Positions 1 through 53,935 of a DNA stretch of 53,935 nucleotides are shown piece by piece. The position numbers were made by a program, and so were the translations under genes. The number at the start of each line of letters is the position of its first letter. Position 1 is the stretch's first letter. The notes beneath the pieces were generated by a model that was not told the DNA's origin, made no database searches, and saw only the letters and a program-made list of their open reading frames with translations. Origin of the DNA: Nitrospirota bacterium (GTDB taxonomy: Bacteria; Nitrospirota; Nitrospiria; Nitrospirales; Nitrospiraceae); the NCBI GenBank assembly GCA_040757595.1, contig JBFLWP010000022.1, forward strand, positions 1 to 53,935. Reading direction: 5' to 3'.

Positions 1-2
1 TT

Positions 3-113
3 CAGCGCCTCGCCGACCTTGAGGATCGCTTCGAGTCGGCGTTGCTCACCAAGAGCCTCAAGGAGGAGCGTTTCCTCACCCTCGATGAGGTCACCAAGCG
101 TCTGGGCTTGTGA
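3..113 (+). CDS. Antitoxin of RelE/ParE-type pair, 3' end only
   Basis: Only the last 36 codons lie in the window; the gene starts before base 1. The visible tail is highly charged, with the pattern KEERFLTLDEV near the end, as in RelB/ParD-like antitoxin C-termini that wrap the toxin. Its TGA overlaps the GTG start of the next gene (sequence GTGA), the usual antitoxin-first translational coupling. The function rests mainly on this neighbour, because the N-terminal DNA-binding part is not visible. Confidence 0.6.
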   Translation, partial: QRLADLEDRFESALLTKSLKEERFLTLDEVTKRLGL

Positions 114-403
114 GCTACGGACTGGAGCTCTCTGAAGTGGTCTATGCCAGGCTGGAAGACCTGGGTGCCAGCGATGCCAAACGGCTCCGACAGGTCTTCC
201 TGAAGATCCTGAGTCTCCGCCGTTCACCACGTCCTCCCGATTCCGAACAACTGAGCCACTTCACCTACCGGGGCCTGGCCGGCTTCCGTGCCACCCAAGG
301 CGAATACCGGATCATCTACGCGATCGACGAGAAGGCCAAGATCGTCAAGATCGCCCGGATTCTCCACCGCGACCGCGACTACCGCGAGCTCGATCAACTG
401 TAA
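110..403 (+). CDS. RelE/ParE-family toxin
   Basis: This 97-residue protein has the size and C-terminal pattern of the RelE/ParE superfamily: GEYRIIYAID followed by IVKIARILHRDRDY, giving the strand and terminal His/Arg/Asp-Tyr region typical of RelE-like ribosome-dependent mRNA interferases. Family members either cleave translated mRNA (RelE) or poison gyrase (ParE); the sequence alone does not separate these. The start is GTG, overlapping the stop of the upstream antitoxin by four bases, so the two are translated together. It ends 15 bases before the convergent response regulator at 419. Confidence 0.85.
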   Translation: MSYGLELSEVVYARLEDLGASDAKRLRQVFLKILSLRRSPRPPDSEQLSHFTYRGLAGFRATQGEYRIIYAIDEKAKIVKIARILHRDRDYRELDQL

Positions 404-418
404 AAGACCTGCCCCCTC

Positions 419-823
419 TCATCCCCGTTGACTTGACGATCCCAAAACCTCACGGACTTTGGAACGTAAGGCATCCGGCGAACAGGGCTTGGGAAGAAAG
501 GCGCTGTCCTCCTTCGAGTTGGGGCCCGTTGCCGGGAGGCCAGCCTCATCGCTGGAGAGGTAAAGGACCTGAATCTGTGGACGGAGGGCGCGCACACGAG
601 TGGCAAGCTCTCGGCCGTTCATGTCGGGCATGTGGATGTCCGTGAGGAGGAGGTGGATGGGGCCTAGGTGTTGCTGGCACAGGTCCAGGGCACGGCCGGC
701 GTCGTTTCCTTCCAGCACCGTGTACCCAGCCTTTGTGAGGATGCTTGAGAGCAACCGCCGGACGAGGGGCTCATCATCGATGACGAGGATAGTCTCAGCC
801 TCTGAGGGAGTGGACTCTGGCAT
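419..823 (-). CDS. Stand-alone response regulator receiver protein
   Basis: This 134-residue protein is a single CheY-like receiver domain. It shows the acidic pair in ILVIDDEPLVRRLL, the phosphoacceptor Asp in LLLTDIHMPDMNG, and the conserved Lys in FLPKPCSPDAL. No output domain follows, so it presumably passes phosphate or a binding signal to another protein. An upstream in-frame extension exists, but the ATG at 823 is preceded by GGGAGGAGG at ideal spacing, so I start there. It is divergent from the XRE regulator at 970, and both start from the AT-rich region between them. No kinase partner is adjacent; the nearest is the hybrid kinase at 3.4 kb. Confidence 0.9.
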   Translation of the reverse strand: MPESTPSEAETILVIDDEPLVRRLLSSILTKAGYTVLEGNDAGRALDLCQQHLGPIHLLLTDIHMPDMNGRELATRVRALRPQIQVLYLSSDEAGLPATGPNSKEDSAFLPKPCSPDALRSKVREVLGSSSQRG

Positions 824-969
824 CGGATTCCTCCTCCCGTGCGTCCCGGTCTGGGAGGCGACTGGTTCGCAGGAGGTTGGATACGAAAGGCAATATATAC
901 TACTATACAAACTAAATAAAGGCATATATACGGTTTTTCCGCCTGCTGGTTGTTGCCATACTCTCCGGC
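824..969. promoter_or_regulatory. AT-rich divergent promoter region with direct repeats
   Basis: Between the receiver gene (minus) and the XRE regulator (plus) lies a patch far richer in A+T than its surroundings. It contains two near-identical direct repeats, AAAGGCAATATATAC at 886-900 and AAAGGCATATATAC at 918-931, 32 bases apart (about three helical turns). Repeats like this on one face of the helix suit an operator for the adjacent XRE protein. Exact -10 and -35 boxes are ambiguous because several TATA-like hexamers overlap. Confidence 0.5.
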
Positions 970-1305
970 ATGTCTGGAGGGTCTATGGGTACCAGGGAGC
1001 AGCTCGGCAGGCGGATCAGGGACCTGAGGAAGAAGCGAGGGCTCACTCAGGAGCGATTAGCCGAAGCCGCCAGTGTGGATGTGAAGTATCTTGGAAGCAT
1101 CGAGCGCGGGCGGGAAAATCCGACGATTGGGACTCTTGAGAAGCTTGCCAATACCCTTTCCGTGAAGATGCATCAAATTCTTGACTGTGAGCACGAGGTC
1201 ACGGGGAAGAGGTTGTTGCAGAGACGCATCGCCCAGGTGCTTCGCGAATGTGATGAGAGGGAGCTGCAGATCATTCTCAGGCTTGTCCGGTCCATCAAGG
1301 ACTAG
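970..1305 (+). CDS. XRE-family transcriptional regulator
   Basis: This 111-residue protein has a classical lambda-repressor-type helix-turn-helix at residues 12-66: RIRDLRKKRGLTQERLAEAA, then VDVKYLGSIERGRENPTIGTL. The C-terminal 40 residues (RLLQRRIAQVLRECDERELQ onward) look helical and may dimerise. A second ATG at 985 sits just after a GGAGGG run and could be the real start. It is divergent from the receiver gene and probably regulates the shared AT-rich region. The PIN-domain gene follows 156 bases later on the same strand, with no recognisable feature in between. Confidence 0.85.
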   Translation: MSGGSMGTREQLGRRIRDLRKKRGLTQERLAEAASVDVKYLGSIERGRENPTIGTLEKLANTLSVKMHQILDCEHEVTGKRLLQRRIAQVLRECDERELQIILRLVRSIKD

Positions 1306-1461
1306 CTCCGCCCTTACGCTCTGTCTTGGCGGTGCGTCGGCAGACTCGAGCATGCCTTCTTTTCGAGTTGCCAACGCCCTCCCAGCCTTCTATCCTAAGG
1401 GCAACGGGGGGAAGGGCCTGCTGGAGGCAACGCTGTTGGCTGTCTATCGGAAGTAGTCACT

Positions 1462-1935
1462 GTGCGGCTCAAGTTGTATCTTGATACATCGGTCCTTGGG
1501 GCCATCTGTGATCCTGGCCCGGAAGAACGGCTGACGGCTACTCGCCGCATCCTGGACGGACTCAAGGCGGGCTCCTGGGAGGGATATATTTCAGCGCTCG
1601 TCCTCGAAGAGGTATCGAGAGCCCATGTGTCTTTACGACGGAAGATTGCGGCAGAGCTGGAGAAGAGCCCTTTGACGGTGCTGGAGGAATCGGAAGAAAG
1701 CGTGGCGCTTGCCCAGGCCTACATTGAAGCAACCGCGATCCCGTCTGATTATGAAGACGATGCCAGACATATCGCCATTGCGACGCTCAATGACATCAGC
1801 GTGATCGTCTCGTGGAATTTTCGTCACATGGTCAATGTCGAACGGAAGCGGCGGATCAACAGCGTCAATCTGCGCGAAGGGTTCCCGCTCATTGATATTG
1901 TGTCACCCTGGGAGGTCAGCGATGAAGAAGCGTGA
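1462..1935 (+). CDS. PIN-domain ribonuclease, putative toxin
   Basis: This 157-residue protein starts with GTG and shows the PIN fold: LYLDTSVLGAICD at the N-terminus carries the first metal-binding Asp. The C-terminal block DYEDDARHIAIATL followed by ISVIVSWNFRHMVN carries the later acidic residues and the WNF/H element usual in VapC-like PIN nucleases. These enzymes cleave RNA with Mg or Mn. It overlaps a small downstream gene at 1922 by 14 bases, a toxin-first arrangement. The target RNA cannot be read from sequence. Confidence 0.8.
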   Translation: MRLKLYLDTSVLGAICDPGPEERLTATRRILDGLKAGSWEGYISALVLEEVSRAHVSLRRKIAAELEKSPLTVLEESEESVALAQAYIEATAIPSDYEDDARHIAIATLNDISVIVSWNFRHMVNVERKRRINSVNLREGFPLIDIVSPWEVSDEEA

Positions 1936-2110
1936 GGCGGAAGCAGAACCGTGGGAGACGCCTTCCTTGGAATGGATTCATCGGGTGCGGCGTGAACGCC
2001 AAGCGGAACGCCGGGGCCGCCCGATCGTTCCCCTATCCAGGAAGGAGACAGAGCGGCTGGCCAAGGAGTACGGGCTGAAGGTCGTGCGGCCGGTCACCGC
2101 GAATCAGTAG
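1922..2110 (+). CDS. Small charged protein, putative antitoxin of the PIN toxin
   Basis: This is a 62-residue, very charged protein (MKKREAEAEPWETPSLEWI, then RRERQAERRGRPI). I chose the ATG at 1922 because GGGAGG lies six bases upstream; a longer in-frame reading has no such site. It overlaps the end of the PIN gene, so the two are translationally coupled. The toxin-then-small-partner order and the size suggest an antitoxin. No ribbon-helix-helix or AbrB motif is obvious, so this role is inferred from context only. No gene is evident from 2111 to 2294. Confidence 0.6.
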   Translation: MKKREAEAEPWETPSLEWIHRVRRERQAERRGRPIVPLSRKETERLAKEYGLKVVRPVTANQ

Positions 2111-2294
2111 CGGCACCGCGCCCTGGTGCAGGATTGCAGCTCCTTCAATGGGAGTCTGGAAAGGGCCATCGTTGAGTGTGGCCGGCACTGCCCCGATAAC
2201 GATCGGGAAGTCCCTGTCGCTCGAACGCGTTACCGGGAAATGGACCGCAACCGCGGCTTCGCGCCGCTCCGTCGAGACTCGTCTATCGTGCAAC

Positions 2295-2576
2295 CTAGGC
2301 CTTTGGCCAGTACCGACCGAGCATCTTCTCTGAAATCTCGATTTCGCCGGTTGTCGCTCGCGCAAACACCCGGACCTCTTCAAGGATACGGGTGATCTCT
2401 TCGTCCATCATGCCAAGTTCCCGCAAGAAGTTCCCGAGCTCCACTTCTCCCCTGCATGGCTGAGCGCCCTTGAGGTGCTCGCCAGCATCCTGGCCCACAA
2501 AGGCGACCCAATAGGTCGGAACGCCCGCCTGAGGCGCTCCCAGGGAGCGGGAGATGGTGAGGTCTCCTTTGGCCAT
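2295..2576 (-). CDS. Hypothetical protein
   Basis: This 93-residue protein is not one I recognise. It has a mixed alpha/beta-looking N-terminal half (GVPTYWVAFVGQDAGEHL) and a helical acidic C-terminal half (MMDEEITRILEEVRVFARA, then GEIEISEKMLGRYW). The composition looks like real coding sequence, but no strong ribosome-binding site precedes the ATG at 2576, so the start is uncertain. It is convergent with the PIN pair and divergent from the receiver gene at 2823. The 246 bases between 2577 and 2822 show no convincing gene. Confidence 0.45.
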   Translation of the reverse strand: MAKGDLTISRSLGAPQAGVPTYWVAFVGQDAGEHLKGAQPCRGEVELGNFLRELGMMDEEITRILEEVRVFARATTGEIEISEKMLGRYWPKA

Positions 2577-2822
2577 AAGAGGGCTGCAGCTCGCTTCAGA
2601 CTATCAAGTTGCATGCCATGCCGAACAGAAAGGAATGGAGAGCAACAGACATGGCCTCTTCTTTTAAAGCTTGACACATTACGGCCCTGGCAAGCCACCG
2701 GAGACATACCGCGATCCCGGAGAACCTCTCATGGCACCCCGTCTGTTCTTCAATCGGCTTTGGTCGGAAGGCCTTCCAGCCGATACCGCTTTAAGGCAGG
2801 AAGATGGGGAAGGAGGCTTCGC

Positions 2823-3374
2823 ATGGTCGCAGTACTGGTCAATGGACAGGGTGCCAGTCGGGTTCCTGGAGTCCCGGCTCTCTTTGAGTCCGAGCCGGCG
2901 CTGCAACCTTCTGTTCCTGCCGCGCCGATGTCTCCTCCATCGTCCCTGGGGGCGGCACCGTATCAGTGTGCGGGGTCGGACCGTGGCAAGAAAACCATCC
3001 TGCTGGCCGAGGACCAGCCGGGCCTCCAGCGGTTCCTGCGGATCGTGCTGACCAACGCAGGGTATCGGGTGCTTTCTGCGTATCATGCAACCCAAGCCGT
3101 TCACATTGCGCAGGAGTACCAAGGTCCCATTGATCTTCTACTGACTGACATCTTCATGCCCGATATCTCCGGGGTGGAACTGGCCGTCGGCATGCGGATG
3201 CGGCACCCCGAAATCAAGATCCTCTACATCTCCGGGGTCGTGGATCGGTCAGCCGTTTTTCGTCCAGAGACAGATCGCACCATACGATTCCTCCAGAAAC
3301 CCGTTTCCACTGAAACTCTGCTTGAGACCGTGCGAGCACTTCTCTGGACGGTGCCTGAAGAAGACGTGGTATGA
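2823..3374 (+). CDS. Single-domain response regulator with N-terminal extension
   Basis: This 183-residue protein has about 60 low-complexity residues (Pro/Ser/Ala rich) followed by one receiver domain. The domain shows TILLAEDQPGLQRFL (acidic pocket), LLLTDIFMPDISG (phosphoacceptor Asp), ILYISG and FLQKPVSTETLL (conserved Lys). The ATG at 2823 has GGAGG seven bases upstream; the longer open frame back to 2475 lacks this. No output domain is present. The downstream hybrid kinase (3438-6362) is convergent, and its own receiver domain has closely similar motifs, so the two may share signals (inference). Confidence 0.85.
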   Translation: MVAVLVNGQGASRVPGVPALFESEPALQPSVPAAPMSPPSSLGAAPYQCAGSDRGKKTILLAEDQPGLQRFLRIVLTNAGYRVLSAYHATQAVHIAQEYQGPIDLLLTDIFMPDISGVELAVGMRMRHPEIKILYISGVVDRSAVFRPETDRTIRFLQKPVSTETLLETVRALLWTVPEEDVV

Positions 3375-3437
3375 ACCGCCCTTCCCTGCTCCACCCTCCT
3401 CTGTCGGAATGATGAACGGATCGGGAAGCAAGGCTTC

Positions 3438-6362
3438 TCAGGATCCCGGCTGGTCAAGGACGGCGCGGACCTTGGAGGCGAGCGTCTCCTGGGTAAAGGG
3501 CTTCTGGAGAAACGCCGTGCCCGGATCAATGATGCCGTGGTGCACGATGGATTCGCTCCCGTACCCGGACATGTAGAGGACGCGGAGATCGGGGCGGCTG
3601 GACGTGAGGCGCTCGGCAAGCTCGGGGCCGCTCATCTGAGGCATGACCACGTCGGCCAGCAAAAGGTGGATCGGCCCTTCATGGGAGTTGCTCACGAGGA
3701 GGGCTTCAAATCCGTGCCGGGCCGCAAGCACCGTGTAGCCGAGCGCGGCCAGCTCCGTTGAGACGAGCTCGCGGATAGCCGGCTCGTCTTCTACGAGAAG
3801 GATCGTCTCCGTGCCGCGGGGTATGACTCGGACGGAAGGCTTCTCGTGGATCGGGGAGACCTCCTCATTGACCCGCGGGAGATAGATTTTGAATGTCGTG
3901 CCCCGTCCTGGCTCGCTGTACACAAAGATATACCCACCGCTCTGCTTCACGATCCCATAGACCGATGAGAGCCCCAGGCCCGTACCCTTGCCCTGGGTTT
4001 TGGTCGTGAAGAAGGGCTCAAAGATGCGCGCTTGGGTCGCGGCATCCATTCCCACCCCGGTATCGCTCACGGCCAGCATCACATACGGCCCTGGAACAAC
4101 GACTTGCCCCCGCCGCTGCGGTTCGGTCATCTCGATATTTGTAGTCTCAATCGTGACTCGTCCGCCCTGCGGCATGGCATCGCGCGCATTGGCAGCCAGG
4201 TTCATGAGAACCTGCTCTACCTGCCCCTGGTCGGCCTTGACTGCACCAAGATTCGGGGCCAGGGAAACCGCTAAATCAATGTCCTCGCCCAGGAGCCGGC
4301 GGATCATCCCGCCGATGCCGCCGATGACGGCATTCAGATCAAGGACCCTTGGGTCAAGGACCTGCTTGCGGCTGAAGGCCAGAAGCTGGCGCACGAGGAG
4401 ACCCGCGCTCTCCGCCGCCTGTCTGATCTGCCCGAGGTTTGTCGCCACCGTGCGGTCCTGTCCGAATTGCTCCCGCAAGAGCTCGCCATACCCCTGGATC
4501 ACCATCAGGAGGTTGTTGAAGTCGTGAGCCAGGCCTCCGGCGAGCCTCCCGATCGCCTCCATTTTCTGCGACTGGCGCAGCTCCTCCTCCAGTTCAGCTT
4601 GCCGCTCACGGCGAAGGTAGCTGTCATAGAGCACGCCGATGGCCTGGGTGAGGATCTCAATTGCGGCCTGTTCCGCCCCGGTGTATCCGCCCGGCCGATT
4701 CGCGACTCCGATCATGCCCACAACCTCTGACCCTCGGAGGATGGGGACCCCCAGGAAGTGACGCAGCGGCGGGTGGCCTGGGGGGAGTCCCCCTGAGCGG
4801 GGATCGGTCCCTGGCTCATTGGCAATGACCACCGTACCAGTCGTGATGATGCGTCCAAAGAGATTCTCCAGGTTGGTGAACTCCAGGTACCCTTTCTCCT
4901 CGTACGTGCGCATCGCGCGTTCATAGAACTCGCGGTTGACAGCAGCGTTCCAGACGATGCCCTCGTGCGCGAGAACCCGCAGCACCGGCCCCTCCATAAC
5001 CACGCCGATGAATCCGTACTCGCTCTCCGTCAGACGCAACGCGCCACGGAGGAGTCTCGTGCTCGCCTCCCGCCAATCACCGTTCTCATAAAACGCGGTC
5101 ATGGTCTCGCTGATGAGCTGCAACTGGCTGGTTTTGGCGTGGAGCGAGGCTTCGGCGCGCTTGCGCTCCGTGATGTCTTGGATGGTGCCGAAGATGCGGC
5201 GGGGCTGGCCGGACTCATCCCGCATGACATGTCCCCGGCTATGGACAACCCGAATCTCGCCGTCGGGCCGCACCACGCGGTATTCCACGTCGGGACCCGG
5301 CCCGCCCCGAAGCGCTTCCGTCACAGCGCGGATAATGATGCCCCGATCTTCGGGATGGATGAATTCCTGGAACTGGGCGAAATGGAGGAGGCGTTCGTGC
5401 GGCCGGAGTCCGAAGATGCGGTAGGTTTCGTCCGACCAGGTGAGAAGATCGCTCGCGAGGTCGCGCTCCCAGTAGCCCAGGTGCGCGATGCGCTGGGCTT
5501 CGCCCAACTTCCGCTCGCTTTCCTTGAGCGCATCCTCTGCGCGCTTGCGCTCGGTCACGTCGCGCGTGATGCTCAGGACCGACGCAATCCGGCCAGCGCC
5601 ATCTCTAAGGGGGGCCGCCTGGGTCTCCAGCGATCGCAGGGTTCCGCGGAGCCCAATGATCCGAAATTGGAGAGTTCCCGGCCGGCCCTGCATCACGGAG
5701 TCATGCAGGGCTTGGAACGCCGGGCGGTCTTCAGGATGCACCAGGCGGATGACCGGGCGTCCGATCACCGCCTCGGGGGAGTCGGCTTCCACCATGGAAA
5801 GGCCCGCCGGGTTCATCTCCAGGAGCGTACCGTCCGGTGCGACCACCTTCACGCATTCGGGTTCGCTTCCGATGATTGCGCGGAGCCGTGCCTCACTCTC
5901 CCGGAGCGCCTCTTCCGTCCGCTGCTGCTCCGAACGAATCTGCTTGATGAGGAAGAGAACCAGCGACGCCACCACCGCGGAGATGCAAGCGGCGGTCAAG
6001 GGGTAGTCCCAGGCGAGCCGCCCATGGATGAGGTAGCTCATGGGAAGGCTCATGAGCACGGACAGGGCGACGGCAATCCAGAGGAAGTGCCAGAGATTGA
6101 TGCGGGAGAGTCTGCTGAGGAGGAAGGAGGCCGGATGCGTCCGACGCGGTGAGGAGGTCACGGGGTCACCGCTCGTTCCGGCTCCTGGCGACAAGACCGG
6201 CCTGTCTTGCGGAAAGCCATGCGCCTGTCCTTCATGCGCAGGTATGTAGGTGAGGAAATGTAGGGGAATATATCCCAATACGATGGTGGAGCGCAATCTG
6301 CTCGAACGCCATCGGATGCTTAAGGATGGAGGGTACGAGGGGCCACGCGCTTCAGTTGCCAC
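3438..6362 (-). CDS. Hybrid histidine kinase: 2 TM, PAS-PAS-GAF-HisKA-HATPase-REC
   Basis: This 974-residue membrane sensor has hydrophobic segments at about 91-112 and 121-139. Two PAS/PAC units follow (about 150-410; ITRDVTERKRAE and IQDITERKRAE mark their ends), then a GAF domain (about 415-590). The HisKA H-box is GRLAGGLAHDFNNLL, and the ATP-binding domain has NLAANARDAMPQGG, DTGVGMD and GKGTGLGLSSVYGIV. A C-terminal receiver shows ILLVEDEPAIREL, LLLADVVMPQMSG and FLQKPF. It autophosphorylates and can pass phosphate to its own Asp. The first 67 codons look non-coding in character, so an internal start such as GTG at 6161 is plausible. It is divergent from the LuxR-type gene at 6433. Confidence 0.9.
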   Translation of the reverse strand: MATEARGPSYPPSLSIRWRSSRLRSTIVLGYIPLHFLTYIPAHEGQAHGFPQDRPVLSPGAGTSGDPVTSSPRRTHPASFLLSRLSRINLWHFLWIAVALSVLMSLPMSYLIHGRLAWDYPLTAACISAVVASLVLFLIKQIRSEQQRTEEALRESEARLRAIIGSEPECVKVVAPDGTLLEMNPAGLSMVEADSPEAVIGRPVIRLVHPEDRPAFQALHDSVMQGRPGTLQFRIIGLRGTLRSLETQAAPLRDGAGRIASVLSITRDVTERKRAEDALKESERKLGEAQRIAHLGYWERDLASDLLTWSDETYRIFGLRPHERLLHFAQFQEFIHPEDRGIIIRAVTEALRGGPGPDVEYRVVRPDGEIRVVHSRGHVMRDESGQPRRIFGTIQDITERKRAEASLHAKTSQLQLISETMTAFYENGDWREASTRLLRGALRLTESEYGFIGVVMEGPVLRVLAHEGIVWNAAVNREFYERAMRTYEEKGYLEFTNLENLFGRIITTGTVVIANEPGTDPRSGGLPPGHPPLRHFLGVPILRGSEVVGMIGVANRPGGYTGAEQAAIEILTQAIGVLYDSYLRRERQAELEEELRQSQKMEAIGRLAGGLAHDFNNLLMVIQGYGELLREQFGQDRTVATNLGQIRQAAESAGLLVRQLLAFSRKQVLDPRVLDLNAVIGGIGGMIRRLLGEDIDLAVSLAPNLGAVKADQGQVEQVLMNLAANARDAMPQGGRVTIETTNIEMTEPQRRGQVVVPGPYVMLAVSDTGVGMDAATQARIFEPFFTTKTQGKGTGLGLSSVYGIVKQSGGYIFVYSEPGRGTTFKIYLPRVNEEVSPIHEKPSVRVIPRGTETILLVEDEPAIRELVSTELAALGYTVLAARHGFEALLVSNSHEGPIHLLLADVVMPQMSGPELAERLTSSRPDLRVLYMSGYGSESIVHHGIIDPGTAFLQKPFTQETLASKVRAVLDQPGS

Positions 6363-6432
6363 GAAAATCGATCCGCGTGACCCAGATCGTGCGGTTGTGT
6401 ATCATGGCCGGCTTGATACCAGGAGGCAGGAT

Positions 6433-6681
6433 ATGCCCAAAATAAAGCCGCTCACGCCGCGTGAGCGCCAAGTACTCCAAAGAGTGGCCCGGGGCCTGAG
6501 CAATCGGGAAGTGGGGGAGCGGTTGGGAATAAGCGTACGGACTGCTGAGGTGCACCGGTTCAATATTATGAGAAAGCTCCGAACTCGGAATGTGGCTCAG
6601 TTGCTACGGGCAGCGCTCAAACGGAGGCTGGTGACGATCAAGGATCTCCTCCCACCCATCAAGCGACGGAGAAGGTCCTGA
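6433..6681 (+). CDS. LuxR-type HTH protein without a receiver domain
   Basis: This 82-residue protein is almost entirely a GerE/LuxR DNA-binding domain: LTPRERQVLQRVARGLSNRE, VGERLGISVRTAEVHRFNIM and RKLRTRNVAQLLRAAL cover all four helices. The ATG at 6433 is preceded by AGGAGG at six bases; a longer frame back to 6250 reads through non-coding-like sequence. Normally this domain is fused to a phosphoreceiver. Here it stands alone, divergent from a hybrid kinase, so it may be constitutive or act in complex with a separate receiver (inference). It ends three bases before the convergent degenerate receiver gene. Confidence 0.85.
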   Translation: MPKIKPLTPRERQVLQRVARGLSNREVGERLGISVRTAEVHRFNIMRKLRTRNVAQLLRAALKRRLVTIKDLLPPIKRRRRS

Positions 6682-6684
6682 CGA

Positions 6685-7299
6685 CTATCCTCCACCGCGT
6701 GCCAGCGTCTCCCGGATGATCTGAAGCAGCTTGTGAAAACTTACGCCCTTCTGAACGAAGGGCGCGTCTGGGGGCAGACGATCTAAGGCGATCAGCAGCT
6801 CGCGGGGATAGCCTGACCAATAGAGTATTCTTATGTCTCCGTGAATCCGGGCAAGCTCTGCAGCCAGGTCGGAGGCCAGGAATCCCTCAGGCTCTGGCAC
6901 CGTCAGGAGGAGGTGGATCGGGTCTGCATGACTCAGCGCGAGCGCCAGCGCCTGGGTCGCGTCCCCGGCGGTCAAGACGGTATAGCCGGAGCGCTGGAGG
7001 ATCGCTTCGATGACTTTCTGCACCTGTGGCTCAGGGTCGAGAACCAGAATCGTTTTGGCTTCTGAGCGGTGTGATCCCGAAGCTACAAGCGTGCGGGCAA
7101 GACAACGGCGCTCTCTCGTCCGACGATCCCCGAGCCGATGGTCCCCTCTGCGCCGCTCGCAGATGCGGCGCTCAAGGCCTGCCCAGCTTGTGGCGGAAGA
7201 TTCCCTCGACCGCCGATCATGGGACCGCCGGTCGCCTCCCCGGCGATCAGCTTGTCTGCGATCGTCCCGGCGTCGTTCCTCGATAGGAGCCGACCCCAT
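6685..7299 (-). CDS. Degenerate receiver-domain protein with Arg/Asp-rich linker
   Basis: This 204-residue protein has about 65 residues of repeated RR-x-DRR units (ERRRDDRRQADRRGGDRR and similar), then a receiver-like fold. The fold has lost key residues: the acidic pair is LDPEP instead of DDEP, and the expected LLLTD-MP block reads LLLTVPEPEGF, so the phosphoacceptor Asp is Val. The Lys is kept (FVQKG). It should not be phosphorylated in the normal way and may act as a constitutive or ligand-bound pseudo-receiver. The basic linker could bind nucleic acid or membrane (inference). The start at 7299 has AAGG upstream; the longer frame runs into a transposase remnant. Confidence 0.75.
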   Translation of the reverse strand: MGSAPIEERRRDDRRQADRRGGDRRSHDRRSRESSATSWAGLERRICERRRGDHRLGDRRTRERRCLARTLVASGSHRSEAKTILVLDPEPQVQKVIEAILQRSGYTVLTAGDATQALALALSHADPIHLLLTVPEPEGFLASDLAAELARIHGDIRILYWSGYPRELLIALDRLPPDAPFVQKGVSFHKLLQIIRETLARGGG

Positions 7300-7384
7300 G
7301 CATGACCTTGAGGCCCGAAGCTTGGTGCGCGTTCGGCGAGAAGCTAACCTGATAGGCGGATTATCGTAACATCGGCCGACCGAA

Positions 7385-7552
7385 TCAAGAGGGTAGCACG
7401 TAATCCCGCTTGAAGCTCCCGAAGAACGCTTCGGCGATGCCATTCGACTCCGGGCTGCGTCGGGGCGTGTGGCGCGCGATCAGCCTCGTCGCCTGGACGA
7501 CCGGGCGAAACCGATGCGAGGTGAGCGCGTGGGGCTCGGGCTGGTTCTTGTC
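7385..7552 (-). pseudogene. IS3-family transposase fragment (C-terminal)
   Basis: Read on the minus strand, this stretch encodes LTSHRFRPVVQATRLIARH, then RRSPESNGIAEAFFGSFKRD and YVLPS before a stop. This matches the conserved RSP-x-SNG-xAEAF-x-x-FKRDYV block near the C-terminus of IS3/IS2-type OrfB integrases. No start, upstream DDE residues or terminal repeats remain, so it is a scar. Reads into the regulator at 6685-7299 would give a false N-terminal extension of that gene. Confidence 0.75.
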
Positions 7553-7609
7553 ATGATGAAATCATCGATCAGCAGTTGTTACCCTCTCTGTTGCCCTCTC
7601 TTCAGGGTA

Positions 7610-7815
7610 TTACCCTTTCTTCTTCCAAGCCGCTCCGGGACCACGGCCCAGGCATTTCACACGCCTGCCTTGCGCAGATCACGGAGGACCTTGCGCACCA
7701 TGTCCCGGCTCACGCCCGGACAGGCACGCTCGACATCGGCAAGCGTAAATTCGCCGGGAAACGCCATGATGGCCTGTGCGATGAGGTCGGTCTTGGCCCC
7801 ACGGAGACTTTTCAC
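7610..7815 (-). pseudogene. Frameshifted winged-helix DNA-binding protein
   Basis: Starting from a GTG at 7815, the reading frame gives LRGAKTDLIAQAIMAFPGEF, TLADVERACPGVSRDMVRKV and LRDLRKAG, a helix-turn-helix pattern. It then stops, but a one-base shift continues with RVKCLGRGPGAAWKKKG to a stop at 7610, which completes the wing. One C appears to be missing around GGCGTG. The combined product of about 68 residues resembles the small winged-helix modules found as C-terminal domains in some Fic-like and regulatory proteins. It may be a true pseudogene or a sequencing slip. Confidence 0.55.
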
Positions 7816-7888
7816 GAAAAATCGCCTTTGGATGCCCCGCCCGGCAGGGCGGGGAGGAAAAAGGCGGCTGCCGGAGGCAGCACGGATC

Positions 7889-8334
7889 ATGGAAAGTGGT
7901 GGCATGGCGACCCGGCGAGCCAGCCACTGCGTCTATGACACGCGCTACCACCTGGTCTGGGCGCCCAAGTACCGCAAGTGGGTTCTTCAGGGAGAGGTGC
8001 GAGAACGGGTGCGGGAGCTGTTTCTGGAGATTGCCTGGCATCAGGGGTTTGAGATGGAAGAGTTGGAAGTCGTAAAGGCCATGTGCATGGGTTTCTGAGC
8101 TTTCCTCCGAAATACTCGATCGGGCAGGGAGTGGGGCTGTTCAAGGCGGTCAGTGCACGAGAGATTCGGGAGGAATTTCCCGGAGTACGCAAGCAGCTGT
8201 GGGGCGGGGAGTTTTGGGAAGAAGGGTATTTTGTGCGGACGGTGGGAGACAAGGTGACGGCCGATGTGATCAAGAAATACATTCGGTTTCATGAGGCGAA
8301 GAAGATTGGCGCTGAACAATTAGACCTCTTCTAG
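7889..8334 (+). pseudogene. tnpA: IS200-type Y1 transposase, frameshifted at the HUH motif
   Basis: The first part reads ASHCVYDTRYHLVWAPKYRK, the hallmark N-terminus of IS200/IS605 TnpA. The second part, in another frame, reads HGFLSFPPKYSIGQ, then LFKAVSAREIREEFPGVRKQ and GGEFWEEGYFVRTVGDKVTA to the end QLDLF. The join is at about 8078, where AAGGCCATGTGCATG appears to lack one A of AAG-GAC-CAT-GTG-CAT. The missing base falls exactly at the catalytic His-Val-His (HUH) motif, so as written there is no functional protein. A single repaired base would restore a normal gene of about 148 codons. Confidence 0.85.
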
Positions 8335-8540
8335 CAGGCTGCAGAAAAACTCGCTCGTTCATTGGGTGAAACCCGCAGGAAGCACGATTTTCATCTCGAT
8401 AAGTGAAATGCCTTGGCGCGGGCTGTTCGCCTGTCCTGATCGAAACAAACGCGGTTTTCGAGCAAGTCAGAGGTCGTTCCAGGCACTGAAGTTCACGCTT
8501 CAGAAGAGGCTAAAAAACGTTTTTCCGCAGCCTGCTAGAA
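8329..8540. repeat. MITE-like element with 22-bp terminal inverted repeats
   Basis: A 22-base sequence beginning TTCTAGCAGGCTGCAG at 8329-8350 recurs inverted at 8519-8540 (GTTTTTCCGCAGCCTGC then TAGAA) with one mismatch. The 168 bases between hold no gene. This is the structure of a small non-autonomous element mobilised in trans. Its left end supplies the TAG stop codon of the IS200 transposase, and its right end abuts the IS200 right hairpin, so it inserted into, and is younger than, the IS200 copy (inference from nesting). Confidence 0.7.
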
Positions 8541-8582
8541 AGCCCCGCCCGGAAGGGCGGGGTTCTTTACTGCTCCGAAAGG

Positions 8583-8775
8583 TCAGCTCCACTTCAACAA
8601 TGGGTCGGAGTTGGCTGGCGTGCGGACCTTGCGGAGCAGGGCGCCGGTGAACTCGACCAGGTAGTGCAGCTTGATCTCGCGGGGGTGGGCGACGGAATAG
8701 CGGCCAGGCGAAATGAAACTCGCAAACTTGACCGGCTGATGGTACCAGTCGAGGTAGGCGTAAACGGACGGAGCC
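8583..8775 (-). other. Open reading frame remnant, unrecognised
   Basis: On the minus strand a frame without an ATG reads PSVYAYLDWYHQPVKFASF, then YSVAHPREIKLHYLVEFTGA and LLRKVRTPANSDPLLKWS to a TGA at 8583. The amino-acid composition is protein-like, with aromatic residues and no stops for about 64 codons. A related frame upstream (to about 8850) would need a shift near 8790. I do not recognise the family. It is probably the tail of a broken gene left by the mobile elements on its left. Confidence 0.3.
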
Positions 8776-8875
8776 GGCAGGAGAAAAGGCAGTGCTCACG
8801 AGTTCGCCGGAGTAAGGTAAGGTTGATCCAGTGGAGATTGACGTTTCTACGGCAAGAAACCGGAGAGAAGCGGGG

Positions 8876-9687
8876 CTAGCCGCAAACCGGGGATTCTGGC
8901 TCGTTGAGGCCGTCTGGTCGGAGAAGGCCACAGGCCAGGGCATCGCGGTGCAGCTCGACACGGGTCTGGAGCCCTAACTTGTCCTGTAGACGGGCCCGAT
9001 AGCTCTCGACTGACTTGATGCTGATCGCGAGACGTTCGGCCACCTGACGGTTCGTATGCCCCTGCGCGACCATGGGCAGGACTTCTCGCTCCGCTTGCTC
9101 AACACACTGGCGCGACGGTGGCCGGTGGAATCGTCGACGGGCGGAGCGTCACCAAGGACCGCGTGGGCCAAGGCCTCCCGGCAGATCGAACAGAGATGCC
9201 GCTTGCCGCTGGCCACGGCCCTGATTGCCGTCAACAACTCGGTATGATCAGCCATCTTGACCACGTAGCCGGTCGCACCGACGTCGAAGGCGGCGCGCAC
9301 ACAGGCCGGGTCTTGGTGCGTCGAGAGCACCAGAATCCGCATCCGAGGACAGCGCTGCCGGATCAATGGGATCAGGTGGAGTCCCCCGACCTTTGGCATC
9401 GAGAGATCGAGCAAGACCAGGTCCGGCTGGGCCTTGTCCGACATCTGGACGGCCTCCTCGCCGTCGGCCGCCTCCGCGACGACCGTCATATCCGGTTGGA
9501 CGCCGATCAGCAGCCGGAGCCCGGCTCGGAGGACCGCATGATCGTCCACAATCAGTAGACGCACCGGTACGGCGAAGGCTCCCACTCCGACGGGTTCTCG
9601 TCGCCCACGCGCGTCCCTCGCCCTCCCTTCGAGTCCATGGTCACGGTTCCTCCCATGATCGGAGGGCTCCTGCCCCTGTCTGCTCAC
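8876..9687 (-). pseudogene. NarL/FixJ-type response regulator, frameshifted before its HTH
   Basis: The N-terminal frame encodes a receiver: VRLLIVDDHAVLRAGLRLLI, LVLLDLSMPKVGG and ILVLSTHQDP, with Lys in YVVKMADHTEL. The C-terminal frame (8876-9100) encodes EREVLPMVAQGHTNRQVAER, LAISIKSVESYRARLQDKLG and LQTRVELHRDAL, a LuxR-type HTH. The two frames join at about 9091, where CGGAGCGAGAAG seems to lack one G of CGG-GAG-CGA-GAA. Corrected, it would be a standard DNA-binding regulator of about 250 residues. The start is uncertain; GTG codons near 9563-9590 directly before the receiver are plausible. It is the last gene of the minus-strand signalling cluster. Confidence 0.8.
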
Positions 9688-10083
9688 AGCGGCACCTCGG
9701 CGAAGCAGCCGTCTCTGCTTTATGCCTCTCTCGCTCGGAGCACCGCTCAGCCGAGACCATGTGCCGCTCGGCGGCTATGTTGGCCATGTGGGCACAGCCT
9801 TCACCCTTCCGTGAGGAGGAGGCACCGCGTCATTGACGGTCCAGTTTTGTCTTGCCGTGTTCGGGACGGTGACACCCCTCCGCCTGGTTACCAGGCGGGT
9901 GGGAGCGACAGCACCTCAGGATGATCGGAACTACAAACACGCTGAACAGGATCAAGAGCCCGATCCGGAAATCCAGAGTGGAGTCAGAACGAACCTGCCT
10001 GGATCCTCCCGACCCTCGGGGGGAGTCCAGCGTTCGACGCGACCACACGGAGCTGCGACCGTGAGGGCGTCGCCGGACACGGC
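9688..10083. other. Intergenic stretch with a strong hairpin
   Basis: No convincing gene lies here. A perfect 8-bp stem, CCGCCTGG-TTA-CCAGGCGG, occurs at 9880-9898; neither strand has a T-run after it, so it is not a clear rho-independent terminator. On the minus strand a short frame encodes a possible membrane segment (LLILFSVFVVPIILRCC), but it lacks a good start, so I do not call it. The hairpin may mark the end of the transcript that finishes with the GGDEF-EAL gene at 10084. Confidence 0.35.
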
Positions 10084-11799
10084 TCACGGCACACGCGCGT
10101 CGCGTCCGATCTCGACCAACCGCGAGCCCATATCGCAAGCGGGTACCGGACGGCCGAATCGGTATCCCTGCATGACGAAGCACTGCCCGGCGCGGAGCGC
10201 CGCTTCCTGTTGTTCGGTTTCCACGCCCTCGGCAATCACCTTCAGGTTGAGGCTGTGAGCCAGGGCAATGATGGTGCTGGCAATCATGGCGGCCTGGGGA
10301 TCAGCAGGCAGGTCCCGCACGAAGGATTGGTCAATCTTCAGGGTATCCACGGGGAGCTGGGCCAGATAGTTCAGGGACGAATAGCCGGTTCCAAAATCGT
10401 CTATCGAGAGGTGGACCCCCAGCGCCTTAAGGGCACGCAGCGTGGCGATGGATTCCTCCACGTTCTGCATGACCATGCTTTCGGTCAGTTCCAGTTCCAG
10501 GCAGTGTGGGTCCAGACCGGTTTCCTGGAGCACCTGGCTGACCAGCGCCGCGACATCCTGGTGTTGGAACTGTCGGGCCGAGAGGTTGACCGCGATGCGC
10601 AGCGGGGGCACTCCCATCGCACGCCAGGCCTGGGTTTGCAGGCAGGCCGTCCACAGCACCCAATGGCCAATCGGGACAATGAGGCCGGTCTCCTCGGCGA
10701 TGGGGATGAATTGGGTGGGAGGGATCAGACCCAAGACCGGATGTCGCCAGCGCGCGAGGGCTTCAAGGCCGATTACCCGACCGGATGTGAGATCGATCTG
10801 CGGTTGATAATGCACGAGGAACTCATGGCGATCCAGCGCCTTGCGGAGACCTGTTTCCAGGTTGAGTCGCTCTAGCGCCTTGGCATTCATGTCGGCCGTG
10901 TAGAACCGCGCGACGTGGCCGCCCAACGCTTTAGCCTGGCACATGGCCGTGTCGGCCAGTTGGATCAGGCCATCCGGGTCCGTCGTATCGGACGGGTACA
11001 GAGCGATGCCGATGCTGGCCGTGACGTACACGTCAGACCCTTCAATTGGTGCCGGCTCCGAGACCGTCTCCAGCAGGTGCTGGGCGACCGAGGAGGCCTC
11101 TTGTGGAGAATGGAGCCCGGTCAGAATGATGGCGAACTCATCGCCGTCGAATCGCGCGACGGTGTCCCCGTCCCGCGCGCAACGGAGCAGCCGCTTGGCC
11201 ACCTCCCGCAGCAGCACATCCCCCGCTCGATGGCCCAGCGTGTCGTTCATCAGCCGGAAGCGATCCAGGTCGAGGATCAACAGGCCGACGAACTGCCGAT
11301 GGCGCTTCGCCTGCGCGAGCGCTTGCTCCAGCCGGTCTCGGAACAGGACGCGGTTCGGCAGGTCCGTGAGGGAGTCGTAGGAGGTGAGGCGGAGCAGGAG
11401 CTGCGCCGTGCGCGTGCGCTCGGCCACCTCCACCAGGACCGCGCGGAGCAGGAGGAAGCTCCGGGCTTCATCGGAGACAACCAGCTGAACGGAGACGTCA
11501 ACGGGGTACAAGCTGCCATCGGCACGGCGGTGCGTGCCGCGAAACGTCAGCCTGTCCCGCTTGCCTCCCAGCACCGGCGCTACCAGGGATCGGAAAGACC
11601 CCGGGTCGAAGCCAGACAGCACCTGAAGCGGCGTCATCGTCAGCATTGCCGCGCGCGAATAGCCAAGATTGCGCACCGCCCCGGCGCTGACGTACCGGTA
11701 CCCGAGCGTCTCCGCGTCCACCGCATAGACCTCGTGGAGGCTCGCCTCGACGACGGCGGAAAGATCGGTCATGCTCTCCCTGTCGCACCCGGGGCTCAC
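10084..11799 (-). CDS. PAS-GGDEF-EAL cyclic-di-GMP protein
   Basis: This protein of about 571 residues has a PAS-like sensor (about 10-130), then GGDEF (about 145-305) and EAL (about 320-560). The cyclase motif is DGDEF (ARFDGDEFAIIL), so its first Gly is replaced and diguanylate cyclase activity is doubtful. The EAL domain keeps EALARW, ELTES, IDDFGTGYSSLNYL and LKIDQSFV, so c-di-GMP hydrolysis is likely. Its GTG start overlaps the stop of the upstream hybrid kinase (GTGA); an ATG at 11772 after GGGAG is an alternative. It is the final gene of a tightly packed five-gene run, so it is a probable output of the kinases. Confidence 0.9.
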   Translation of the reverse strand: MSPGCDRESMTDLSAVVEASLHEVYAVDAETLGYRYVSAGAVRNLGYSRAAMLTMTPLQVLSGFDPGSFRSLVAPVLGGKRDRLTFRGTHRRADGSLYPVDVSVQLVVSDEARSFLLLRAVLVEVAERTRTAQLLLRLTSYDSLTDLPNRVLFRDRLEQALAQAKRHRQFVGLLILDLDRFRLMNDTLGHRAGDVLLREVAKRLLRCARDGDTVARFDGDEFAIILTGLHSPQEASSVAQHLLETVSEPAPIEGSDVYVTASIGIALYPSDTTDPDGLIQLADTAMCQAKALGGHVARFYTADMNAKALERLNLETGLRKALDRHEFLVHYQPQIDLTSGRVIGLEALARWRHPVLGLIPPTQFIPIAEETGLIVPIGHWVLWTACLQTQAWRAMGVPPLRIAVNLSARQFQHQDVAALVSQVLQETGLDPHCLELELTESMVMQNVEESIATLRALKALGVHLSIDDFGTGYSSLNYLAQLPVDTLKIDQSFVRDLPADPQAAMIASTIIALAHSLNLKVIAEGVETEQQEAALRAGQCFVMQGYRFGRPVPACDMGSRLVEIGRDARVP

Positions 11800-13352
11800 G
11801 GAGCCGTCGGCCCATCCAGCAGCTTCTGGACCATCCGCAGCAGGGCCTCTCTGGAGAACGGTTTCTGAAGAAAAGCGGTGCGGGGGCTCCGCCCCGCCTC
11901 CCCAATGGCCTCCCCACCACCGTAGCCGGACATGAAGAGCACCTTCAGGTCCGACCGCTCACGTAATAAGATCTCGGCCACCGCCGGGCCGGTCATGCCG
12001 GGCATCGTGACGTCGGTGAGCAGCAGGGGAATCGGCCCAGGATGTGCCCGACTGAGGCGGAGGGCCTCCAGACCGCTTGCGGCCTCAAGCACCCCATAGC
12101 CGAGGCTCTCCAGCATCATGCGAAACATCCCGCGGACTTCGTGTTCGTCCTCCACCAGCAGGATCGTCGTGGTCTCAGTCTCTTGCAGCGGGCGAGCCTG
12201 GTCAGGTCCGACCGTGCGAAGGGTCTCGTCGAGGCCCGGAAGATAGATCGTGAAGGTTGAGCCTTTGCCCGGCTCGCTTTCCACAGTCAGGTATCCCCCG
12301 CTCTGGGCGACGATGCCGTGGGCCGCCGAGAGCGCGAGTCCGACTCCGTGCCCGATGGGCTTCGTCGTGAAGAAGGGTTCAAAGATCCTGGGCAGGTTTT
12401 CTGGGGCGATCCCGTGGCCCGTGTCCGTGATGGCGAGCGCGGCGTATCGGCCTGCCGGGACGTCGGCCGGTTGGCTTGGACGCGCGTCAGCGAGCTCGAC
12501 ATTGGCCGTCTCGACGGTCAGCCGTCCGCCCTCCGGCATGGCTTCGCCCGCATTGCGAACGAGCGCTTGGACGACCTGATCGAGCTGACCGGGATCGGCC
12601 TTGACCGGGTCGAGATCCGGCGCGAGGCGGTAGACCACTTCGAGCTTGTCCCCCGTCAGCCGCTTGAACCGTGCAGGATCGGCAACGAGTCTGTTCAGAT
12701 CCAGCACCGTCGGGTACAGGACCTGTTGCCGGCTCCAGGCCAGCACCTGTTGGACCAGCGCCGCGGCCCGCTGCGCGGCTTGACGGACCTCGCCGAGGCT
12801 GGCGCTCACCGCGTCCCGGGGCGGCACTTTGCCGAGGGCCAGCTCGCTGTACCCGAGGATGACGGTCAGGAGATTGTTCAAGTGATGCGCCAGGCCTCCG
12901 ATCACTCGATCGAGTTGCCGCTCCCCCTCGAAGCCGGGGCGCGGGTCGGCCCGTGATGGCCCCGCGCCGGGCGGCGGGTCTTCATGAATCGGCCGCACCG
13001 TCGCGGCCACCAAGAGCCCTCTATCCGCCTCGATGGGGGACAGCCAGACGGTGACGGGAAACTCCGTGCCATCGGCTCGCAGGCCGCAGAGGCGTCGTCC
13101 CGCTCCGATCCACCCCGGAGTGGGCGCGGAGAAGTAGGTGCGGCGATGGTCGTGGTGCCGCTCCCGGAATTGGAGCGGGAGCAAAGTCTCAACCGACTGC
13201 CCGACCAGCGTTCCGCTGGGATAGCCGAAGATCTGCTCCGCCCGGGCGTTGGCGAGCACAATGCGGCCGTCACGATGGGCCACGACCGTGGCGTCCGGAA
13301 ATGCTTCGACGACGTGTCGGAGGGCGACCTGCTGCTCGATCCATTCCTTCAT
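11796..13352 (-). CDS. Soluble hybrid histidine kinase: PAS-HisKA-HATPase-REC
   Basis: This 518-residue protein has no membrane segment. The PAS domain (about 10-125) contains RIVLANARAEQIFGYP. The H-box reads GGLAHHLNNLL, so the residue after the catalytic His is His rather than the usual Asp/Glu, which may alter kinase or phosphatase balance. The ATPase domain shows LVRNAGEAMPEGG, DTGHGIA and FFTTKPIGHGVGLALSAAHG, a variant G2 box. The receiver shows ILLVEDEHEVRGMF, LLLTDVTMPGMTG and FLQKPFSREALL. It is translationally coupled to the downstream GGDEF-EAL gene and lies 84 bases after the double receiver. Confidence 0.9.
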   Translation of the reverse strand: MKEWIEQQVALRHVVEAFPDATVVAHRDGRIVLANARAEQIFGYPSGTLVGQSVETLLPLQFRERHHDHRRTYFSAPTPGWIGAGRRLCGLRADGTEFPVTVWLSPIEADRGLLVAATVRPIHEDPPPGAGPSRADPRPGFEGERQLDRVIGGLAHHLNNLLTVILGYSELALGKVPPRDAVSASLGEVRQAAQRAAALVQQVLAWSRQQVLYPTVLDLNRLVADPARFKRLTGDKLEVVYRLAPDLDPVKADPGQLDQVVQALVRNAGEAMPEGGRLTVETANVELADARPSQPADVPAGRYAALAITDTGHGIAPENLPRIFEPFFTTKPIGHGVGLALSAAHGIVAQSGGYLTVESEPGKGSTFTIYLPGLDETLRTVGPDQARPLQETETTTILLVEDEHEVRGMFRMMLESLGYGVLEAASGLEALRLSRAHPGPIPLLLTDVTMPGMTGPAVAEILLRERSDLKVLFMSGYGGGEAIGEAGRSPRTAFLQKPFSREALLRMVQKLLDGPTAP

Positions 13353-13436
13353 GGCTCCGTCCTCTCTCCCTGGTGGCGCCCGTTCCCCGGCCAGTCACGC
13401 GCCTGGCACGAGGACGCGGGGGACGTTCCGCTCTTG

Positions 13437-14273
13437 TCAGGGCTCGGCGCCCAGGAGCAGCTTGACCATGACCGCAAGCTCCACCTGATGCAGATCCACC
13501 GGTTTATGCAGGACATCGAAGGCCCCCAGGTCCAACGCCTCCTGCAGGAGCGGTTCGTCCTGGCTGGCGGTCACCACGATGGCGTTCAGCGAATCGGCCG
13601 GCGCCGTCGGGGCCTTGAGCCGCCGCAGCACCTCCACGCCGTTCATCCCCGGCATGTAGAGATCCAGCAGAACCAGGTCCGGCGGGTCTCGGCGAATCAG
13701 AGCCAGGGCGTCGGGTCCATTGGAGGCCGTCCGGATTCGGTAGCCCCGGCTGGCCAGGAATTCCCCCATCAAGGCGGCAATCTCCGGCTCGTCGTCCACG
13801 ATCAGGATCGTTGCGGCCTTGGGGGCCGATCCCCCTTCCGGACCGAGGTGACGCGAGCCCAAGCTAGGCCTCCCAGCCTGTTTGCCGACCTGCTGCAAGG
13901 CCCGAGTGATCAGGTGCATCAGGTCGTCCAGCTTGAGCCCCTTGCGGAGCACCTCGGTGATGCCGAGCCGGCGGATACGACTGTCCATGTCGGGCGCCAG
14001 ACGCTCCGCGACCACGAGCAGGGGGACCTGCGGAGCCCGAGCCCGGAGGGTCGCCAGCGTCTCCAGACCCGGCCTGCCCGGCAGACTCAGATCAACCAAC
14101 AGGAGGGCCGGCGCCGGTCCGTCGAGAAGCCGGACGGCCTGGTCCGCGGTGTCGGCTGTCACCACCTCATGCCCATAGGCTCGCAGCGCCCCGCAGAGCG
14201 TCTCTCGAAACTTCTCTGGTGCAACCGCAACTGCAATGCCTGCCATGTTCGCCTGTTCCCCCATATCAGGCAC
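13437..14273 (-). CDS. Double receiver-domain response regulator
   Basis: This 278-residue protein has two receivers in tandem and no other domain. The first (about 10-125) has LLLVDLSLPGRPGLETL as the Asp site and VLRKGLKLDDLM as the Lys site, but its N-terminal acidic pair is missing (VAVAPEKFRETL), so phosphorylation there may be weak. The second (about 155-275) is complete: TILIVDDEPEIAALMGEFL, LVLLDLYMPGMNG and VLHKPVDLHQV. The GTG start at 14273 follows the kinase stop by three bases; ATGs at 14264 and 14246 are alternatives. Its position between two kinases suggests a phosphorelay intermediate (inference). Confidence 0.85.
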   Translation of the reverse strand: MPDMGEQANMAGIAVAVAPEKFRETLCGALRAYGHEVVTADTADQAVRLLDGPAPALLLVDLSLPGRPGLETLATLRARAPQVPLLVVAERLAPDMDSRIRRLGITEVLRKGLKLDDLMHLITRALQQVGKQAGRPSLGSRHLGPEGGSAPKAATILIVDDEPEIAALMGEFLASRGYRIRTASNGPDALALIRRDPPDLVLLDLYMPGMNGVEVLRRLKAPTAPADSLNAIVVTASQDEPLLQEALDLGAFDVLHKPVDLHQVELAVMVKLLLGAEP

Positions 14274-14276
14274 GGA

Positions 14277-17200
14277 TCAGGTGCCCGCGTCCTGCGGTGA
14301 TTCGTCTGATGTGACCGGCAGCCGGACGACAAACGTCGTGCCACGGCCAACCTCCGTGTCATACGAGACCGTCCCCTTGAGCGTCAGCATGATGGACCTC
14401 ACGGCCCAGAGTCCGAGGCCGGTCCCCTTGCCCGGCGGTTTCGTGCTGAAGAACGGCTCGAAAAGCTTGGCCCGATGTTCCGGCAGGACACCCGGTCCGT
14501 CGTCGGCGATGCGCACCTCAATCCATCGGTCCCCCTCGCCGTGTCGTTCTTCCCCCGACGCGGCGCCCTCCGTGTCGGTCACCCGCGCCGTCGTGACCGT
14601 CAACGTGCCCCGCCCGTGCGCCCCCACCATCGCATGGACGGCATTAAGCATCAGGTTCAAAAACACTTCGTGGAGCTGGCTTGGGTCCGACAGGATCCGG
14701 GGTAAGTCCTCCGCCCACACTCGCTCCACCCGGATTTGGTTCTTCATGAACTCGTTGGCCAGGAACTCCAACACCTCTCCCAGGATGATCTCCACCGAAC
14801 ACCACTCCTGATGCGGCGGAATGGGCTTGGCCAGCGACAGAAACCGTTCTGCCACGGCCGTCATCCGGTGCGCCGCCGCCTCGATCTTCTTCAGGTCCTC
14901 CCGTGCGCCGTCCTCGTCGTGCAGGGTCATTTTTTCCTCGAGCAACTGGAGCCGGCCGGTCAGGACGAATAGGGGATTCTTCAGCTCATGGGCGATCCCG
15001 CCTAACAGTTGGCCCAGCGTCGCCAGCCGCTCCAGGCGCCACGCCTGGGCTTCCATCAACTTGGCGGACGTGAGATCCCGCGACACGGACACCAGGCCCG
15101 TCGTGCGTCCCTCGCAGTCGCGAATCGGGGAAACCGATAGCCACCGGGGAAAGCGAGACTCGTCCTTGCGCAACCCCGTCACTTCGCCGGACCAGCCGGT
15201 GTCCTGGGCCGCGGTCAGGATCGCCGCATACGGTTCGGTGCGTGCGGCCTCCGGATAAAGGAGGCTCGCCGGTTGCCCGATCAGCTCTTGCGGCGAATAG
15301 CCGAACATGCGCACGGCGGCAAGGTTGAGGTAAGTGATGAGACCCTGCGCATCGGTGAGGATGACGGCGTCGTCCGCCGCCTCGATTGCTTGCAAGAGCA
15401 CCCAAGCCTTGGCGTCAGCCTGCTTGCGCTCGATGAAAAGTCCGATTTGGGTGCCGATCGCGGCCAGCGCGCCCAGCAACAGATCGTCGGACGCCGCGAT
15501 CTGCTCGCTGAAGAACTCCAGGACCCCGACCACCGCTCCTTTCTGGAGAATCGGGATTCCCACGCAGGCACGCAAATTGGCCGTCTCGGCCACCGTGGCG
15601 CGAGGCAGGTTGTCATCCTGGCCGACGTCAGGCACCCAGACCGGCGCACCCGTGGCCCAGACCCGGCCGGGCAGCCCGATCCCCGGCGCCCAGGTGCACT
15701 GCCTGGTCATCGACTCGAAGTCTCCCGTGGGAGACCCTGGCCGGTGCCAGCACGTCATGCACGACAGCATCCGGGTTCCGGCCTCCACGCGCCAATACGC
15801 GCCGGCAGCCCACCCACAACCATCGCCGATGGCCTTCAGGATGGATGGCATCGCATCCTCCACGCTCGCGGCCTCGGCCAGGATTTGCGTCACGGCAAAT
15901 TGCATGCGCTGCCGACGATCCGCGCGCACCTGCTCCGTCACGTCGCGCACCACCGCGGTGTAGCGCCGCCCCTCCGGGGTCTCAACGGCCGACAACGCGA
16001 TGTCCGCGGAAAACTCCTCCCCGTCCGCCCGAAGGCCCGTGACCAGCCGGCCCACGCGCTGGAACGGTATGGCCGAGCCGGCGCGGACCAGCGCGGCGAA
16101 CTGTGCGTGATGGAGGGCGCGGAAGCGCTCCGGGATGAAGCGATCCAACGACTGCCCGATGGCGTCGGCCGCCGCACAGCGGAAGATCGTCTCCGCGGCA
16201 GCATTGAAGAGCACGATCCGCCGATCCGCGTCCACGGCGACGATCGCGTCCATCGCCGAGCCGATGATCGCGGCCAGTTGGGCCCGGTTTGCCGCCTCTC
16301 TCAGTTCGCTCAGCTTCTGCTCGGTCACGTCCACGATCACCCCGTGGAACTGGACCGGCTGTCTGTAGCCTTGCACCACAGTTGTCAGAGCCTTGACCCA
16401 GATGACCTGACCGTCAGCTCGACGCATCCGGCATATGAGGTCGCACGAGACGCCTGTCTGCACACTCGCTTGGTAGGAGGCGACCACGCGGTCGAAATCC
16501 TCCGGGTGAATGATGTCTCGCCAGGTCACCTGCTGGCTCACCCACTGCTCCGGGGCGTAGCCCAGCAGGTGCTGCACCTGCGGATTTACGTAGGTGACTC
16601 GAAACGGGGGACAAGGCTCGCTCTCCCACACGATCGCGTCCAGCGAGTGCAACAGGCTCCGGTGTCTCTCCTGGGTGCGCTCCCACCGGGTCCGCAGGCG
16701 GGCGATGGACCACACCAGGAGCCCGACCAGCGGCACCAGCACCACGCTCCCCGCCAGGCCGAAGGAGCGCTGCACCCTCGTGACTGGGGCCAACGTGTCG
16801 TCCCGATCCACCCGCACAAGGATGCTCCACGGAAAGCCCGGGAACTCGGCATACCCTTGGAGGCGCGCATAGCCCGTCAGAACAAGGACGCCGCGGCGGT
16901 CATGGAGTTCCTCCACGAATCCCGGCTCGTCCGAACGGCTCCGCTGCGCTGACACGAGGCCGAGGCGCAGAAGGTTGACCGCGCCTTCCTCGCGCAAGAG
17001 CGAATCCGCCAGCAGCTCGCCCGTGTGGTCCATGATCTGCCACTCCACGCGAGAGTCCTCGCGCTGCTGAGTCCGAAAATTCGCGACGGTCCGCGCGACC
17101 ACATCTTCCAACTCGGCGAGCCCGACTTGTGTCGCCACCACCCCGAGCACCTCGCCCCGCGCCCCCAGGATCGGCGCGGCGAACCCCACGGTCCTGTTTC

Positions 17201-17657
17201 CGTTCGCCTCTTGGGAGACCGAGACATCCCGCAGGTGGACGCTCCGGCCCTCGCGCGCCGCCCGGAACCACTCGGTCCCACTTTGGTCTTGCCCCACGTC
17301 GCCGGGATCCGTGGCCGCCACGATCCGCCCCTGCGCGTCCGTCACCCCGATCCACCGATAGTAGAGATAGGTTTCCTTCACCTCGTTCACATACTGGGTT
17401 ATGGCTGCATGATTGGAGTCCTTGACCCTGATTGATCTGGAGATGAGTTGGATATCCCCGTATCGTTCAAAGAGGATCTGATCGAGCTTGTCCGCCACGT
17501 CGGCAGCCAGCAGCGCCAGTCCGTTACCCGTCTCTGATATCAGATGCGCCTCTATCTGGCGGAGCATAACCATCCCAACGGACAAGATGCTCCCTATCAC
17601 TAGGAGGAGCGCACCCGGGAGCCACCGATAGGAATGGTGCCGCCTTTCTCTCCGCAT
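14277..17657 (-). CDS. Membrane histidine kinase: Cache-PAS-PAS-GAF-PAS-HisKA-HATPase
   Basis: This protein of about 1126 residues has a TM segment at about 12-32 (LPGALLLVIGSILSVGMVML), then a periplasmic double-Cache-type sensor (LALLAADVADKLDQILFERY onward) and a second TM (GSVVLVPLVGLLVWS). Cytoplasmic PAS (two), GAF and a further PAS follow. The H-box is GGIAHELKNPLFVL and the ATPase domain has NLMLNAVHAM, DDGPGVLP and GKGTGLGLWAV. There is no receiver, so phosphate goes to a partner, most simply the double receiver 3 bases downstream. The ATG at 17657 fits the TM topology and follows GAGGGG; it lies two bases after the upstream gene. Its sensor resembles that of the GGDEF-EAL protein at 27452-29875. 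Confidence 0.9.
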   Translation of the reverse strand: MRRERRHHSYRWLPGALLLVIGSILSVGMVMLRQIEAHLISETGNGLALLAADVADKLDQILFERYGDIQLISRSIRVKDSNHAAITQYVNEVKETYLYYRWIGVTDAQGRIVAATDPGDVGQDQSGTEWFRAAREGRSVHLRDVSVSQEANGNRTVGFAAPILGARGEVLGVVATQVGLAELEDVVARTVANFRTQQREDSRVEWQIMDHTGELLADSLLREEGAVNLLRLGLVSAQRSRSDEPGFVEELHDRRGVLVLTGYARLQGYAEFPGFPWSILVRVDRDDTLAPVTRVQRSFGLAGSVVLVPLVGLLVWSIARLRTRWERTQERHRSLLHSLDAIVWESEPCPPFRVTYVNPQVQHLLGYAPEQWVSQQVTWRDIIHPEDFDRVVASYQASVQTGVSCDLICRMRRADGQVIWVKALTTVVQGYRQPVQFHGVIVDVTEQKLSELREAANRAQLAAIIGSAMDAIVAVDADRRIVLFNAAAETIFRCAAADAIGQSLDRFIPERFRALHHAQFAALVRAGSAIPFQRVGRLVTGLRADGEEFSADIALSAVETPEGRRYTAVVRDVTEQVRADRRQRMQFAVTQILAEAASVEDAMPSILKAIGDGCGWAAGAYWRVEAGTRMLSCMTCWHRPGSPTGDFESMTRQCTWAPGIGLPGRVWATGAPVWVPDVGQDDNLPRATVAETANLRACVGIPILQKGAVVGVLEFFSEQIAASDDLLLGALAAIGTQIGLFIERKQADAKAWVLLQAIEAADDAVILTDAQGLITYLNLAAVRMFGYSPQELIGQPASLLYPEAARTEPYAAILTAAQDTGWSGEVTGLRKDESRFPRWLSVSPIRDCEGRTTGLVSVSRDLTSAKLMEAQAWRLERLATLGQLLGGIAHELKNPLFVLTGRLQLLEEKMTLHDEDGAREDLKKIEAAAHRMTAVAERFLSLAKPIPPHQEWCSVEIILGEVLEFLANEFMKNQIRVERVWAEDLPRILSDPSQLHEVFLNLMLNAVHAMVGAHGRGTLTVTTARVTDTEGAASGEERHGEGDRWIEVRIADDGPGVLPEHRAKLFEPFFSTKPPGKGTGLGLWAVRSIMLTLKGTVSYDTEVGRGTTFVVRLPVTSDESPQDAGT

Positions 17658-17659
17658 CG

Positions 17660-18577
17660 TCAGTGTCCCCTCTGAGCCAGGAACCCATCGTGCCGAGCCG
17701 TTCCGAAAGGCGGACGCGCACGCGCCGGCCACCCGCCAGCACAGACACGGCGCGGGAGATGATCGGCGGTCACCTGTCGGCCTGCCTTCGTGACGGCCCA
17801 CTGGACGCATCGTTGCAACTCGCGGAGATTGCCTGGCCAGGAGTACCGCGCCAGCACGATCCTCGCCTCCTTGCTGAAACCCCGGACGTCTCGATCCGTC
17901 TCCCGATTGGCCTGCCTCAGAAAATGTTGGCTCAGCAGGAGCACATCCCGCCCGCGCTCCCGCAACGGCGGTACGTTCAAGACGACTCCCCCACTCAAGC
18001 GCTCGCCCAGGTCGGCCCGTAAGCGCTCTGCGGCGGCCGGCTTGTCTTGCGTGCCGACACCCGTCGTGATGGCCGCAATGATCCGGACGTGGGCGGTAAC
18101 CCCGTCGGTCGCGCCAAGCCGCTCCACCGTGCCGGTCTCCAGCACCTGCAGCAGCCGGGCCTGCGCCCAGGACGGCAAGGCTTCGACATGCCGCAGGAAC
18201 AGGGTCCCGCCCTGCGCCAACTCCAAGAGGCCCGGACAGCCCTGCGGCAGGCAGCCACAGATTCCGGCCGCACAGCCGAAGAGTTCAAAGGGGAGCCTCA
18301 TCGTCGCGACCGCCGTGCAATCCAGCAGGACGAATGGGCCGCCCCGGTAGGAACTGCGCCCGTGGATCACTTCAGCCACCAGGCGCTTCCCCGTCCCCTC
18401 CTCCCCCTCCAGGAGCACGGGCACATCGTAGGGAGCCACTTGGCGGAGGAGGCGCCGGAGCGTCCGCATCGGCGGACTCGTGCCGAGGAGGTCCTGATCG
18501 CTGGCCACGGTGGTCGGCTCGGACCAGGCCAGAATCGCATGCGGAGGCGAAGCGATCAGGGTCATGCCCGATTCCAT
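17660..18577 (-). CDS. Degenerate sigma-54 activator AAA+ protein
   Basis: This 305-residue protein aligns by motif with the central domain of NtrC-type activators: DLLGTSPPMRTLRRLLRQVA, Walker A GEEGTGK, arginine-finger block LRADLGERLSGGVVLNVPPL and sensor-2 region YSWPGNLRELQRCVQWAV. The GAFTGA loop that contacts sigma-54 is absent (ELFGCAAGICGCLPQG replaces it), Walker B reads TLFLRHVEALP instead of TLFLDEI, and there is no receiver or Fis-type HTH. It should neither hydrolyse ATP nor remodel sigma-54, but could assemble with the intact paralogue encoded just upstream (inference). The ATG at 18577 has GGAG at seven bases. Confidence 0.8.
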   Translation of the reverse strand: MESGMTLIASPPHAILAWSEPTTVASDQDLLGTSPPMRTLRRLLRQVAPYDVPVLLEGEEGTGKRLVAEVIHGRSSYRGGPFVLLDCTAVATMRLPFELFGCAAGICGCLPQGCPGLLELAQGGTLFLRHVEALPSWAQARLLQVLETGTVERLGATDGVTAHVRIIAAITTGVGTQDKPAAAERLRADLGERLSGGVVLNVPPLRERGRDVLLLSQHFLRQANRETDRDVRGFSKEARIVLARYSWPGNLRELQRCVQWAVTKAGRQVTADHLPRRVCAGGWPARARPPFGTARHDGFLAQRGH

Positions 18578-18611
18578 GAACAAGCTCCGTGCCCGGGGAG
18601 CGCCCGGGCCG

Positions 18612-18668
18612 TTCCCGAGTCGGGAATGAGCGAAAGACGGCGAAACTCTGGAATGTTCAGGCCTGAAC
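18612..18668. promoter_or_regulatory. Two palindromes upstream of the degenerate activator
   Basis: GTTCAGGCCTGAAC at 18655-18668 is a perfect 14-bp palindrome. TTCCCGAGTCGGGAA at 18612-18626 is a 7+1+7 palindrome. They lie in the 195-base gap between the NtrC-type gene and the degenerate activator, 35-90 bases before the latter's start. Either can be an operator; a Fis-type HTH regulator binds such dyads. I see no good -24/-12 (GG-N10-GC) promoter on the minus strand here. Confidence 0.4.
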
Positions 18669-18772
18669 CACATCGCACGTGCGGGCGGTGTTCCGGAGCC
18701 AGCCCGGGCGAGACTCTGGCGGAATGGCCCATTCGCCAGGGCGAGCGCGTCAGCCTCGCCGGGCGTTCTGTC

Positions 18773-20191
18773 CTACCGAACAGGCTTCTCCACGAGCCGT
18801 GGACCCCTCTTCTGTAGGCCATAGAGGCGCATTTTCACATACAGGGTCTTATAGTCCACGCGCAGACGCTTCGCGGTTTCCGTCTTGTTCCATCTGGTCT
18901 CCTCCAGGGTCTGGAGGATGGCCGCCCGTTGCGCCGTCTCCGCCGCCTGCCGCCCGATTTCGGCCAGCGTCTCGCCTAGCCGGAGTCCGAGCACCGGTCC
19001 GCGGCCCGGTTGCGCGGCTGGGTTCCTGACGGGCGGCGGCAGATGCTCCGGCTCGACGACCCGGTCCGCCATGATGACCGCCGCCCGCACGCAATTCTGC
19101 AGTTCCCGCACATTGCCCGGCCACGGGTAGGTCTCCAACAGACTCATGGCGGCGGGGCTCACGGTGCGCACGTCCTTCTTATAGGTGCGGCTGGCCGTCA
19201 TCAGCGCATAGTGCACCAGGAGCGGGATGTCCTCCTTTCGCTCTCGCAGGGTCGGCATCCGGATCGTGACGGTGTTGAGACAATGGTAGAGGTCGCGCCG
19301 AAAGGACTCCTCCGCCACCATCCGGTCCACATCCGCATTGGTCGCGGAGATGACCCGCACGTCCGTGCGGACCGACTGCGCCCCTCCCAGCCGTTCCACT
19401 TCGTCGGACTCCAGGACGCGGAGCAATTTGGGCTGGACGGCAAGCGGGACGTTGCCGATCTCGTCGAGGAACAGGGTGCCCTTGTCGGCGCGCTCGAATC
19501 GGCCCGGCCTGGCCTGCACGGCACCTGAAAAGGCCCCGCGCTCGTGGCCGAAGATCTCCGCTTCCACCAGGGTCTCGGGCAAGGCCCCACAGTCCATCAG
19601 GATGAAGGGGCCGCGTCCGCGGGGACTGAGGGCGTGGATTGCACGGGCGGCCAACTCCTTGCCCGTGCCGTTTTCTCCCAAGAGCATCACGGGCACGTCG
19701 AAGGGCGCCACCTGCCGGATCTGCTCCAGCACAGCCAGGAGAGCCGGGCTCGTGCCCACCAACTTGCGGACGGGGACCGGCGGAACTCCGCCGCTGGCCT
19801 CGTCCAGCTTCTGTTCCAGCTCCTGGAGATGCACACAGTTCCGGACGGCCATCTTGACCCGCGGCAAGGACAGGGGTTTGCTCAAGTAGTCGTAGGCCCC
19901 GGCCACGATGGCGTCCTCGACTTCCTGTCGGGTGCCGTAGGCCGAGAGCATGATCACTCGGTGGTAGCCGAGTTCCGGAATGAAGGACTCCTTGAGCAGC
20001 TCCATCCCGTTTGCATCGGGGAGCCGGACGTCCAGGAGCACGACGTCAGGGGGATGGTTTGCGAGGTGGGCCAGCGCCTCCTTGGCACACCCCGCCGTGA
20101 CGGGGCCATAGCCTTCCGCCCGGAGATATTCGGCCAGCATGTCTCGAATCTCCGGATCATCGTCCGTGATCAGAATACGCTCGTTCGCCAT
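18773..20191 (-). CDS. NtrC-family sigma-54-dependent response regulator
   Basis: This 472-residue protein has three full domains. The receiver (1-120) shows ILITDDDPEIRDML, VVLLDVRLPDANG and YLSKPLSL. The AAA+ domain (about 145-380) shows Walker A GENGTGKE, Walker B TLFLDEIG, sigma-54 loop GAFSGA (a Ser variant of GAFTGA) and arginine fingers FRRDLYHCLNT. The Fis-type HTH at the end reads LEETRWNKTETAKRLRVDYK. It activates sigma-54 promoters when phosphorylated. The ATG at 20191 places the receiver at the normal distance; the 110-codon extension to 20521 is rejected. It heads the signalling cluster. Confidence 0.9.
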   Translation of the reverse strand: MANERILITDDDPEIRDMLAEYLRAEGYGPVTAGCAKEALAHLANHPPDVVLLDVRLPDANGMELLKESFIPELGYHRVIMLSAYGTRQEVEDAIVAGAYDYLSKPLSLPRVKMAVRNCVHLQELEQKLDEASGGVPPVPVRKLVGTSPALLAVLEQIRQVAPFDVPVMLLGENGTGKELAARAIHALSPRGRGPFILMDCGALPETLVEAEIFGHERGAFSGAVQARPGRFERADKGTLFLDEIGNVPLAVQPKLLRVLESDEVERLGGAQSVRTDVRVISATNADVDRMVAEESFRRDLYHCLNTVTIRMPTLRERKEDIPLLVHYALMTASRTYKKDVRTVSPAAMSLLETYPWPGNVRELQNCVRAAVIMADRVVEPEHLPPPVRNPAAQPGRGPVLGLRLGETLAEIGRQAAETAQRAAILQTLEETRWNKTETAKRLRVDYKTLYVKMRLYGLQKRGPRLVEKPVR

Positions 20192-20342
20192 CGCCAGGCT
20201 CGTGTTCCACTGACCGGTCACCATGCGGGGCGCCACGGTGACGGACACGGTCCCTGCGCCACACCGATGCCACATCCCTTGGAGGCCTGCGGCCCCCCGC
20301 TTCACCGTTGGGCCATGACGACTCGTGCATGACCGGCCGCTC

Positions 20343-20561
20343 CTATTTCCAGAGGTCTCTGATTGCTCCACAGCGGTCACATCGGCCGAGCGTCCTCCGC
20401 CTATCCCACGCCGCGGTGCAACACAAGAGATGTCGCCCGGTAGCCTGGTCATCCACCGTGCAGAGGCCCGCTTGGCTGAGGAGACAGTCAAGACAGAACT
20501 GCATCCCAGGGAGTCGGGCAAGAACCTCCTTCATCATTCGCTCCACCCGGATGGCATCCAT
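20343..20561 (-). CDS. Small cysteine-rich protein, putative zinc-binding
   Basis: This 72-residue protein has the ATG at 20561 behind GAGGAGG at seven bases, a strong site that argues for a real gene. It contains FCLDCLLSQAGLC, LLCCTAAWDRR and GRCDRCGAIRDLW: two CxxC pairs and further Cys that could bind zinc. I do not know the family. It lies 151 bases upstream of the NtrC-type regulator on the same strand, so they may be co-transcribed. Confidence 0.6.
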   Translation of the reverse strand: MDAIRVERMMKEVLARLPGMQFCLDCLLSQAGLCTVDDQATGRHLLCCTAAWDRRRTLGRCDRCGAIRDLWK

Positions 20562-20804
20562 CGAGTCCTCCTCTGCACCCATCAACGTCACCAACGCTTG
20601 AAGATGAGGGTGAGGATGTCTTGAGTAAGGGGGAGCTCTCCCCTCTAACACCTTGGAGTAGGGACCCACCCTCTTTCTCCGGCCCACAGGAACAGCGCCG
20701 TACTCAACCGGGGTTCCGTGGCGAGAATGCCATCAACTGTATGGGAGCATCTCCGTCCGCGAGACACGGTCGGAGGAGCGCCGGCGTAACTGCGCGAATA
20801 ATTA

Positions 20805-20817
20805 GGGGGGGGGGGGG
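20805..20817. repeat. G13 homopolymer in a 350-base non-coding stretch
   Basis: Thirteen consecutive G residues follow ATTA. The stretch 20562-20913 has no clear gene; on the minus strand, one frame just upstream of the tract reads GGRRRWIVEHSSGWLRHAAR, which loosely resembles the RRRWxVER block of IS5-type transposases, so an IS scar is possible. A tract this long is prone to polymerase slippage and to sequencing error. It lies after the stop of the PAS-PAS gene, so it would not switch that gene's frame. Confidence 0.7.
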
Positions 20818-20913
20818 AATTCTTCCCGTGCCGCGTGCCGCAGCCAGCCGCTGGAATGTTCCACGATCCAGCGGCGTCGGCCGCCGTGTCGGCTTGCATG
20901 AGCCATCGTGTGC

Positions 20914-21696
20914 CTACCCTCGGACCTTGATCCCTCGTCGCCATCGCGTCGGTTCAGTCACCTCCACGATGACGCCCGTCATCTTCACTGTACGGCCGCC
21001 CTCTTTGACGGCGCTGATGTAGTCGCGGACCCGGAGCACCCGACCGTTGGCCGCCCGCATGCGATACTCCGCAACGCGGCTTCGCCTCGTCGTCACCACC
21101 TGTCTCCGTATTCGCAACGTGTCGCCAAGATCGTCCGGATGGATCAGGTCCTCCCACGACAACCGGTGATGCAGCCACGGCTCCCTCGGATATCCAAGAA
21201 GCCGTTCATATGCCGCACTCGCGTAGGTCATCGCGAAGGATGTGGGGTCAGCCTCCCAGACGATGGCGTCCAGAGAGGACAGAAGGGTTTCGTACCGCCG
21301 CAAGAAGCGAATGAGCTCGGCCTCTGCGTTCTTGCGAGCGGTAATGTCCCGGAAGATGACCACGGCGCCGGTGACTCGCCCCTCGTGGTCGCGAACAGGA
21401 TGCCCGCTGTATTCAACGGGAAACGCAGATCCGTCACGCCGCCAGAAGACTTCGTCATCGACAGAGCAGGGCGTGCCGTCCCGGAGGATCCGGAGCAACG
21501 GACAGGCATCGAGCGGATACTCCGTCCCATCGGGCAAGTGACAGTGGATAAGGGAATGATGGTCAGCTCCGAGAACTTCCTCCAGCCGATATCCCAGCAG
21601 CTCCATTGCCGCTTGATTGAGGAATGTAAAGGACCCGTGGCCGTCAAAGCCAATGATCCCTTCCCCAGCCCATTCGAGTAGAGGCAATTCAGGCAT
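20914..21696 (-). CDS. PAS-PAS protein without output domain
   Basis: This 260-residue protein has two PAS/PAC units. The first starts at once (EWAGEGIIGFDGHGSFTFLN) and ends FRDITARKNAEAELIRFL. The second (about 135-250) has DAIVWEADPTS, WEDLIHPDDLGDTLRI and MTGVIVEVTEPTRW. No kinase, GGDEF or HTH follows; the frame stops 22 residues after the second PAC. Such units normally precede a catalytic domain, so this is either a stand-alone sensor or a gene whose 3' part was lost at the scarred G13 region. There is no clear ribosome-binding site, so the N-terminus may also be truncated. Confidence 0.75.
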   Translation of the reverse strand: MPELPLLEWAGEGIIGFDGHGSFTFLNQAAMELLGYRLEEVLGADHHSLIHCHLPDGTEYPLDACPLLRILRDGTPCSVDDEVFWRRDGSAFPVEYSGHPVRDHEGRVTGAVVIFRDITARKNAEAELIRFLRRYETLLSSLDAIVWEADPTSFAMTYASAAYERLLGYPREPWLHHRLSWEDLIHPDDLGDTLRIRRQVVTTRRSRVAEYRMRAANGRVLRVRDYISAVKEGGRTVKMTGVIVEVTEPTRWRRGIKVRG

Positions 21697-21840
21697 AGTG
21701 CCACATGGACGTTCGAAGTCGGGGGCATCGCGATGGAACGTTAACTAGCAAGACAAATACCCGCACACGAATCCGTCGCGGCTTCATGAAAGTTCACGCA
21801 CTGTCAACGACTTACAGTTCGATCCGGGGAAGGCCAGGGT

Positions 21841-21963
21841 TTATGTCCATCTGGGCTGTAGCAGGATGCAACAGATACAATACTCATTGGTGTTGAATAA
21901 CTCCTCATAAGTATCATGAAGCAATATCTTTAGTCTATTGAAAAAGCCAAGAAGTCTTGCCAT
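21841..21963 (-). CDS. Small hypothetical protein
   Basis: This 40-codon frame starts with ATG at 21963 after AGAGGTGG at good spacing and encodes MARLLGFFNRLKILLHDTYE, then ELFNTNEYCICCILLQPRW. A longer version from GTG at 22092 gives 83 residues. The DNA is much more AT-rich than its neighbours, suggesting foreign origin. I do not recognise it. It is divergent from the XRE gene at 22121. Confidence 0.35.
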   Translation of the reverse strand: MARLLGFFNRLKILLHDTYEELFNTNEYCICCILLQPRWT

Positions 21964-22120
21964 GTTTACCACCTCTTTTGGGAAGAAAAACAGCTCGTAC
22001 AAACGGCCTAAATCTTGCCTCTGTGGATCTTTACTCCCTGCCTCCTCACCGGGTGTGAAGAGATGAAACGAGGCATACCGGTTCGCCAGCACAGGCAGCC
22101 CGTGGCATGAGGCCAGACCT

Positions 22121-22573
22121 ATGGGTCACAAATCGCGAAGACGCCTGGTTTCCAAGCCCCAAGCCAACTCCCCGCATCGGGAGATTTGTGTGAGGGTCGG
22201 GATGCGGGTCGCTGAATTACGGCGTCGTCGTGGCTGGACACAGGAGGGCCTCGGGGAGAAAGCGGGGATGCATCCTACCTATATCGGCGGGATTGAACGC
22301 GGCGAGCGCAATCTTTCCCTGGTCAACCTGGAGAAGATCGCGAAGGCTTTCGACATGCCGCTGGGAGCATTCCTCTCAGGTGAGCCGGAAGGAATTGTCG
22401 CGGCGAGAGTGGAACCTCCCCCGCCCGCCCAGCCAGCCGATTTCGATCTGCTCTTCCTCAGCTATCTGCAATTCTTTCGCACGCATTGTCTCAACTGCGA
22501 TGCATTAGCCACCTTTCGGGCGAAAAGCAGGGTACTGACAACCCCATCGCCGTCCAAACACCCCTCTGTATAG
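22121..22573 (+). CDS. XRE-family transcriptional regulator
   Basis: This 150-residue protein has a lambda-type HTH at about 24-86 (VGMRVAELRRRRGWTQEGLG, then MHPTYIGGIERGERNLSLVN). The C-terminal part is Pro-rich, then hydrophobic (FDLLFLSYLQFFRTHCLNCD), and may bind a ligand or partner. The ATG at 22121 follows GAGG at eight bases. The flanking intergenic DNA on the left is AT-rich. No toxin gene is adjacent, so it is probably a regulator rather than an antitoxin. Confidence 0.8.
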   Translation: MGHKSRRRLVSKPQANSPHREICVRVGMRVAELRRRRGWTQEGLGEKAGMHPTYIGGIERGERNLSLVNLEKIAKAFDMPLGAFLSGEPEGIVAARVEPPPPAQPADFDLLFLSYLQFFRTHCLNCDALATFRAKSRVLTTPSPSKHPSV

Positions 22574-22680
22574 GAAGGGGGAAACGAAACCCGCATGGAT
22601 CTGAATCCTCCGACCTCTCCACCGAGCATCCTCAAGTTCGTTGCGCATTCGAGTCAATTCTCTGGAGCAACCGGAGGTGA

Positions 22681-23022
22681 GTAAAGAACCCCGCCCAAAG
22701 GACAAGGCCTCCAATTCCCTGTTTGTGAAGACCCACCTATGCGGTTACTAAACCACCATACTCGGGAGGGTCACAGAGAGCGGGCCGTTCTACATTCCAC
22801 ACTCACAGATCCAAAGACCCTGAAGTCGGTGCAGCGAGCGAGAACGGACGAAGGCAACGGACAGGAACTTCATCGGGATTGGGTTTGCCGCCAGAGATTT
22901 TCGGGTTCACTAGTCCTGCCAGGAAACCCCGTGCTTTTCGCGGGGAGGAATGACAGCCCGTAGCGAAGCGGAGGCCCGTTTCAGTTTTGGTTTCAAGATG
23001 CCCCGCCCTTTGGGCGGGGTAA
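22681..23022. mobile_element. IS200/IS605-type end hairpins without transposase
   Basis: Three palindrome-type ends lie here with no transposase gene. GTAAAGAACCCCGCCC (22681-22696) is the exact reverse complement of the right end of the element at 7836-8570. AACCCCGTGCTTTTCGCGGG followed by GAGGAATGAC (about 22923-22952) resembles the right ends of IS605/TnpB elements. GATGCCCCGCCCTTTGGGCG then GGG (about 22995-23017) matches the left end of the 7.8-kb copy. This looks like layered insertion and deletion. The rest of 22574-23024 shows no gene I can support. Confidence 0.55.
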
Positions 23023-23024
23023 TT

Positions 23025-23242
23025 CACTTCGGGCGTCGCGGTGTTGCCCCTCGATGAAGAAGTCTGCAAACTATCAAACTATTCGGAAAGGAGCGGGGCC
23101 GCCTGAGGAAGCTAGGACGAACGGTCGGAGATTGCGATCTGTTTATTGCTTGTACCGCTCTTCAGAATCAACTGACCCCATGTACCAATAATCGGCACTT
23201 CGAGGTGGGCGAGGACCTGAGTCTGCTGTCGCTACGTGGCTA
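23025..23242 (+). pseudogene. vapC-type PIN toxin, truncated and frameshifted
   Basis: The plus strand reads GVAVLPLDEEVCKL in one frame, then LFGKERGRLRKLGRTVGDCD and LFIACTALQNQLTPCTNNRH to a TAA at 23242 in another. This is the C-terminal half of a VapC PIN domain (GD-x-DLFIA and TNN-x-HF). The frame is broken by a tandem duplication of CAAACTAT (23067-23074 and 23075-23082). Removing one copy restores a continuous VCKLFGKERGR. The 5' half is missing, replaced by the IS200-type end at 23017. The gene is dead. Confidence 0.75.
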
Positions 23243-23251
23243 AAAGTACTC

Positions 23252-23284
23252 ATTCCTTGCCGCTACCGGCAGAAGGCAAGGAAT
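23252..23284 (+). terminator. Hairpin after the vapC remnant
   Basis: ATTCCTTGCC (23252-23261) pairs with GGCAAGGAAT (23275-23284), a perfect 10-bp stem with a 13-base loop, ten bases after the vapC stop. No T-run follows, so termination is possible but not certain. The remaining stretch to 23426 shows no gene. Confidence 0.4.
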
Positions 23285-23433
23285 CTTCATCGGGACCGAC
23301 CGAGCACGCGCTCAGAATCCTCTAACCGTCCTTATCACCTAACCGCACCCGCTGGTTTCCTCCGATTTCCACCCCTCTCCAGCCAGGAAGTTCTGACTGG
23401 GGAACGGACCAGGGTCTCCGCGAATTCATTGAA

Positions 23434-24172
23434 GGGTCATGACTAGTTTAGCGCATGAAAAACGTTAAACTACGCAGTCATGACGCGGCAAAATCGATAC
23501 GTGCATCGTGCCCATGTTTCTGCGCGCCAATTTCGGGCCCTCGTCCGCCTCTTCGCCCTGGATCTGGAGGCTACGAAAGTGGCGGTGCTGACCGGCCTCA
23601 ACCGGAACACGGTCAATCGGTACTTCATGGCCCTCCGGCAGCGGATCGCCCGAGCCTGTGAACAGGAAGCTCCGTTGCGCGGGACCGTGGAGGTCGATGA
23701 ATCGTACTTCGGGCCACGCCGCGTGAAGGGGAACCGGGGCCGGGGGGCGGGCTGCAAAACGATCGTGTTCGGCATCTTCAAACGCAACGGCAAGGTCTAC
23801 ACGGAGATCGTCCCCGATGCGAAAAAGCGCACCCTGCAAGCCATTCTGCGCGGCAAGGTCGCACGCCGTAGCATCATCCATTCGGACGGCTGGCGGGGCT
23901 ATGATGGGCTGGTGGATGTCGGGTACCGCAAACACCATCGTGTTCATCACGCCGACAATGTGTTCGCGCTCGGGTCCGGCATTCACATTAACGGCATTGA
24001 GAGTTTTTGGGGAACCGCAAAGACGCGGTTGGCCAAACGACGGGGTATCCGGCCCCACCTCTTTTACCTGCATCTGAAGGAGTGTGAATTCCGGTTCAAT
24101 TATCGCCATGGCAACCTGTATAACAAACTCCTGGAGATGCTCAGACAAGACCCGCTAAACTAGTCTTGACCC
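23434..24172 (+). mobile_element. IS1595-family insertion sequence, apparently complete
   Basis: Inverted ends GGGTCATGACTAGTTTAGCG (23434) and CGCTAAACTAGTCTTGACCC (to 24172) match at 19 of 20 positions. The flanks carry a direct repeat CATTGAA at 23427-23433 and 24173-24179, as expected for a target duplication (IS1595 elements usually give 8 bp; 7 are exact here). One transposase gene fills the interior. The intact ends and gene suggest a recent insertion. Confidence 0.85.
23480..24163 (+). CDS. IS1595-family (ISXO2-like) transposase
   Basis: This 227-residue DDE-type transposase shows TGLNRNTVNRYFMALRQRI as an N-terminal HTH, then TVEVDESYFGPRRVKGNRGR with the first catalytic Asp, SIIHSDGWRGYDGL with the second, and HINGIESFWGTAKTRL with the final acidic residue. 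ISXO2-like transposases of this size are typical of the family. The stop codon lies inside the right inverted repeat. No frameshift or internal stop is seen, so it may be active. Confidence 0.9.
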   Translation: MTRQNRYVHRAHVSARQFRALVRLFALDLEATKVAVLTGLNRNTVNRYFMALRQRIARACEQEAPLRGTVEVDESYFGPRRVKGNRGRGAGCKTIVFGIFKRNGKVYTEIVPDAKKRTLQAILRGKVARRSIIHSDGWRGYDGLVDVGYRKHHRVHHADNVFALGSGIHINGIESFWGTAKTRLAKRRGIRPHLFYLHLKECEFRFNYRHGNLYNKLLEMLRQDPLN

Positions 24173-24247
24173 CATTGAATAATCAGGCCAGTTCCATATA
24201 CCAGGGCGAATCGTCGGGGCCACGTTTTAACCGCTGCCCTGACTTCC

Positions 24248-24616
24248 TCAATGACCTACGGTAACCGGGGACTTGCCGCGCCGCTTGCTGGTTCGAGCCC
24301 GGACCGTGCCGTACCGCCGCCCACGCGGAGCCTGGCGGATCGCAATCTCGACATCCTGGCCCAGCAATGAGAGAAAATGAACGAACCGTTCAACCGAGAA
24401 GCCGGACATCTGCCCCGCCAGCAATTTAGACACCTTTGCCTGGTCAACGCCGAGCCTCGTTGCGATCTCCGCCTGCGTCCCTCCGCATCCTCTGATCGCG
24501 TCTTGTAGGGCCTGGAGCAAGCTGCTTTTCAAGATCAATTCAGCCGACTTCTCTTCCGAAAAGCCCAGGTCACGGAATACATTGCCGCTGCCTTTCGTGA
24601 CGGAGGCACGTGTCAT
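24248..24616 (-). CDS. HigA-like antitoxin (XRE-type HTH)
   Basis: This 122-residue protein has an HTH at about 35-90 (LLQALQDAIRGCGGTQAEIA, then LGVDQAKVSKLLAGQMSGFS, ending FLSLLGQDVEIAI), the compact form found in antitoxins paired with HigB/Gp49-type toxins. The C-terminal tail is basic. The start at 24616 has AAAGGAG at eight bases and overlaps the toxin stop (ATGA). It should bind the operator upstream of the pair and neutralise the toxin. The toxin gene upstream is frameshifted as written. Confidence 0.85.
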   Translation of the reverse strand: MTRASVTKGSGNVFRDLGFSEEKSAELILKSSLLQALQDAIRGCGGTQAEIATRLGVDQAKVSKLLAGQMSGFSVERFVHFLSLLGQDVEIAIRQAPRGRRYGTVRARTSKRRGKSPVTVGH

Positions 24617-24950
24617 GGACTTTGCTCCTTTCTCCACTTCAGCATCTCACTGTAACGTGCTTTGGCCCGTTGCAAGTCCGGCCTGGCCGTCTTCTGTGTT
24701 CTCTTTTCAAACGCATGCAGCACATAGACCGCTTCCTCGAACTTCGCCACATAGATGACCCGATAGGCCCCCTTTCACCGTGGACCCGGATTTCTTGCGC
24801 GCCTGGCCCCACAGCGGGCATCGGCTTCCGATCATCCGGTTCTTTCCCTTGCTGGACTTTGTAGAGTTGATAGCCGGCATCCTCTCGCTCCTCGTCCGGG
24901 AACTCTCGAAGGTCCTGTTGGGAGGCGCCCACAAAGTGAACCGACTTCAT
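24613..24950 (-). pseudogene. HigB/Gp49-type toxin, one-base frameshift
   Basis: The first frame reads MKSVHFVGASQQDLREFPDE, then EREDAGYQLYKVQQGKEPDD up to GAQEIRVHGERG. The expected continuation, YRVIYVAKFEEAVYVLHAFE then KRTQKTARPDLQRAKARYSE and WRKEQSP, lies one frame over and ends in the ATGA overlap with the antitoxin. The break is at the C5 run 24768-24772 (plus strand), which appears one base short. The domain is DUF891 (phage-derived Gp49-like), a translation-dependent mRNase family. Since homopolymer undercalls are a common sequencing error, the gene may in fact be intact. Confidence 0.8.
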
Positions 24951-24963
24951 CTATTACCAAGGA

Positions 24964-24981
24964 TATGCCAATTATGGCATA
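24964..24981. promoter_or_regulatory. Palindromic operator of the HigBA-like pair
   Basis: TATGCCAATTATGGCATA is a near-perfect 18-bp dyad (arms TATGCCA and TGGCATA around ATT/A) 14-31 bases upstream of the toxin start. This is the usual place and form of a site for autorepression by the antitoxin-toxin complex. It overlaps the likely promoter. Confidence 0.55.
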
Positions 24982-25033
24982 AATACAAGGGGTGCCACTG
25001 TACCGGAAAGCCGTTGATCGCGGACTTTCCGTT

Positions 25034-26497
25034 CTATCCTCGCCCATCACCTTGTTCGGTGCCGGCCTGGTCCTCGGTCGGCTCCGCTCGTTCCTGGGCG
25101 TCCAACCTCGGAAACCGCACCCGCACCCAAAGCGGATTGGTATCGAGCGTCCTCCCCTTGAAGAGACGCCCATAGGACCGAAGATAGAACCAGCGTTTCG
25201 GCAGCTGCAGGACCTGAAACGCCTGGATCTGGGGAACCTCTGTGGATTGACTGGTCACCCCACCCCCCAACGCCACCACCCCTTTCCGTCTCTTGACCTG
25301 AGGGGATGATTGTTCGACGTATTTTGCCGTATCGGGATGGTTGACGAGCATGTACACCCAGGTATTGATGTTGTCCATCACGGATTGGGCCGCGGCCGGC
25401 CCGATCGCCTCCTCGATCTGCGCCATCGACTGAGAATAGAAATGTACCCAGCAGTTCGCCCCACCGCCCTTAGAGAACAGTTCTTGAATGTCCTGATAGA
25501 GTAGATTGTGTCCCTCGTCCAGATGCAAGCAGAGCGGCGGGGTGAGTTTGCGGCCAGAGGCGAACACTCGGCCGACCAAGCTCTGGATCATCGAGAGGAG
25601 GACCTTGCCGATAATATGGGAGGTCCGGCGGGTGAGCATGGAGCCGGTGTTCACGAAGACGATGGCCGGCCGGCCGGATTCCAGCCGGGCAATCAGTTCG
25701 TTCTCCTGGGCATAGCCGATGACTTGCCCGGTCGCCCCAAACGTCAAGGCCGAGAGCATGGTGCGGAGCGATGAGGAGACCTTGCCGAAGAAGTCCGCCG
25801 TGCTGATCGTCCCGGTAATGGCGTCGATGGAGGCGCAGATCCGGTCGGACTCCGGACGGTACATCGCTAATTCGTCCCGGAGCTTCTTCAAGTCTTCATA
25901 GCTGATCCGTTCCTTGATCGATTCGAACGAGAGGTTGGGCGGTCTCCCATTTTTCCGGGCGATCAGGATCAGGCCGGCCACGACGACCTGCGACACCTCC
26001 GTTGCGATCGCGATAAAGTAGTCTTCCTTGGCCTTGATCCCGCTGACGATGTGATTGACGAGCTCGTCCTGCATGTAATAGGACGCCAGGGGATTGATTT
26101 GCACCGAATAGTCCGGAAACACAGGGGTCAGCATCATCAGATCGTCGAGACGGCCGGTTTGCGCCGCGACCTGGACCATGCGGCTGAACAACTCCGCGTC
26201 GCCTTTCGGATCGAAGACGATCACGGAGTACCCTTTGGCGATGTCCTGTTCGATGATGTTTTCCACGAGCCGGGTCTTCCCGACGCGAGTGGTTCCAAAG
26301 CACCCGAAATGGCCGCTCCGTTCTGCGTCCCGAATCGAGATAAACCCCTCTTGGTCCGGATCGTCGAGATTGACGCCAAAGCCCAGCGCTGTCCGATCCG
26401 TTTTGCCAAGGGTCAATGGCAGCTGGGCGCCGAGCTCTTTAAGAGTGGCGAGCGGGTCCGATCCTCCATGCCCAGGCCGTCCATTCCCTCTCATCAT
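25034..26497 (-). CDS. TraD/TraG-like DNA-transfer ATPase
   Basis: This 487-residue protein has Walker A GTTRVGKTRL at about 70-79 after the target-binding style segment SGHFGCFG, Walker B LCLHLDEGHNLL at about 320-331, and the QS-A-IEEAIG and DNINTWVYMLVN segments typical of coupling-protein ATPases that feed DNA to a type IV secretion channel. No N-terminal membrane helices are present, unlike classical TraD/VirD4, so it may be a soluble variant or need a separate anchor. The ATG at 26497 sits seven bases after AGGAGG; the GTG at 26503 is less good. No relaxase or other mating-pair gene is visible nearby. Confidence 0.8.
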   Translation of the reverse strand: MMRGNGRPGHGGSDPLATLKELGAQLPLTLGKTDRTALGFGVNLDDPDQEGFISIRDAERSGHFGCFGTTRVGKTRLVENIIEQDIAKGYSVIVFDPKGDAELFSRMVQVAAQTGRLDDLMMLTPVFPDYSVQINPLASYYMQDELVNHIVSGIKAKEDYFIAIATEVSQVVVAGLILIARKNGRPPNLSFESIKERISYEDLKKLRDELAMYRPESDRICASIDAITGTISTADFFGKVSSSLRTMLSALTFGATGQVIGYAQENELIARLESGRPAIVFVNTGSMLTRRTSHIIGKVLLSMIQSLVGRVFASGRKLTPPLCLHLDEGHNLLYQDIQELFSKGGGANCWVHFYSQSMAQIEEAIGPAAAQSVMDNINTWVYMLVNHPDTAKYVEQSSPQVKRRKGVVALGGGVTSQSTEVPQIQAFQVLQLPKRWFYLRSYGRLFKGRTLDTNPLWVRVRFPRLDAQERAEPTEDQAGTEQGDGRG

Positions 26498-26514
26498 CGT
26501 CACCCCTCCTCGAG

Positions 26515-26529
26515 CCTTGTATTACCGCC
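26515..26529 (-). promoter_or_regulatory. GTAATA motif upstream of the TraD-like gene
   Basis: The minus strand reads GGCGGTAATACAAGG 18 bases before the start codon. The TAATAC hexamer is the weakest member of a set of five related minus-strand motifs in the window (see 41755, 49890, 51485, 51743). It may serve as a -10 element. Confidence 0.35.
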
Positions 26530-26663
26530 ACCCGTGGCTTGTTCTCCCGTCTGAGGATACGATGAGGGGCCACGATCAGCCTGCTGATCGTACGAAGGAC
26601 ACGAGTTGATTCTTCCGCGTTTACCGTGACTTCGGCGCCATCGTTCGCGCGTTTTCGAGCCGC

Positions 26664-26894
26664 TTAGGCGTCTGAGCCGAGTGGATCGGTTGAGGCGTCC
26701 GCGGCATGGCTGAGGACCACGCTGATCGTGAGGGCGCGATGGCGGACTTTCTTGATCCCAGGTCGGCGCATGATCTCACGAAGCCCGCGCGCCAGGGCCG
26801 TGGGAATGTTTGAGGCCTCGACGGAGACCGTTTGGACGCGATGCTTGACTAAGGCTTGATTGAATTTCGCGACGATCTGATACCTCTTGCTCAT
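26664..26894 (-). CDS. Hypothetical small basic protein
   Basis: This 76-residue protein starts at an ATG right behind AAGGAGGAGAG. It reads MSKRYQIVAKFNQALVKHRV, then QTVSVEASNIPTALARGLRE, a beta-strand-then-helix style with basic residues, followed by KKVRHRALTISVVL. I do not recognise the family. It lies upstream of the TraD-like ATPase on the same strand with a 166-base gap, so it may be part of the same element module. Confidence 0.6.
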   Translation of the reverse strand: MSKRYQIVAKFNQALVKHRVQTVSVEASNIPTALARGLREIMRRPGIKKVRHRALTISVVLSHAADASTDPLGSDA

Positions 26895-26970
26895 CTCTCC
26901 TCCTTATGATGGCCCGGTTATCCGTGCGCCGGGAGTGGGGGGGGTCGATGACCAGCCTCAGACGAAGAGA

Positions 26971-27324
26971 TTATGCGCATTGCGGAACCGTGCACGTCCC
27001 TTCAGTCCCCCCAAGCAGCTCACGCCAAGCAAAGCGCCGGCCCAACCCTTTCGTTGTCCGCAAGATGTGCTTGCCCATCCGCGCATTGTCCTCGATCCGG
27101 ATGGCCCGTTCGAAGAGATCGGGATGGGAGTGCTTCAGTTCGATGACCTCTGCGGGCTTGTGGGCTGGGCAGAAGAAACAACAGGACTTTACGGGGACTG
27201 GAAGCCCTTCCTTCGAAATGGCGGCGCGACAGTGGGCACGGTCGAGGCCAAACTCCTGGAGTGGATTTTGGTCCTCACTGCGAAAGGTCCCGTGCGTGCT
27301 CCGGTCGTTGTCTCTACCGCCATG
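26971..27324 (-). pseudogene. PAPS-reductase-like protein, 5' truncated
   Basis: On the minus strand an open frame without a start codon reads EFGLDRAHCRAAISKEGLPV, PVKSCCFFCPAHKPAEVIEL and GLGRRFAWRELL to a TAA at 26971. The GLP-x-P-x-KS-x-CFFCP and KGLGR-x-F-WR blocks mark the C-terminal part of the phosphoadenosine-phosphosulfate-reductase-like family often carried on phages and plasmids. The N-terminal PP-loop half (ATP pyrophosphatase signature) is missing, and its place is taken by the small frame and GGDEF-EAL gene on the right. It is probably a remnant cut when that signalling cassette arrived. Confidence 0.7.
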
Positions 27325-27448
27325 TCAGCCAGGCGAGGACGAGGACGCCGACCAGGCACAGGACTATGCGCGCGTCTCGGCTCACCCTCCCCACGAGTCG
27401 TCGCCCTTCGGTCCTCGGCCCGGAAGCGAGTATTCCTTGCGACGGCAT
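27314..27448 (-). CDS. Possible 44-residue single-span membrane peptide
   Basis: The frame starts at an ATG three bases after the stop of the GGDEF-EAL gene and encodes a basic N-terminus then ARIVLCLVGVLVLAWLTWR, a good membrane segment, before TAG at 27314. There is only a weak ribosome-binding site (GGTGGG), and it slightly overlaps the truncated PAPS-reductase frame. It may be a real co-translated small protein or chance. Confidence 0.3.
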   Translation of the reverse strand: MPSQGILASGPRTEGRRLVGRVSRDARIVLCLVGVLVLAWLTWR

Positions 27449-27451
27449 GAG

Positions 27452-29875
27452 TCATCCCACCAGCTCGCCTGCTGTACAGTCGAAGATCGTGACGCTCATG
27501 TCCTCGGCCGGCGCGGGCCGGCCGAAGTAGTAGCCCTGCATGGCGAAGCACTGTTCAGCCAGCAAGAGATCCCGCTGCTCTGCCGTTTCCACCCCTTCCG
27601 CCATGATGTCCAGGTCGAGCGCCCGGGCCAGGCTGACAATGGTCTTGACGATCATGGCATCCTTCGCGCTGGCCACCATATCTCTGACAAACGATTGGTC
27701 GATCTTGAGCGCATGGACGGGCAAATTTTTGATGTAATTCAACGACGAATAGCCCGTGCCGAAATCATCGACGGACAGCCTGACCCCCAAACCGTGCAAG
27801 GCATGCAGCGTCTCAAGGGCCACATCCCCATTCCGAATGAGCAGAGTTTCCGTGATCTCCAGTTCGAGACACGCCGGGGCCAACCCCGTCTCCTCGAGGA
27901 CCTGTCTGACCAGGTCCACGAGGTTGGGACACTGCATCTGAGCCCGGGAGAGATTGACGGCCAGCCGCAGATGGGTGGCCCCTTGTTCGTGCCAGGCCTT
28001 GACCTGCCGGCATGCGGTCCGCAAGACCCACTCCCCAACCTGGACGATCAGTCCGGTTTCCTCAGCCAGTCCGATAAACGCGCCGGGGTGGAGCAACCCA
28101 TGAGTGGCGTGTTGCCACCGAACCAGGGCCTCGACGCCGACGACTGCGCCGCGTCGGAGATCGATCTGAGGCTGGTAGTGCAGGACCAGCTCATTGCGTT
28201 CAACCGCCTGACGTAGGCTCGCTTCGAGATCGACCCGCTCGGCCGTGATGGACTTCATGCTCGGCGAAAAGAAGCGATAGACCCCCCGTCGTGTCTTGGC
28301 TTCGTACATCGCCATGTCGGCGTTGGCGATGAGCGTGTCGGGGGACATGTGCTCCGAGGCAAACGTGGCGATGCCGATACTCGTTGAGACGAAGATCTCG
28401 CGTCCTTGTATCTCGAACGGTTTCGCGGTGGCGTTCAGGATGCGCTGGGCGATGCCGGCGGCCTCTTCCGGCCAGGACAACCCTTCGAGAAGGACGGTGA
28501 ATTCATCGCCGCCGAGACGGGCGACCGTATCGGCTCCCCTGATACACCCCTTCAGCCGGCTTGCGAAGGCGGACAAGAGCAGATCGGCGCAGACATGCCC
28601 GAAGGTGTCGTTGATCAGCTTGAAGCGATCCATGTCCAGGAACAGCAACGCACCGAGTCGGTCGGTTCGACTGACACGAGCGATGGCTCGAGGCAGGAGC
28701 TCCATAAACAATCGGCGATTGGGCAGGCCGGTGAGCTGGTCGTAGTAGGCCAGATCGCTGAGTTTGGCTTCCGCCATGCGCAGATCCCCGATTAAGGATT
28801 CGCTCCTGGTCCATTCTCGATTCAGGCGGACCGTGCTCCAGACCAGATAGCCGAGCAACGGGAGGCAAAGGATGCCGCCGGCGGCAGCCAGCTTCCAGAG
28901 CAAGAAGGTGACCGGCGCAAGGACCTCACGCGCGTCCATCCGAAGCAGGATGCCCCACTCCAGGCCAAAGTCGTATCCGGATCGCTGGGTTCTCGCGTAT
29001 CCCGTAATGACCGGCTCGCGCCGTCGTGCATGGGTTTCCTCGATGAAGCCGGCGGGAGCCGCATCAATCAAATGGGCGGATCGCAAACCCATGGCTTTGA
29101 GATTGACCCGCCCCTCCTCACGCAACAGCGAGTCAGCGATCAGCGTTCCGTCTTTCCGCATAAACTGATATTCGATCCGGGCTTCCGTTCCATGTTGGGC
29201 TTGCAACGCAACCACAGTCCGGACGATCACATCTTCGAGGACGGGGACGCCCACGAGTGCGGCCACGACCCCTTGGAGCTTTCCGTGAGGACCTTGCACC
29301 GGGGCGGCGATGGAGACGGCCAACATCCCGCCGGATTCCTCCGTCTCCGCCGCATCCAGGACGGCAATCGTGCCTCGGTCCTTCACAGCCTTGAACCATG
29401 GCCGTTCGCTCATGTTCCGGCGTGGGCTCATGTGATCCGTGGCGGCTATGAGTCGGCCTTGGGCATCGGTCACGCCCAGCCAGAGATAGACCGGGTAGGC
29501 TTCCTGGATCATGGCCAGCGTTTCGCGCATGGCGGCCCGATCCTGACCGCGGAAGACGGGGGTCTTCGCCATCACCTGGATGTCCCCATACCGCTCGGCG
29601 AGGAGTAAATCGAGTTTGCCGGCGATGTCGGCGGCCGCCAGCGCCAGGCTTTCTCCCACACCGGTTGTCAGCCGGGTCTTCATCACGTTGATCGCCATGG
29701 CCATCGGCGTGACGATGACGGCCGTCGTCGCGAGGATGATGATCGGCAGCCACCAGTGTCGCATCATCGCCATCGGCTTCGTCAGGGATTGCATGCGTGA
29801 GGCCCACCGTGGCTTCGCGCGTCTCGTCCAGAGTGAATGCGCCATGTTCTCCTTGGAGTGCATGGACGGTCTCAT
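27452..29875 (-). CDS. Membrane Cache-GGDEF-EAL cyclic-di-GMP protein
   Basis: This 807-residue protein has a TM at about 44-64 (WWLPIIILATTAVIVTPMAM), a periplasmic Cache-like sensor (LALAAADIAGKLDLLLAERY, then SERPWFKAVKDRGTIAVLDA), and a second TM at about 330-350. The GGDEF domain has an intact motif (RLGGDEFTVLLEG), so it can be a cyclase. The EAL domain keeps EALVRW, EITETLL, DDFGTGYSSLNYI and LKIDQSFV, so it can also be a phosphodiesterase. Which activity wins is unknown. Its ATG overlaps the HDOD gene stop (ATGA), so the pair is co-translated. The sensor closely parallels that of the kinase at 14277-17657. Confidence 0.92.
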   Translation of the reverse strand: MRPSMHSKENMAHSLWTRRAKPRWASRMQSLTKPMAMMRHWWLPIIILATTAVIVTPMAMAINVMKTRLTTGVGESLALAAADIAGKLDLLLAERYGDIQVMAKTPVFRGQDRAAMRETLAMIQEAYPVYLWLGVTDAQGRLIAATDHMSPRRNMSERPWFKAVKDRGTIAVLDAAETEESGGMLAVSIAAPVQGPHGKLQGVVAALVGVPVLEDVIVRTVVALQAQHGTEARIEYQFMRKDGTLIADSLLREEGRVNLKAMGLRSAHLIDAAPAGFIEETHARRREPVITGYARTQRSGYDFGLEWGILLRMDAREVLAPVTFLLWKLAAAGGILCLPLLGYLVWSTVRLNREWTRSESLIGDLRMAEAKLSDLAYYDQLTGLPNRRLFMELLPRAIARVSRTDRLGALLFLDMDRFKLINDTFGHVCADLLLSAFASRLKGCIRGADTVARLGGDEFTVLLEGLSWPEEAAGIAQRILNATAKPFEIQGREIFVSTSIGIATFASEHMSPDTLIANADMAMYEAKTRRGVYRFFSPSMKSITAERVDLEASLRQAVERNELVLHYQPQIDLRRGAVVGVEALVRWQHATHGLLHPGAFIGLAEETGLIVQVGEWVLRTACRQVKAWHEQGATHLRLAVNLSRAQMQCPNLVDLVRQVLEETGLAPACLELEITETLLIRNGDVALETLHALHGLGVRLSVDDFGTGYSSLNYIKNLPVHALKIDQSFVRDMVASAKDAMIVKTIVSLARALDLDIMAEGVETAEQRDLLLAEQCFAMQGYYFGRPAPAEDMSVTIFDCTAGELVG

Positions 29876-31317
29876 TGACTATTCGCGCCGGTATACATTC
29901 CGAAGGCGGCCTGGGCTTGGGCCAGGAGGCAGGAGAATCCGTTCCACCGCAACTCGTCCTGTTCGGCATTGACCCGGCGACAGCTGGCGACCACCACGCC
30001 GATCGTGCGCCGGTGCACAATCAAGGGCCCGATCGCTATCCAGGCAGGTTTGACGGCTTGCCACATCCCTTTGGGCAATCGCGTCCGGAACAGGCTCAAA
30101 TCGGTGAACCGGGCAGGACGACCGTTCTTGAGGCACTCCGTGATGAGATCCGGCTCGTCCAGGGACACGCTCAACACGCGGTGGAGTTCCGGTTTGCCGA
30201 ACGAGGCACGGCCCATGAATTGATTGGTCCCGGCCACACGGAAGGCGACCGCCACATGATCGAATCCGGCTCCACGATAAAGCCCCTCGAGCACGTAGCT
30301 GACCAGGGTATTGAAGTCCTTTTCGGGTTCAGTCAGGTACGCGGCCAAATCCTGAATGCAGCCCAGGAGCGTGTCCGTGGATGGAGGCCGGATGACGGCT
30401 CCCTCCGCCTCGTCCTGCGTGCCGGAACTCGTCGCCGCCGGCTGACGATCAAGGCCAAGGGCCTTGGCGCATACGGAGGCCGCATCCAGGCCGCAGATCA
30501 TCGCGTCCTTGATCGCGGACGCCGAAATCGGCCATCGTCGGCCGGCCGATTCCAGCATGCGTTGCACGTCGCCGTCCGAAAGGACACTTTCGGGAGCGTG
30601 TTCGATCCGTTCGGCTAACGCGACAGCCAGTTGCTTCACCGCGGTCAGCTCGTCATCGAGGTGGCCGGTGACCGCGCCTTCCGGCAACCCGCACGCTTCG
30701 CCGACCGTTTGGGAGATCAGGTCGATCGGCACGCCGAGCACTTCCGGGTAGGCCTCGTGCCGAGCACACGCCTTCGCGTGAATGCGTTCCTCGATGGCCG
30801 CGAACTGCTCGGGGAAATACCAGGCCATCGCCAGTTCCCCGAAGTTGTCCAGCAACGCACGTATGACGACGCGCTCGCCGTCCGCTATCCTCAAGGCCCC
30901 GCACAACGCTTCGGCCTGGGAGGCAGCCAGGAGCGCCCGCCAGGCGACTCGACGGACCTGATCGGGCATAGAAACCAGATCCGCGCAGGCGGCTTTGACG
31001 GCCAACGTTCGCAATTTCTCCTCCCCCAAGAGGAGCACCGCCCTCGTGACCGTCGTGATTTGCTCATGCGATCGGCGATAATGGGTCGAATTGGCGGTGT
31101 GGAGGACGAGAGCCGTGAATCCCTGATCCTGCAACACGGCTCGGCTGAGATCCCGGATCTCATACGCCCCGCCGGCCATGAGACCGTTGAGACGGGTTGC
31201 CGTCTGTTGCAGGGATGGGATCGGATTGGTCCGGATTTGATCAGCCATGGTCCGCAGCAACTCGGCCGATTCCATGGCGGGGGGTGTTGGAGCGTGGCTC
31301 GCGGGCGTCGTCATCAT
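29872..31317 (-). CDS. HDOD-GAF signalling protein
   Basis: This protein of about 481 residues has an HDOD domain (about 25-215; IPSLQQTATRLNGLMAGGAY, LSRAVLQDQGFTALVLHTAN, then ITTVTRAVLLLGEEKLRTLA), a catalytically inactive relative of HD-GYP domains that serves as a scaffold in bacterial signalling. A GAF-like domain occupies about 300-470 (GFDHVAVAFRVAGTNQFMGR, ending WIAIGPLIVHRRTIGVVVAS). The start is taken at the ATG-ATG pair 31317/31314, because the likely promoter -10 overlaps more upstream codons, which makes the transcript close to leaderless. It is co-translated with the GGDEF-EAL gene, so it probably modulates c-di-GMP output (inference). Confidence 0.85.
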   Translation of the reverse strand: MMTTPASHAPTPPAMESAELLRTMADQIRTNPIPSLQQTATRLNGLMAGGAYEIRDLSRAVLQDQGFTALVLHTANSTHYRRSHEQITTVTRAVLLLGEEKLRTLAVKAACADLVSMPDQVRRVAWRALLAASQAEALCGALRIADGERVVIRALLDNFGELAMAWYFPEQFAAIEERIHAKACARHEAYPEVLGVPIDLISQTVGEACGLPEGAVTGHLDDELTAVKQLAVALAERIEHAPESVLSDGDVQRMLESAGRRWPISASAIKDAMICGLDAASVCAKALGLDRQPAATSSGTQDEAEGAVIRPPSTDTLLGCIQDLAAYLTEPEKDFNTLVSYVLEGLYRGAGFDHVAVAFRVAGTNQFMGRASFGKPELHRVLSVSLDEPDLITECLKNGRPARFTDLSLFRTRLPKGMWQAVKPAWIAIGPLIVHRRTIGVVVASCRRVNAEQDELRWNGFSCLLAQAQAAFGMYTGANSQ

Positions 31318-31324
31318 GTTTCCT

Positions 31325-31374
31325 AACATATCATCGATACCTATCTTGTCAAGTGGTGCAAACCATGATAGATA
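31325..31374. promoter_or_regulatory. Divergent promoters sharing one -35 region
   Basis: Plus strand: TTGTCA (31346-31351), 17 bases, TAGATA (31369-31374), driving the RHH gene at 31413. Minus strand: TTGACA (31352-31347), 16 bases, TATGTT (31330-31325), driving the HDOD/GGDEF-EAL pair. The two -35 boxes overlap by five bases, so polymerase can occupy only one direction at a time. These are the clearest sigma-70-type promoters in the window. The RHH protein is a natural candidate for controlling them. Confidence 0.65.
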
Positions 31375-31412
31375 TATTGTTGCGCACTCACGCATCTGAC
31401 AGGGGGTGGACG

Positions 31413-31643
31413 ATGGCGACGACGAAGCCCGCGAAACGCGCGAAGAAAACCTCGACCGACCTGCTCATCCGTCACATCGACAATACGATCTACGCGGAGT
31501 TGCGGGTGGCGGCGGCGTTGCATGGGATGTACATGGCCGAGTACGTGCTGACGCTGATCACGCAACATCTTCGCGAACTGAAGCGTCGCGGAGTGAAACT
31601 CACGATCGCCGACTATCCGGACGTCAAGCAGGGCGACGACTAA
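31413..31643 (+). CDS. Ribbon-helix-helix (Arc/FitA-like) DNA-binding protein
   Basis: This 76-residue protein has a basic N-terminus (KPAKRAKKTSTD), then LLIRHIDNTIYAELRVAAAL and HGMYMAEYVLTLITQHLREL, the strand-helix-helix pattern of Arc/CopG/FitA-like repressors and antitoxins. The ATG at 31413 follows AGGGGG at six bases. No toxin gene follows, so it is more likely an element-borne repressor. It is divergent from the HDOD-GAF/GGDEF-EAL pair and is followed by a bidirectional terminator. Confidence 0.75.
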   Translation: MATTKPAKRAKKTSTDLLIRHIDNTIYAELRVAAALHGMYMAEYVLTLITQHLRELKRRGVKLTIADYPDVKQGDD

Positions 31644-31677
31644 TCCGCCCCGGCGCCGCACGGGCGCAGTTCCGGCG

Positions 31678-31718
31678 AAAAAAAAACGGGGAGAAGCGCG
31701 GCGGCGCCTCTCCCCGTT
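31678..31718 (-). terminator. Strong rho-independent terminator of the 21-gene operon
   Basis: AACGGGGAGA (31685-31694) pairs with TCTCCCCGTT (31709-31718), a 10-bp stem. Read on the minus strand it is followed at once by nine T (plus-strand A run 31678-31686, partly in the stem). It lies 26 bases after the primase-like stop. On the plus strand the stem is followed by CCGTTTTT, so it can also stop the RHH transcript. Confidence 0.85.
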
Positions 31719-31743
31719 CCGTTTTTCCGCTCTGCAGTCTACG

Positions 31744-32748
31744 TCACGACGCGGCTCGGGCGCATGGCTCTTTCGCCTCCGCGAGGCGGCGCCAGAGCGC
31801 CCCAAGATCCTTGACCCCGTAGGCGTAGTGCTGACGGACGTACCGCACGTCGATGCCCTTGGAAGTCAGGCGGTCGGCAATGAGCCGTTCCGTGGCCGGC
31901 CCCTTCGAGACGTCGGCGTCATTGTCGAGGGCCAGCCAGACCGCCTTGGGCTTGATCTGCTCCATCAGCCCCTCGAGCTTGTCCCAATTGGCGATGCCAT
32001 TGAGGGCGACGAGGGTGAACCGCCAGTCCGGGTAGAGCCGATCGCCGGCCAGGGTGTCCACCACCGATTCCGTGACCAGGACGGCGGGCGAGCCACGCTG
32101 GAGCACCCACAGCGTTTTCCGCCCCAGGGTGATCCGTCTCCAGGTCTCCGGGGTCTGGTCCGGCTGTAAGGCCCGACACTCGAGCCCCCGGAGATGCTTG
32201 AGATTGGGAATGGGGATCGCCAAGTAGCGCGTCTCCTTCCATCTCAAGACCACGGCATTGAGCTCGGGATAAACCGGCAGACGGTAGCGCTCCGTGAAGT
32301 AGGCGACGATCGCCGCCTGATCTTCGGCCGTCTGCGCGAGTTTCGTCTGCCGGTAGAGCGCGCGCACTTCTTCGATCTTCCCTGTGACCGATTGATCGGG
32401 TTCGACCGGCTGAGGCGGCGACGGAGGCCGGCGGGATCGGACTGGGCAGGCCCCAGCCAAATGCGCGACGGCTTCCGCAAACGTCCACCCGTGATACTGC
32501 ATGGCAAATGCAATGACGTCCCCATGCTCCTTGGTCCCGAAGTCGTACCAGACCCAGGCGCCATGTCGCTCGCAGACGGAGAACGACGGATTCCTGTCCA
32601 CTCGCAACGGCGAACGGAACATGGCCTTCGACCCCTTGACCTGCGTCGCTGGAGCATGGCCGAGGCTGATGAGGTAGTCGATCAGGTTGCGGCTGCGGGC
32701 CTGTCGGATCATCTCATCCGACACGCTCTCGCGTTTCCGATCCGCCAC
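31744..32748 (-). CDS. TOPRIM primase-like protein with degenerate zinc finger
   Basis: This 334-residue protein has an N-terminal part that follows the DnaG zinc-binding fold (RNLIDYLISLGHAP, FRSPLRVDRNPSFSV, WYDFGTKEHGDVIAFAMQYH), but the metal ligands are gone: the usual CPFH reads SPLR and the second CxxC is absent. The TOPRIM part (about 225-310) keeps the catalytic Glu in VLVTESVVDTLAG and the acidic cluster WLALDNDADVSKG. This is the arrangement of plasmid- and phage-type primases or TOPRIM regulators. It is the last gene of the operon, abutting the DUF3150-like gene, and precedes the terminator. Confidence 0.8.
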   Translation of the reverse strand: MADRKRESVSDEMIRQARSRNLIDYLISLGHAPATQVKGSKAMFRSPLRVDRNPSFSVCERHGAWVWYDFGTKEHGDVIAFAMQYHGWTFAEAVAHLAGACPVRSRRPPSPPQPVEPDQSVTGKIEEVRALYRQTKLAQTAEDQAAIVAYFTERYRLPVYPELNAVVLRWKETRYLAIPIPNLKHLRGLECRALQPDQTPETWRRITLGRKTLWVLQRGSPAVLVTESVVDTLAGDRLYPDWRFTLVALNGIANWDKLEGLMEQIKPKAVWLALDNDADVSKGPATERLIADRLTSKGIDVRYVRQHYAYGVKDLGALWRRLAEAKEPCARAAS

Positions 32749-33708
32749 TTATCCCTCCTCATCGCCCCAGACATACTGCCGGGGGGGCCTTTTGACGAGG
32801 AGCGTGTCCATCTGGGCCGCCAAGTCATCGAGCCCGGCCCGGATGACGTTCCGCATCGCCTCGTCCTTGCGCAGGATCGGCAATTCGACCCCATTCAGCA
32901 ACTGTCTGGCCTGCTGGACAAGGGTCGTCAGCGTCTGATCCTGCGCGACCAGATTCTTGGCCGAGAACGTGTCCAAAAACTCCAGCAGATTGTTCATGCT
33001 GGCGGCTTTGAAGACCTTGGCTTCCCCGGTCACCGGATCCGGGGTGAGCTTCTCCCTGAGATGCCCGATCAGCCCAGCCATCGTCTCCCGGAGATACCCC
33101 TGCATTTCCTCGACCGCCTCGGTGAGCTGCACCTGCCCTTCTTCAAGGGCCCGCTTTCGGGCCCGCTCCGAACAGTGTTGCAGCACCCCGGGCATGTCAA
33201 AGGTGAGATACCGGATCGACACGCTGAACAGCTCCGGCAGCGTTTCGACCGACGGGTAATTCGTCGGATCGTACAGGGGGCCCAGTCTGGCCTGCGCCCG
33301 TTGGATGAGGGCGGGGTACGCCTGAATGAACGCCTGGACCGCCCCCTTCCGTTCCGCCAGGTACTGATCGAGGAGATCTTCCGCATGCTCGATCAACTCG
33401 GTCGGGATGACCGTCGCCCCCTTCATGTAGGACGTGATCGGCAGGCCCAGCTTGAGCAGTCTCGCTCTGATCCGGCGATCCAGTTTGGCGATCCGCCGAT
33501 ATTCTTGGCCGTCCAGGATGACTTTGTAGGCCCGGAAAAGGTCGGGATCAGACCCTTCCGGGGCGTGTCCGGCAACCACACGGGTCACGCCCATCCGGCG
33601 GTACTCGATCACGAGGGCCACGGCATGCTTCCAGAGGTCCGCATAGCTGACCGTTCCCCGCATCGCCGCGGCGGCCGTTGTTTCCGTTTCCAAGGTTTCC
33701 GTGGTCAT
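32749..33708 (-). CDS. DUF3150-like protein
   Basis: This 319-residue protein is soluble and largely helical (KLDRRIRARLLKLGLPITSY, HAEDLLDQYLAERKGAVQAF, then YPALIQRAQARLGPLYDPTN). The pattern of an early R-x-LLKLG-P segment, a long central helix set and acidic C-terminus resembles DUF3150, a family of mobile-element proteins often near MoxR/Ycf46-type AAA ATPases. I assign this by overall likeness, not by a diagnostic motif. Its function is unknown. Its start overlaps the RadC stop by four bases, and its end abuts the primase-like start. Confidence 0.55.
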   Translation of the reverse strand: MTTETLETETTAAAAMRGTVSYADLWKHAVALVIEYRRMGVTRVVAGHAPEGSDPDLFRAYKVILDGQEYRRIAKLDRRIRARLLKLGLPITSYMKGATVIPTELIEHAEDLLDQYLAERKGAVQAFIQAYPALIQRAQARLGPLYDPTNYPSVETLPELFSVSIRYLTFDMPGVLQHCSERARKRALEEGQVQLTEAVEEMQGYLRETMAGLIGHLREKLTPDPVTGEAKVFKAASMNNLLEFLDTFSAKNLVAQDQTLTTLVQQARQLLNGVELPILRKDEAMRNVIRAGLDDLAAQMDTLLVKRPPRQYVWGDEEG

Positions 33709-34235
33709 GGTTGGGATTGTCCTCCTTTACGACCTCGCGTGCGTTGAGGCGGATCCAGCAGTCCGGCGTCGCCGAGACTGCGGTATCGGCCATCCGACGT
33801 GAAGATCAGATGATCCACGAGAGGGATTGCCATCAAGGCCGAGGCCGCCACGAGCTCGCGGGTGACGGCGTGATCCTCCTTGCTATGCCGGAGATCTCCC
33901 CCGGAGGGATGGTTATGGGCGAACACCCAGGCGTGCGCATTCATCAAGATCAGGGCCTTGAAGACCTCACGCGGATGAATGCTGTGGCTGGCGAGTTGCC
34001 CCATACTGATCACATGCACGCCAAGCGGCCGGCATTGGCGATCCAGCCCCAGCGCGATGCCGTATTCCCGATCAGCCCCTCGAAACAGCGGCGTCAGCAC
34101 CGCCGCCGCTTTGGCCGGCGAGTTGACGTACTTTCCGGGCGGCGCCGGGACGCGCCCCGCTCGCTTCAGCATGACCCGGTAGCACGGCACCCATCGGTCC
34201 CGGGCCCGGGGGCGACTGTTCACCAGCCTCCTCAT
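33705..34235 (-). CDS. radC: RadC-like JAB/MPN-domain protein
   Basis: This 176-residue protein shows the JAMM metalloprotease-like motif of RadC: HSIHPREVFKALILMNAHAW, then VFAHNHPSGGDLRHSKEDHA (HxH...S...D), and the later block IPLVDHLIFTSDGRYRSLGD. RadC-like proteins are very common on plasmids and genomic islands, with no settled repair function. The start at 34235 overlaps the upstream stop (ATGA). It lacks the N-terminal HhH domain of chromosomal RadC, as is usual for element-borne versions. Confidence 0.9.
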   Translation of the reverse strand: MRRLVNSRPRARDRWVPCYRVMLKRAGRVPAPPGKYVNSPAKAAAVLTPLFRGADREYGIALGLDRQCRPLGVHVISMGQLASHSIHPREVFKALILMNAHAWVFAHNHPSGGDLRHSKEDHAVTRELVAASALMAIPLVDHLIFTSDGRYRSLGDAGLLDPPQRTRGRKGGQSQP

Positions 34236-34549
34236 TGACGATGAGCTGAGAGCGTGTAGGCGTGCGCGCGGCACGCCCGAAGCTCCTCCGGTGTCACGAA
34301 GGTCCGCCGACCGGCGCCGCCCCCCTCTGGACCCTCGACGTAGTAATCGATGATCTCACCCCGATATTGACAGACGAGATCGCTCGGTCGGATGGGCGTC
34401 TGGCCGGTTTTCACCCCGTTGAACAGATGCTCCAGCAGTCGTCGATCCCGTGCGAACGTATCCGCCAGATCGGCAGCCTGGACCGGAGTCTCGGCGTCCA
34501 CGTCTACCGGGACGCGGACAACGGCCAGGATCTGTACGCGGTAGTTCAC
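34232..34549 (-). CDS. Hypothetical operon protein
   Basis: This 105-residue protein starts with a strand-like segment (MNYRVQILAVVRVPVDVDAE), then a helix (TPVQAADLADTFARDRRLLE) and a basic C-terminus. The segment YRGEIIDYYVEGPEG suggests further strands. I do not recognise the family. It is coupled to both neighbours by ATGA overlaps, so it is surely part of the operon. Confidence 0.6.
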   Translation of the reverse strand: MNYRVQILAVVRVPVDVDAETPVQAADLADTFARDRRLLEHLFNGVKTGQTPIRPSDLVCQYRGEIIDYYVEGPEGGGAGRRTFVTPEELRACRAHAYTLSAHRQ

Positions 34550-34860
34550 CGCCGCCTCCTGTTCTTCCTGGGCCGGCCCTGCGCGTGGCGGGCGTACTCA
34601 CGCGCGATGCGGGACTTGGCGATCGCATCGCCAAGCAGACAGATCGTCCGCCATCGTCCGCAGGAGCACTCGCCCGCATACCCACCAACGATCGCCGTGA
34701 TCGTCAACCGATGCGCGAGACAATCCGCGATCGGGACATCCACGAGCATTCTTCCCAAGACGTGATGAATGTGCCCGCCACGAAGTTCTCGGAGGAGCCC
34801 ATTCTGTTGCTGCGCTCGTGTCGCGACGCCCCGCCTCGTCCGGGACCTCTTTCTGGTCAT
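34546..34860 (-). CDS. Hypothetical basic operon protein
   Basis: This 104-residue protein is strongly basic at both ends (MTRKRSRTRRGVATRA and RPRKNRRRR). In the middle it has LVDVPIADCLAHRLTITAIV and a Cys-rich stretch GECSCGRWRTICLLGD. It may bind nucleic acid or a metal. I do not recognise the family. It overlaps both neighbours by four bases. Confidence 0.55.
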   Translation of the reverse strand: MTRKRSRTRRGVATRAQQQNGLLRELRGGHIHHVLGRMLVDVPIADCLAHRLTITAIVGGYAGECSCGRWRTICLLGDAIAKSRIAREYARHAQGRPRKNRRRR

Positions 34861-35198
34861 GACGCGGCGGGTCCTTGACGGGACAGGAGCGTTCGGGGAT
34901 CCTGCTTGCCCCGCTCGGTTTCCCCGACCGCGATCCAGTCGGCCGTATACGGCAGTCGAAGCTGCTGCCAGGCTGAGGCGTGCGCCTCGCCCTGGTGGCG
35001 CACGACGACGATGCCGTACCCTTCGCCGTCCGACACCATGGCCTCCGTCCGGCCGATGCCGGCCAGCAACGCTTGGTCGATCGCGCTCCGGAGTCTGGCG
35101 AGGGCGGCATGCGTCCCGACCACGTACACGTCATCGTGGTGGGCATACTGCCCGTACACCTGCAGGACCGCCTCGCCGGTTTTACGTGTCGTTGACAT
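34857..35198 (-). CDS. Hypothetical operon protein
   Basis: This 113-residue protein has a compact alpha/beta look: VLQVYGQYAHHDDVYVVGTH, AALARLRSAIDQALLAGIGR, then GYGIVVVRHQGEAHASAWQQ. The ATG at 35198 has GGAGGAG upstream. I do not recognise the family. It is an operon member by its four-base overlap with the next gene. Confidence 0.6.
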   Translation of the reverse strand: MSTTRKTGEAVLQVYGQYAHHDDVYVVGTHAALARLRSAIDQALLAGIGRTEAMVSDGEGYGIVVVRHQGEAHASAWQQLRLPYTADWIAVGETERGKQDPRTLLSRQGPAAS

Positions 35199-35205
35199 GA
35201 TGGTG

Positions 35206-35532
35206 CTACTCCTCCAACTGATAACCGCGTCGTGACCGCGGAGCGGCCATGATGGGCGCCGGCTTCTTGGAAATGGATGCGGCGCGCGGAGATGGAAGAA
35301 CCGGGGACGTGGACGCCAGGGCAGCCTGAGACAGCGCCTGCTGCTGATGGCGGCAGCGCTTCCGAAACGCCCAGCCCGGGCAGTTGCACGAGATCCCCCC
35401 GTCTTCCCAGATGGTCACCGTATAGACGGTGTACCCATCCGAGGATTCCACCGTCACGCGGCGGAGCGGCAGGATCTCGCGACCGTTGTCGTATTTCCGG
35501 CCACGCCGGTAACTCACGCTCACGCGGACCAA
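35206..35532 (-). CDS. SWIM zinc-finger protein
   Basis: This protein of about 108 residues carries CNCPGWAFRKRCRHQ, the CxC...CxH SWIM zinc-finger signature found in DNA-binding and protein-interaction contexts, after three strand-like segments (RRVTVESSDGYTVYTVTIWE). The C-terminal 40 residues are Pro/Ser/Arg rich. The open frame begins with TTG at 35532; a GTG at 35523 is an equally likely start. It may act in nucleic-acid metabolism of the element. Confidence 0.75.
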   Translation of the reverse strand: MVRVSVSYRRGRKYDNGREILPLRRVTVESSDGYTVYTVTIWEDGGISCNCPGWAFRKRCRHQQQALSQAALASTSPVLPSPRAASISKKPAPIMAAPRSRRGYQLEE

Positions 35533-35672
35533 CCCCGGTCATAATGTTTTTTCGGGGTTTCCTCATGGAGCGCTTTGCCGTTTCGCCGCATCGCGCGACG
35601 AGCCCGGCGTTTGAGCCACCGCCGGTAGCCGCGGGATTCTCCGCGGCAGATCTTCTCGCCCGCCCGCGCCAT
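35520..35672 (-). CDS. Small very basic protein
   Basis: This 50-residue frame begins at an ATG two bases after the previous stop, with GGAGGT about ten bases upstream. It encodes MARAGEKICRGESRGYRRWL, then KRRARRAMRRNGKALHEETP, an Arg/Lys-rich helix. It overlaps the SWIM gene by 13 bases in another frame. I do not recognise it. The spacing supports translation, but short basic frames in GC-rich DNA can arise by chance. Confidence 0.45.
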   Translation of the reverse strand: MARAGEKICRGESRGYRRWLKRRARRAMRRNGKALHEETPKKHYDRGWSA

Positions 35673-35674
35673 TC

Positions 35675-35941
35675 TCACGCGACCTCCGCGAGCGGAGGCG
35701 TCGTCCGACGTTCCAGCCAGGCGCGTTCGGCCGCCAAGGCCTCGTTCCGCAAGGGAAACGGCCCCAGCACCGGGCCGTTGGAGGGCGTCAGATCGACCAG
35801 CCACCACCCATCGGACGTCGGTTCGACATACGACGCCCGCTGGATGGACGCGCGCCCCAATTCCCCGATCAGAGGAGCCAGCTCGTCATCGTAGATGACC
35901 GAAACCGTCCCCTGAGGCGACACTCTCAGTAAAACATCCAT
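35675..35941 (-). CDS. Hypothetical operon protein
   Basis: This 88-residue protein starts at an ATG five bases after GGAGG. It reads MDVLLRVSPQGTVSVIYDDE, LAPLIGELGRASIQRASYVE, then WWLVDLTPSNGPVLGPFPLR, and ends with a helix AALAAERAWLERR-like region. The strand-turn-strand opening resembles the DUF2997 protein nearby (VIVRIAPDGSVSVEV), so the two may share an N-terminal beta hairpin. I do not recognise the family. Confidence 0.6.
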   Translation of the reverse strand: MDVLLRVSPQGTVSVIYDDELAPLIGELGRASIQRASYVEPTSDGWWLVDLTPSNGPVLGPFPLRNEALAAERAWLERRTTPPLAEVA

Positions 35942-36053
35942 TGGTCCTCCCCACGTGGCGGATGCTCGGCCGCGTGTTGCTCGATCAGCTCCCAGGTTCG
36001 CAGATGGTCCCGCTGCGGAACACCCGGGTGGCCTTGTAGACGAAAGCACCCGG

Positions 36054-36239
36054 CTACTGCCGCTGGACATGCCGTCCCTCGGCTTGTCGGTAGAAGTCAG
36101 CTGTCTTGCGATCCGAGGTGGTGGTCCCGAGGGCGTCCTCCAAGACCTTCGAAAGCGCCTGGCAGCCTTGGCCTTTGACGCCTTTCACTTCGACGGAAAC
36201 CGACCCGTCGGGCGCGATCCTGACAATCACTTCTGCCAT
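36054..36239 (-). CDS. DUF2997 family protein
   Basis: This 61-residue protein reads MAEVIVRIAPDGSVSVEVKG, then KGQGCQALSKVLEDALGTTT. This is the DUF2997 pattern: a beta hairpin with PDGSV-x-x-EV-GVKG, then a Cys-containing helix and a polar tail. The family is known from cyanobacteria, where it sits beside the Ycf35-like DUF1257 gene. The same pairing is seen here, with a 13-base overlap. The function is unknown; the conserved Cys in GQGCQ is kept. A 112-base gap separates it from the next gene. Confidence 0.8.
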   Translation of the reverse strand: MAEVIVRIAPDGSVSVEVKGVKGQGCQALSKVLEDALGTTTSDRKTADFYRQAEGRHVQRQ

Positions 36240-36694
36240 CCGAAGCCTCCTCCCGCCCGCAAGCGGATCTCGACGGTTCCGTCAGCAGCAGTGGTCCGGC
36301 CCAAGCAGTGAAAACCAAGACGTTGGGCCGCTCGGATCGCGGCATGTCCGGAATAGGCCTGCGTGAGCCGGACGGCCTTCTCGCCCACCTTCTCTTGGAG
36401 ACCGTAGCCTCCATTCCAGAAGTCCCACAGGAGGGTCCAGCCCGGCCGGCCGTCGCGACGCTTGGCGACGCCGATTTCGTAGGCCTGGGCATTGCCCGGG
36501 ACCCGGATCGCGTGCTCACACTTCCCGAGGTCCTGAACGGTAAAGCCTTCCGGAGGGGGGTAGTCTCCCACAGACCGGCCGTACCAGCGATAGGTCCGCT
36601 GGTCGGCGACGAATTCGAGTCCCAGGTCCCGGCAGGCCATCTTGAGGGCCTCCAGGTCCTTGATCTCGATGTCGATAATAGCGACGTGGCTCAT
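36227..36694 (-). CDS. DUF1257 (Ycf35-like) protein
   Basis: This 155-residue protein opens MSHVAIIDIEIKDLEALKMA, the usual SH-x-x-I-x-I-x-DL-L--A start of DUF1257/Ycf35. The middle YRWYGRSVGDYP and CEHAIRVPGNAQAYEIGVAK match the family's charged core, and DGRPGWTLLWDFWNGGYGLQ its aromatic C-terminal half. Ycf35 is encoded in red-algal plastids and cyanobacteria, and homologues occur on bacterial mobile elements; its role is unknown. Neighbouring DUF2997 and, 3.3 kb upstream in the same operon, a Ycf46-like ATPase support a conserved functional set. Confidence 0.8.
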   Translation of the reverse strand: MSHVAIIDIEIKDLEALKMACRDLGLEFVADQRTYRWYGRSVGDYPPPEGFTVQDLGKCEHAIRVPGNAQAYEIGVAKRRDGRPGWTLLWDFWNGGYGLQEKVGEKAVRLTQAYSGHAAIRAAQRLGFHCLGRTTAADGTVEIRLRAGGGFGWQK

Positions 36695-36828
36695 ACAAGT
36701 GTCTCCATTAACGGATTACCGCGCCGAACCTGTGGACGCATGGGTCCTGCGCCGGTCGGACGACCGACGACCAGCCGGTCTGCGCGGTGTGTGATGGAGT
36801 GGAAGAAAGGAAAACCCGGAGAACTGGC

Positions 36829-37290
36829 TTACGTGCCCAGCACCTTGAGCAGAATGCCGGTGGCCACGGCCAGCGCGGTGAGGTTCGCGCCGATCATCGT
36901 GAGCGCCATCACCTGCATACGGTATAGCAGGTCGGCCTTGACTTCAGCCAGGTCCGCCTTGGTCGCCTGTCCTAGCTGTTCGATGTCCGCCTTGGTCGCC
37001 TGTCTTAGCTGTTCGATGTCCGCCTTGGTCGCCAGGCGCAGCTGTTCGAGGTCCGCCTTGGTCGCCTGTCTTAGCTGTTCGAGGTCCGCCTTGGTCGCCA
37101 GGCGCAGCTGTTCGAGGTCCGCCTTGGTCGTGATGCGCAGCTGTTCCAGGTCCGTCTTGGTCGCCAGATCGGCGAACGACGGGGTGAGCAGGCTGGTCAC
37201 GGCCTCGACGACGGCCTTGGCCGCTTTATCCTCGAAGCCGCCTTGCGATCGCAGCGTTTCGTAGGCATGGAGCGTATCCATGGTTGGCAT
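36829..37290 (-). CDS. DUF1640-like coiled-coil membrane protein, repeat-rich
   Basis: This 153-residue protein has an N-terminal head (MPTMDTLHAYETLRSQGGFE), then about seven copies of an 11-residue unit (TKADLEQLRLA and variants) forming a long coiled coil, then a C-terminal membrane helix (MALTMIGANLTALAVATGIL). This matches the bacterial DUF1640/CCDC90-like family: head, coiled coil, terminal anchor. Its ATG shares a base with the stop of the gene before it (TAATG), so they are co-translated. A shorter paralogue is at 39128. The role is unknown; the protein may tether complexes to the membrane. Confidence 0.8.
   Translation of the reverse strand: MPTMDTLHAYETLRSQGGFEDKAAKAVVEAVTSLLTPSFADLATKTDLEQLRITTKADLEQLRLATKADLEQLRQATKADLEQLRLATKADIEQLRQATKADIEQLGQATKADLAEVKADLLYRMQVMALTMIGANLTALAVATGILLKVLGT
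36949..37164. repeat. 33-bp tandem repeats inside the coiled-coil gene
   Basis: A 33-base unit (with the core GTCCGCCTTGGTCGC on the plus strand) repeats about six and a half times. Each unit encodes eleven residues of the coiled coil. The copies alternate between two sub-types (CTGTCTTAGCTGTTCGA and CAGGCGCAGCTGTTCGA), which suggests duplication of double units. Copy number can change by slippage without breaking the frame. Confidence 0.85.
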
Positions 37291-37496
37291 TATACGTCCG
37301 CCCTCCTCACCTGTAAAGCCTTCCGCAGGGTGGCGATCGCCCGATCGACCTTGCGGAGCGACTTCAAGTACCCGTCCGCGTTCCATCTGGAAGGCCTTGC
37401 CGAAGCCATTGCACAGTTCGAGTAGGCAACCAAGTCCGGCCGCGCCGCTTGCAACGCGGCCAACGCCCGAGACAGGACAACGCGAGTTCCCTTCAT
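37290..37496 (-). CDS. Hypothetical small basic helical protein
   Basis: This 68-residue protein starts at an ATG after AAGGGG. It reads MKGTRVVLSRALAALQAARP, then DLVAYSNCAMASARPSRWNA and KSLRKVDRAIATLRKALQVR, two amphipathic basic helices. I do not recognise the family. It overlaps the previous gene by four bases (ATGA) and the next by one (TAATG), so it is well embedded in the operon. Confidence 0.55.
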   Translation of the reverse strand: MKGTRVVLSRALAALQAARPDLVAYSNCAMASARPSRWNADGYLKSLRKVDRAIATLRKALQVRRADV

Positions 37497-37780
37497 TTCG
37501 AGCGCCCCTTTTTGACGGCCTGCTCGAGCGTCTTTTCGTTGAGGTACGTGGCCCACCATTCGTGGTCCAGGGGACAGACGAGACGGACGCGATTCCGCCG
37601 ATCTCTGACGGTCTCCGCTTCATCCCACCAGACATCGGATTCCCCTGCGTACACCACGCCGCCCGAGGCATCCGGCTCAGTGAACACGGCCAACGCCGGG
37701 ATGCGATCGATGTTCCCTCGTGCGAATCTTCCGCATGCGGGACACCTCAAGGGTTCGAACCGCATACTGATCTCGCTCAT
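37493..37780 (-). CDS. Hypothetical protein with CxxC motif
   Basis: This 95-residue protein starts at an ATG eight bases after AAGGAG. It carries one CPACGR motif near residue 13 and VCPLDHEWWATYL near the C-terminus, so it may be a small zinc ribbon. The central part (VYAGESDVWWDEAETVRDRR) is acidic. I do not recognise the family. It overlaps both flanking genes. Confidence 0.6.
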   Translation of the reverse strand: MSEISMRFEPLRCPACGRFARGNIDRIPALAVFTEPDASGGVVYAGESDVWWDEAETVRDRRNRVRLVCPLDHEWWATYLNEKTLEQAVKKGRSK

Positions 37781-38079
37781 GCCCGTTGCTCCTTGAGCCG
37801 GCGTGCCGTGATGTCGCCGGGAATCTCCAACCCCGCAGCGGTCAGCCACCCTTGCCTGATGGCGTACCGAAGCACCGCCTTGTGGTCGGACCGGTTGACC
37901 GACTCCGGCACGGGAATGTCACGGACGTCGAAGCATTCCTCGTCGTGCTCGGATCCCGCCGGCGAGACGTGAAACCAGTATTCTCGCTGGATATCCCCCA
38001 TATCGTCCTTGTAGACACGGTAGATCGTGACCCCCTTGAAGCGGAGGAAGACCTCATTATCTTCCCACACGTACGGCAT
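37777..38079 (-). CDS. Hypothetical operon protein
   Basis: This 100-residue protein reads MPYVWEDNEVFLRFKGVTIY, RVYKDDMGDIQREYWFHVSP, then a conserved-looking HDEECFDVRDIPV and SDHKAVLRYAIRQGWLT. It seems a small beta-rich domain followed by a helix. I do not recognise the family. TGATG and ATGA overlaps join it to its neighbours. Confidence 0.6.
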   Translation of the reverse strand: MPYVWEDNEVFLRFKGVTIYRVYKDDMGDIQREYWFHVSPAGSEHDEECFDVRDIPVPESVNRSDHKAVLRYAIRQGWLTAAGLEIPGDITARRLKEQRA

Positions 38080-38462
38080 CAGCTCTCCTCAATCGTGATT
38101 TGTGTCAGACCGTCCGGGGAAGGTTTGGCGACGACCGTCACGGTCTCTTCGCTCCAGCAGCCTTCCCGGATGGCAAAATTCTGCCAGTCGGTCCTGATTG
38201 TGGCGTTGTAGCTGACCTGACAGATTCGACCATCCGACCCAGACTCCAGTTCGGCTTCCTGAGCCAGCGTGGCCGAATCCCGATCGACCAGTGTCATCAC
38301 CGTCACCACATCGGAACACACTTCGCGAGTTCCGCACTCGGTCGTTCCGACCCGATCCAGCACCTGGCCTGCCAGCTGTTCGAGCCAGTCGATGAGTCCA
38401 ACCTCACCGACCCCGCCGGCATACCAGGGCACCGCGATGATGCGCGTTGCTGTGGCTTGCAT
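38079..38462 (-). CDS. Hypothetical operon protein
   Basis: This 127-residue protein starts at an ATG behind GAGGAGGG. It is acidic and strand-rich: VGLIDWLEQLAGQVLDRVGT, VVTVMTLVDRDSATLAQEAE, then CQVSYNATIRTDWQNFAIRE. Its C-terminal EETVTVVAKPSPDGLTQITI again gives a beta hairpin. I do not recognise the family. It is followed by a 136-base gap without features on the upstream side. Confidence 0.55.
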   Translation of the reverse strand: MQATATRIIAVPWYAGGVGEVGLIDWLEQLAGQVLDRVGTTECGTREVCSDVVTVMTLVDRDSATLAQEAELESGSDGRICQVSYNATIRTDWQNFAIREGCWSEETVTVVAKPSPDGLTQITIEES

Positions 38463-38598
38463 ATTCCCTCCTCGTCGGAGATGACGAGCGTGCTTGATCA
38501 CGCCCTGTCATGGAGCGCGTCTCCAGTTGGCGCGTATCGCTCTCAGTTGTGCAGGGCGATAAAGACCAGCGCAAACCGCTCGGGATCACGCGGGCTCC

Positions 38599-39015
38599 TC
38601 AATACTCACAGGGCGTCATCGGCTGTTTTCCCAGCCGCTTGGCTTTCTTGTAGATGTCGTTGAGCGACACCGCGACGACGGCGCCCGCAGCGTTCACTGC
38701 GACGGCGACGCCGACGAGATAGCGCAGCTTCTCGTAGCCGATCTCTTGCACGACGGCCACCCAGCCGGGCTTGAGCTGTTTGGCGAGATCGCCAAAGAAA
38801 TCCGCATCGACCCAGTCCTCTTTCGCGGCGTCGTACTTGCTCCGCGGGATGCCGCGTTCGTCGGATCCCAGAAATCCGACCAGTTCCTCGGCGCCTGCGC
38901 CGCGTTCCTCCATCGCGATCGCGTGCAGCTCGTACTCTTTGCAGAACCGCTCGAACGCCGCCCGGCTTTTGACCGCGAAGTAGTTCGAGCGCATCAATGG
39001 CACATAGTTGGCCAT
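38599..39015 (-). CDS. Hypothetical operon protein
   Basis: This 138-residue protein opens MANYVPLMRSNYFAVKSRAA, then FERFCKEYELHAIAMEERGA, an opening I associate with small phage- and plasmid-borne proteins that handle immunity or replication, without a known function. The C-terminal half is WVAVVQEIGYEKLRYLVGVA, then VAVNAAGAVVAVSLNDIYKK, which looks like a beta-sheet plus helix. GGAGACC lies just before the ATG. Confidence 0.55.
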   Translation of the reverse strand: MANYVPLMRSNYFAVKSRAAFERFCKEYELHAIAMEERGAGAEELVGFLGSDERGIPRSKYDAAKEDWVDADFFGDLAKQLKPGWVAVVQEIGYEKLRYLVGVAVAVNAAGAVVAVSLNDIYKKAKRLGKQPMTPCEY

Positions 39016-39127
39016 GTGGTCTCCATGGATAGGCGGCGGCCTCAGCGCGGATGACGCGCCGCGGCTCCCGCCTCATGCTAGGGGGGTGTGAGTGCGGAAG
39101 GGAACGGGAAACTAGCGCCAGGCGCGC

Positions 39128-39511
39128 TCAGCGCATAAACTGAAGCATCACGGCCATGGCGCTGATAATCGTGATGACCGATGCGAGCAACCAGCCTCGT
39201 TCGGCACGCAGCTCCGTTCTCACGGCTTGGATGTCCAACCGGAGGTCGGCCTTGACTTCAGCCAGGTCCGCCTTGGTCGCCAGGCGCAGCTGCTCGAGGC
39301 CCGCCTTGGTCGCCAGGCGCAGCTGTTCGAGGTCCGCCTTGACCGCATGGATTTCCGCCCGCAGATCGGCCTCTACCCGACCAATCTGCGACTGAGTGGC
39401 GAGATCATCAAGGCTTGCGGCGAGCATACCGCTCATGGCTTTCACCAACGCCTCCGCAACCGGCTCGTCGAAGCGGCCCTCGTCACGGAGCGTTCGATAG
39501 GTGGCATGCAC
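39128..39511 (-). CDS. DUF1640-like coiled-coil protein, second copy
   Basis: This protein of about 127 residues has the same plan as the protein at 36829-37290: head (HATYRTLRDEGRFDEPVAEA), a shorter coiled coil with three LEQLRLATKAD-type units, and a C-terminal membrane helix (WLLASVITIISAMAVMLQF). The 5' end is odd. The DNA GTATAATGCC before it matches the TAATG start of the first copy, but that ATG is out of frame by one base with the head, so translation as written must begin at GTG 39511. This may be a one-base error or a shifted start. Confidence 0.7.
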   Translation of the reverse strand: MHATYRTLRDEGRFDEPVAEALVKAMSGMLAASLDDLATQSQIGRVEADLRAEIHAVKADLEQLRLATKAGLEQLRLATKADLAEVKADLRLDIQAVRTELRAERGWLLASVITIISAMAVMLQFMR

Positions 39512-39705
39512 ATCGCATTGTCGGCATTATACGATTGTCCTCCAAGTCTGTAAAGCTCGCATTCGCTCAGCACCTGACGCCCGTGGGTGAACTTGATCGC
39601 CGCAAGCTCGTCATCCGTCAGGCGCCCGTACTCGCACTCGGCCTCCTCAATCACCACCGGAAGCGGCCCGGCGCATCGTGTCCTCCCGTGGCGTAATTCA
39701 CTCAT
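39442..39705 (-). CDS. Hypothetical operon protein, 3' end uncertain
   Basis: This 87-codon frame starts at ATG 39705 within the preceding stop region. The first 55 residues (PVVIEEAECEYGRLTDDELA, then AIKFTHGRQVLSECELYRLG) look like a genuine small acidic protein. The last 30 lie inside the coiled-coil gene in another frame and look like read-through. If one base is missing near 39520, the natural end would be a TAATG overlap as in the first coiled-coil copy. I do not recognise the family. Confidence 0.5.
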   Translation of the reverse strand: MSELRHGRTRCAGPLPVVIEEAECEYGRLTDDELAAIKFTHGRQVLSECELYRLGGQSYNADNAMCMPPIERSVTRAASTSRLRRRW

Positions 39706-39985
39706 GCGCCGCGGGCGTCGCTGGAGGTCCACCTGGCGGCTTCCGCGTTCTCCGTGCGGTTGACTTCGGCGCGGACCGGGGTAATTCCTCCCTCGTCACG
39801 AACGTTCCGTGCTGCACGCCGATGGCGTAAGCATTCTCGCAGGCCGCGCAGAAATGACGGAACCCATCGCTCGCGCGATCCTCTGACACGGGGACCTTCA
39901 TGGTCGCAGGAGATTCACAGTATTCGTTTTCGCAGAAGATCTCGCTTGCTTCCTGGCGTGTCACGTCCTCTTCAGCGTCTTCCAT
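39698..39985 (-). CDS. Hypothetical Cys-containing operon protein
   Basis: This 95-residue protein starts at an ATG eight bases after GGAGG. It contains IFCENEYCESPATMKVPVSE and FRHFCAACENAYAIGVQHGT: a CxxxxxC and a CxxC pair that could hold a zinc ion. The C-terminus is Pro/Arg rich. I do not recognise the family. It directly follows the AAA+ ATPase gene and may be its partner, since small zinc-ribbon proteins often accompany such ATPases on elements (inference). Confidence 0.55.
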   Translation of the reverse strand: MEDAEEDVTRQEASEIFCENEYCESPATMKVPVSEDRASDGFRHFCAACENAYAIGVQHGTFVTREELPRSAPKSTARRTRKPPGGPPATPAAHE

Positions 39986-40009
39986 GTGGAAACCTCCCGA
40001 TCGAGTGAC

Positions 40010-41509
40010 TCACAGGGCCATGGCCCGTTTGGGTTTGGCAGGGATCTCGGCCTTGGCGGTCGGAAGCTGGTACACGCCTGGGTAGCTGGCGGATAAATAC
40101 CGGCCGGCTGCCTGCCGTCTCAACTCCTCCACCGCATCCGGGGCCGCCTTGCAGGTCGGCACGAGGTACCGGGCCGCTTCCGTCAAGGGCATCTCGAGCT
40201 GCCAGGCCCGCTGACAGCACTGTTCGATCTCCGCACCCGTCCAGTTGGTATCGTCCGGCTGCGGGCAGTCCCTCGGGATCTCGTACTGCTTCCGGTAGAT
40301 CTTCCAGATGGCCGCTTTTTCGGCGTCATCCGGAAAATCGAACATCACCGTCCCGAGCTTGAACCGACGCCGCAGTTCCGGGGGCAACTGCTGACACTTG
40401 TTGCTCGTCGCGATAAACAACGCGGCATCGTCCGAAACCGCGCTAATCACCTTGAGCACCATGTCGGTGTTGCGTTCGGATTCCCCGACCAAGGACGACT
40501 TGGTGGAACCGGTGTCCCAGGCCAGGACCGGGATGCCGACTTCGTGGCCGGCCGCTTTGGCGATCTGCGACTTGCAGGTTCCGGGATGGCCGACCAGCAG
40601 GAGGCCGGTGGCCTTCTTGTCCTGCATGTAGGAGAGCAGCTTGCCGTGGATCGCCTGGCTGGTCCCGCTGGAATCCTGGACCGCACCCATGGCGCCGGCC
40701 AACATCTTCTCGATCTCGTCCATGAAGACAATGGCCCGGTACCGGATCTTGCCCGTGAGGATCTTGAGCAGATAGGACTTGAGGGCGCTCAACCCGCCGA
40801 TCTGGGCGAAGGATTCCTGCCCTTTCCAGACGGTGAGCCCCGGGACCTGCTCGATCATGCTCACTTTGCGTTGCCAGAGCTGGTCCAGCGAAATCCCATC
40901 CCGACGCATGGAGAGCGCGATCGCTTGCTCCGCGGCGAACAGGGGAAGCCCCCGAACCGCGTCCACTTCCCGGGAGATCCGCTGATCCTCCGGGATGGTC
41001 ACCTCGGCCGCCCGATATTGCTCCTCAAGCATGGCCTGAAGCTCTTGCGGGTTGGGATACGGCTCATCCAGGATCAGCACGTCATGCCGGAGCTCGGCCG
41101 GCAACGTGATGGATGGAGCCAACAGGATCAGCATCCGGTTATTGGACTTGAAGACGTCCCGCAGATTGCCGACCGCCTGGGCGACCGCCGGGTTGTCCAG
41201 AATCCGGTGCGCGTTCAACACCAGACAGGCCCCCCCGCGCGGTAACTTTTCGAGGACAGCCAACGCCATGACCGGATCGGTCGTGGCCTGCGGGTCCATG
41301 TCCCCGATCATCTGGGTGATGGCTTCGCCGCCGCGTGGATTGAGCCCCCTGAGCCCATGGATCAGGTCCCACCGGATGACCGGCAGGGCCTTGCCATTGG
41401 ACAGGAGCTCGCTCAGGGCATTGATGGCGCCATACTGATCCGCCGTGGTCAGTGCCACCAACGGAACGGAGACTCGGCGCGCCGCTTTGATGTGGTCGAG
41501 AATGGACAT
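40010..41509 (-). CDS. Ycf46-like AAA+ ATPase with permuted Walker order
   Basis: This 499-residue protein has an N-terminal half (1-230) that follows the Ycf46 pattern of a RecA-like non-catalytic domain (VPLVALTTADQYGAINALSE, GGACLVLNAHRILDNPAVAQ, then LAPSITLPAELRHDVLILDE). In the C-terminal AAA+ part the acidic block RYRAIVFMDEIEKML (about 256-270), with its following SGTSQAIHGKLLSYMQDKK, precedes the nucleotide loop GHPGTCKSQIAKA (about 307-319). After that come LVGESERN, sensor 1 FIATSNK and the arginine segment LPPELRRRF. Canonical AAA+ proteins have Walker A first. Walker A also reads GTCKS rather than GTGKS. It heads the operon; GGAGGTGGC precedes the ATG. Confidence 0.85.
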   Translation of the reverse strand: MSILDHIKAARRVSVPLVALTTADQYGAINALSELLSNGKALPVIRWDLIHGLRGLNPRGGEAITQMIGDMDPQATTDPVMALAVLEKLPRGGACLVLNAHRILDNPAVAQAVGNLRDVFKSNNRMLILLAPSITLPAELRHDVLILDEPYPNPQELQAMLEEQYRAAEVTIPEDQRISREVDAVRGLPLFAAEQAIALSMRRDGISLDQLWQRKVSMIEQVPGLTVWKGQESFAQIGGLSALKSYLLKILTGKIRYRAIVFMDEIEKMLAGAMGAVQDSSGTSQAIHGKLLSYMQDKKATGLLLVGHPGTCKSQIAKAAGHEVGIPVLAWDTGSTKSSLVGESERNTDMVLKVISAVSDDAALFIATSNKCQQLPPELRRRFKLGTVMFDFPDDAEKAAIWKIYRKQYEIPRDCPQPDDTNWTGAEIEQCCQRAWQLEMPLTEAARYLVPTCKAAPDAVEELRRQAAGRYLSASYPGVYQLPTAKAEIPAKPKRAMAL

Positions 41510-41888
41510 GCCACCTCCTTGAGAACTGGTTGAGAACTCACGACAAATGACTCAATGTATGAAGGCCCGGGTTATGCCCAGGCAGATCGCGAGAATGGAG
41601 AGCGAGAAAGAGAATCCACCGCTCATCGAGAATGTGATCGAACGATGGCGCTGAGCACGGAGCAGGTCGAGTGGGTCACGCGCGTCAAACCAACATTCAG
41701 CACGTCGTCATGAGATTCGGCCACATCATGGCCTACGGCAGAGACACGACTACCCCTATATTACGGCCGAGCGAGGAATCCGATCCCGCCTTTCTCTGTC
41801 GTGCGAGAAGGCTCCAAGACGGCGATGCCCTCTCGCCTGAGGAGTCCAACCCATTGATAACTATGCAGATACCGTGAAGCAACCGCGC
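41510..41888. other. Intergenic leader of the 21-gene operon
   Basis: Just before the ATPase gene lies a direct repeat TTGAGAACT (41519-41527 and 41530-41538), 11 bases apart, a plausible operator on one helix face. A 31-residue plus-strand frame (41559-41654) and a 68-residue frame (41671-41877) have no support and are not called. The GTAATA promoter-like motif at 41755 lies 246 bases before the ATPase start. No other feature is seen. Confidence 0.45.
41755..41773 (-). promoter_or_regulatory. GTAATATAGG motif upstream of the 21-gene operon
   Basis: On the minus strand: GCTCGGCCGTAATATAGG. It differs from the copy at 49890 (GGCTCGTCCGTAATATAGG) at only two or three positions, though the surrounding DNA is unrelated. 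TAATAT could be a -10 box. It implies a long leader of about 240 bases. Confidence 0.5.
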
Positions 41889-42518
41889 TTAACTGGGGAT
41901 TGGCAGGACCACCAGCGCGTCGAGTTCAGCCTTGAACCGTTCGATGGCCTGGTCTACCGCTTGACGGAGTGAGGTGATTTTCAGGGATTCGCCCAAGGAC
42001 CAGCCTGCAGCGTCTTGCAGTGATACGGAGACGGCTCTCTGCCAGGCCACCTCACCGGACTCCGTGAGCAGGAGCTTCGCGGTCAGCACGACAGGGGGCA
42101 AGGTTTCAACGTGGTGCGTGAGCAGCAGATCATGGATCGAGGGGCCGTCAATCCTGACCAGCAATAACCCGTCCGCCCCGGACAGCCGGCCGACCCGAAT
42201 CGCCGACTCGTCCGCCACTTGCCCGCTCACCTGCAGCGCATGCTCCTCAAGGACCGCGCCGAGCGCAGTTCGTTCAACGAACCGAATATCGGGCCGCTGG
42301 GCCAGCACGTCGTGCGCGGTGGCTTCGATCCTGGCGTAGGCCACTCGCCAGCGGAGATCGGCCGAGTCCGGCACCACGATCGCGATGCGCTGGACTCTCG
42401 CCAAGGGGGATTCCTGAGCCGGCAGGGAGGGGATGGAGCCGGGTCGCGCGCTCGAACATCCCCCCGCCAGCCCCGCAAGCACGAGTCCGCCAACCACGAT
42501 TCGCCATGTCGATTTCAT
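41889..42518 (-). CDS. CsgG/LpoB-like outer-membrane lipoprotein
   Basis: This 209-residue protein has a signal peptide with lipobox LAGLAGGC (Cys at 21). The mature part has RIAIVVPDSADLRWRVAYAR, then FVERTALGAVLEEHALQVSG and GRLSGADGLLLVRIDGPSIH. The ER-x-L-x-x-x-LEE and later GAD-LL elements match the CsgG/penicillin-binding-protein-activator (LpoB) fold. Such lipoproteins form or assist outer-membrane channels or activate cell-wall enzymes. It is the last gene of the envelope module, 8 bases after the peptidoglycan-binding lipoprotein, and is probably its partner. Confidence 0.7.
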   Translation of the reverse strand: MKSTWRIVVGGLVLAGLAGGCSSARPGSIPSLPAQESPLARVQRIAIVVPDSADLRWRVAYARIEATAHDVLAQRPDIRFVERTALGAVLEEHALQVSGQVADESAIRVGRLSGADGLLLVRIDGPSIHDLLLTHHVETLPPVVLTAKLLLTESGEVAWQRAVSVSLQDAAGWSLGESLKITSLRQAVDQAIERFKAELDALVVLPIPS

Positions 42519-42526
42519 GGTCTAGT

Positions 42527-43327
42527 TTACGGGGCGCTCGTCTGACGAACGACCGGTTTCACAAGGGGGGCTTGGTCTTTTTGGGCGGTCGGCACCACCG
42601 GGATCGGCCGAGCCGGGACGATCGCCTCCGTCGGCATCTTCTCCACGGCGGGCCCGGGCCTGGCGTCTCCAATCAGATCCGGTCCCTTGCCTTCCAGCGC
42701 CTGCTTGAGTCGAGAGGCGGTCTCCTGATCGTAGAGACCGGAACCCGGCAACTCCGCGATGCGCTGAAAAGTTTTGACCGCCTGCTCCGTTTCCTTTGTG
42801 TACTGTTCAGTCATTTCGACGCGCATCCCGGCCAGGTGCAAAGCCCGATGGAGTGCCAGGATGTCCGCTCCCTTCTGCCCCCGACGCAACGGGCCCGGGG
42901 GGACCCGTAGCTGAAGCGTCACCATATCGGGATCACCCAATTTGGGCTGATCGGTCTTATCGGCGACGGCCCTGACCGACGCTTCCACGGATTTCAACTG
43001 GGCGCCGAGCGTCTTGAGGTCTCGCTGTGTCGTTTCCATGGCCGATTTGACATCTTTCAACGCGCCGGTGAATTCCGCCACGGAAGCCTCGATTCCCGTG
43101 GCTTTCTGATGGGCCGACTTTGCGGTCCCCAAGGCTTCGCCGATCGATTCCGTATAGGCCTTTTGACTCGCATCGAGTCTGTCCTGCAGTCTCGCCTGGG
43201 CGGACAATAACCGTTCCGTCAAGATGTCAGGGGATGGCCCACTCGCGCATCCCATGAGGACGACCATTCCTGTCACGCCCATGAGGCTCGTGACGGACCG
43301 CAGGGTGCTCAGACCGCTCGCGCTCAT
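42527..43327 (-). CDS. Peptidoglycan-binding lipoprotein with coiled coil
   Basis: This 266-residue protein has a signal peptide ending in VTGMVVLMGC (lipobox). A coiled coil follows at about 35-125 (SAQARLQDRLDASQKAYTES, then METTQRDLKTLGAQLKSVEA). A PG_binding_1-type domain occupies about 140-215: LRRGQKGADILALHRALHLA, ETEQAVKTFQRIAELPGSGL, YDQETASRLKQAL. The C-terminus is Pro-rich. It should link the outer membrane to the cell wall, as needed to seat a secretin. The ATG at 43327 is two bases after the previous stop. Confidence 0.8.
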   Translation of the reverse strand: MSASGLSTLRSVTSLMGVTGMVVLMGCASGPSPDILTERLLSAQARLQDRLDASQKAYTESIGEALGTAKSAHQKATGIEASVAEFTGALKDVKSAMETTQRDLKTLGAQLKSVEASVRAVADKTDQPKLGDPDMVTLQLRVPPGPLRRGQKGADILALHRALHLAGMRVEMTEQYTKETEQAVKTFQRIAELPGSGLYDQETASRLKQALEGKGPDLIGDARPGPAVEKMPTEAIVPARPIPVVPTAQKDQAPLVKPVVRQTSAP

Positions 43328-43328
43328 C

Positions 43329-43889
43329 CTACTTCCCTCCCAGACCAATTCGCACAGCCGGTTGAATGGACACCAACACCTCTCCTTGATACAGTCCGGC
43401 CAGCCATTCCCCCCATCGTGCGCGTCCCTCAAGATAGACATCCGTCACCCACGTGGGTGGCCTCGAAACGACCAAGACCCGAGTCCCCTGCTCGGCCACG
43501 GGAACACGCCGGCCGTCCGGCAGAACCACCTCATATTCAGACGGCAAATGCCAGGATCCCACGGTGAGCGGCGCAGTTCGTGCCTCGAGCCAGACCGGGA
43601 TCATCGATCGAATGCTGATGGTCGTTTCGCACACGCTTGAGCTGCTCGATGGAGAGAGGCTGCCGAACTCGCATGGACGTGCCACGGCAAGGTGGGGCAC
43701 GATCGTCTGAGCCGCCCCGAACGTGTTCCACGGTTCCGCCAGGCTCGGCATTGGACTCAGTGCGAGGACCACCATCATCGCTCCGACAATCCGCCACCCC
43801 CATCTTGCTCCTAAAGAACCATGATGGATCCGCCGATAAGCCGGCAATTGTGGGAAGAGGTCGATCGGTGGCGATGGTTTCCCCTCCAT
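43329..43889 (-). CDS. Secreted protein of unknown function
   Basis: This 186-residue protein has a long n-region, then GWRIVGAMMVVLALSPMPSL and AEP as a probable signal peptide and cleavage site (about residue 51). The mature part is strand-rich (ISIRSMIPVWLEARTAPLTV, then YEVVLPDGRRVPVAEQGTRV and ARWGEWLAGLYQGEVLVSIQ). Two Cys in the mature part could form a disulphide. I do not recognise the family. Its setting, in front of the two lipoproteins, suggests an assembly or structural part of the envelope module. An internal ATG at 43778/43775 would give a shorter signal peptide. Confidence 0.6.
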   Translation of the reverse strand: MEGKPSPPIDLFPQLPAYRRIHHGSLGARWGWRIVGAMMVVLALSPMPSLAEPWNTFGAAQTIVPHLAVARPCEFGSLSPSSSSSVCETTISIRSMIPVWLEARTAPLTVGSWHLPSEYEVVLPDGRRVPVAEQGTRVLVVSRPPTWVTDVYLEGRARWGEWLAGLYQGEVLVSIQPAVRIGLGGK

Positions 43890-44425
43890 CGTCCGCCTCT
43901 CTGATTCAGGGCCGATCTACTGTGATCTGACGACCGAGATCGTCCCCTTGCATTTCGCTGAGGCCAAGCCACGCCTGACTTCAGCCTCGGTCCTCCCACT
44001 CAGGGAACAGGGGCGGTGGCGCCTCCTCATCAATCCGCTACCGTTTCTCTCTGCTTCTCAACGACTTCGCGTCGTTGAGCCGGATAGTGCTCTTCTCGAG
44101 ACCGTCCTGACTACGTTCGATCTGGTTTCCTCCTTCGACGACCCGCGGTGTCAAGTGTTTCGATCCGTTCGTCACCGCCTCAGGACGCCCGAGTCTGGGC
44201 ACGAACACTGATTCTCGGTCCGTTCACACGAATGCTTGGCAGAAACCGTGCCGCGCTCCTCTCGCACAAGCCGCAGCTCGTCCCAGACTTATGCCAGAGG
44301 CTTCCAAGCTCGTCGGGTCTCGCCCGGCTCAAGACACGACTCGTTTCAACCGATCTGTCCGCTGCCGTCTTGCAGAAGGACCCAGGGGTCCTTGAACGCC
44401 CTTCACCGGATTTGCCCGCGTCCCT
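43890..44425. other. Gene-free gap of 536 bases with two hairpins
   Basis: No convincing gene is present. CTCAACGAC-TTCGC-GTCGTTGAG (44057-44079) is a perfect 9-bp stem. AAGGACC-CAGG-GGTCCTT (44376-44393) is a 7-bp stem 33 bases after the FN3 protein's stop on the minus strand and may end that transcript. Neither has a T-run. The DNA is less GC-rich than the flanking genes. A promoter for the gene at 43889 must lie here, but I see no clear boxes. Confidence 0.4.
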
Positions 44426-45739
44426 TCAGCACGACAGTTGATCCCCACCGCTTCCGCTCGGTGAACAGGTTGGGGTCTCATTGCCTTCCGTGAAATAGAT
44501 CCCCTTCCAGTGATTGTCGTACCACGACTGACCATTGAGGTTCAGCCCGACGTTTGGCGGCATCCAGACCCGAATCTCTTGTGAAGGCTGATACGTCACA
44601 TTCCCGGCGTAGAGCCAGAAAAACACCCCACCCGGCTTGCTCGGCGGCATCGTCACATCCACCTGGCCCCCGCCCACGACGGTGACCCGATAGGTTCCCT
44701 GATTACCAGTGTTACGCGGGGCGACCAGCAGCCAGACCTTGTAGAACCTGGCGTTGCTGGGGAGCGGCGTCAACGTGGTCCTCGCGGCGTCGTCTACCGT
44801 AATATTCATCACGGTTGACGAGTTCGTCCTCATCAGGGACAGATACGTGCCGATATCCGTTTCCTTCGACCAACAGAATTCGTTTCTCACACCACAGTCC
44901 GGTCGGTAGTGGGTGAAACTGGCCGCATCGCGATACACCCGACCGACCAGCATGGTCGGCGTGGCCTGGGCGGCATTCGACCAGGCCGACTTCGTGCTGC
45001 CGACCACACTACGGACGGCCAGGCTGTAGGTTTGTCCGTTCGTCAGCCCGGTGAGAGTGTAGCTGGTCCCGCTGACGCTCACGAGCACGGCCTGGTTGGG
45101 ATCGAATGTGGCGCCAAGATGCCAGCCTAATTCATAGTTTGACGCGCCCGAGACGGCGCTCCACGATGCCGCAATCTGGTTCTCGCCCGCCGTGGCCGTG
45201 AAGCCGGTCGGGGCCGAGAGATCCGTGCTGGCGGCCACGACCGTCATCAGAATCTGTCCGGTGTACGTGCCCGAGATGGTACTCGTCGAGTCATTCTGAG
45301 CCGTTCCCGTAATGGCATAGGCCTGGACCGTCGCGAACGGCGCCGCCGTCTGATACAGCTGAGCCGTCTGGCCCGTGTCCGGGTTGACATTGATGGTCCC
45401 ACCGGCAGGGGGATGCACCACGTAGGCCGAGATCAGCCGCCGGCCATTTCCATTGGTCAGCGGGGAGGCCTGCAACCGGACCGAGATGTCACTGTTGGTT
45501 GAAATTTGGAGCGTGGACGAGCACGTCGCGTTCGCGACGGGAGTCATTTGTCCGAACAGGCAATCGGTCCACGTGGCATTGGCGAAAGGCACCACCGAGG
45601 CACTGGTCGGAATGGAACCCGTCAGGCCACCGCTTGGATTCCCAGTGACGACGCTCGCCTCTCCTCGGACGCGCATCACGCCGAGGACGATCAGAATTCC
45701 CACCAATACACGCATCCATGCGTATACAGTCCTGCTCAT
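44426..45739 (-). CDS. Adhesin-like protein: pilin-like domain plus FN3 plus C-terminal domain
   Basis: This 437-residue protein has a signal peptide (WMRVLVGILIVLGVMRVRGE). The N-terminal domain (about 25-175) parallels the pilin-like protein at 49088: SIPTSASVVPFANATWTDCL and QMTPVANATCSSTLQISTNS versus SIPTSATVTDYAEIVFNQCA and TATC, ending SGTYTGQILMTVV versus AGSYNGTIVVTVV. An FN3 domain follows (about 180-265; APTGFTATAGENQIAASWSA, then TYSLAVRS). A C-terminal domain of about 160 residues with PDCGVRNEFCW and aromatic strands may be the binding tip. This is the plan expected of a fibre tip or minor subunit. Confidence 0.75.
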   Translation of the reverse strand: MSRTVYAWMRVLVGILIVLGVMRVRGEASVVTGNPSGGLTGSIPTSASVVPFANATWTDCLFGQMTPVANATCSSTLQISTNSDISVRLQASPLTNGNGRRLISAYVVHPPAGGTINVNPDTGQTAQLYQTAAPFATVQAYAITGTAQNDSTSTISGTYTGQILMTVVAASTDLSAPTGFTATAGENQIAASWSAVSGASNYELGWHLGATFDPNQAVLVSVSGTSYTLTGLTNGQTYSLAVRSVVGSTKSAWSNAAQATPTMLVGRVYRDAASFTHYRPDCGVRNEFCWSKETDIGTYLSLMRTNSSTVMNITVDDAARTTLTPLPSNARFYKVWLLVAPRNTGNQGTYRVTVVGGGQVDVTMPPSKPGGVFFWLYAGNVTYQPSQEIRVWMPPNVGLNLNGQSWYDNHWKGIYFTEGNETPTCSPSGSGGDQLSC

Positions 45740-45866
45740 TGTTGTTCCCGCCTCCTCATGAGAAGAAAAGATCCCACCCCTTGATCGACTGCCCCACGCC
45801 ATCGACCGAGTCTCCCCATCATGGTCGCCTCCTCCTTGAGTGCCGTACTCCGTCGTATGCAACGAC

Positions 45867-47327
45867 CTATCCCGCGTCCACTGTTCCGACTTCTGCGGTC
45901 GCTGCGGTGGACGCCGACAGAAACATCACCAATTCGCTTTCGTCCGTTTTCCACCGCCGGCTCCCCGCCAACGCCCCGAGGATCGGGATGCGGGCCAGGA
46001 ACGGGATGCCCTCGTACGAATTGGCTTCGCTGCGCTGACGCAATCCCCCAATCGCGATCGTCCCCCCGTTGGGGATTCTGACCTGCGTCGAGGCCCGTCG
46101 CCGGTTGACCAACGGGCGATTGTCAGCGGTCGGGACCGCCGTTGACGCTTCAGCTTTCTTCACGTCCACGACCAGGGCCTCGTCCGTCGCCAGACGGACC
46201 GTCATATCCAGTTCGATCCCGGCCGGCACCTTTTCCACCGTGATGAACGGAAAGTTCAGCGGGCCGGATTGAAAGCTGAAATATTGCTCCGTGCCGATGA
46301 AGATCGAGGCCTGCTCCCCCTCAAGGGCCAGAATCCGCGGCGCCGCGATCACGCGCGCCTGGCTGTTGGTCTCCAAGGCCTTCAGCTTTGCCAGCAACTG
46401 CACCGCGCCGACCGGTCCCGCCCAGGTCAGCATTGCCCCAGCCGAATCGGCGGTCGCGCGCGCGGCCTTGGTGACATCGGAGGCCATGGCCGGCCCGTCC
46501 AGACGAGGCATGCGTCCGGACCAGGACATCCCGAGCTCATCCAAGGCCTGCCGGGAGAGATCCACGACGATGGCCTCAATGACCAGCTGCTTCGACCGTT
46601 GATCCAACTCCGCCAGCAACTTGGAGAGGCGGGCGGTGACGATGCCGGGGGCCGTCACCAAGAGGGCGTTGCGTTTGCCGTCCACCTTGATATACGAGGA
46701 CGCCCAATCCGGCAGCATCATGCGGAGATCATCGGCTCGGAGGTGGCGCGGGCGGTAGATGGATGTCGTCACCAGCAGGGGATAGACCGCGGATTTGCTG
46801 TCCGCAGGGCCAACCAGCCACCCATCCCCAAACGGGGTTGCGACCAGACCGAGGGGCAGCGTCACGCGCTCGAGGGCCACCGGGAGCGGGGTCATCTCCA
46901 GCGTCAAGGTCACCGTGCCCTGTAACTGCGGATCCATGACGATCGGCACTTTGGCTTGCGCGGCGATGTCCGAGAGGACCTGCTTAAGATCCGTATCCAT
47001 CCAGGTATTCGTGATCCGCGGGTGGGAACCCTGCGCCTGTTCCTTCTCAAGCTTCGACGCCTCCATCAACCGCTTCGCCGCAGCGGAAATCCGCCCCTTG
47101 ATCTCCGTGAGGTGCTCCGTGATCCGCGCCGATCGTCCGATTTCCGCCGAGGTGACGTTGGCCCCTGCTTGTTCAGACCGGCTGGCCTCTGCTGCGAGCT
47201 CGACCGTGGCCGGCTTGGCGTGACATCCGACGACCGCCAGCAGCAGGCCGGACAGGCCCACGGTCATCCACGCGCGGGATCGCCACCCATGCCCGGTTCG
47301 GTTCCTCTTGCCCCAGTGTTTCTGCAT
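45867..47327 (-). CDS. Secretin lipoprotein (GspD/PilQ/BfpB-like)
   Basis: This protein of about 486 residues has a signal peptide with LSGLLLAVVGC (lipobox Cys about 34). A helical region follows, then an STN-like/N0 part (WMDTDLKQVLSDIAAQAKVP, then TLTLEMTPLPVALERVTLPL), an N1-like domain (DGKRNALLVTAPGIVTARLS) and the secretin core: SKQLVIEAIVVDLSRQALDE, SQARVIAAPRILALEGEQAS, VPAGIELDMTVRLATDEALV, then VRIPNGGTIAIGGLRQRSEA and GIPFLARIPILGALAGSR. The PNGGTIAIGGL and IP-LG-LF-like blocks are diagnostic. It forms an outer-membrane channel. A GTG at 47351 coupled to the upstream stop is an alternative start. It is the sole outer-membrane pore candidate; no usher gene is present. Confidence 0.9.
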   Translation of the reverse strand: MQKHWGKRNRTGHGWRSRAWMTVGLSGLLLAVVGCHAKPATVELAAEASRSEQAGANVTSAEIGRSARITEHLTEIKGRISAAAKRLMEASKLEKEQAQGSHPRITNTWMDTDLKQVLSDIAAQAKVPIVMDPQLQGTVTLTLEMTPLPVALERVTLPLGLVATPFGDGWLVGPADSKSAVYPLLVTTSIYRPRHLRADDLRMMLPDWASSYIKVDGKRNALLVTAPGIVTARLSKLLAELDQRSKQLVIEAIVVDLSRQALDELGMSWSGRMPRLDGPAMASDVTKAARATADSAGAMLTWAGPVGAVQLLAKLKALETNSQARVIAAPRILALEGEQASIFIGTEQYFSFQSGPLNFPFITVEKVPAGIELDMTVRLATDEALVVDVKKAEASTAVPTADNRPLVNRRRASTQVRIPNGGTIAIGGLRQRSEANSYEGIPFLARIPILGALAGSRRWKTDESELVMFLSASTAATAEVGTVDAG

Positions 47328-47347
47328 GGTGTCGTCTTTCCCCGCCC

Positions 47348-48952
47348 TCACGGCGCGCCGGCGATCTCGGCGGCCGGTCCCGTTACGGACAGCGGGCGCT
47401 TGGCGTCGTTATCCACCACTGCGCCGATCCGATACCGTCCGGCGGCGAGATCGGACGGCCATGCCGCGGCAAAGGTCCGCTCTTCGCCCGGCCCGATGGT
47501 GCGCTCGCCGGCCAGGAGCGACACGCGGGCCGGCTCCGAGACGCCGGGGATCTCCACGATGGCTTGCACCGTGGGTTCCAGCGTGATCGGACCGGTATTT
47601 TTTACCGTGACCATCAACTGTTTATTTTGGAGCACAACCGGTGTAACTTCCGCTTGCGGTTTCATGGTGCTGACGGCGACTCGGAGCGGCAGACCTGGGA
47701 TGATGGTGTGTTCGGGCTCTTTCCCGGCGAGTTCACCCGCGATCTCCGCCTGACACTGCGTCTTGACGCCTGGTCCGGCCAGGATCGTCAGGGCGACTCC
47801 CATGCGCATCTGCGACGGCACCTCCACGTCGCCCGGCGCGTCCAGCGTCCAGCCCTCACACAGGGCCCCGCGAGGTCGCGGCTGAATCGCCACCCGAACC
47901 GGACTGCCCGTTTCGTTTCGGAGGGCCAGCGTCAGCGTCCGCCGTCCGCCCGGCGCCATCGTCACGTCCAGCGGATCTCCCTCAAACCGCACCGGCGCGC
48001 CCCCCGTCCTCCCGCCTTTCGCCGACGCATCCGCGTCGAGGACCAGGGGAACGGTCGAGACGAGCGTGCGATTGTTTCCGTAGCGCACCACCAGCCGCGT
48101 CTGATACGTGCCAGTCCCCATCGAGCGCTTGACGGCGCCGGTGAAGGTCACAAACCCCCCGGGATACACCGACTGCGTGGTGACTGTCCGATCGGCCTTG
48201 AAACTTTCCAGTTGGAGCCGTTCCAGGATCCGGCTGCCGTCTTCCGTCAACACCACCGCTTCGGCCTGAACGGGGGTGGTGGCTTCGGCCAGGTTGGCGA
48301 TCTCCGCCGTGAGCATCGGAGACGGCTGCACCGACCATTCAGCCTGCCGGACGCCCACTTTGAACGGCACGCTGCTTCCGTCGATGCTCACGCGCATCAT
48401 GACGGCGTACCGCATAATCATCTTGGTCACGGCCTGCATCATGCCCGTCTTGGCGGCGGCCCCTCCTCCCTCTTCTTGAGGGACGACTTCGATCAGGACC
48501 GCGCACACGCGATCCCCACGGGTCCGCTTGGGGACGGCGACGGCGGCCTGTAGCGTCACGCCCTCACCGGCCGCCAGCGCGCTCGGAGCATTCTCCACGG
48601 ACAACCATTTTCCGCATGAGTTCGGATATTCGCCCGCTTCAAAGAAGTTCGCGATGCCGTTCCCTTGCTGGACGGCATCGTAGGCGGCCACCGTAATCTG
48701 CACCGGGCGCGACAGCCGATTGAGCAGCCGAATCGGATAACTCGCCCGGTCTCCCGCGCCGATTTGCGCGTTGATCTCCAGCGGATCCACAATCATGCCG
48801 CCGCGCCCACTCCCGCCCGACACCCCGGTGGACTTGACCGCGACGACCGGCTTTGACCCCGCCCACCCGGGGTCGGCCGGCCCAATCCATCCCATCAGCG
48901 TCAAGATGATGATGCCGTATCCCAGACTGACTTGCGGACGTGCAGGCTTCAT
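47348..48952 (-). CDS. Large periplasmic chaperone-like multi-Ig protein
   Basis: This 534-residue protein has a signal peptide (GYGIIILTLMGWIGPADPGW). The N-terminal part (about 40-200) follows the layout of alpha-type fimbrial chaperones: MIVDPLEINAQIGAGDRASY, PIRLLNRLSRPVQITVAAYD, then GDRVCAVLIEVVPQEEGGGA. Further Ig-like modules follow (about 210-330, 335-430, 435-530), each with strand-turn patterns such as APGGRRTLTLALRNETGSPV and LMVTVKNTGPITLEPTVQAI. Ordinary chaperones have two Ig domains and about 240 residues, so this is roughly double. AAGGAGGAG precedes the ATG at 48952. It probably guides the two pilin-like proteins to the secretin (inference). Confidence 0.7.
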   Translation of the reverse strand: MKPARPQVSLGYGIIILTLMGWIGPADPGWAGSKPVVAVKSTGVSGGSGRGGMIVDPLEINAQIGAGDRASYPIRLLNRLSRPVQITVAAYDAVQQGNGIANFFEAGEYPNSCGKWLSVENAPSALAAGEGVTLQAAVAVPKRTRGDRVCAVLIEVVPQEEGGGAAAKTGMMQAVTKMIMRYAVMMRVSIDGSSVPFKVGVRQAEWSVQPSPMLTAEIANLAEATTPVQAEAVVLTEDGSRILERLQLESFKADRTVTTQSVYPGGFVTFTGAVKRSMGTGTYQTRLVVRYGNNRTLVSTVPLVLDADASAKGGRTGGAPVRFEGDPLDVTMAPGGRRTLTLALRNETGSPVRVAIQPRPRGALCEGWTLDAPGDVEVPSQMRMGVALTILAGPGVKTQCQAEIAGELAGKEPEHTIIPGLPLRVAVSTMKPQAEVTPVVLQNKQLMVTVKNTGPITLEPTVQAIVEIPGVSEPARVSLLAGERTIGPGEERTFAAAWPSDLAAGRYRIGAVVDNDAKRPLSVTGPAAEIAGAP

Positions 48953-49021
48953 CAACACTCCTCCTTGCCGAGTCTCATCACCCCGGGCTCAAATCCGGAG
49001 CAAGCGTTCCAACGAGCGCGC

Positions 49022-49067
49022 AAAAGAAAGGGGGCGGCCCCAACCACGATACTGAGACTCGCCCCCT
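49022..49067 (-). terminator. Rho-independent terminator after the pilin-like gene
   Basis: AGGGGGCG (49029-49036) pairs with CGCCCCCT (49060-49067). On the minus strand the stem is followed by TTTCTTTT. It lies 21 bases after the pilin-like stop and before the chaperone-like gene, so it can make the subunit mRNA more abundant than the distal genes. Confidence 0.7.
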
Positions 49068-49087
49068 CTCCACCCCTCCCGTTCCGG

Positions 49088-49624
49088 TTACTGCTTGACC
49101 ACCGTCACGACGATGGTGCCGTTGTACGAACCGGCAATCGTCTCGCCGTTGATGACGGAGGCCGACCCCGCGATGGCGTAGGTCGTGGGGGTATCCAACG
49201 GCGCAGCGTTCTGAGCCACCACGTAGCTGGTGTTGGTGGAGCCAGGATCCGCCGAGATGGCGGCGCTGGCCGGATTGGCGCCCTGCGCGAACGTGTAGGA
49301 GCTGTTGATGTGCTCCGTGCCGCCGCTCCGGGTCATCCGGGTCGGCGTGAACGTCACGTTGATGTTCGCATTGCTCTTCACCTGCGCGCTGTCCGTGCAG
49401 GTCGCCGTGGCGCCCGGACCAGTCATGGCCGAGAACGCACACTGGTTGAAGACGATCTCCGCATAGTCCGTCACGGTCGCAGACGTCGGGATCGAGGCGG
49501 AAATGCCGGCACCGGCCGGATCCCCGCTGACGGACCCGGCGAAGGCCGGAGTCGTCATCAACGCGCCGGCTACGGCCAGCGCCACCATCTTCCCCGTGAT
49601 CCCCTTGAGATGCTTCAGAATCAT
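49088..49624 (-). CDS. Secreted pilin-like major subunit candidate
   Basis: This 178-residue protein has a Sec signal peptide (MVALAVAGALMTTPAFA, cut before GSVSG). The mature 148-residue domain is Ala/Thr/Ser/Val rich with a Cys pair (NQCAFSAM and TATCTDS), strand patterns, and a terminal AGSYNGTIVVTVV strand of the kind that ends many beta-sandwich fimbrial subunits. It has no type IV pilin leader, so it is not a type IV pilin. Its own promoter motif at 49890, own terminator and strong AGGAGGG site suggest high expression, as for a fibre shaft subunit. It shares the domain of the protein at 44426-45739. Confidence 0.7.
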   Translation of the reverse strand: MILKHLKGITGKMVALAVAGALMTTPAFAGSVSGDPAGAGISASIPTSATVTDYAEIVFNQCAFSAMTGPGATATCTDSAQVKSNANINVTFTPTRMTRSGGTEHINSSYTFAQGANPASAAISADPGSTNTSYVVAQNAAPLDTPTTYAIAGSASVINGETIAGSYNGTIVVTVVKQ

Positions 49625-49889
49625 ACGATGCCCTCCTTGCTGCGGATCAGCAGCCCTCTCTGGCTGCCGTCTCGGATTGTGAGATGTTCCTCTGCTCGGT
49701 CCCATTCCGAGTTCAGAGTCTTGACCGTGTCACCACCAACATGCGCGCCCCTCGTTCACGACCGGACCATCGTCCCCTCCTTACCCGCTTCCATCCAGGC
49801 GCTCCGGTTTGGAGCGGCCCGGCGTTTCGCCTTCGCTCACGCGGTCGCCAATCGTCCCTGATCGACGTCGTGGCGCGAGCCCCTCGCCT

Positions 49890-49910
49890 CCTATATTACG
49901 GACGAGCCGC
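49890..49910 (-). promoter_or_regulatory. GTAATATAGG motif upstream of the pilin-like gene
   Basis: The minus strand reads GCGGCTCGTCCGTAATATAG then G. It is shared almost exactly with 41755 and partly with 51485 and 51743. The distance to the gene is 266 bases, giving a long leader that contains a small hairpin (GCTCC-GGTTT-GGAGC near 49801-49815). Confidence 0.5.
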
Positions 49911-49921
49911 AGCCCGAACGG

Positions 49922-50794
49922 CTACACTCCCCCGACTCCGCGCTTTTTGTGCGCGCGAAAGATCGGCTCGATGCTCTCGGTCAACATCCCCGGCCACGTT
50001 TCCGCGACCCCGCTCGCGACCAGCGAGGCGTCCACGCACGGTCGCCGCTCCTGGTATGCGCGTAGGAGCGCTCGATCGGCGACCATGTTGAGGCGCAGAG
50101 GGATACCGGCTGCGGCATCGACGATGGCGTCGAGCGCGTCCGGCACGATTATGGGCCGCGCTCCCTGGCCGGCCATCCCGAGCCGCTCCTCCACGTAGCG
50201 CTTGGCGTCATCGGGGGACAAAGCGGACAGGGTCGCCCATTGCCCAACTCGACAAGCGAGACCGAGCTCTTGCACGTGTTGAGATAATTCAGGCCGACCG
50301 ATCAGGACGAGCGTCAGGCCCCACTGGGCGCCGGCATGGACATTCCGGCACATCCGTAGCGCATCGAACCCATCCAAGACGTGTCCCAATGCCTGCGCCT
50401 CATCCACCAGGAGCACCACGCGCTTCCGCCGGGACTCCTGCGCAACCAGGAAGGCCATGAGACGAAGCCACTGGTCGTGGAGATCGCCGACAGGCCGCAC
50501 GCCAAACTGCGACAAGACTTCCCGGAGCCACGTGTCACGTGTGAGCAGGTAGGGATTGACGATCAGGCCGACCTCGTGACGGGCCGGGTCCAGCGTCCGC
50601 ACCAATCGCCGGGCAAGGAGTGTTTTTCCGCTGCCGGCTTCGCCCGTCAGCACAACGAGCCCCTTTCGATGGTCAATGCCTTCCCGAATCGACTGAAATG
50701 CGGCCTCATGACCGGGCACGGGGACATACCGGTCCGGATCCGGCGCCTCTTCAAATGGAGGGTGCGCGAGCCCCCAGTAGGTTTCATATCCCAT
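49922..50794 (-). CDS. ExeA/GspA-like AAA+ ATPase
   Basis: This 290-residue protein opens MGYETYWGLAHPPFEEAPDP, the Y-x-x-x-x-GL--PPF--TPDP signature of the ExeA/GspA family. Walker A is GEAGSGKT, Walker B VVLLVDEAQAL, and sensor region LTLVLIGRPELSQHV. The C-terminal helical part ends LNMVADRALLRAYQERRPCV. Classical ExeA continues into a TM and peptidoglycan-binding domain; here these are absent, and the next gene upstream supplies a separate TM. GspA-type ATPases help insert and assemble secretins through the cell wall, so this fits the secretin at 45867. The ATG at 50794 is chosen because the domain begins there. Confidence 0.85.
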   Translation of the reverse strand: MGYETYWGLAHPPFEEAPDPDRYVPVPGHEAAFQSIREGIDHRKGLVVLTGEAGSGKTLLARRLVRTLDPARHEVGLIVNPYLLTRDTWLREVLSQFGVRPVGDLHDQWLRLMAFLVAQESRRKRVVLLVDEAQALGHVLDGFDALRMCRNVHAGAQWGLTLVLIGRPELSQHVQELGLACRVGQWATLSALSPDDAKRYVEERLGMAGQGARPIIVPDALDAIVDAAAGIPLRLNMVADRALLRAYQERRPCVDASLVASGVAETWPGMLTESIEPIFRAHKKRGVGGV

Positions 50795-50811
50795 TTCGTT
50801 CGATTGCCCCG

Positions 50812-51063
50812 CTACGACGCCGACCGCCGCCACTGTTCGGACTCTCGATACCAGCGCGCCTTGGCTCGCTGGAGTTCCCGTTCCATCAAAAACAGACGCC
50901 GTTCCTCATCTTTCGGTTCGTATCGTTCTTGCGCTCTGAGGTCGCTGACGCCGATCTCCTTCGCCAACCAGTAGCTCGCGAAAGAGGCGAGCAGCGCGAG
51001 GGCGAGGACCACTCCCCCCCACCGAGTCAGCTGTCGCCAGGATCGCCCACGACGTTTCCCCAT
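50812..51063 (-). CDS. Small single-TM coiled-coil protein
   Basis: This 83-residue protein has a basic N-terminus (MGKRRGRSWRQLTRW), one TM (GGVVLALALLASFASYWLA), then a charged helix (DEERRLFLMERELQRAKARW). GAGG precedes the ATG at seven bases. Its topology is N-in with a periplasmic coiled coil. It stands directly upstream of the ExeA-like gene and could be its membrane partner, in the place GspB holds in classical systems (inference from position). Confidence 0.6.
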   Translation of the reverse strand: MGKRRGRSWRQLTRWGGVVLALALLASFASYWLAKEIGVSDLRAQERYEPKDEERRLFLMERELQRAKARWYRESEQWRRSAS

Positions 51064-51209
51064 GAAGATGCCTCGTGGGCCTCTCAGCCTGTTCTTGCTC
51101 TCGGCGCGCATCTCAGCCGAACTCTCGAATGCAGGGGTGGGTGGAGTTCAGGGCCGGGCCGGTCAGCGATTTCCGTACGGCTCCGAAGTCCGTGATGGCC
51201 GACGCCTTC

Positions 51210-51425
51210 TTAGTTCCCGCCCCTCTTTTCGTCTGACTTCTCCTCGTCCGCTTTCGGAAACCCGGGCTTCTTGTCCTTGGATTTCCCCTTGTCTTGGTCC
51301 TTGTGGCCGTCTTCGTGAGCCATGACCGAGTTCAGGTCCTGCTCGTGATTCCCTGCGAACGCGGCCACGGCCCCCAGCCCGACCCCCAACACCATCGCCA
51401 ACCCCACCAATGCTTTCCCGGTCAT
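51210..51425 (-). CDS. Small secreted charged protein
   Basis: This 71-residue protein has a clean signal peptide (KALVGLAMVLGVGLGAVAAF, cut after AFA) and a mature 46-residue hydrophilic part rich in Lys, Asp, Glu and His (HEDGHKDQDKGKSKDKKPGF). AAAAAGGAAGAG precedes the ATG. I do not recognise the family. The His/Asp-rich segment may bind metal. It has its own GTAATA motif 60 bases upstream. The 146 bases between it and the next gene hold nothing evident. Confidence 0.6.
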   Translation of the reverse strand: MTGKALVGLAMVLGVGLGAVAAFAGNHEQDLNSVMAHEDGHKDQDKGKSKDKKPGFPKADEEKSDEKRGGN

Positions 51426-51484
51426 CTCTTCCTTTTTGCTCGGGTTGTGGCTTTTTGCCCCAATTCCTCATCGGGCTCCGTTTA

Positions 51485-51506
51485 GGTATTACGTCCTGAC
51501 GAAGCC
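51485..51506 (-). promoter_or_regulatory. GGACGTAATACC motif upstream of the small secreted protein
   Basis: The minus strand reads GGCTTCGTCAGGACGTAATA then CC. The 12-base GGACGTAATACC is identical at 51743. The TAATAC hexamer ends about 60 bases before the ATG at 51425. Confidence 0.5.
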
Positions 51507-51701
51507 ACTCCCTGCGGCCTCTTCAAATTTTTTTCGCATGACCAGCATGACCCCAGGTTGGTTGGCTGGACGAGACGGGTCCAACGGTTGGGCCGTACAG
51601 GGCCGATGCCAGTACAGACCGGCCGCCCAGAGCAGGTCTCGGGACGTACTCGGGAGCAGAAACGCTTCCCGGCAGGTCTGGCATTGCAGATAGGTATCCA
51701 A
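51489..51701 (-). CDS. Small CxxC protein, putative zinc ribbon
   Basis: This 70-residue frame begins with TTG at 51701. It reads MDTYLQCQTCREAFLLPSTS, then RDLLWAAGLYWHRPCTAQPL, with one CxxC and a further Cys and His that could form a zinc knuckle. The composition seems real, but the start codon is weak. Its 3' end overlaps the GTAATA motif of the next gene (51485-51506), which is unusual. I do not recognise the family. Confidence 0.45.
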   Translation of the reverse strand: MDTYLQCQTCREAFLLPSTSRDLLWAAGLYWHRPCTAQPLDPSRPANQPGVMLVMRKKFEEAAGSGFVRT

Positions 51702-51742
51702 ATCCGGACACGCGAGCTCGAATGGAATAGGAGACCCGGAGG

Positions 51743-51763
51743 GGTATTACGTCCGAAGAGCCG
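51743..51763 (-). promoter_or_regulatory. GGACGTAATACC motif upstream of the CxxC protein
   Basis: The minus strand reads CGGCTCTTCGGACGTAATAC then C. It shares 12 bases exactly with 51485 and the CGGCTC-TC core with 49890. It lies 42 bases before the TTG start at 51701. Confidence 0.5.
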
Positions 51764-51821
51764 GGGATGAGGCCCCGTCTCGATGGCTCTTAGGCCATGG
51801 GGAGCTCGAATACACTTGCAA

Positions 51822-51856
51822 TTCATGGCGTGAATGATTATCATTCACGTCGTGAA
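51822..51856. promoter_or_regulatory. Fur-box-like palindrome overlapping the ATPase start
   Basis: The core GTGAATGATTATCATTCAC (51830-51848) is a perfect 9-1-9 dyad except for the central base. It extends to an imperfect 17-1-17 palindrome from TTCATGGCG to CGTCGTGAA. It matches 14 of 19 positions of the classical Fur consensus (GATAATGATAATCATTATC). The ATG at 51834 lies inside the dyad, so a bound protein would block both transcription and initiation. Confidence 0.55.
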
Positions 51857-53114
51857 TAGTCTACCGACACCCCTTCCGCGCTCTCTCACCAAGGAAGTCG
51901 TCCACGCGCTGGCCGAGTTTCCGGTTGTCGTCCTGACCGGGGCCAGGCAGACCGGGAAAAGCACGCTGATCCGCGAGCTGCTCCCCGCATCAGGCCGGGA
52001 TTACCGCACCCTGGATGATCTTGATGTACTGGAGCGGGCTCAGCGAGAGCCGGAAGCCCTCGTCAGCTCCAAGGGACCAGTGACCATTGACGAAATCCAG
52101 CGGAGCCCGGACCTGCTGTTAGCCATCAAGCGGGCCGTCGATCGAGACCGAAAGCCGGGGCGGTTCCTGCTCTCCGGCTCCGCCAACCTCGCCCTGTTCG
52201 GCAAGGTGTCGGAGACCTTGGCCGGCCGCGCGGTCTATCTGACGCTGTACCCGTTCACCGCGGCCGAACGAATCGGGCTAGGCACTGTCGGCCAGTGGGA
52301 AAAAGTCTTTCATGATCCGTCGCAATTCGAAGGGGCTCATCCCGCCTTTGGACGAGCAGAGGGAGGGCTCCTTCAGAGCGGATTTCCTCCTGCCGCACTG
52401 ATGAAGACTCATGCGCTTCAGAGAACCTGGCTGGACGGCTATGTCAGGACCTATCTGGAACGGGACCTCCAGACCCTCTCGTCCATTGAGAACCTGGTGG
52501 ATTTCCGACGGCTCATGCGGGTCGCGGCCCTCCGATCAGGCTCGCTCATCAACCAGAGTCAGATCGCCCGTGACGCCGGGCTTCCCCAGCCGACGGCGCA
52601 CCGGTATCTGAACTTGCTGGAGGTCTCCTCCCTCCTCCATCGCCTGTCGGCCTATGCGGTCAATCGGACCAAGCGCGTCATCAAGGCTCCGCGCCTCTTT
52701 TTCTGTGACACCGGGCTGGCCGCCTATCTGGCTGGAATCGCGACCACGGCCGATCTCGAAAAGGCGGGACTGACAGGCGCTCTCTTGGAGACCCTGGTCT
52801 TCAGCGATCTGCTCGCGTGGCGCGAGACACTGACGCCCAGGCCGGAGATTCTCTACTGGAGAACGGTCTCAGGGGCGGAGGTCGATTTTGTGATCGAGCG
52901 AGCCGGGAAGGTGGTGCCTCTCGAAGTCAAAGCCGGCGGTCGGCCCCGCACTCCCGACATTCACCATCTTCGATTCTTCCTCGATGAATACGGGACAACC
53001 GCGCCCCATGCCGTGCTCCTGCACACAGGCCAGCGTTGCGAGCCGCTCGCGGACCGGATCTGGGCAATCCCGCTGTCGGCAGCCTTGGGACTGTCCAACA
53101 GCAAACCGCAATAA
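51834..53114 (+). CDS. AAA_14/DUF4143 ATPase
   Basis: This 426-residue protein has Walker A TGARQTGKST at about 36-45, the DDLDVLERA segment, Walker B VTIDEIQRSPDLL, and sensor LLSGSANLALFG. DUF4143 fills about 190-370 (LQRTWLDGYVRTYLERDLQT, INQSQIARDAGLPQPTAHRY, VIKAPRLFFCDTGLAAYLAG). A nuclease-like end reads ILYWRTVSGAEVDFVIERAG, then VVPLEVKAGG, the D...E-x-K pattern. Function is unknown; this family is widespread and often horizontally acquired. The ATG at 51834 lies within a palindrome; GTG at 51852 is an alternative. Confidence 0.9.
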   Translation: MIIIHVVNSLPTPLPRSLTKEVVHALAEFPVVVLTGARQTGKSTLIRELLPASGRDYRTLDDLDVLERAQREPEALVSSKGPVTIDEIQRSPDLLLAIKRAVDRDRKPGRFLLSGSANLALFGKVSETLAGRAVYLTLYPFTAAERIGLGTVGQWEKVFHDPSQFEGAHPAFGRAEGGLLQSGFPPAALMKTHALQRTWLDGYVRTYLERDLQTLSSIENLVDFRRLMRVAALRSGSLINQSQIARDAGLPQPTAHRYLNLLEVSSLLHRLSAYAVNRTKRVIKAPRLFFCDTGLAAYLAGIATTADLEKAGLTGALLETLVFSDLLAWRETLTPRPEILYWRTVSGAEVDFVIERAGKVVPLEVKAGGRPRTPDIHHLRFFLDEYGTTAPHAVLLHTGQRCEPLADRIWAIPLSAALGLSNSKPQ

Positions 53115-53147
53115 ACAGCCGTTACGGGCTGGATCATGCCAACCCTT

Positions 53148-53190
53148 GACATCCTCCCCGGCCTGAAGGCCGGCGATTCCTACGGCGTTC
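53148..53190. mobile_element. IS605/TnpB-type end hairpin
   Basis: TTGACATCCTCCCCGGCCTG followed by AAGGCCGGCGATTCC is the usual palindromic right end of IS200/IS605 elements. GGCC-TGAA-GGCC is the hairpin core. No tnpA or tnpB is nearby, so it is a solo end. A second stem, AGCGGCCC (53201-53208) with GGGCCGCT (53223-53230), follows. Confidence 0.55.
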
Positions 53191-53259
53191 AGACCCCACC
53201 AGCGGCCCGAATCGCTTCGGGGGGGCCGCTTCGGTACAGGACTGTTTTGTTGTCCGTCT

Positions 53260-53549
53260 TCATCCCACGTCCCTCACGCCAAGGATCATGGCTTCAACCT
53301 CACCGTTCACGATTTCAGCAGCCTTTGTTGCTTCCGCAGGTTTTCGCAGCAGGTCCGCACGTTCACTGGCCACCTCTCGTTGCTTCTCTGCTGGCACATG
53401 AGGAATTGGGAACTGGAGGAGATTGTCAACGTAGAGCCGCTGCTTGACCGCGCCAACCCGATGCACCTGGATCAATTCGATGAAGAAGGGCGTTCCAATC
53501 AGCACGGCGACGAATCCGGGCAGCAATCCAGACCTGACTGGAGTGCTCC
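53260..53549 (-). pseudogene. hsdS: hsdS (type I restriction specificity subunit) 3' fragment
   Basis: The minus-strand frame reads GFVAVLIGTPFFIELIQVHR, VGAVKQRLYVDNLLQFPIPH and VPAEKQREVASERADLLRKP to a TGA at 53260. The GAVKQ-x-L---NL-xFPIP--P--EQ order is the classical end of an HsdS target-recognition domain followed by its dimerising helix. The gene is cut at about 53550 by the IS3-type element, so the N-terminal part must lie beyond the IS, outside the window. No hsdM or hsdR is visible. Confidence 0.75.
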
Positions 53550-53935
53550 TGTAAGCTCCCCCGCCAAGGAGACACTCCCAAAGGAGAAGTTCCGGCTGTG
53601 AGTTTGGCCCGATACAAGGTCGGCGGAAGCCCCGCCAAGGTCTCATGGGGCCGTTCCTCGTTATAGCTGTCCAACCATTCCGCACTGATCTCCCGGACCT
53701 GGTCGAGCGACTCAACCACATAGGCATCGAGCACGTCGGTCCGGTAGGTGCGATTGAACCGTTCGATGAAGGCATTCTGACCCGGCTGGCCCGGCGGGAT
53801 GTACCGACGGGCGATGCCCCGCTCGGTGCACCAGGACACAAACCGCTCGGCCAGCAGTTCCGGCCCGTTATCGAGCCGAATCGCCTGCGGCTGGCCGCGC
53901 CAGGCCACGACCTGTTCCAGCACGCGAATCACCCG
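53426..53935 (-). CDS. IS3-family transposase OrfB, partial at window edge
   Basis: The window ends inside this gene; only its C-terminal 168 codons are seen. It shows the rve integrase core QAIRLDNGPELLAERFVSWC, IARRYIPPGQPGQNAFIERF, NRTYRTDVLDAYVVESLDQV and SYNEERPHETLAGLPPTLYR, with the last catalytic Glu in FIERFNRTYR. Normal IS3 OrfB ends just after PTLYR-x-KL; here the frame runs on for about 50 codons past the likely IS end (TGTAAGCTCCCCCGCC, starting 53550) into the hsdS fragment. The stop codon seems lost or shifted. Confidence 0.85.
   Translation of the reverse strand, partial: RVIRVLEQVVAWRGQPQAIRLDNGPELLAERFVSWCTERGIARRYIPPGQPGQNAFIERFNRTYRTDVLDAYVVESLDQVREISAEWLDSYNEERPHETLAGLPPTLYRAKLTAGTSPLGVSPWRGSLQEHSSQVWIAARIRRRADWNALLHRIDPGASGWRGQAAALR

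What the first reader, a model, noticed from the sequence alone, without database searches (positions are those of the whole stretch)
41889..51701. Usher-less fibre or secretion system: secretin, ExeA-like ATPase, oversized chaperone and two pilin-like proteins
Within 10 kb on one strand lie an ExeA/GspA-like ATPase, a single-TM coiled-coil protein, a Sec-secreted pilin-like subunit, a roughly 534-residue chaperone-like multi-Ig protein, a secretin lipoprotein, an FN3 adhesin-like protein, a secreted protein, a peptidoglycan-binding lipoprotein and a CsgG-like lipoprotein. Chaperone pathways normally use an usher, and secretins normally serve type II, III or IV-pilus machines with inner-membrane ATPase, platform and prepilin peptidase. 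None of those is here. Inference: chaperoned beta-sandwich subunits may leave through a secretin, anchored by cell-wall-binding lipoproteins. I do not know a described system with this composition.
Basis: partly seen in the sequence, partly recalled or inferred. Interest (0 to 1): 0.85.

Follow-up and report, generated by a model that had tools for sequence, protein, structure and literature searches.

The report
Chaperoned pilins with a secretin pore
A gene set found here and in distantly related bacteria pairs fimbria-like subunits and their folding chaperone with a secretin, the outer-membrane ring of quite different machines, in place of the usher that such subunits normally leave through, which suggests an undescribed way of building surface fibres.

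Summary
In detail: all nine genes are present on one strand. The genome has no usher (PF00577), and its only GspE/PilB/PilT-type genes lie on other contigs.

The decisive result is that the core, pilin-like subunits + multi-Ig chaperone + secretin, recurs elsewhere. I found it in Planctomycetota (five genomes; two are near relatives) and Poribacteria (two MAGs), with shuffled gene order but all co-oriented. In four Planctomycetota genomes found with the chaperone profile alone, a secretin lay in the same cluster. All eight chaperone-linked secretins, plus one from a contig end, form one clade (98/95) apart from PilQ, GspD and phage pIV.

Low-confidence models match the expected partners: pilin to Csu/Fim pilins (Z about 7), chaperone to SfaE/FimC/Caf1M and WxLIP (Z about 12). 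The two main pilin-like domains share an N-terminal alternating motif (SIPTSA[T/S]V), a donor-strand candidate. A sister set keeps a two-domain chaperone and pilins but uses a barrel-like protein of about 950-1,060 residues instead.

Best explanation: a chaperone-secretin fibre pathway. Fibre assembly and donor-strand exchange are inferred. The ExeA-like ATPase, FN3 adhesin and lipoproteins are local accessories. The genome is Nitrospirota. I found no description in the searched library.

The parts
50812..51111 (-). 99-aa protein, one TM helix and short coiled-coil; candidate secretin-assembly accessory
   Evidence: ORF and sequence; no Pfam or NCBIfam match; overlaps the ATPase gene by 22 bp; role inferred
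49922..50833 (-). ExeA/GspA-like AAA ATPase (Walker A GEAGSGKT, Walker B VVLLVDEAQ) without the TM and periplasmic part of ExeA; accessory
   Evidence: AAA_22 8e-21, TIGR03015 5e-44 below cut-off; not seen in the related cassettes
49088..49624 (-). pilin-like subunit 1 (178 aa, signal peptide)
   Evidence: Paralogue of the N-terminal domain of 44426-45739; model aligns with CsuA/B, FimA, FimG (pLDDT 54)
49472..49513 (-). N-terminal extension GAGISASIPTSATV of subunit 1, donor-strand candidate
   Evidence: Longest shared block of the two paralogous subunits, alternating hydrophobic positions; function inferred
47348..48958 (-). 536-aa periplasmic multi-Ig chaperone; domains 1-2 chaperone-like, domains 3-4 extra
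   Evidence: 22% over 365 aa with chaperone L153, 73.6 bits; model residues 38-312 align with WxLIP, SfaE, FimC, Caf1M at Z 11-12 (pLDDT 49); internal match of 378-532 to domain 2
48383..48433 (-). G1-strand-like segment at the end of chaperone domain 1 (MIMRYAVMMRVSI)
   Evidence: Conserved R-[IVY] segment in most of 13 aligned chaperones; function inferred
45867..47327 (-). short lipidated secretin (N0 + one Secretin_N + secretin domain), proposed outer-membrane channel
   Evidence: PF00263 6e-33; member of a chaperone-linked secretin clade, support 98/95
44426..45739 (-). pilin-like domain + FN3 + unassigned C-terminal domain; candidate tip or adhesive subunit
   Evidence: fn3 6e-8; N-terminal paralogy 34%
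43329..43889 (-). secreted 186-aa protein, possible third pilin-like subunit
   Evidence: Weak alignment with subunits 1 and 2 (hhalign E 0.057)
42527..43336 (-). peptidoglycan-binding lipoprotein; accessory
   Evidence: PG_binding_1 1e-6, lipobox in sequence
41889..42518 (-). CsgG/LpoB-like lipoprotein; accessory
   Evidence: CsgG 0.002 below cut-off, LpoB 0.043

Best explanation
The locus encodes a chaperone-secretin fibre pathway. Sec-exported beta-sandwich subunits are held in the periplasm by a multi-Ig chaperone whose first two domains work like PapD/FimC (or WxLIP). They polymerise by N-terminal donor-strand exchange and leave through a dedicated short lipidated secretin, which takes the place of the usher. 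The pilin-FN3 protein would be the tip or adhesive subunit. The chaperone's extra Ig domains would dock the complex to the secretin's periplasmic ring, a job that usher domains do elsewhere. The ExeA-like ATPase, TM protein and PG-binding lipoprotein would help set the secretin into the wall in this species. Shown: gene content, recurrent linkage, a shared secretin clade, paralogous subunits. Supported but not shown: chaperone and pilin folds. Inferred: donor-strand exchange, passage through the secretin, fibre formation, docking role.
For: Pilin-chaperone-secretin cassettes, co-oriented, in L054, L152, L153, L155, L156 and L163; chaperone-secretin in L058 with a pilin-pilin-chaperone contig in the same MAG (L143). 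Four of the five further Planctomycetota genomes hit by the chaperone profile alone have a secretin in the cluster. Their secretins form one clade with L055, 98/95. No usher in the genome. Subunits are paralogues sharing an alternating N-terminal block; relatives also carry paralogous subunit pairs. Chaperone and pilin models pick matching chaperone-usher partners. A sister system pairs a homologous two-domain chaperone and pilins with a barrel-like protein.
Against: Models have low confidence (pLDDT 49 and 54). Pilins of different phyla are not detectably homologous by sequence. In G765 two pilin-chaperone loci have no secretin beside them. The 11-strong secretin-type chaperone profile shows L054's chaperone only after it was aligned in; alone it is weak. 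How a secretin, which lacks usher docking domains, would order assembly is unknown. No experiment shows a fibre. A barrel of the L009/L010 type elsewhere in this genome was not searched for.
Confidence: 0.6

Rival explanations
1. The secretin exports the beta-sandwich proteins as monomers or short oligomers: a pared-down secretion route for surface or matrix proteins. The chaperone only keeps them soluble and no fibre is built.
For: No experiment shows a fibre; secretins classically pass folded proteins (general knowledge); the pilin fold match is of middling strength (Z about 7).
Against: Subunits come as paralogous pairs or triplets, one fused to FN3 and a further domain like a tip adhesin, with an alternating N-terminal block, all features of polymerising pilins.
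Confidence: 0.2
2. A WxL-like surface scaffold: the Ig protein stays bound to the beta-sandwich subunits as in WxLIP-WxL pairs and the complex is displayed or anchored at the cell wall or outer membrane; the secretin only exposes it.
For: WxLIP of Enterococcus faecium is the top structural match (Z 12.4); weak WxLIP_PGBD and WxLIP_HBD matches in order in L143's protein (0.018 and 0.02); WxLIP binds WxL by an inserted strand according to a prediction (PMC10599100).
Against: Chaperone-usher chaperones tie with WxLIP within 1 Z unit; the proteins have no C-terminal TM helix, which WxLIP has (PMC10599100; sequences); no WxL domain was found in the subunits.
Confidence: 0.1
3. Chance or loose neighbourhood: the secretin serves the genome's type IV pili and the other genes belong to unrelated surface proteins.
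For: The genome has one GspE/PilB-type ATPase frame on C13, two PilT-like frames on C4 and a second secretin on C1; the nearest secretins within the phylum that were examined are PilQ of pilMNOPQ operons.
Against: Recurrent co-oriented linkage in two other phyla in several gene orders and a separate secretin clade that excludes PilQ and GspD.
Confidence: 0.04

Closest known systems
Chaperone-usher pili (archaic Csu, type 1 Fim, F1 Caf1)
   Same: Two-domain Ig chaperone fold and pilin-like subunits by model comparison; subunit genes next to the chaperone gene; candidate N-terminal donor strand; adhesin-like larger subunit
   Different: No usher in the genome (PF00577); secretin in the cluster instead; chaperone has two extra Ig domains; adhesive domain is C-terminal to the pilin domain
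Type II secretion system / type IV pilus
   Same: Secretin domain and N0; ExeA-like ATPase nearby
   Different: No GspE/PilB, GspF/PilC or prepilins in the cluster; the genome's T2SSE ATPases are on other contigs; secretin clade separate from PilQ and GspD-like rows
Filamentous phage pIV (f1)
   Same: Short secretin that exports a filament; best solved relative by sequence, 7ofh 2e-23
   Different: Outside the chaperone-linked clade; no phage genes with it
WxL / WxLIP clusters of Gram-positive bacteria
   Same: Tandem-Ig partner protein beside beta-sandwich surface proteins; top fold match
   Different: Diderm, secretin present, no TM anchor, Pfam WxLIP models not matched in the window protein
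Barrel-type sister loci in Nitrospirota, Planctomycetota and Deinococcus plasmids (L009, L010, L151, L168, L169)
   Same: Homologous two-domain chaperone next to pilin-like subunits
   Different: Outer-membrane partner is a 945-1,058-aa protein with Ig-like N-terminus, predicted barrel and SdrD_B/CarboxypepD-like C-terminus, not PF00577 and not a secretin

Membership tests
Chaperone-usher pathway | Outer-membrane usher (PF00577) | tested here: not met
   No match in the whole genome at E <= 1; control rings only in E. coli
Chaperone-usher pathway | PapD-like periplasmic chaperone | tested here: inconclusive
   No PapD Pfam match in the window protein; model aligns with SfaE/FimC/Caf1M at Z 11-12 but pLDDT is 49
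Chaperone-usher pathway | Pilin fold completed by a donor strand from the next subunit | tested here: inconclusive
   Model aligns with CsuA/B, FimA, FimG at Z 6-7; motif SIPTSA[T/S]V shared; no complex prediction was possible
Type II secretion / type IV pilus | Secretin | tested here: met
   PF00263 114 bits, cut-off 27.5
Type II secretion / type IV pilus | GspE/PilB ATPase, platform and prepilins in the same locus | tested here: not met
   No T2SSE match on this contig; three on C4 and C13; none among the cluster's Pfam matches. Platform and prepilin peptidase were not searched genome-wide
WxL/WxLIP | WxLIP_PGBD + WxLIP_HBD domains and a WxL domain partner | tested here: inconclusive
   No Pfam match in window proteins; weak matches in order in L143's chaperone; fold match Z 12.4
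Curli | CsgG pore plus curlin repeats | tested here: not met
   CsgG 17.9 bits, under the 20.8 cut-off; no curlin domain among the scanned proteins
Chaperone-secretin locus (the group defined here) | Secretin of the chaperone-linked clade, multi-Ig chaperone and pilin-like genes co-oriented in one cluster | tested here: met

The most novel reading that the evidence does not exclude
A distinct class of fimbrial export, the chaperone-secretin pathway: donor-strand-exchanged fibres leave through a secretin without usher, secretion ATPase or pseudopilus, in Nitrospirota, Planctomycetota and Poribacteria. In Planctomycetota it might contribute to the fibres seen at crateriform outer-membrane structures (PMC5394234), whose proteins that paper leaves open; this last link is speculation and was not tested here.
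Probability: 0.45. Interest if true: 0.9.

Novelty: new variant of a known kind. Interest (0 to 1): 0.8.

Why it matters
Secretins and chaperone-usher pili are normally separate routes across the outer membrane. A recurrent locus that joins the subunits and chaperone of one to the channel of the other would show that the usher is replaceable, raise the question of what orders and drives assembly without it, and give a candidate locus for uncharacterised surface fibres in phyla that are hard to study. It also points to two parallel solutions, secretin and barrel, for one chaperone family.

Tried and rejected
No relatives of the chaperone or pilin in plasmids or, for the chaperone, viral contigs. 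The pilin alignment found nothing in the species genomes. The secretin alignment and a pilin DNA pattern found nothing in viral contigs. Other genomes of the family: no comparable chaperone in 175; one E 0.005 hit to the C-terminal domain only. Nearest secretins of the same phylum that were examined: mostly PilQ of pilMNOPQ operons, no chaperone. The 80 best secretin loci re-scanned with the chaperone profile: only L054 and L058, which are in that profile, carry it. L056: tandem secretins, no chaperone. L055: the contig breaks beside the secretin and its reading frame looks like an assembly chimera, so its context is unknown. G474:C78 chaperone hit: no ORF there matches either profile, taken as an artefact. 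Plasmid secretins: Haliovirga's lies in a type II locus with GspE and GspG; Deinococcus wulumuqiensis has one beside an Ig-like protein and a protease, unresolved. Structure predictions were of low confidence and are used only as support. Chance neighbourhood and a borrowed type IV pilus secretin were considered and set aside because of the linkage and the tree.
Full report
OBSERVATION. The cluster is real. Nine ORFs lie on the minus strand between 41889 and 51111, in the order TM protein, ExeA-like ATPase, pilin-like subunit, chaperone, secretin, FN3 protein, secreted protein, PG-binding lipoprotein, CsgG-like lipoprotein. Domain calls: secretin PF00263 6e-33, fn3 6e-8, PG_binding_1 1e-6, AAA_22 8e-21, CsgG 0.002 (sub-threshold), and only CARDB 9e-4 (sub-threshold) in the 536-aa protein. 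NCBIfam gives TIGR03015 for the ATPase below its cut-off, and GspD, PilQ and SctC models for the secretin, all below cut-off. The best solved relative of the secretin by sequence is the virion export secretin 7ofh, then PilQ and GspD chains.

ORGANISM. The window is a whole 53.9-kb contig of a 3.37-Mb, 36-contig genome. Its phylum is Nitrospirota: genomes that genome-search runs 'same phylum' contain contigs of exactly the lengths of named Nitrospirae records (G126:C13, 51,502 bp, and MTOV01000006.1; G288:C246, 16,075 bp, and JACQXD010000128.1). The rest of the contig holds sensor kinases, GGDEF/EAL proteins, a TraG/TraD-like protein, a DnaG-like primase and RadC, which suggests a plasmid or integrated element; that was not pursued.

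WHAT IS MISSING. PF00577 ushers: none in the genome. T2SSE ATPases: three frames, one on C13 and two on C4, none on this contig. Secretins: two in the genome, this one and one with a long open frame on C1.

SUBUNITS. The first secreted protein and the N-terminal domain of the FN3 protein are paralogues (34% identity), with no other copy in the genome. Their longest shared block is SIPTSA[T/S]V, soon after the signal peptide, in a stretch with alternating hydrophobic positions, as expected of a donor strand (inference). A third, weaker relative may be 43329-43889.

RELATIVES WITHIN THE PHYLUM. The chaperone has no comparable match in 175 genomes of its family; the one E 0.005 hit covers the C-terminal domain only. 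In 396 Nitrospirota genomes the convincing matches are G285 and G221; a third, borderline place in G102 was not followed. In G285 and G221 a two-domain chaperone follows pilin-like genes and precedes a 945-951-aa protein with N-terminal Ig-like domains and a CarboxypepD/SdrD_B C-terminus. No PF00577 match is seen there either. The nearest secretins of the phylum that I examined sit mostly in pilMNOPQ-type operons.

RELATIVES ELSEWHERE. L054 carries two paralogous pilin-like genes, secretin and a 570-aa chaperone; L058 carries chaperone and secretin. Independently of the secretin, a chaperone profile run over 294 genomes of L054's phylum hit five further genomes. In four of these (G544, G562, G474, G613) the chaperone lies in a co-oriented cluster with pilin-like genes and a secretin of the same kind (L152, L153, L155; L156). 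The fifth (G594, L151) has the barrel type. G562 and G474 are near relatives (secretins 92% identical), so these are three independent lineages. In L058's phylum, G767 has pilins, two chaperones and a secretin in one locus (L163), whereas G765 has two pilin-chaperone loci without a secretin beside them. Gene order differs: pilins-chaperone-secretin, pilins-secretin-chaperone, secretin-pilins-chaperone. Linkage therefore persists through rearrangement.

HOMOLOGY AND TREE. Direct comparison links window proteins to these loci: secretin 31% over 400 aa with L152; chaperone 22% over 365 aa with L153, 73.6 bits (E-values there are for tiny databases). Pilins of different phyla are not detectably similar by sequence. 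On a careful tree the eight chaperone-linked secretins plus L055 form one clade with support 98/95, apart from PilQ, GspD-like, Haliovirga T2SS, f1 and Pf3 secretins. The eight without L055 are not rejected as a clade (p-AU 0.39). The window groups with L054 and L156 (94/89).

FOLDS. Models of the chaperone (pLDDT 49) and pilin (pLDDT 54) are weak. Even so, the chaperone's residues 38-312 align best with WxLIP (Z 12.4), SfaE (12.0), FimC, SafB and Caf1M (11-12), and the pilin aligns with CsuA/B (Z 7.2, 108 residues, 2.9 A), FimA, FimG and the FimH pilin domain, which fill most of the top 19 rows. Z near 7 alone would prove nothing; that two separate models each pick the matching partner of one pathway is the point.

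DOMAIN COUNT AND CHANNEL TYPE. Secretin-type chaperones have three or four Ig-like domains (413-570 aa); barrel-type ones have two (about 270-300 aa), including those on Deinococcus plasmids. The third domain shows weak similarity to the Ig-like domains at the N-terminus of the barrel protein (15-sequence database; FixG_C matches in both). One reading is that the docking domains sit on the chaperone when the channel is a secretin and on the channel when it is a barrel. This is inference.

MECHANISM. Sec export, capture by the chaperone, donor-strand exchange and passage through the secretin, as set out in Best explanation. The ExeA-like ATPase is attractive because ExeA and ExeB are needed to assemble the ExeD secretin in Aeromonas (PMC4098917), but it lacks the periplasmic part of ExeA and was not seen in the relatives' cassettes, so it is not core. 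What energises assembly is open; donor-strand exchange would suffice, as in chaperone-usher pili (general knowledge).

NOVELTY. Full-text searches for secretin with chaperone, usher, pilin and planctomycetes, and for 'chaperone-secretin' or 'usherless', gave no description; most subscription papers and all preprints are outside that library. The locus fails a tested defining feature of chaperone-usher (usher) and of T2SS/T4P (ATPase and prepilins in the locus), so it is filed under neither. I rate it a new variant of chaperone-assisted pilus systems, with a categorically new class as the open novel reading.

Noticed in passing
L009:167-4420, L010:6124-10714, L151:7087-13079, L168:5787-11533, L169:5929-11502: A sister gene set pairs pilin-like genes and a homologous two-domain chaperone with a 945-1,058-aa Ig plus barrel-like protein that is not PF00577: a possible undescribed usher type in Nitrospirota, Planctomycetota and Deinococcus plasmids.
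   Followed up: partly
25034-41509: TraG/TraD-like coupling protein, DnaG-like primase, RadC and an AAA ATPase in a row suggest a plasmid or integrated conjugative element next to the fibre locus.
   Followed up: no
3438-31395: Dense run of hybrid sensor kinases, response regulators, sigma-54 activators, HDOD and GGDEF/EAL proteins.
   Followed up: no
36829-37671 and 39128-39511: Two small proteins with tandem TKADLEQLRLA coiled-coil repeats (CCDC90-like).
   Followed up: no
51834-53932: AAA_14/DUF4143 ATPase followed by an rve transposase fragment at the contig end.
   Followed up: no
L056:9449-14726: Three long secretin-like ORFs in tandem in one MAG; two of them are the nearest non-chaperone relatives on the first trees.
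   Followed up: no
L167:5646-10409: Deinococcus wulumuqiensis plasmid with a secretin beside an Ig-like domain protein and an S8 peptidase.
   Followed up: no
L163:1924-11041: Two different chaperone paralogues with at least three pilin-like genes and one secretin in a single locus.
   Followed up: partly
L055:9608-10927: A sigma-54 activator frame runs straight into a secretin in a MAG labelled Bacillota; looks like an assembly chimera.
   Followed up: no
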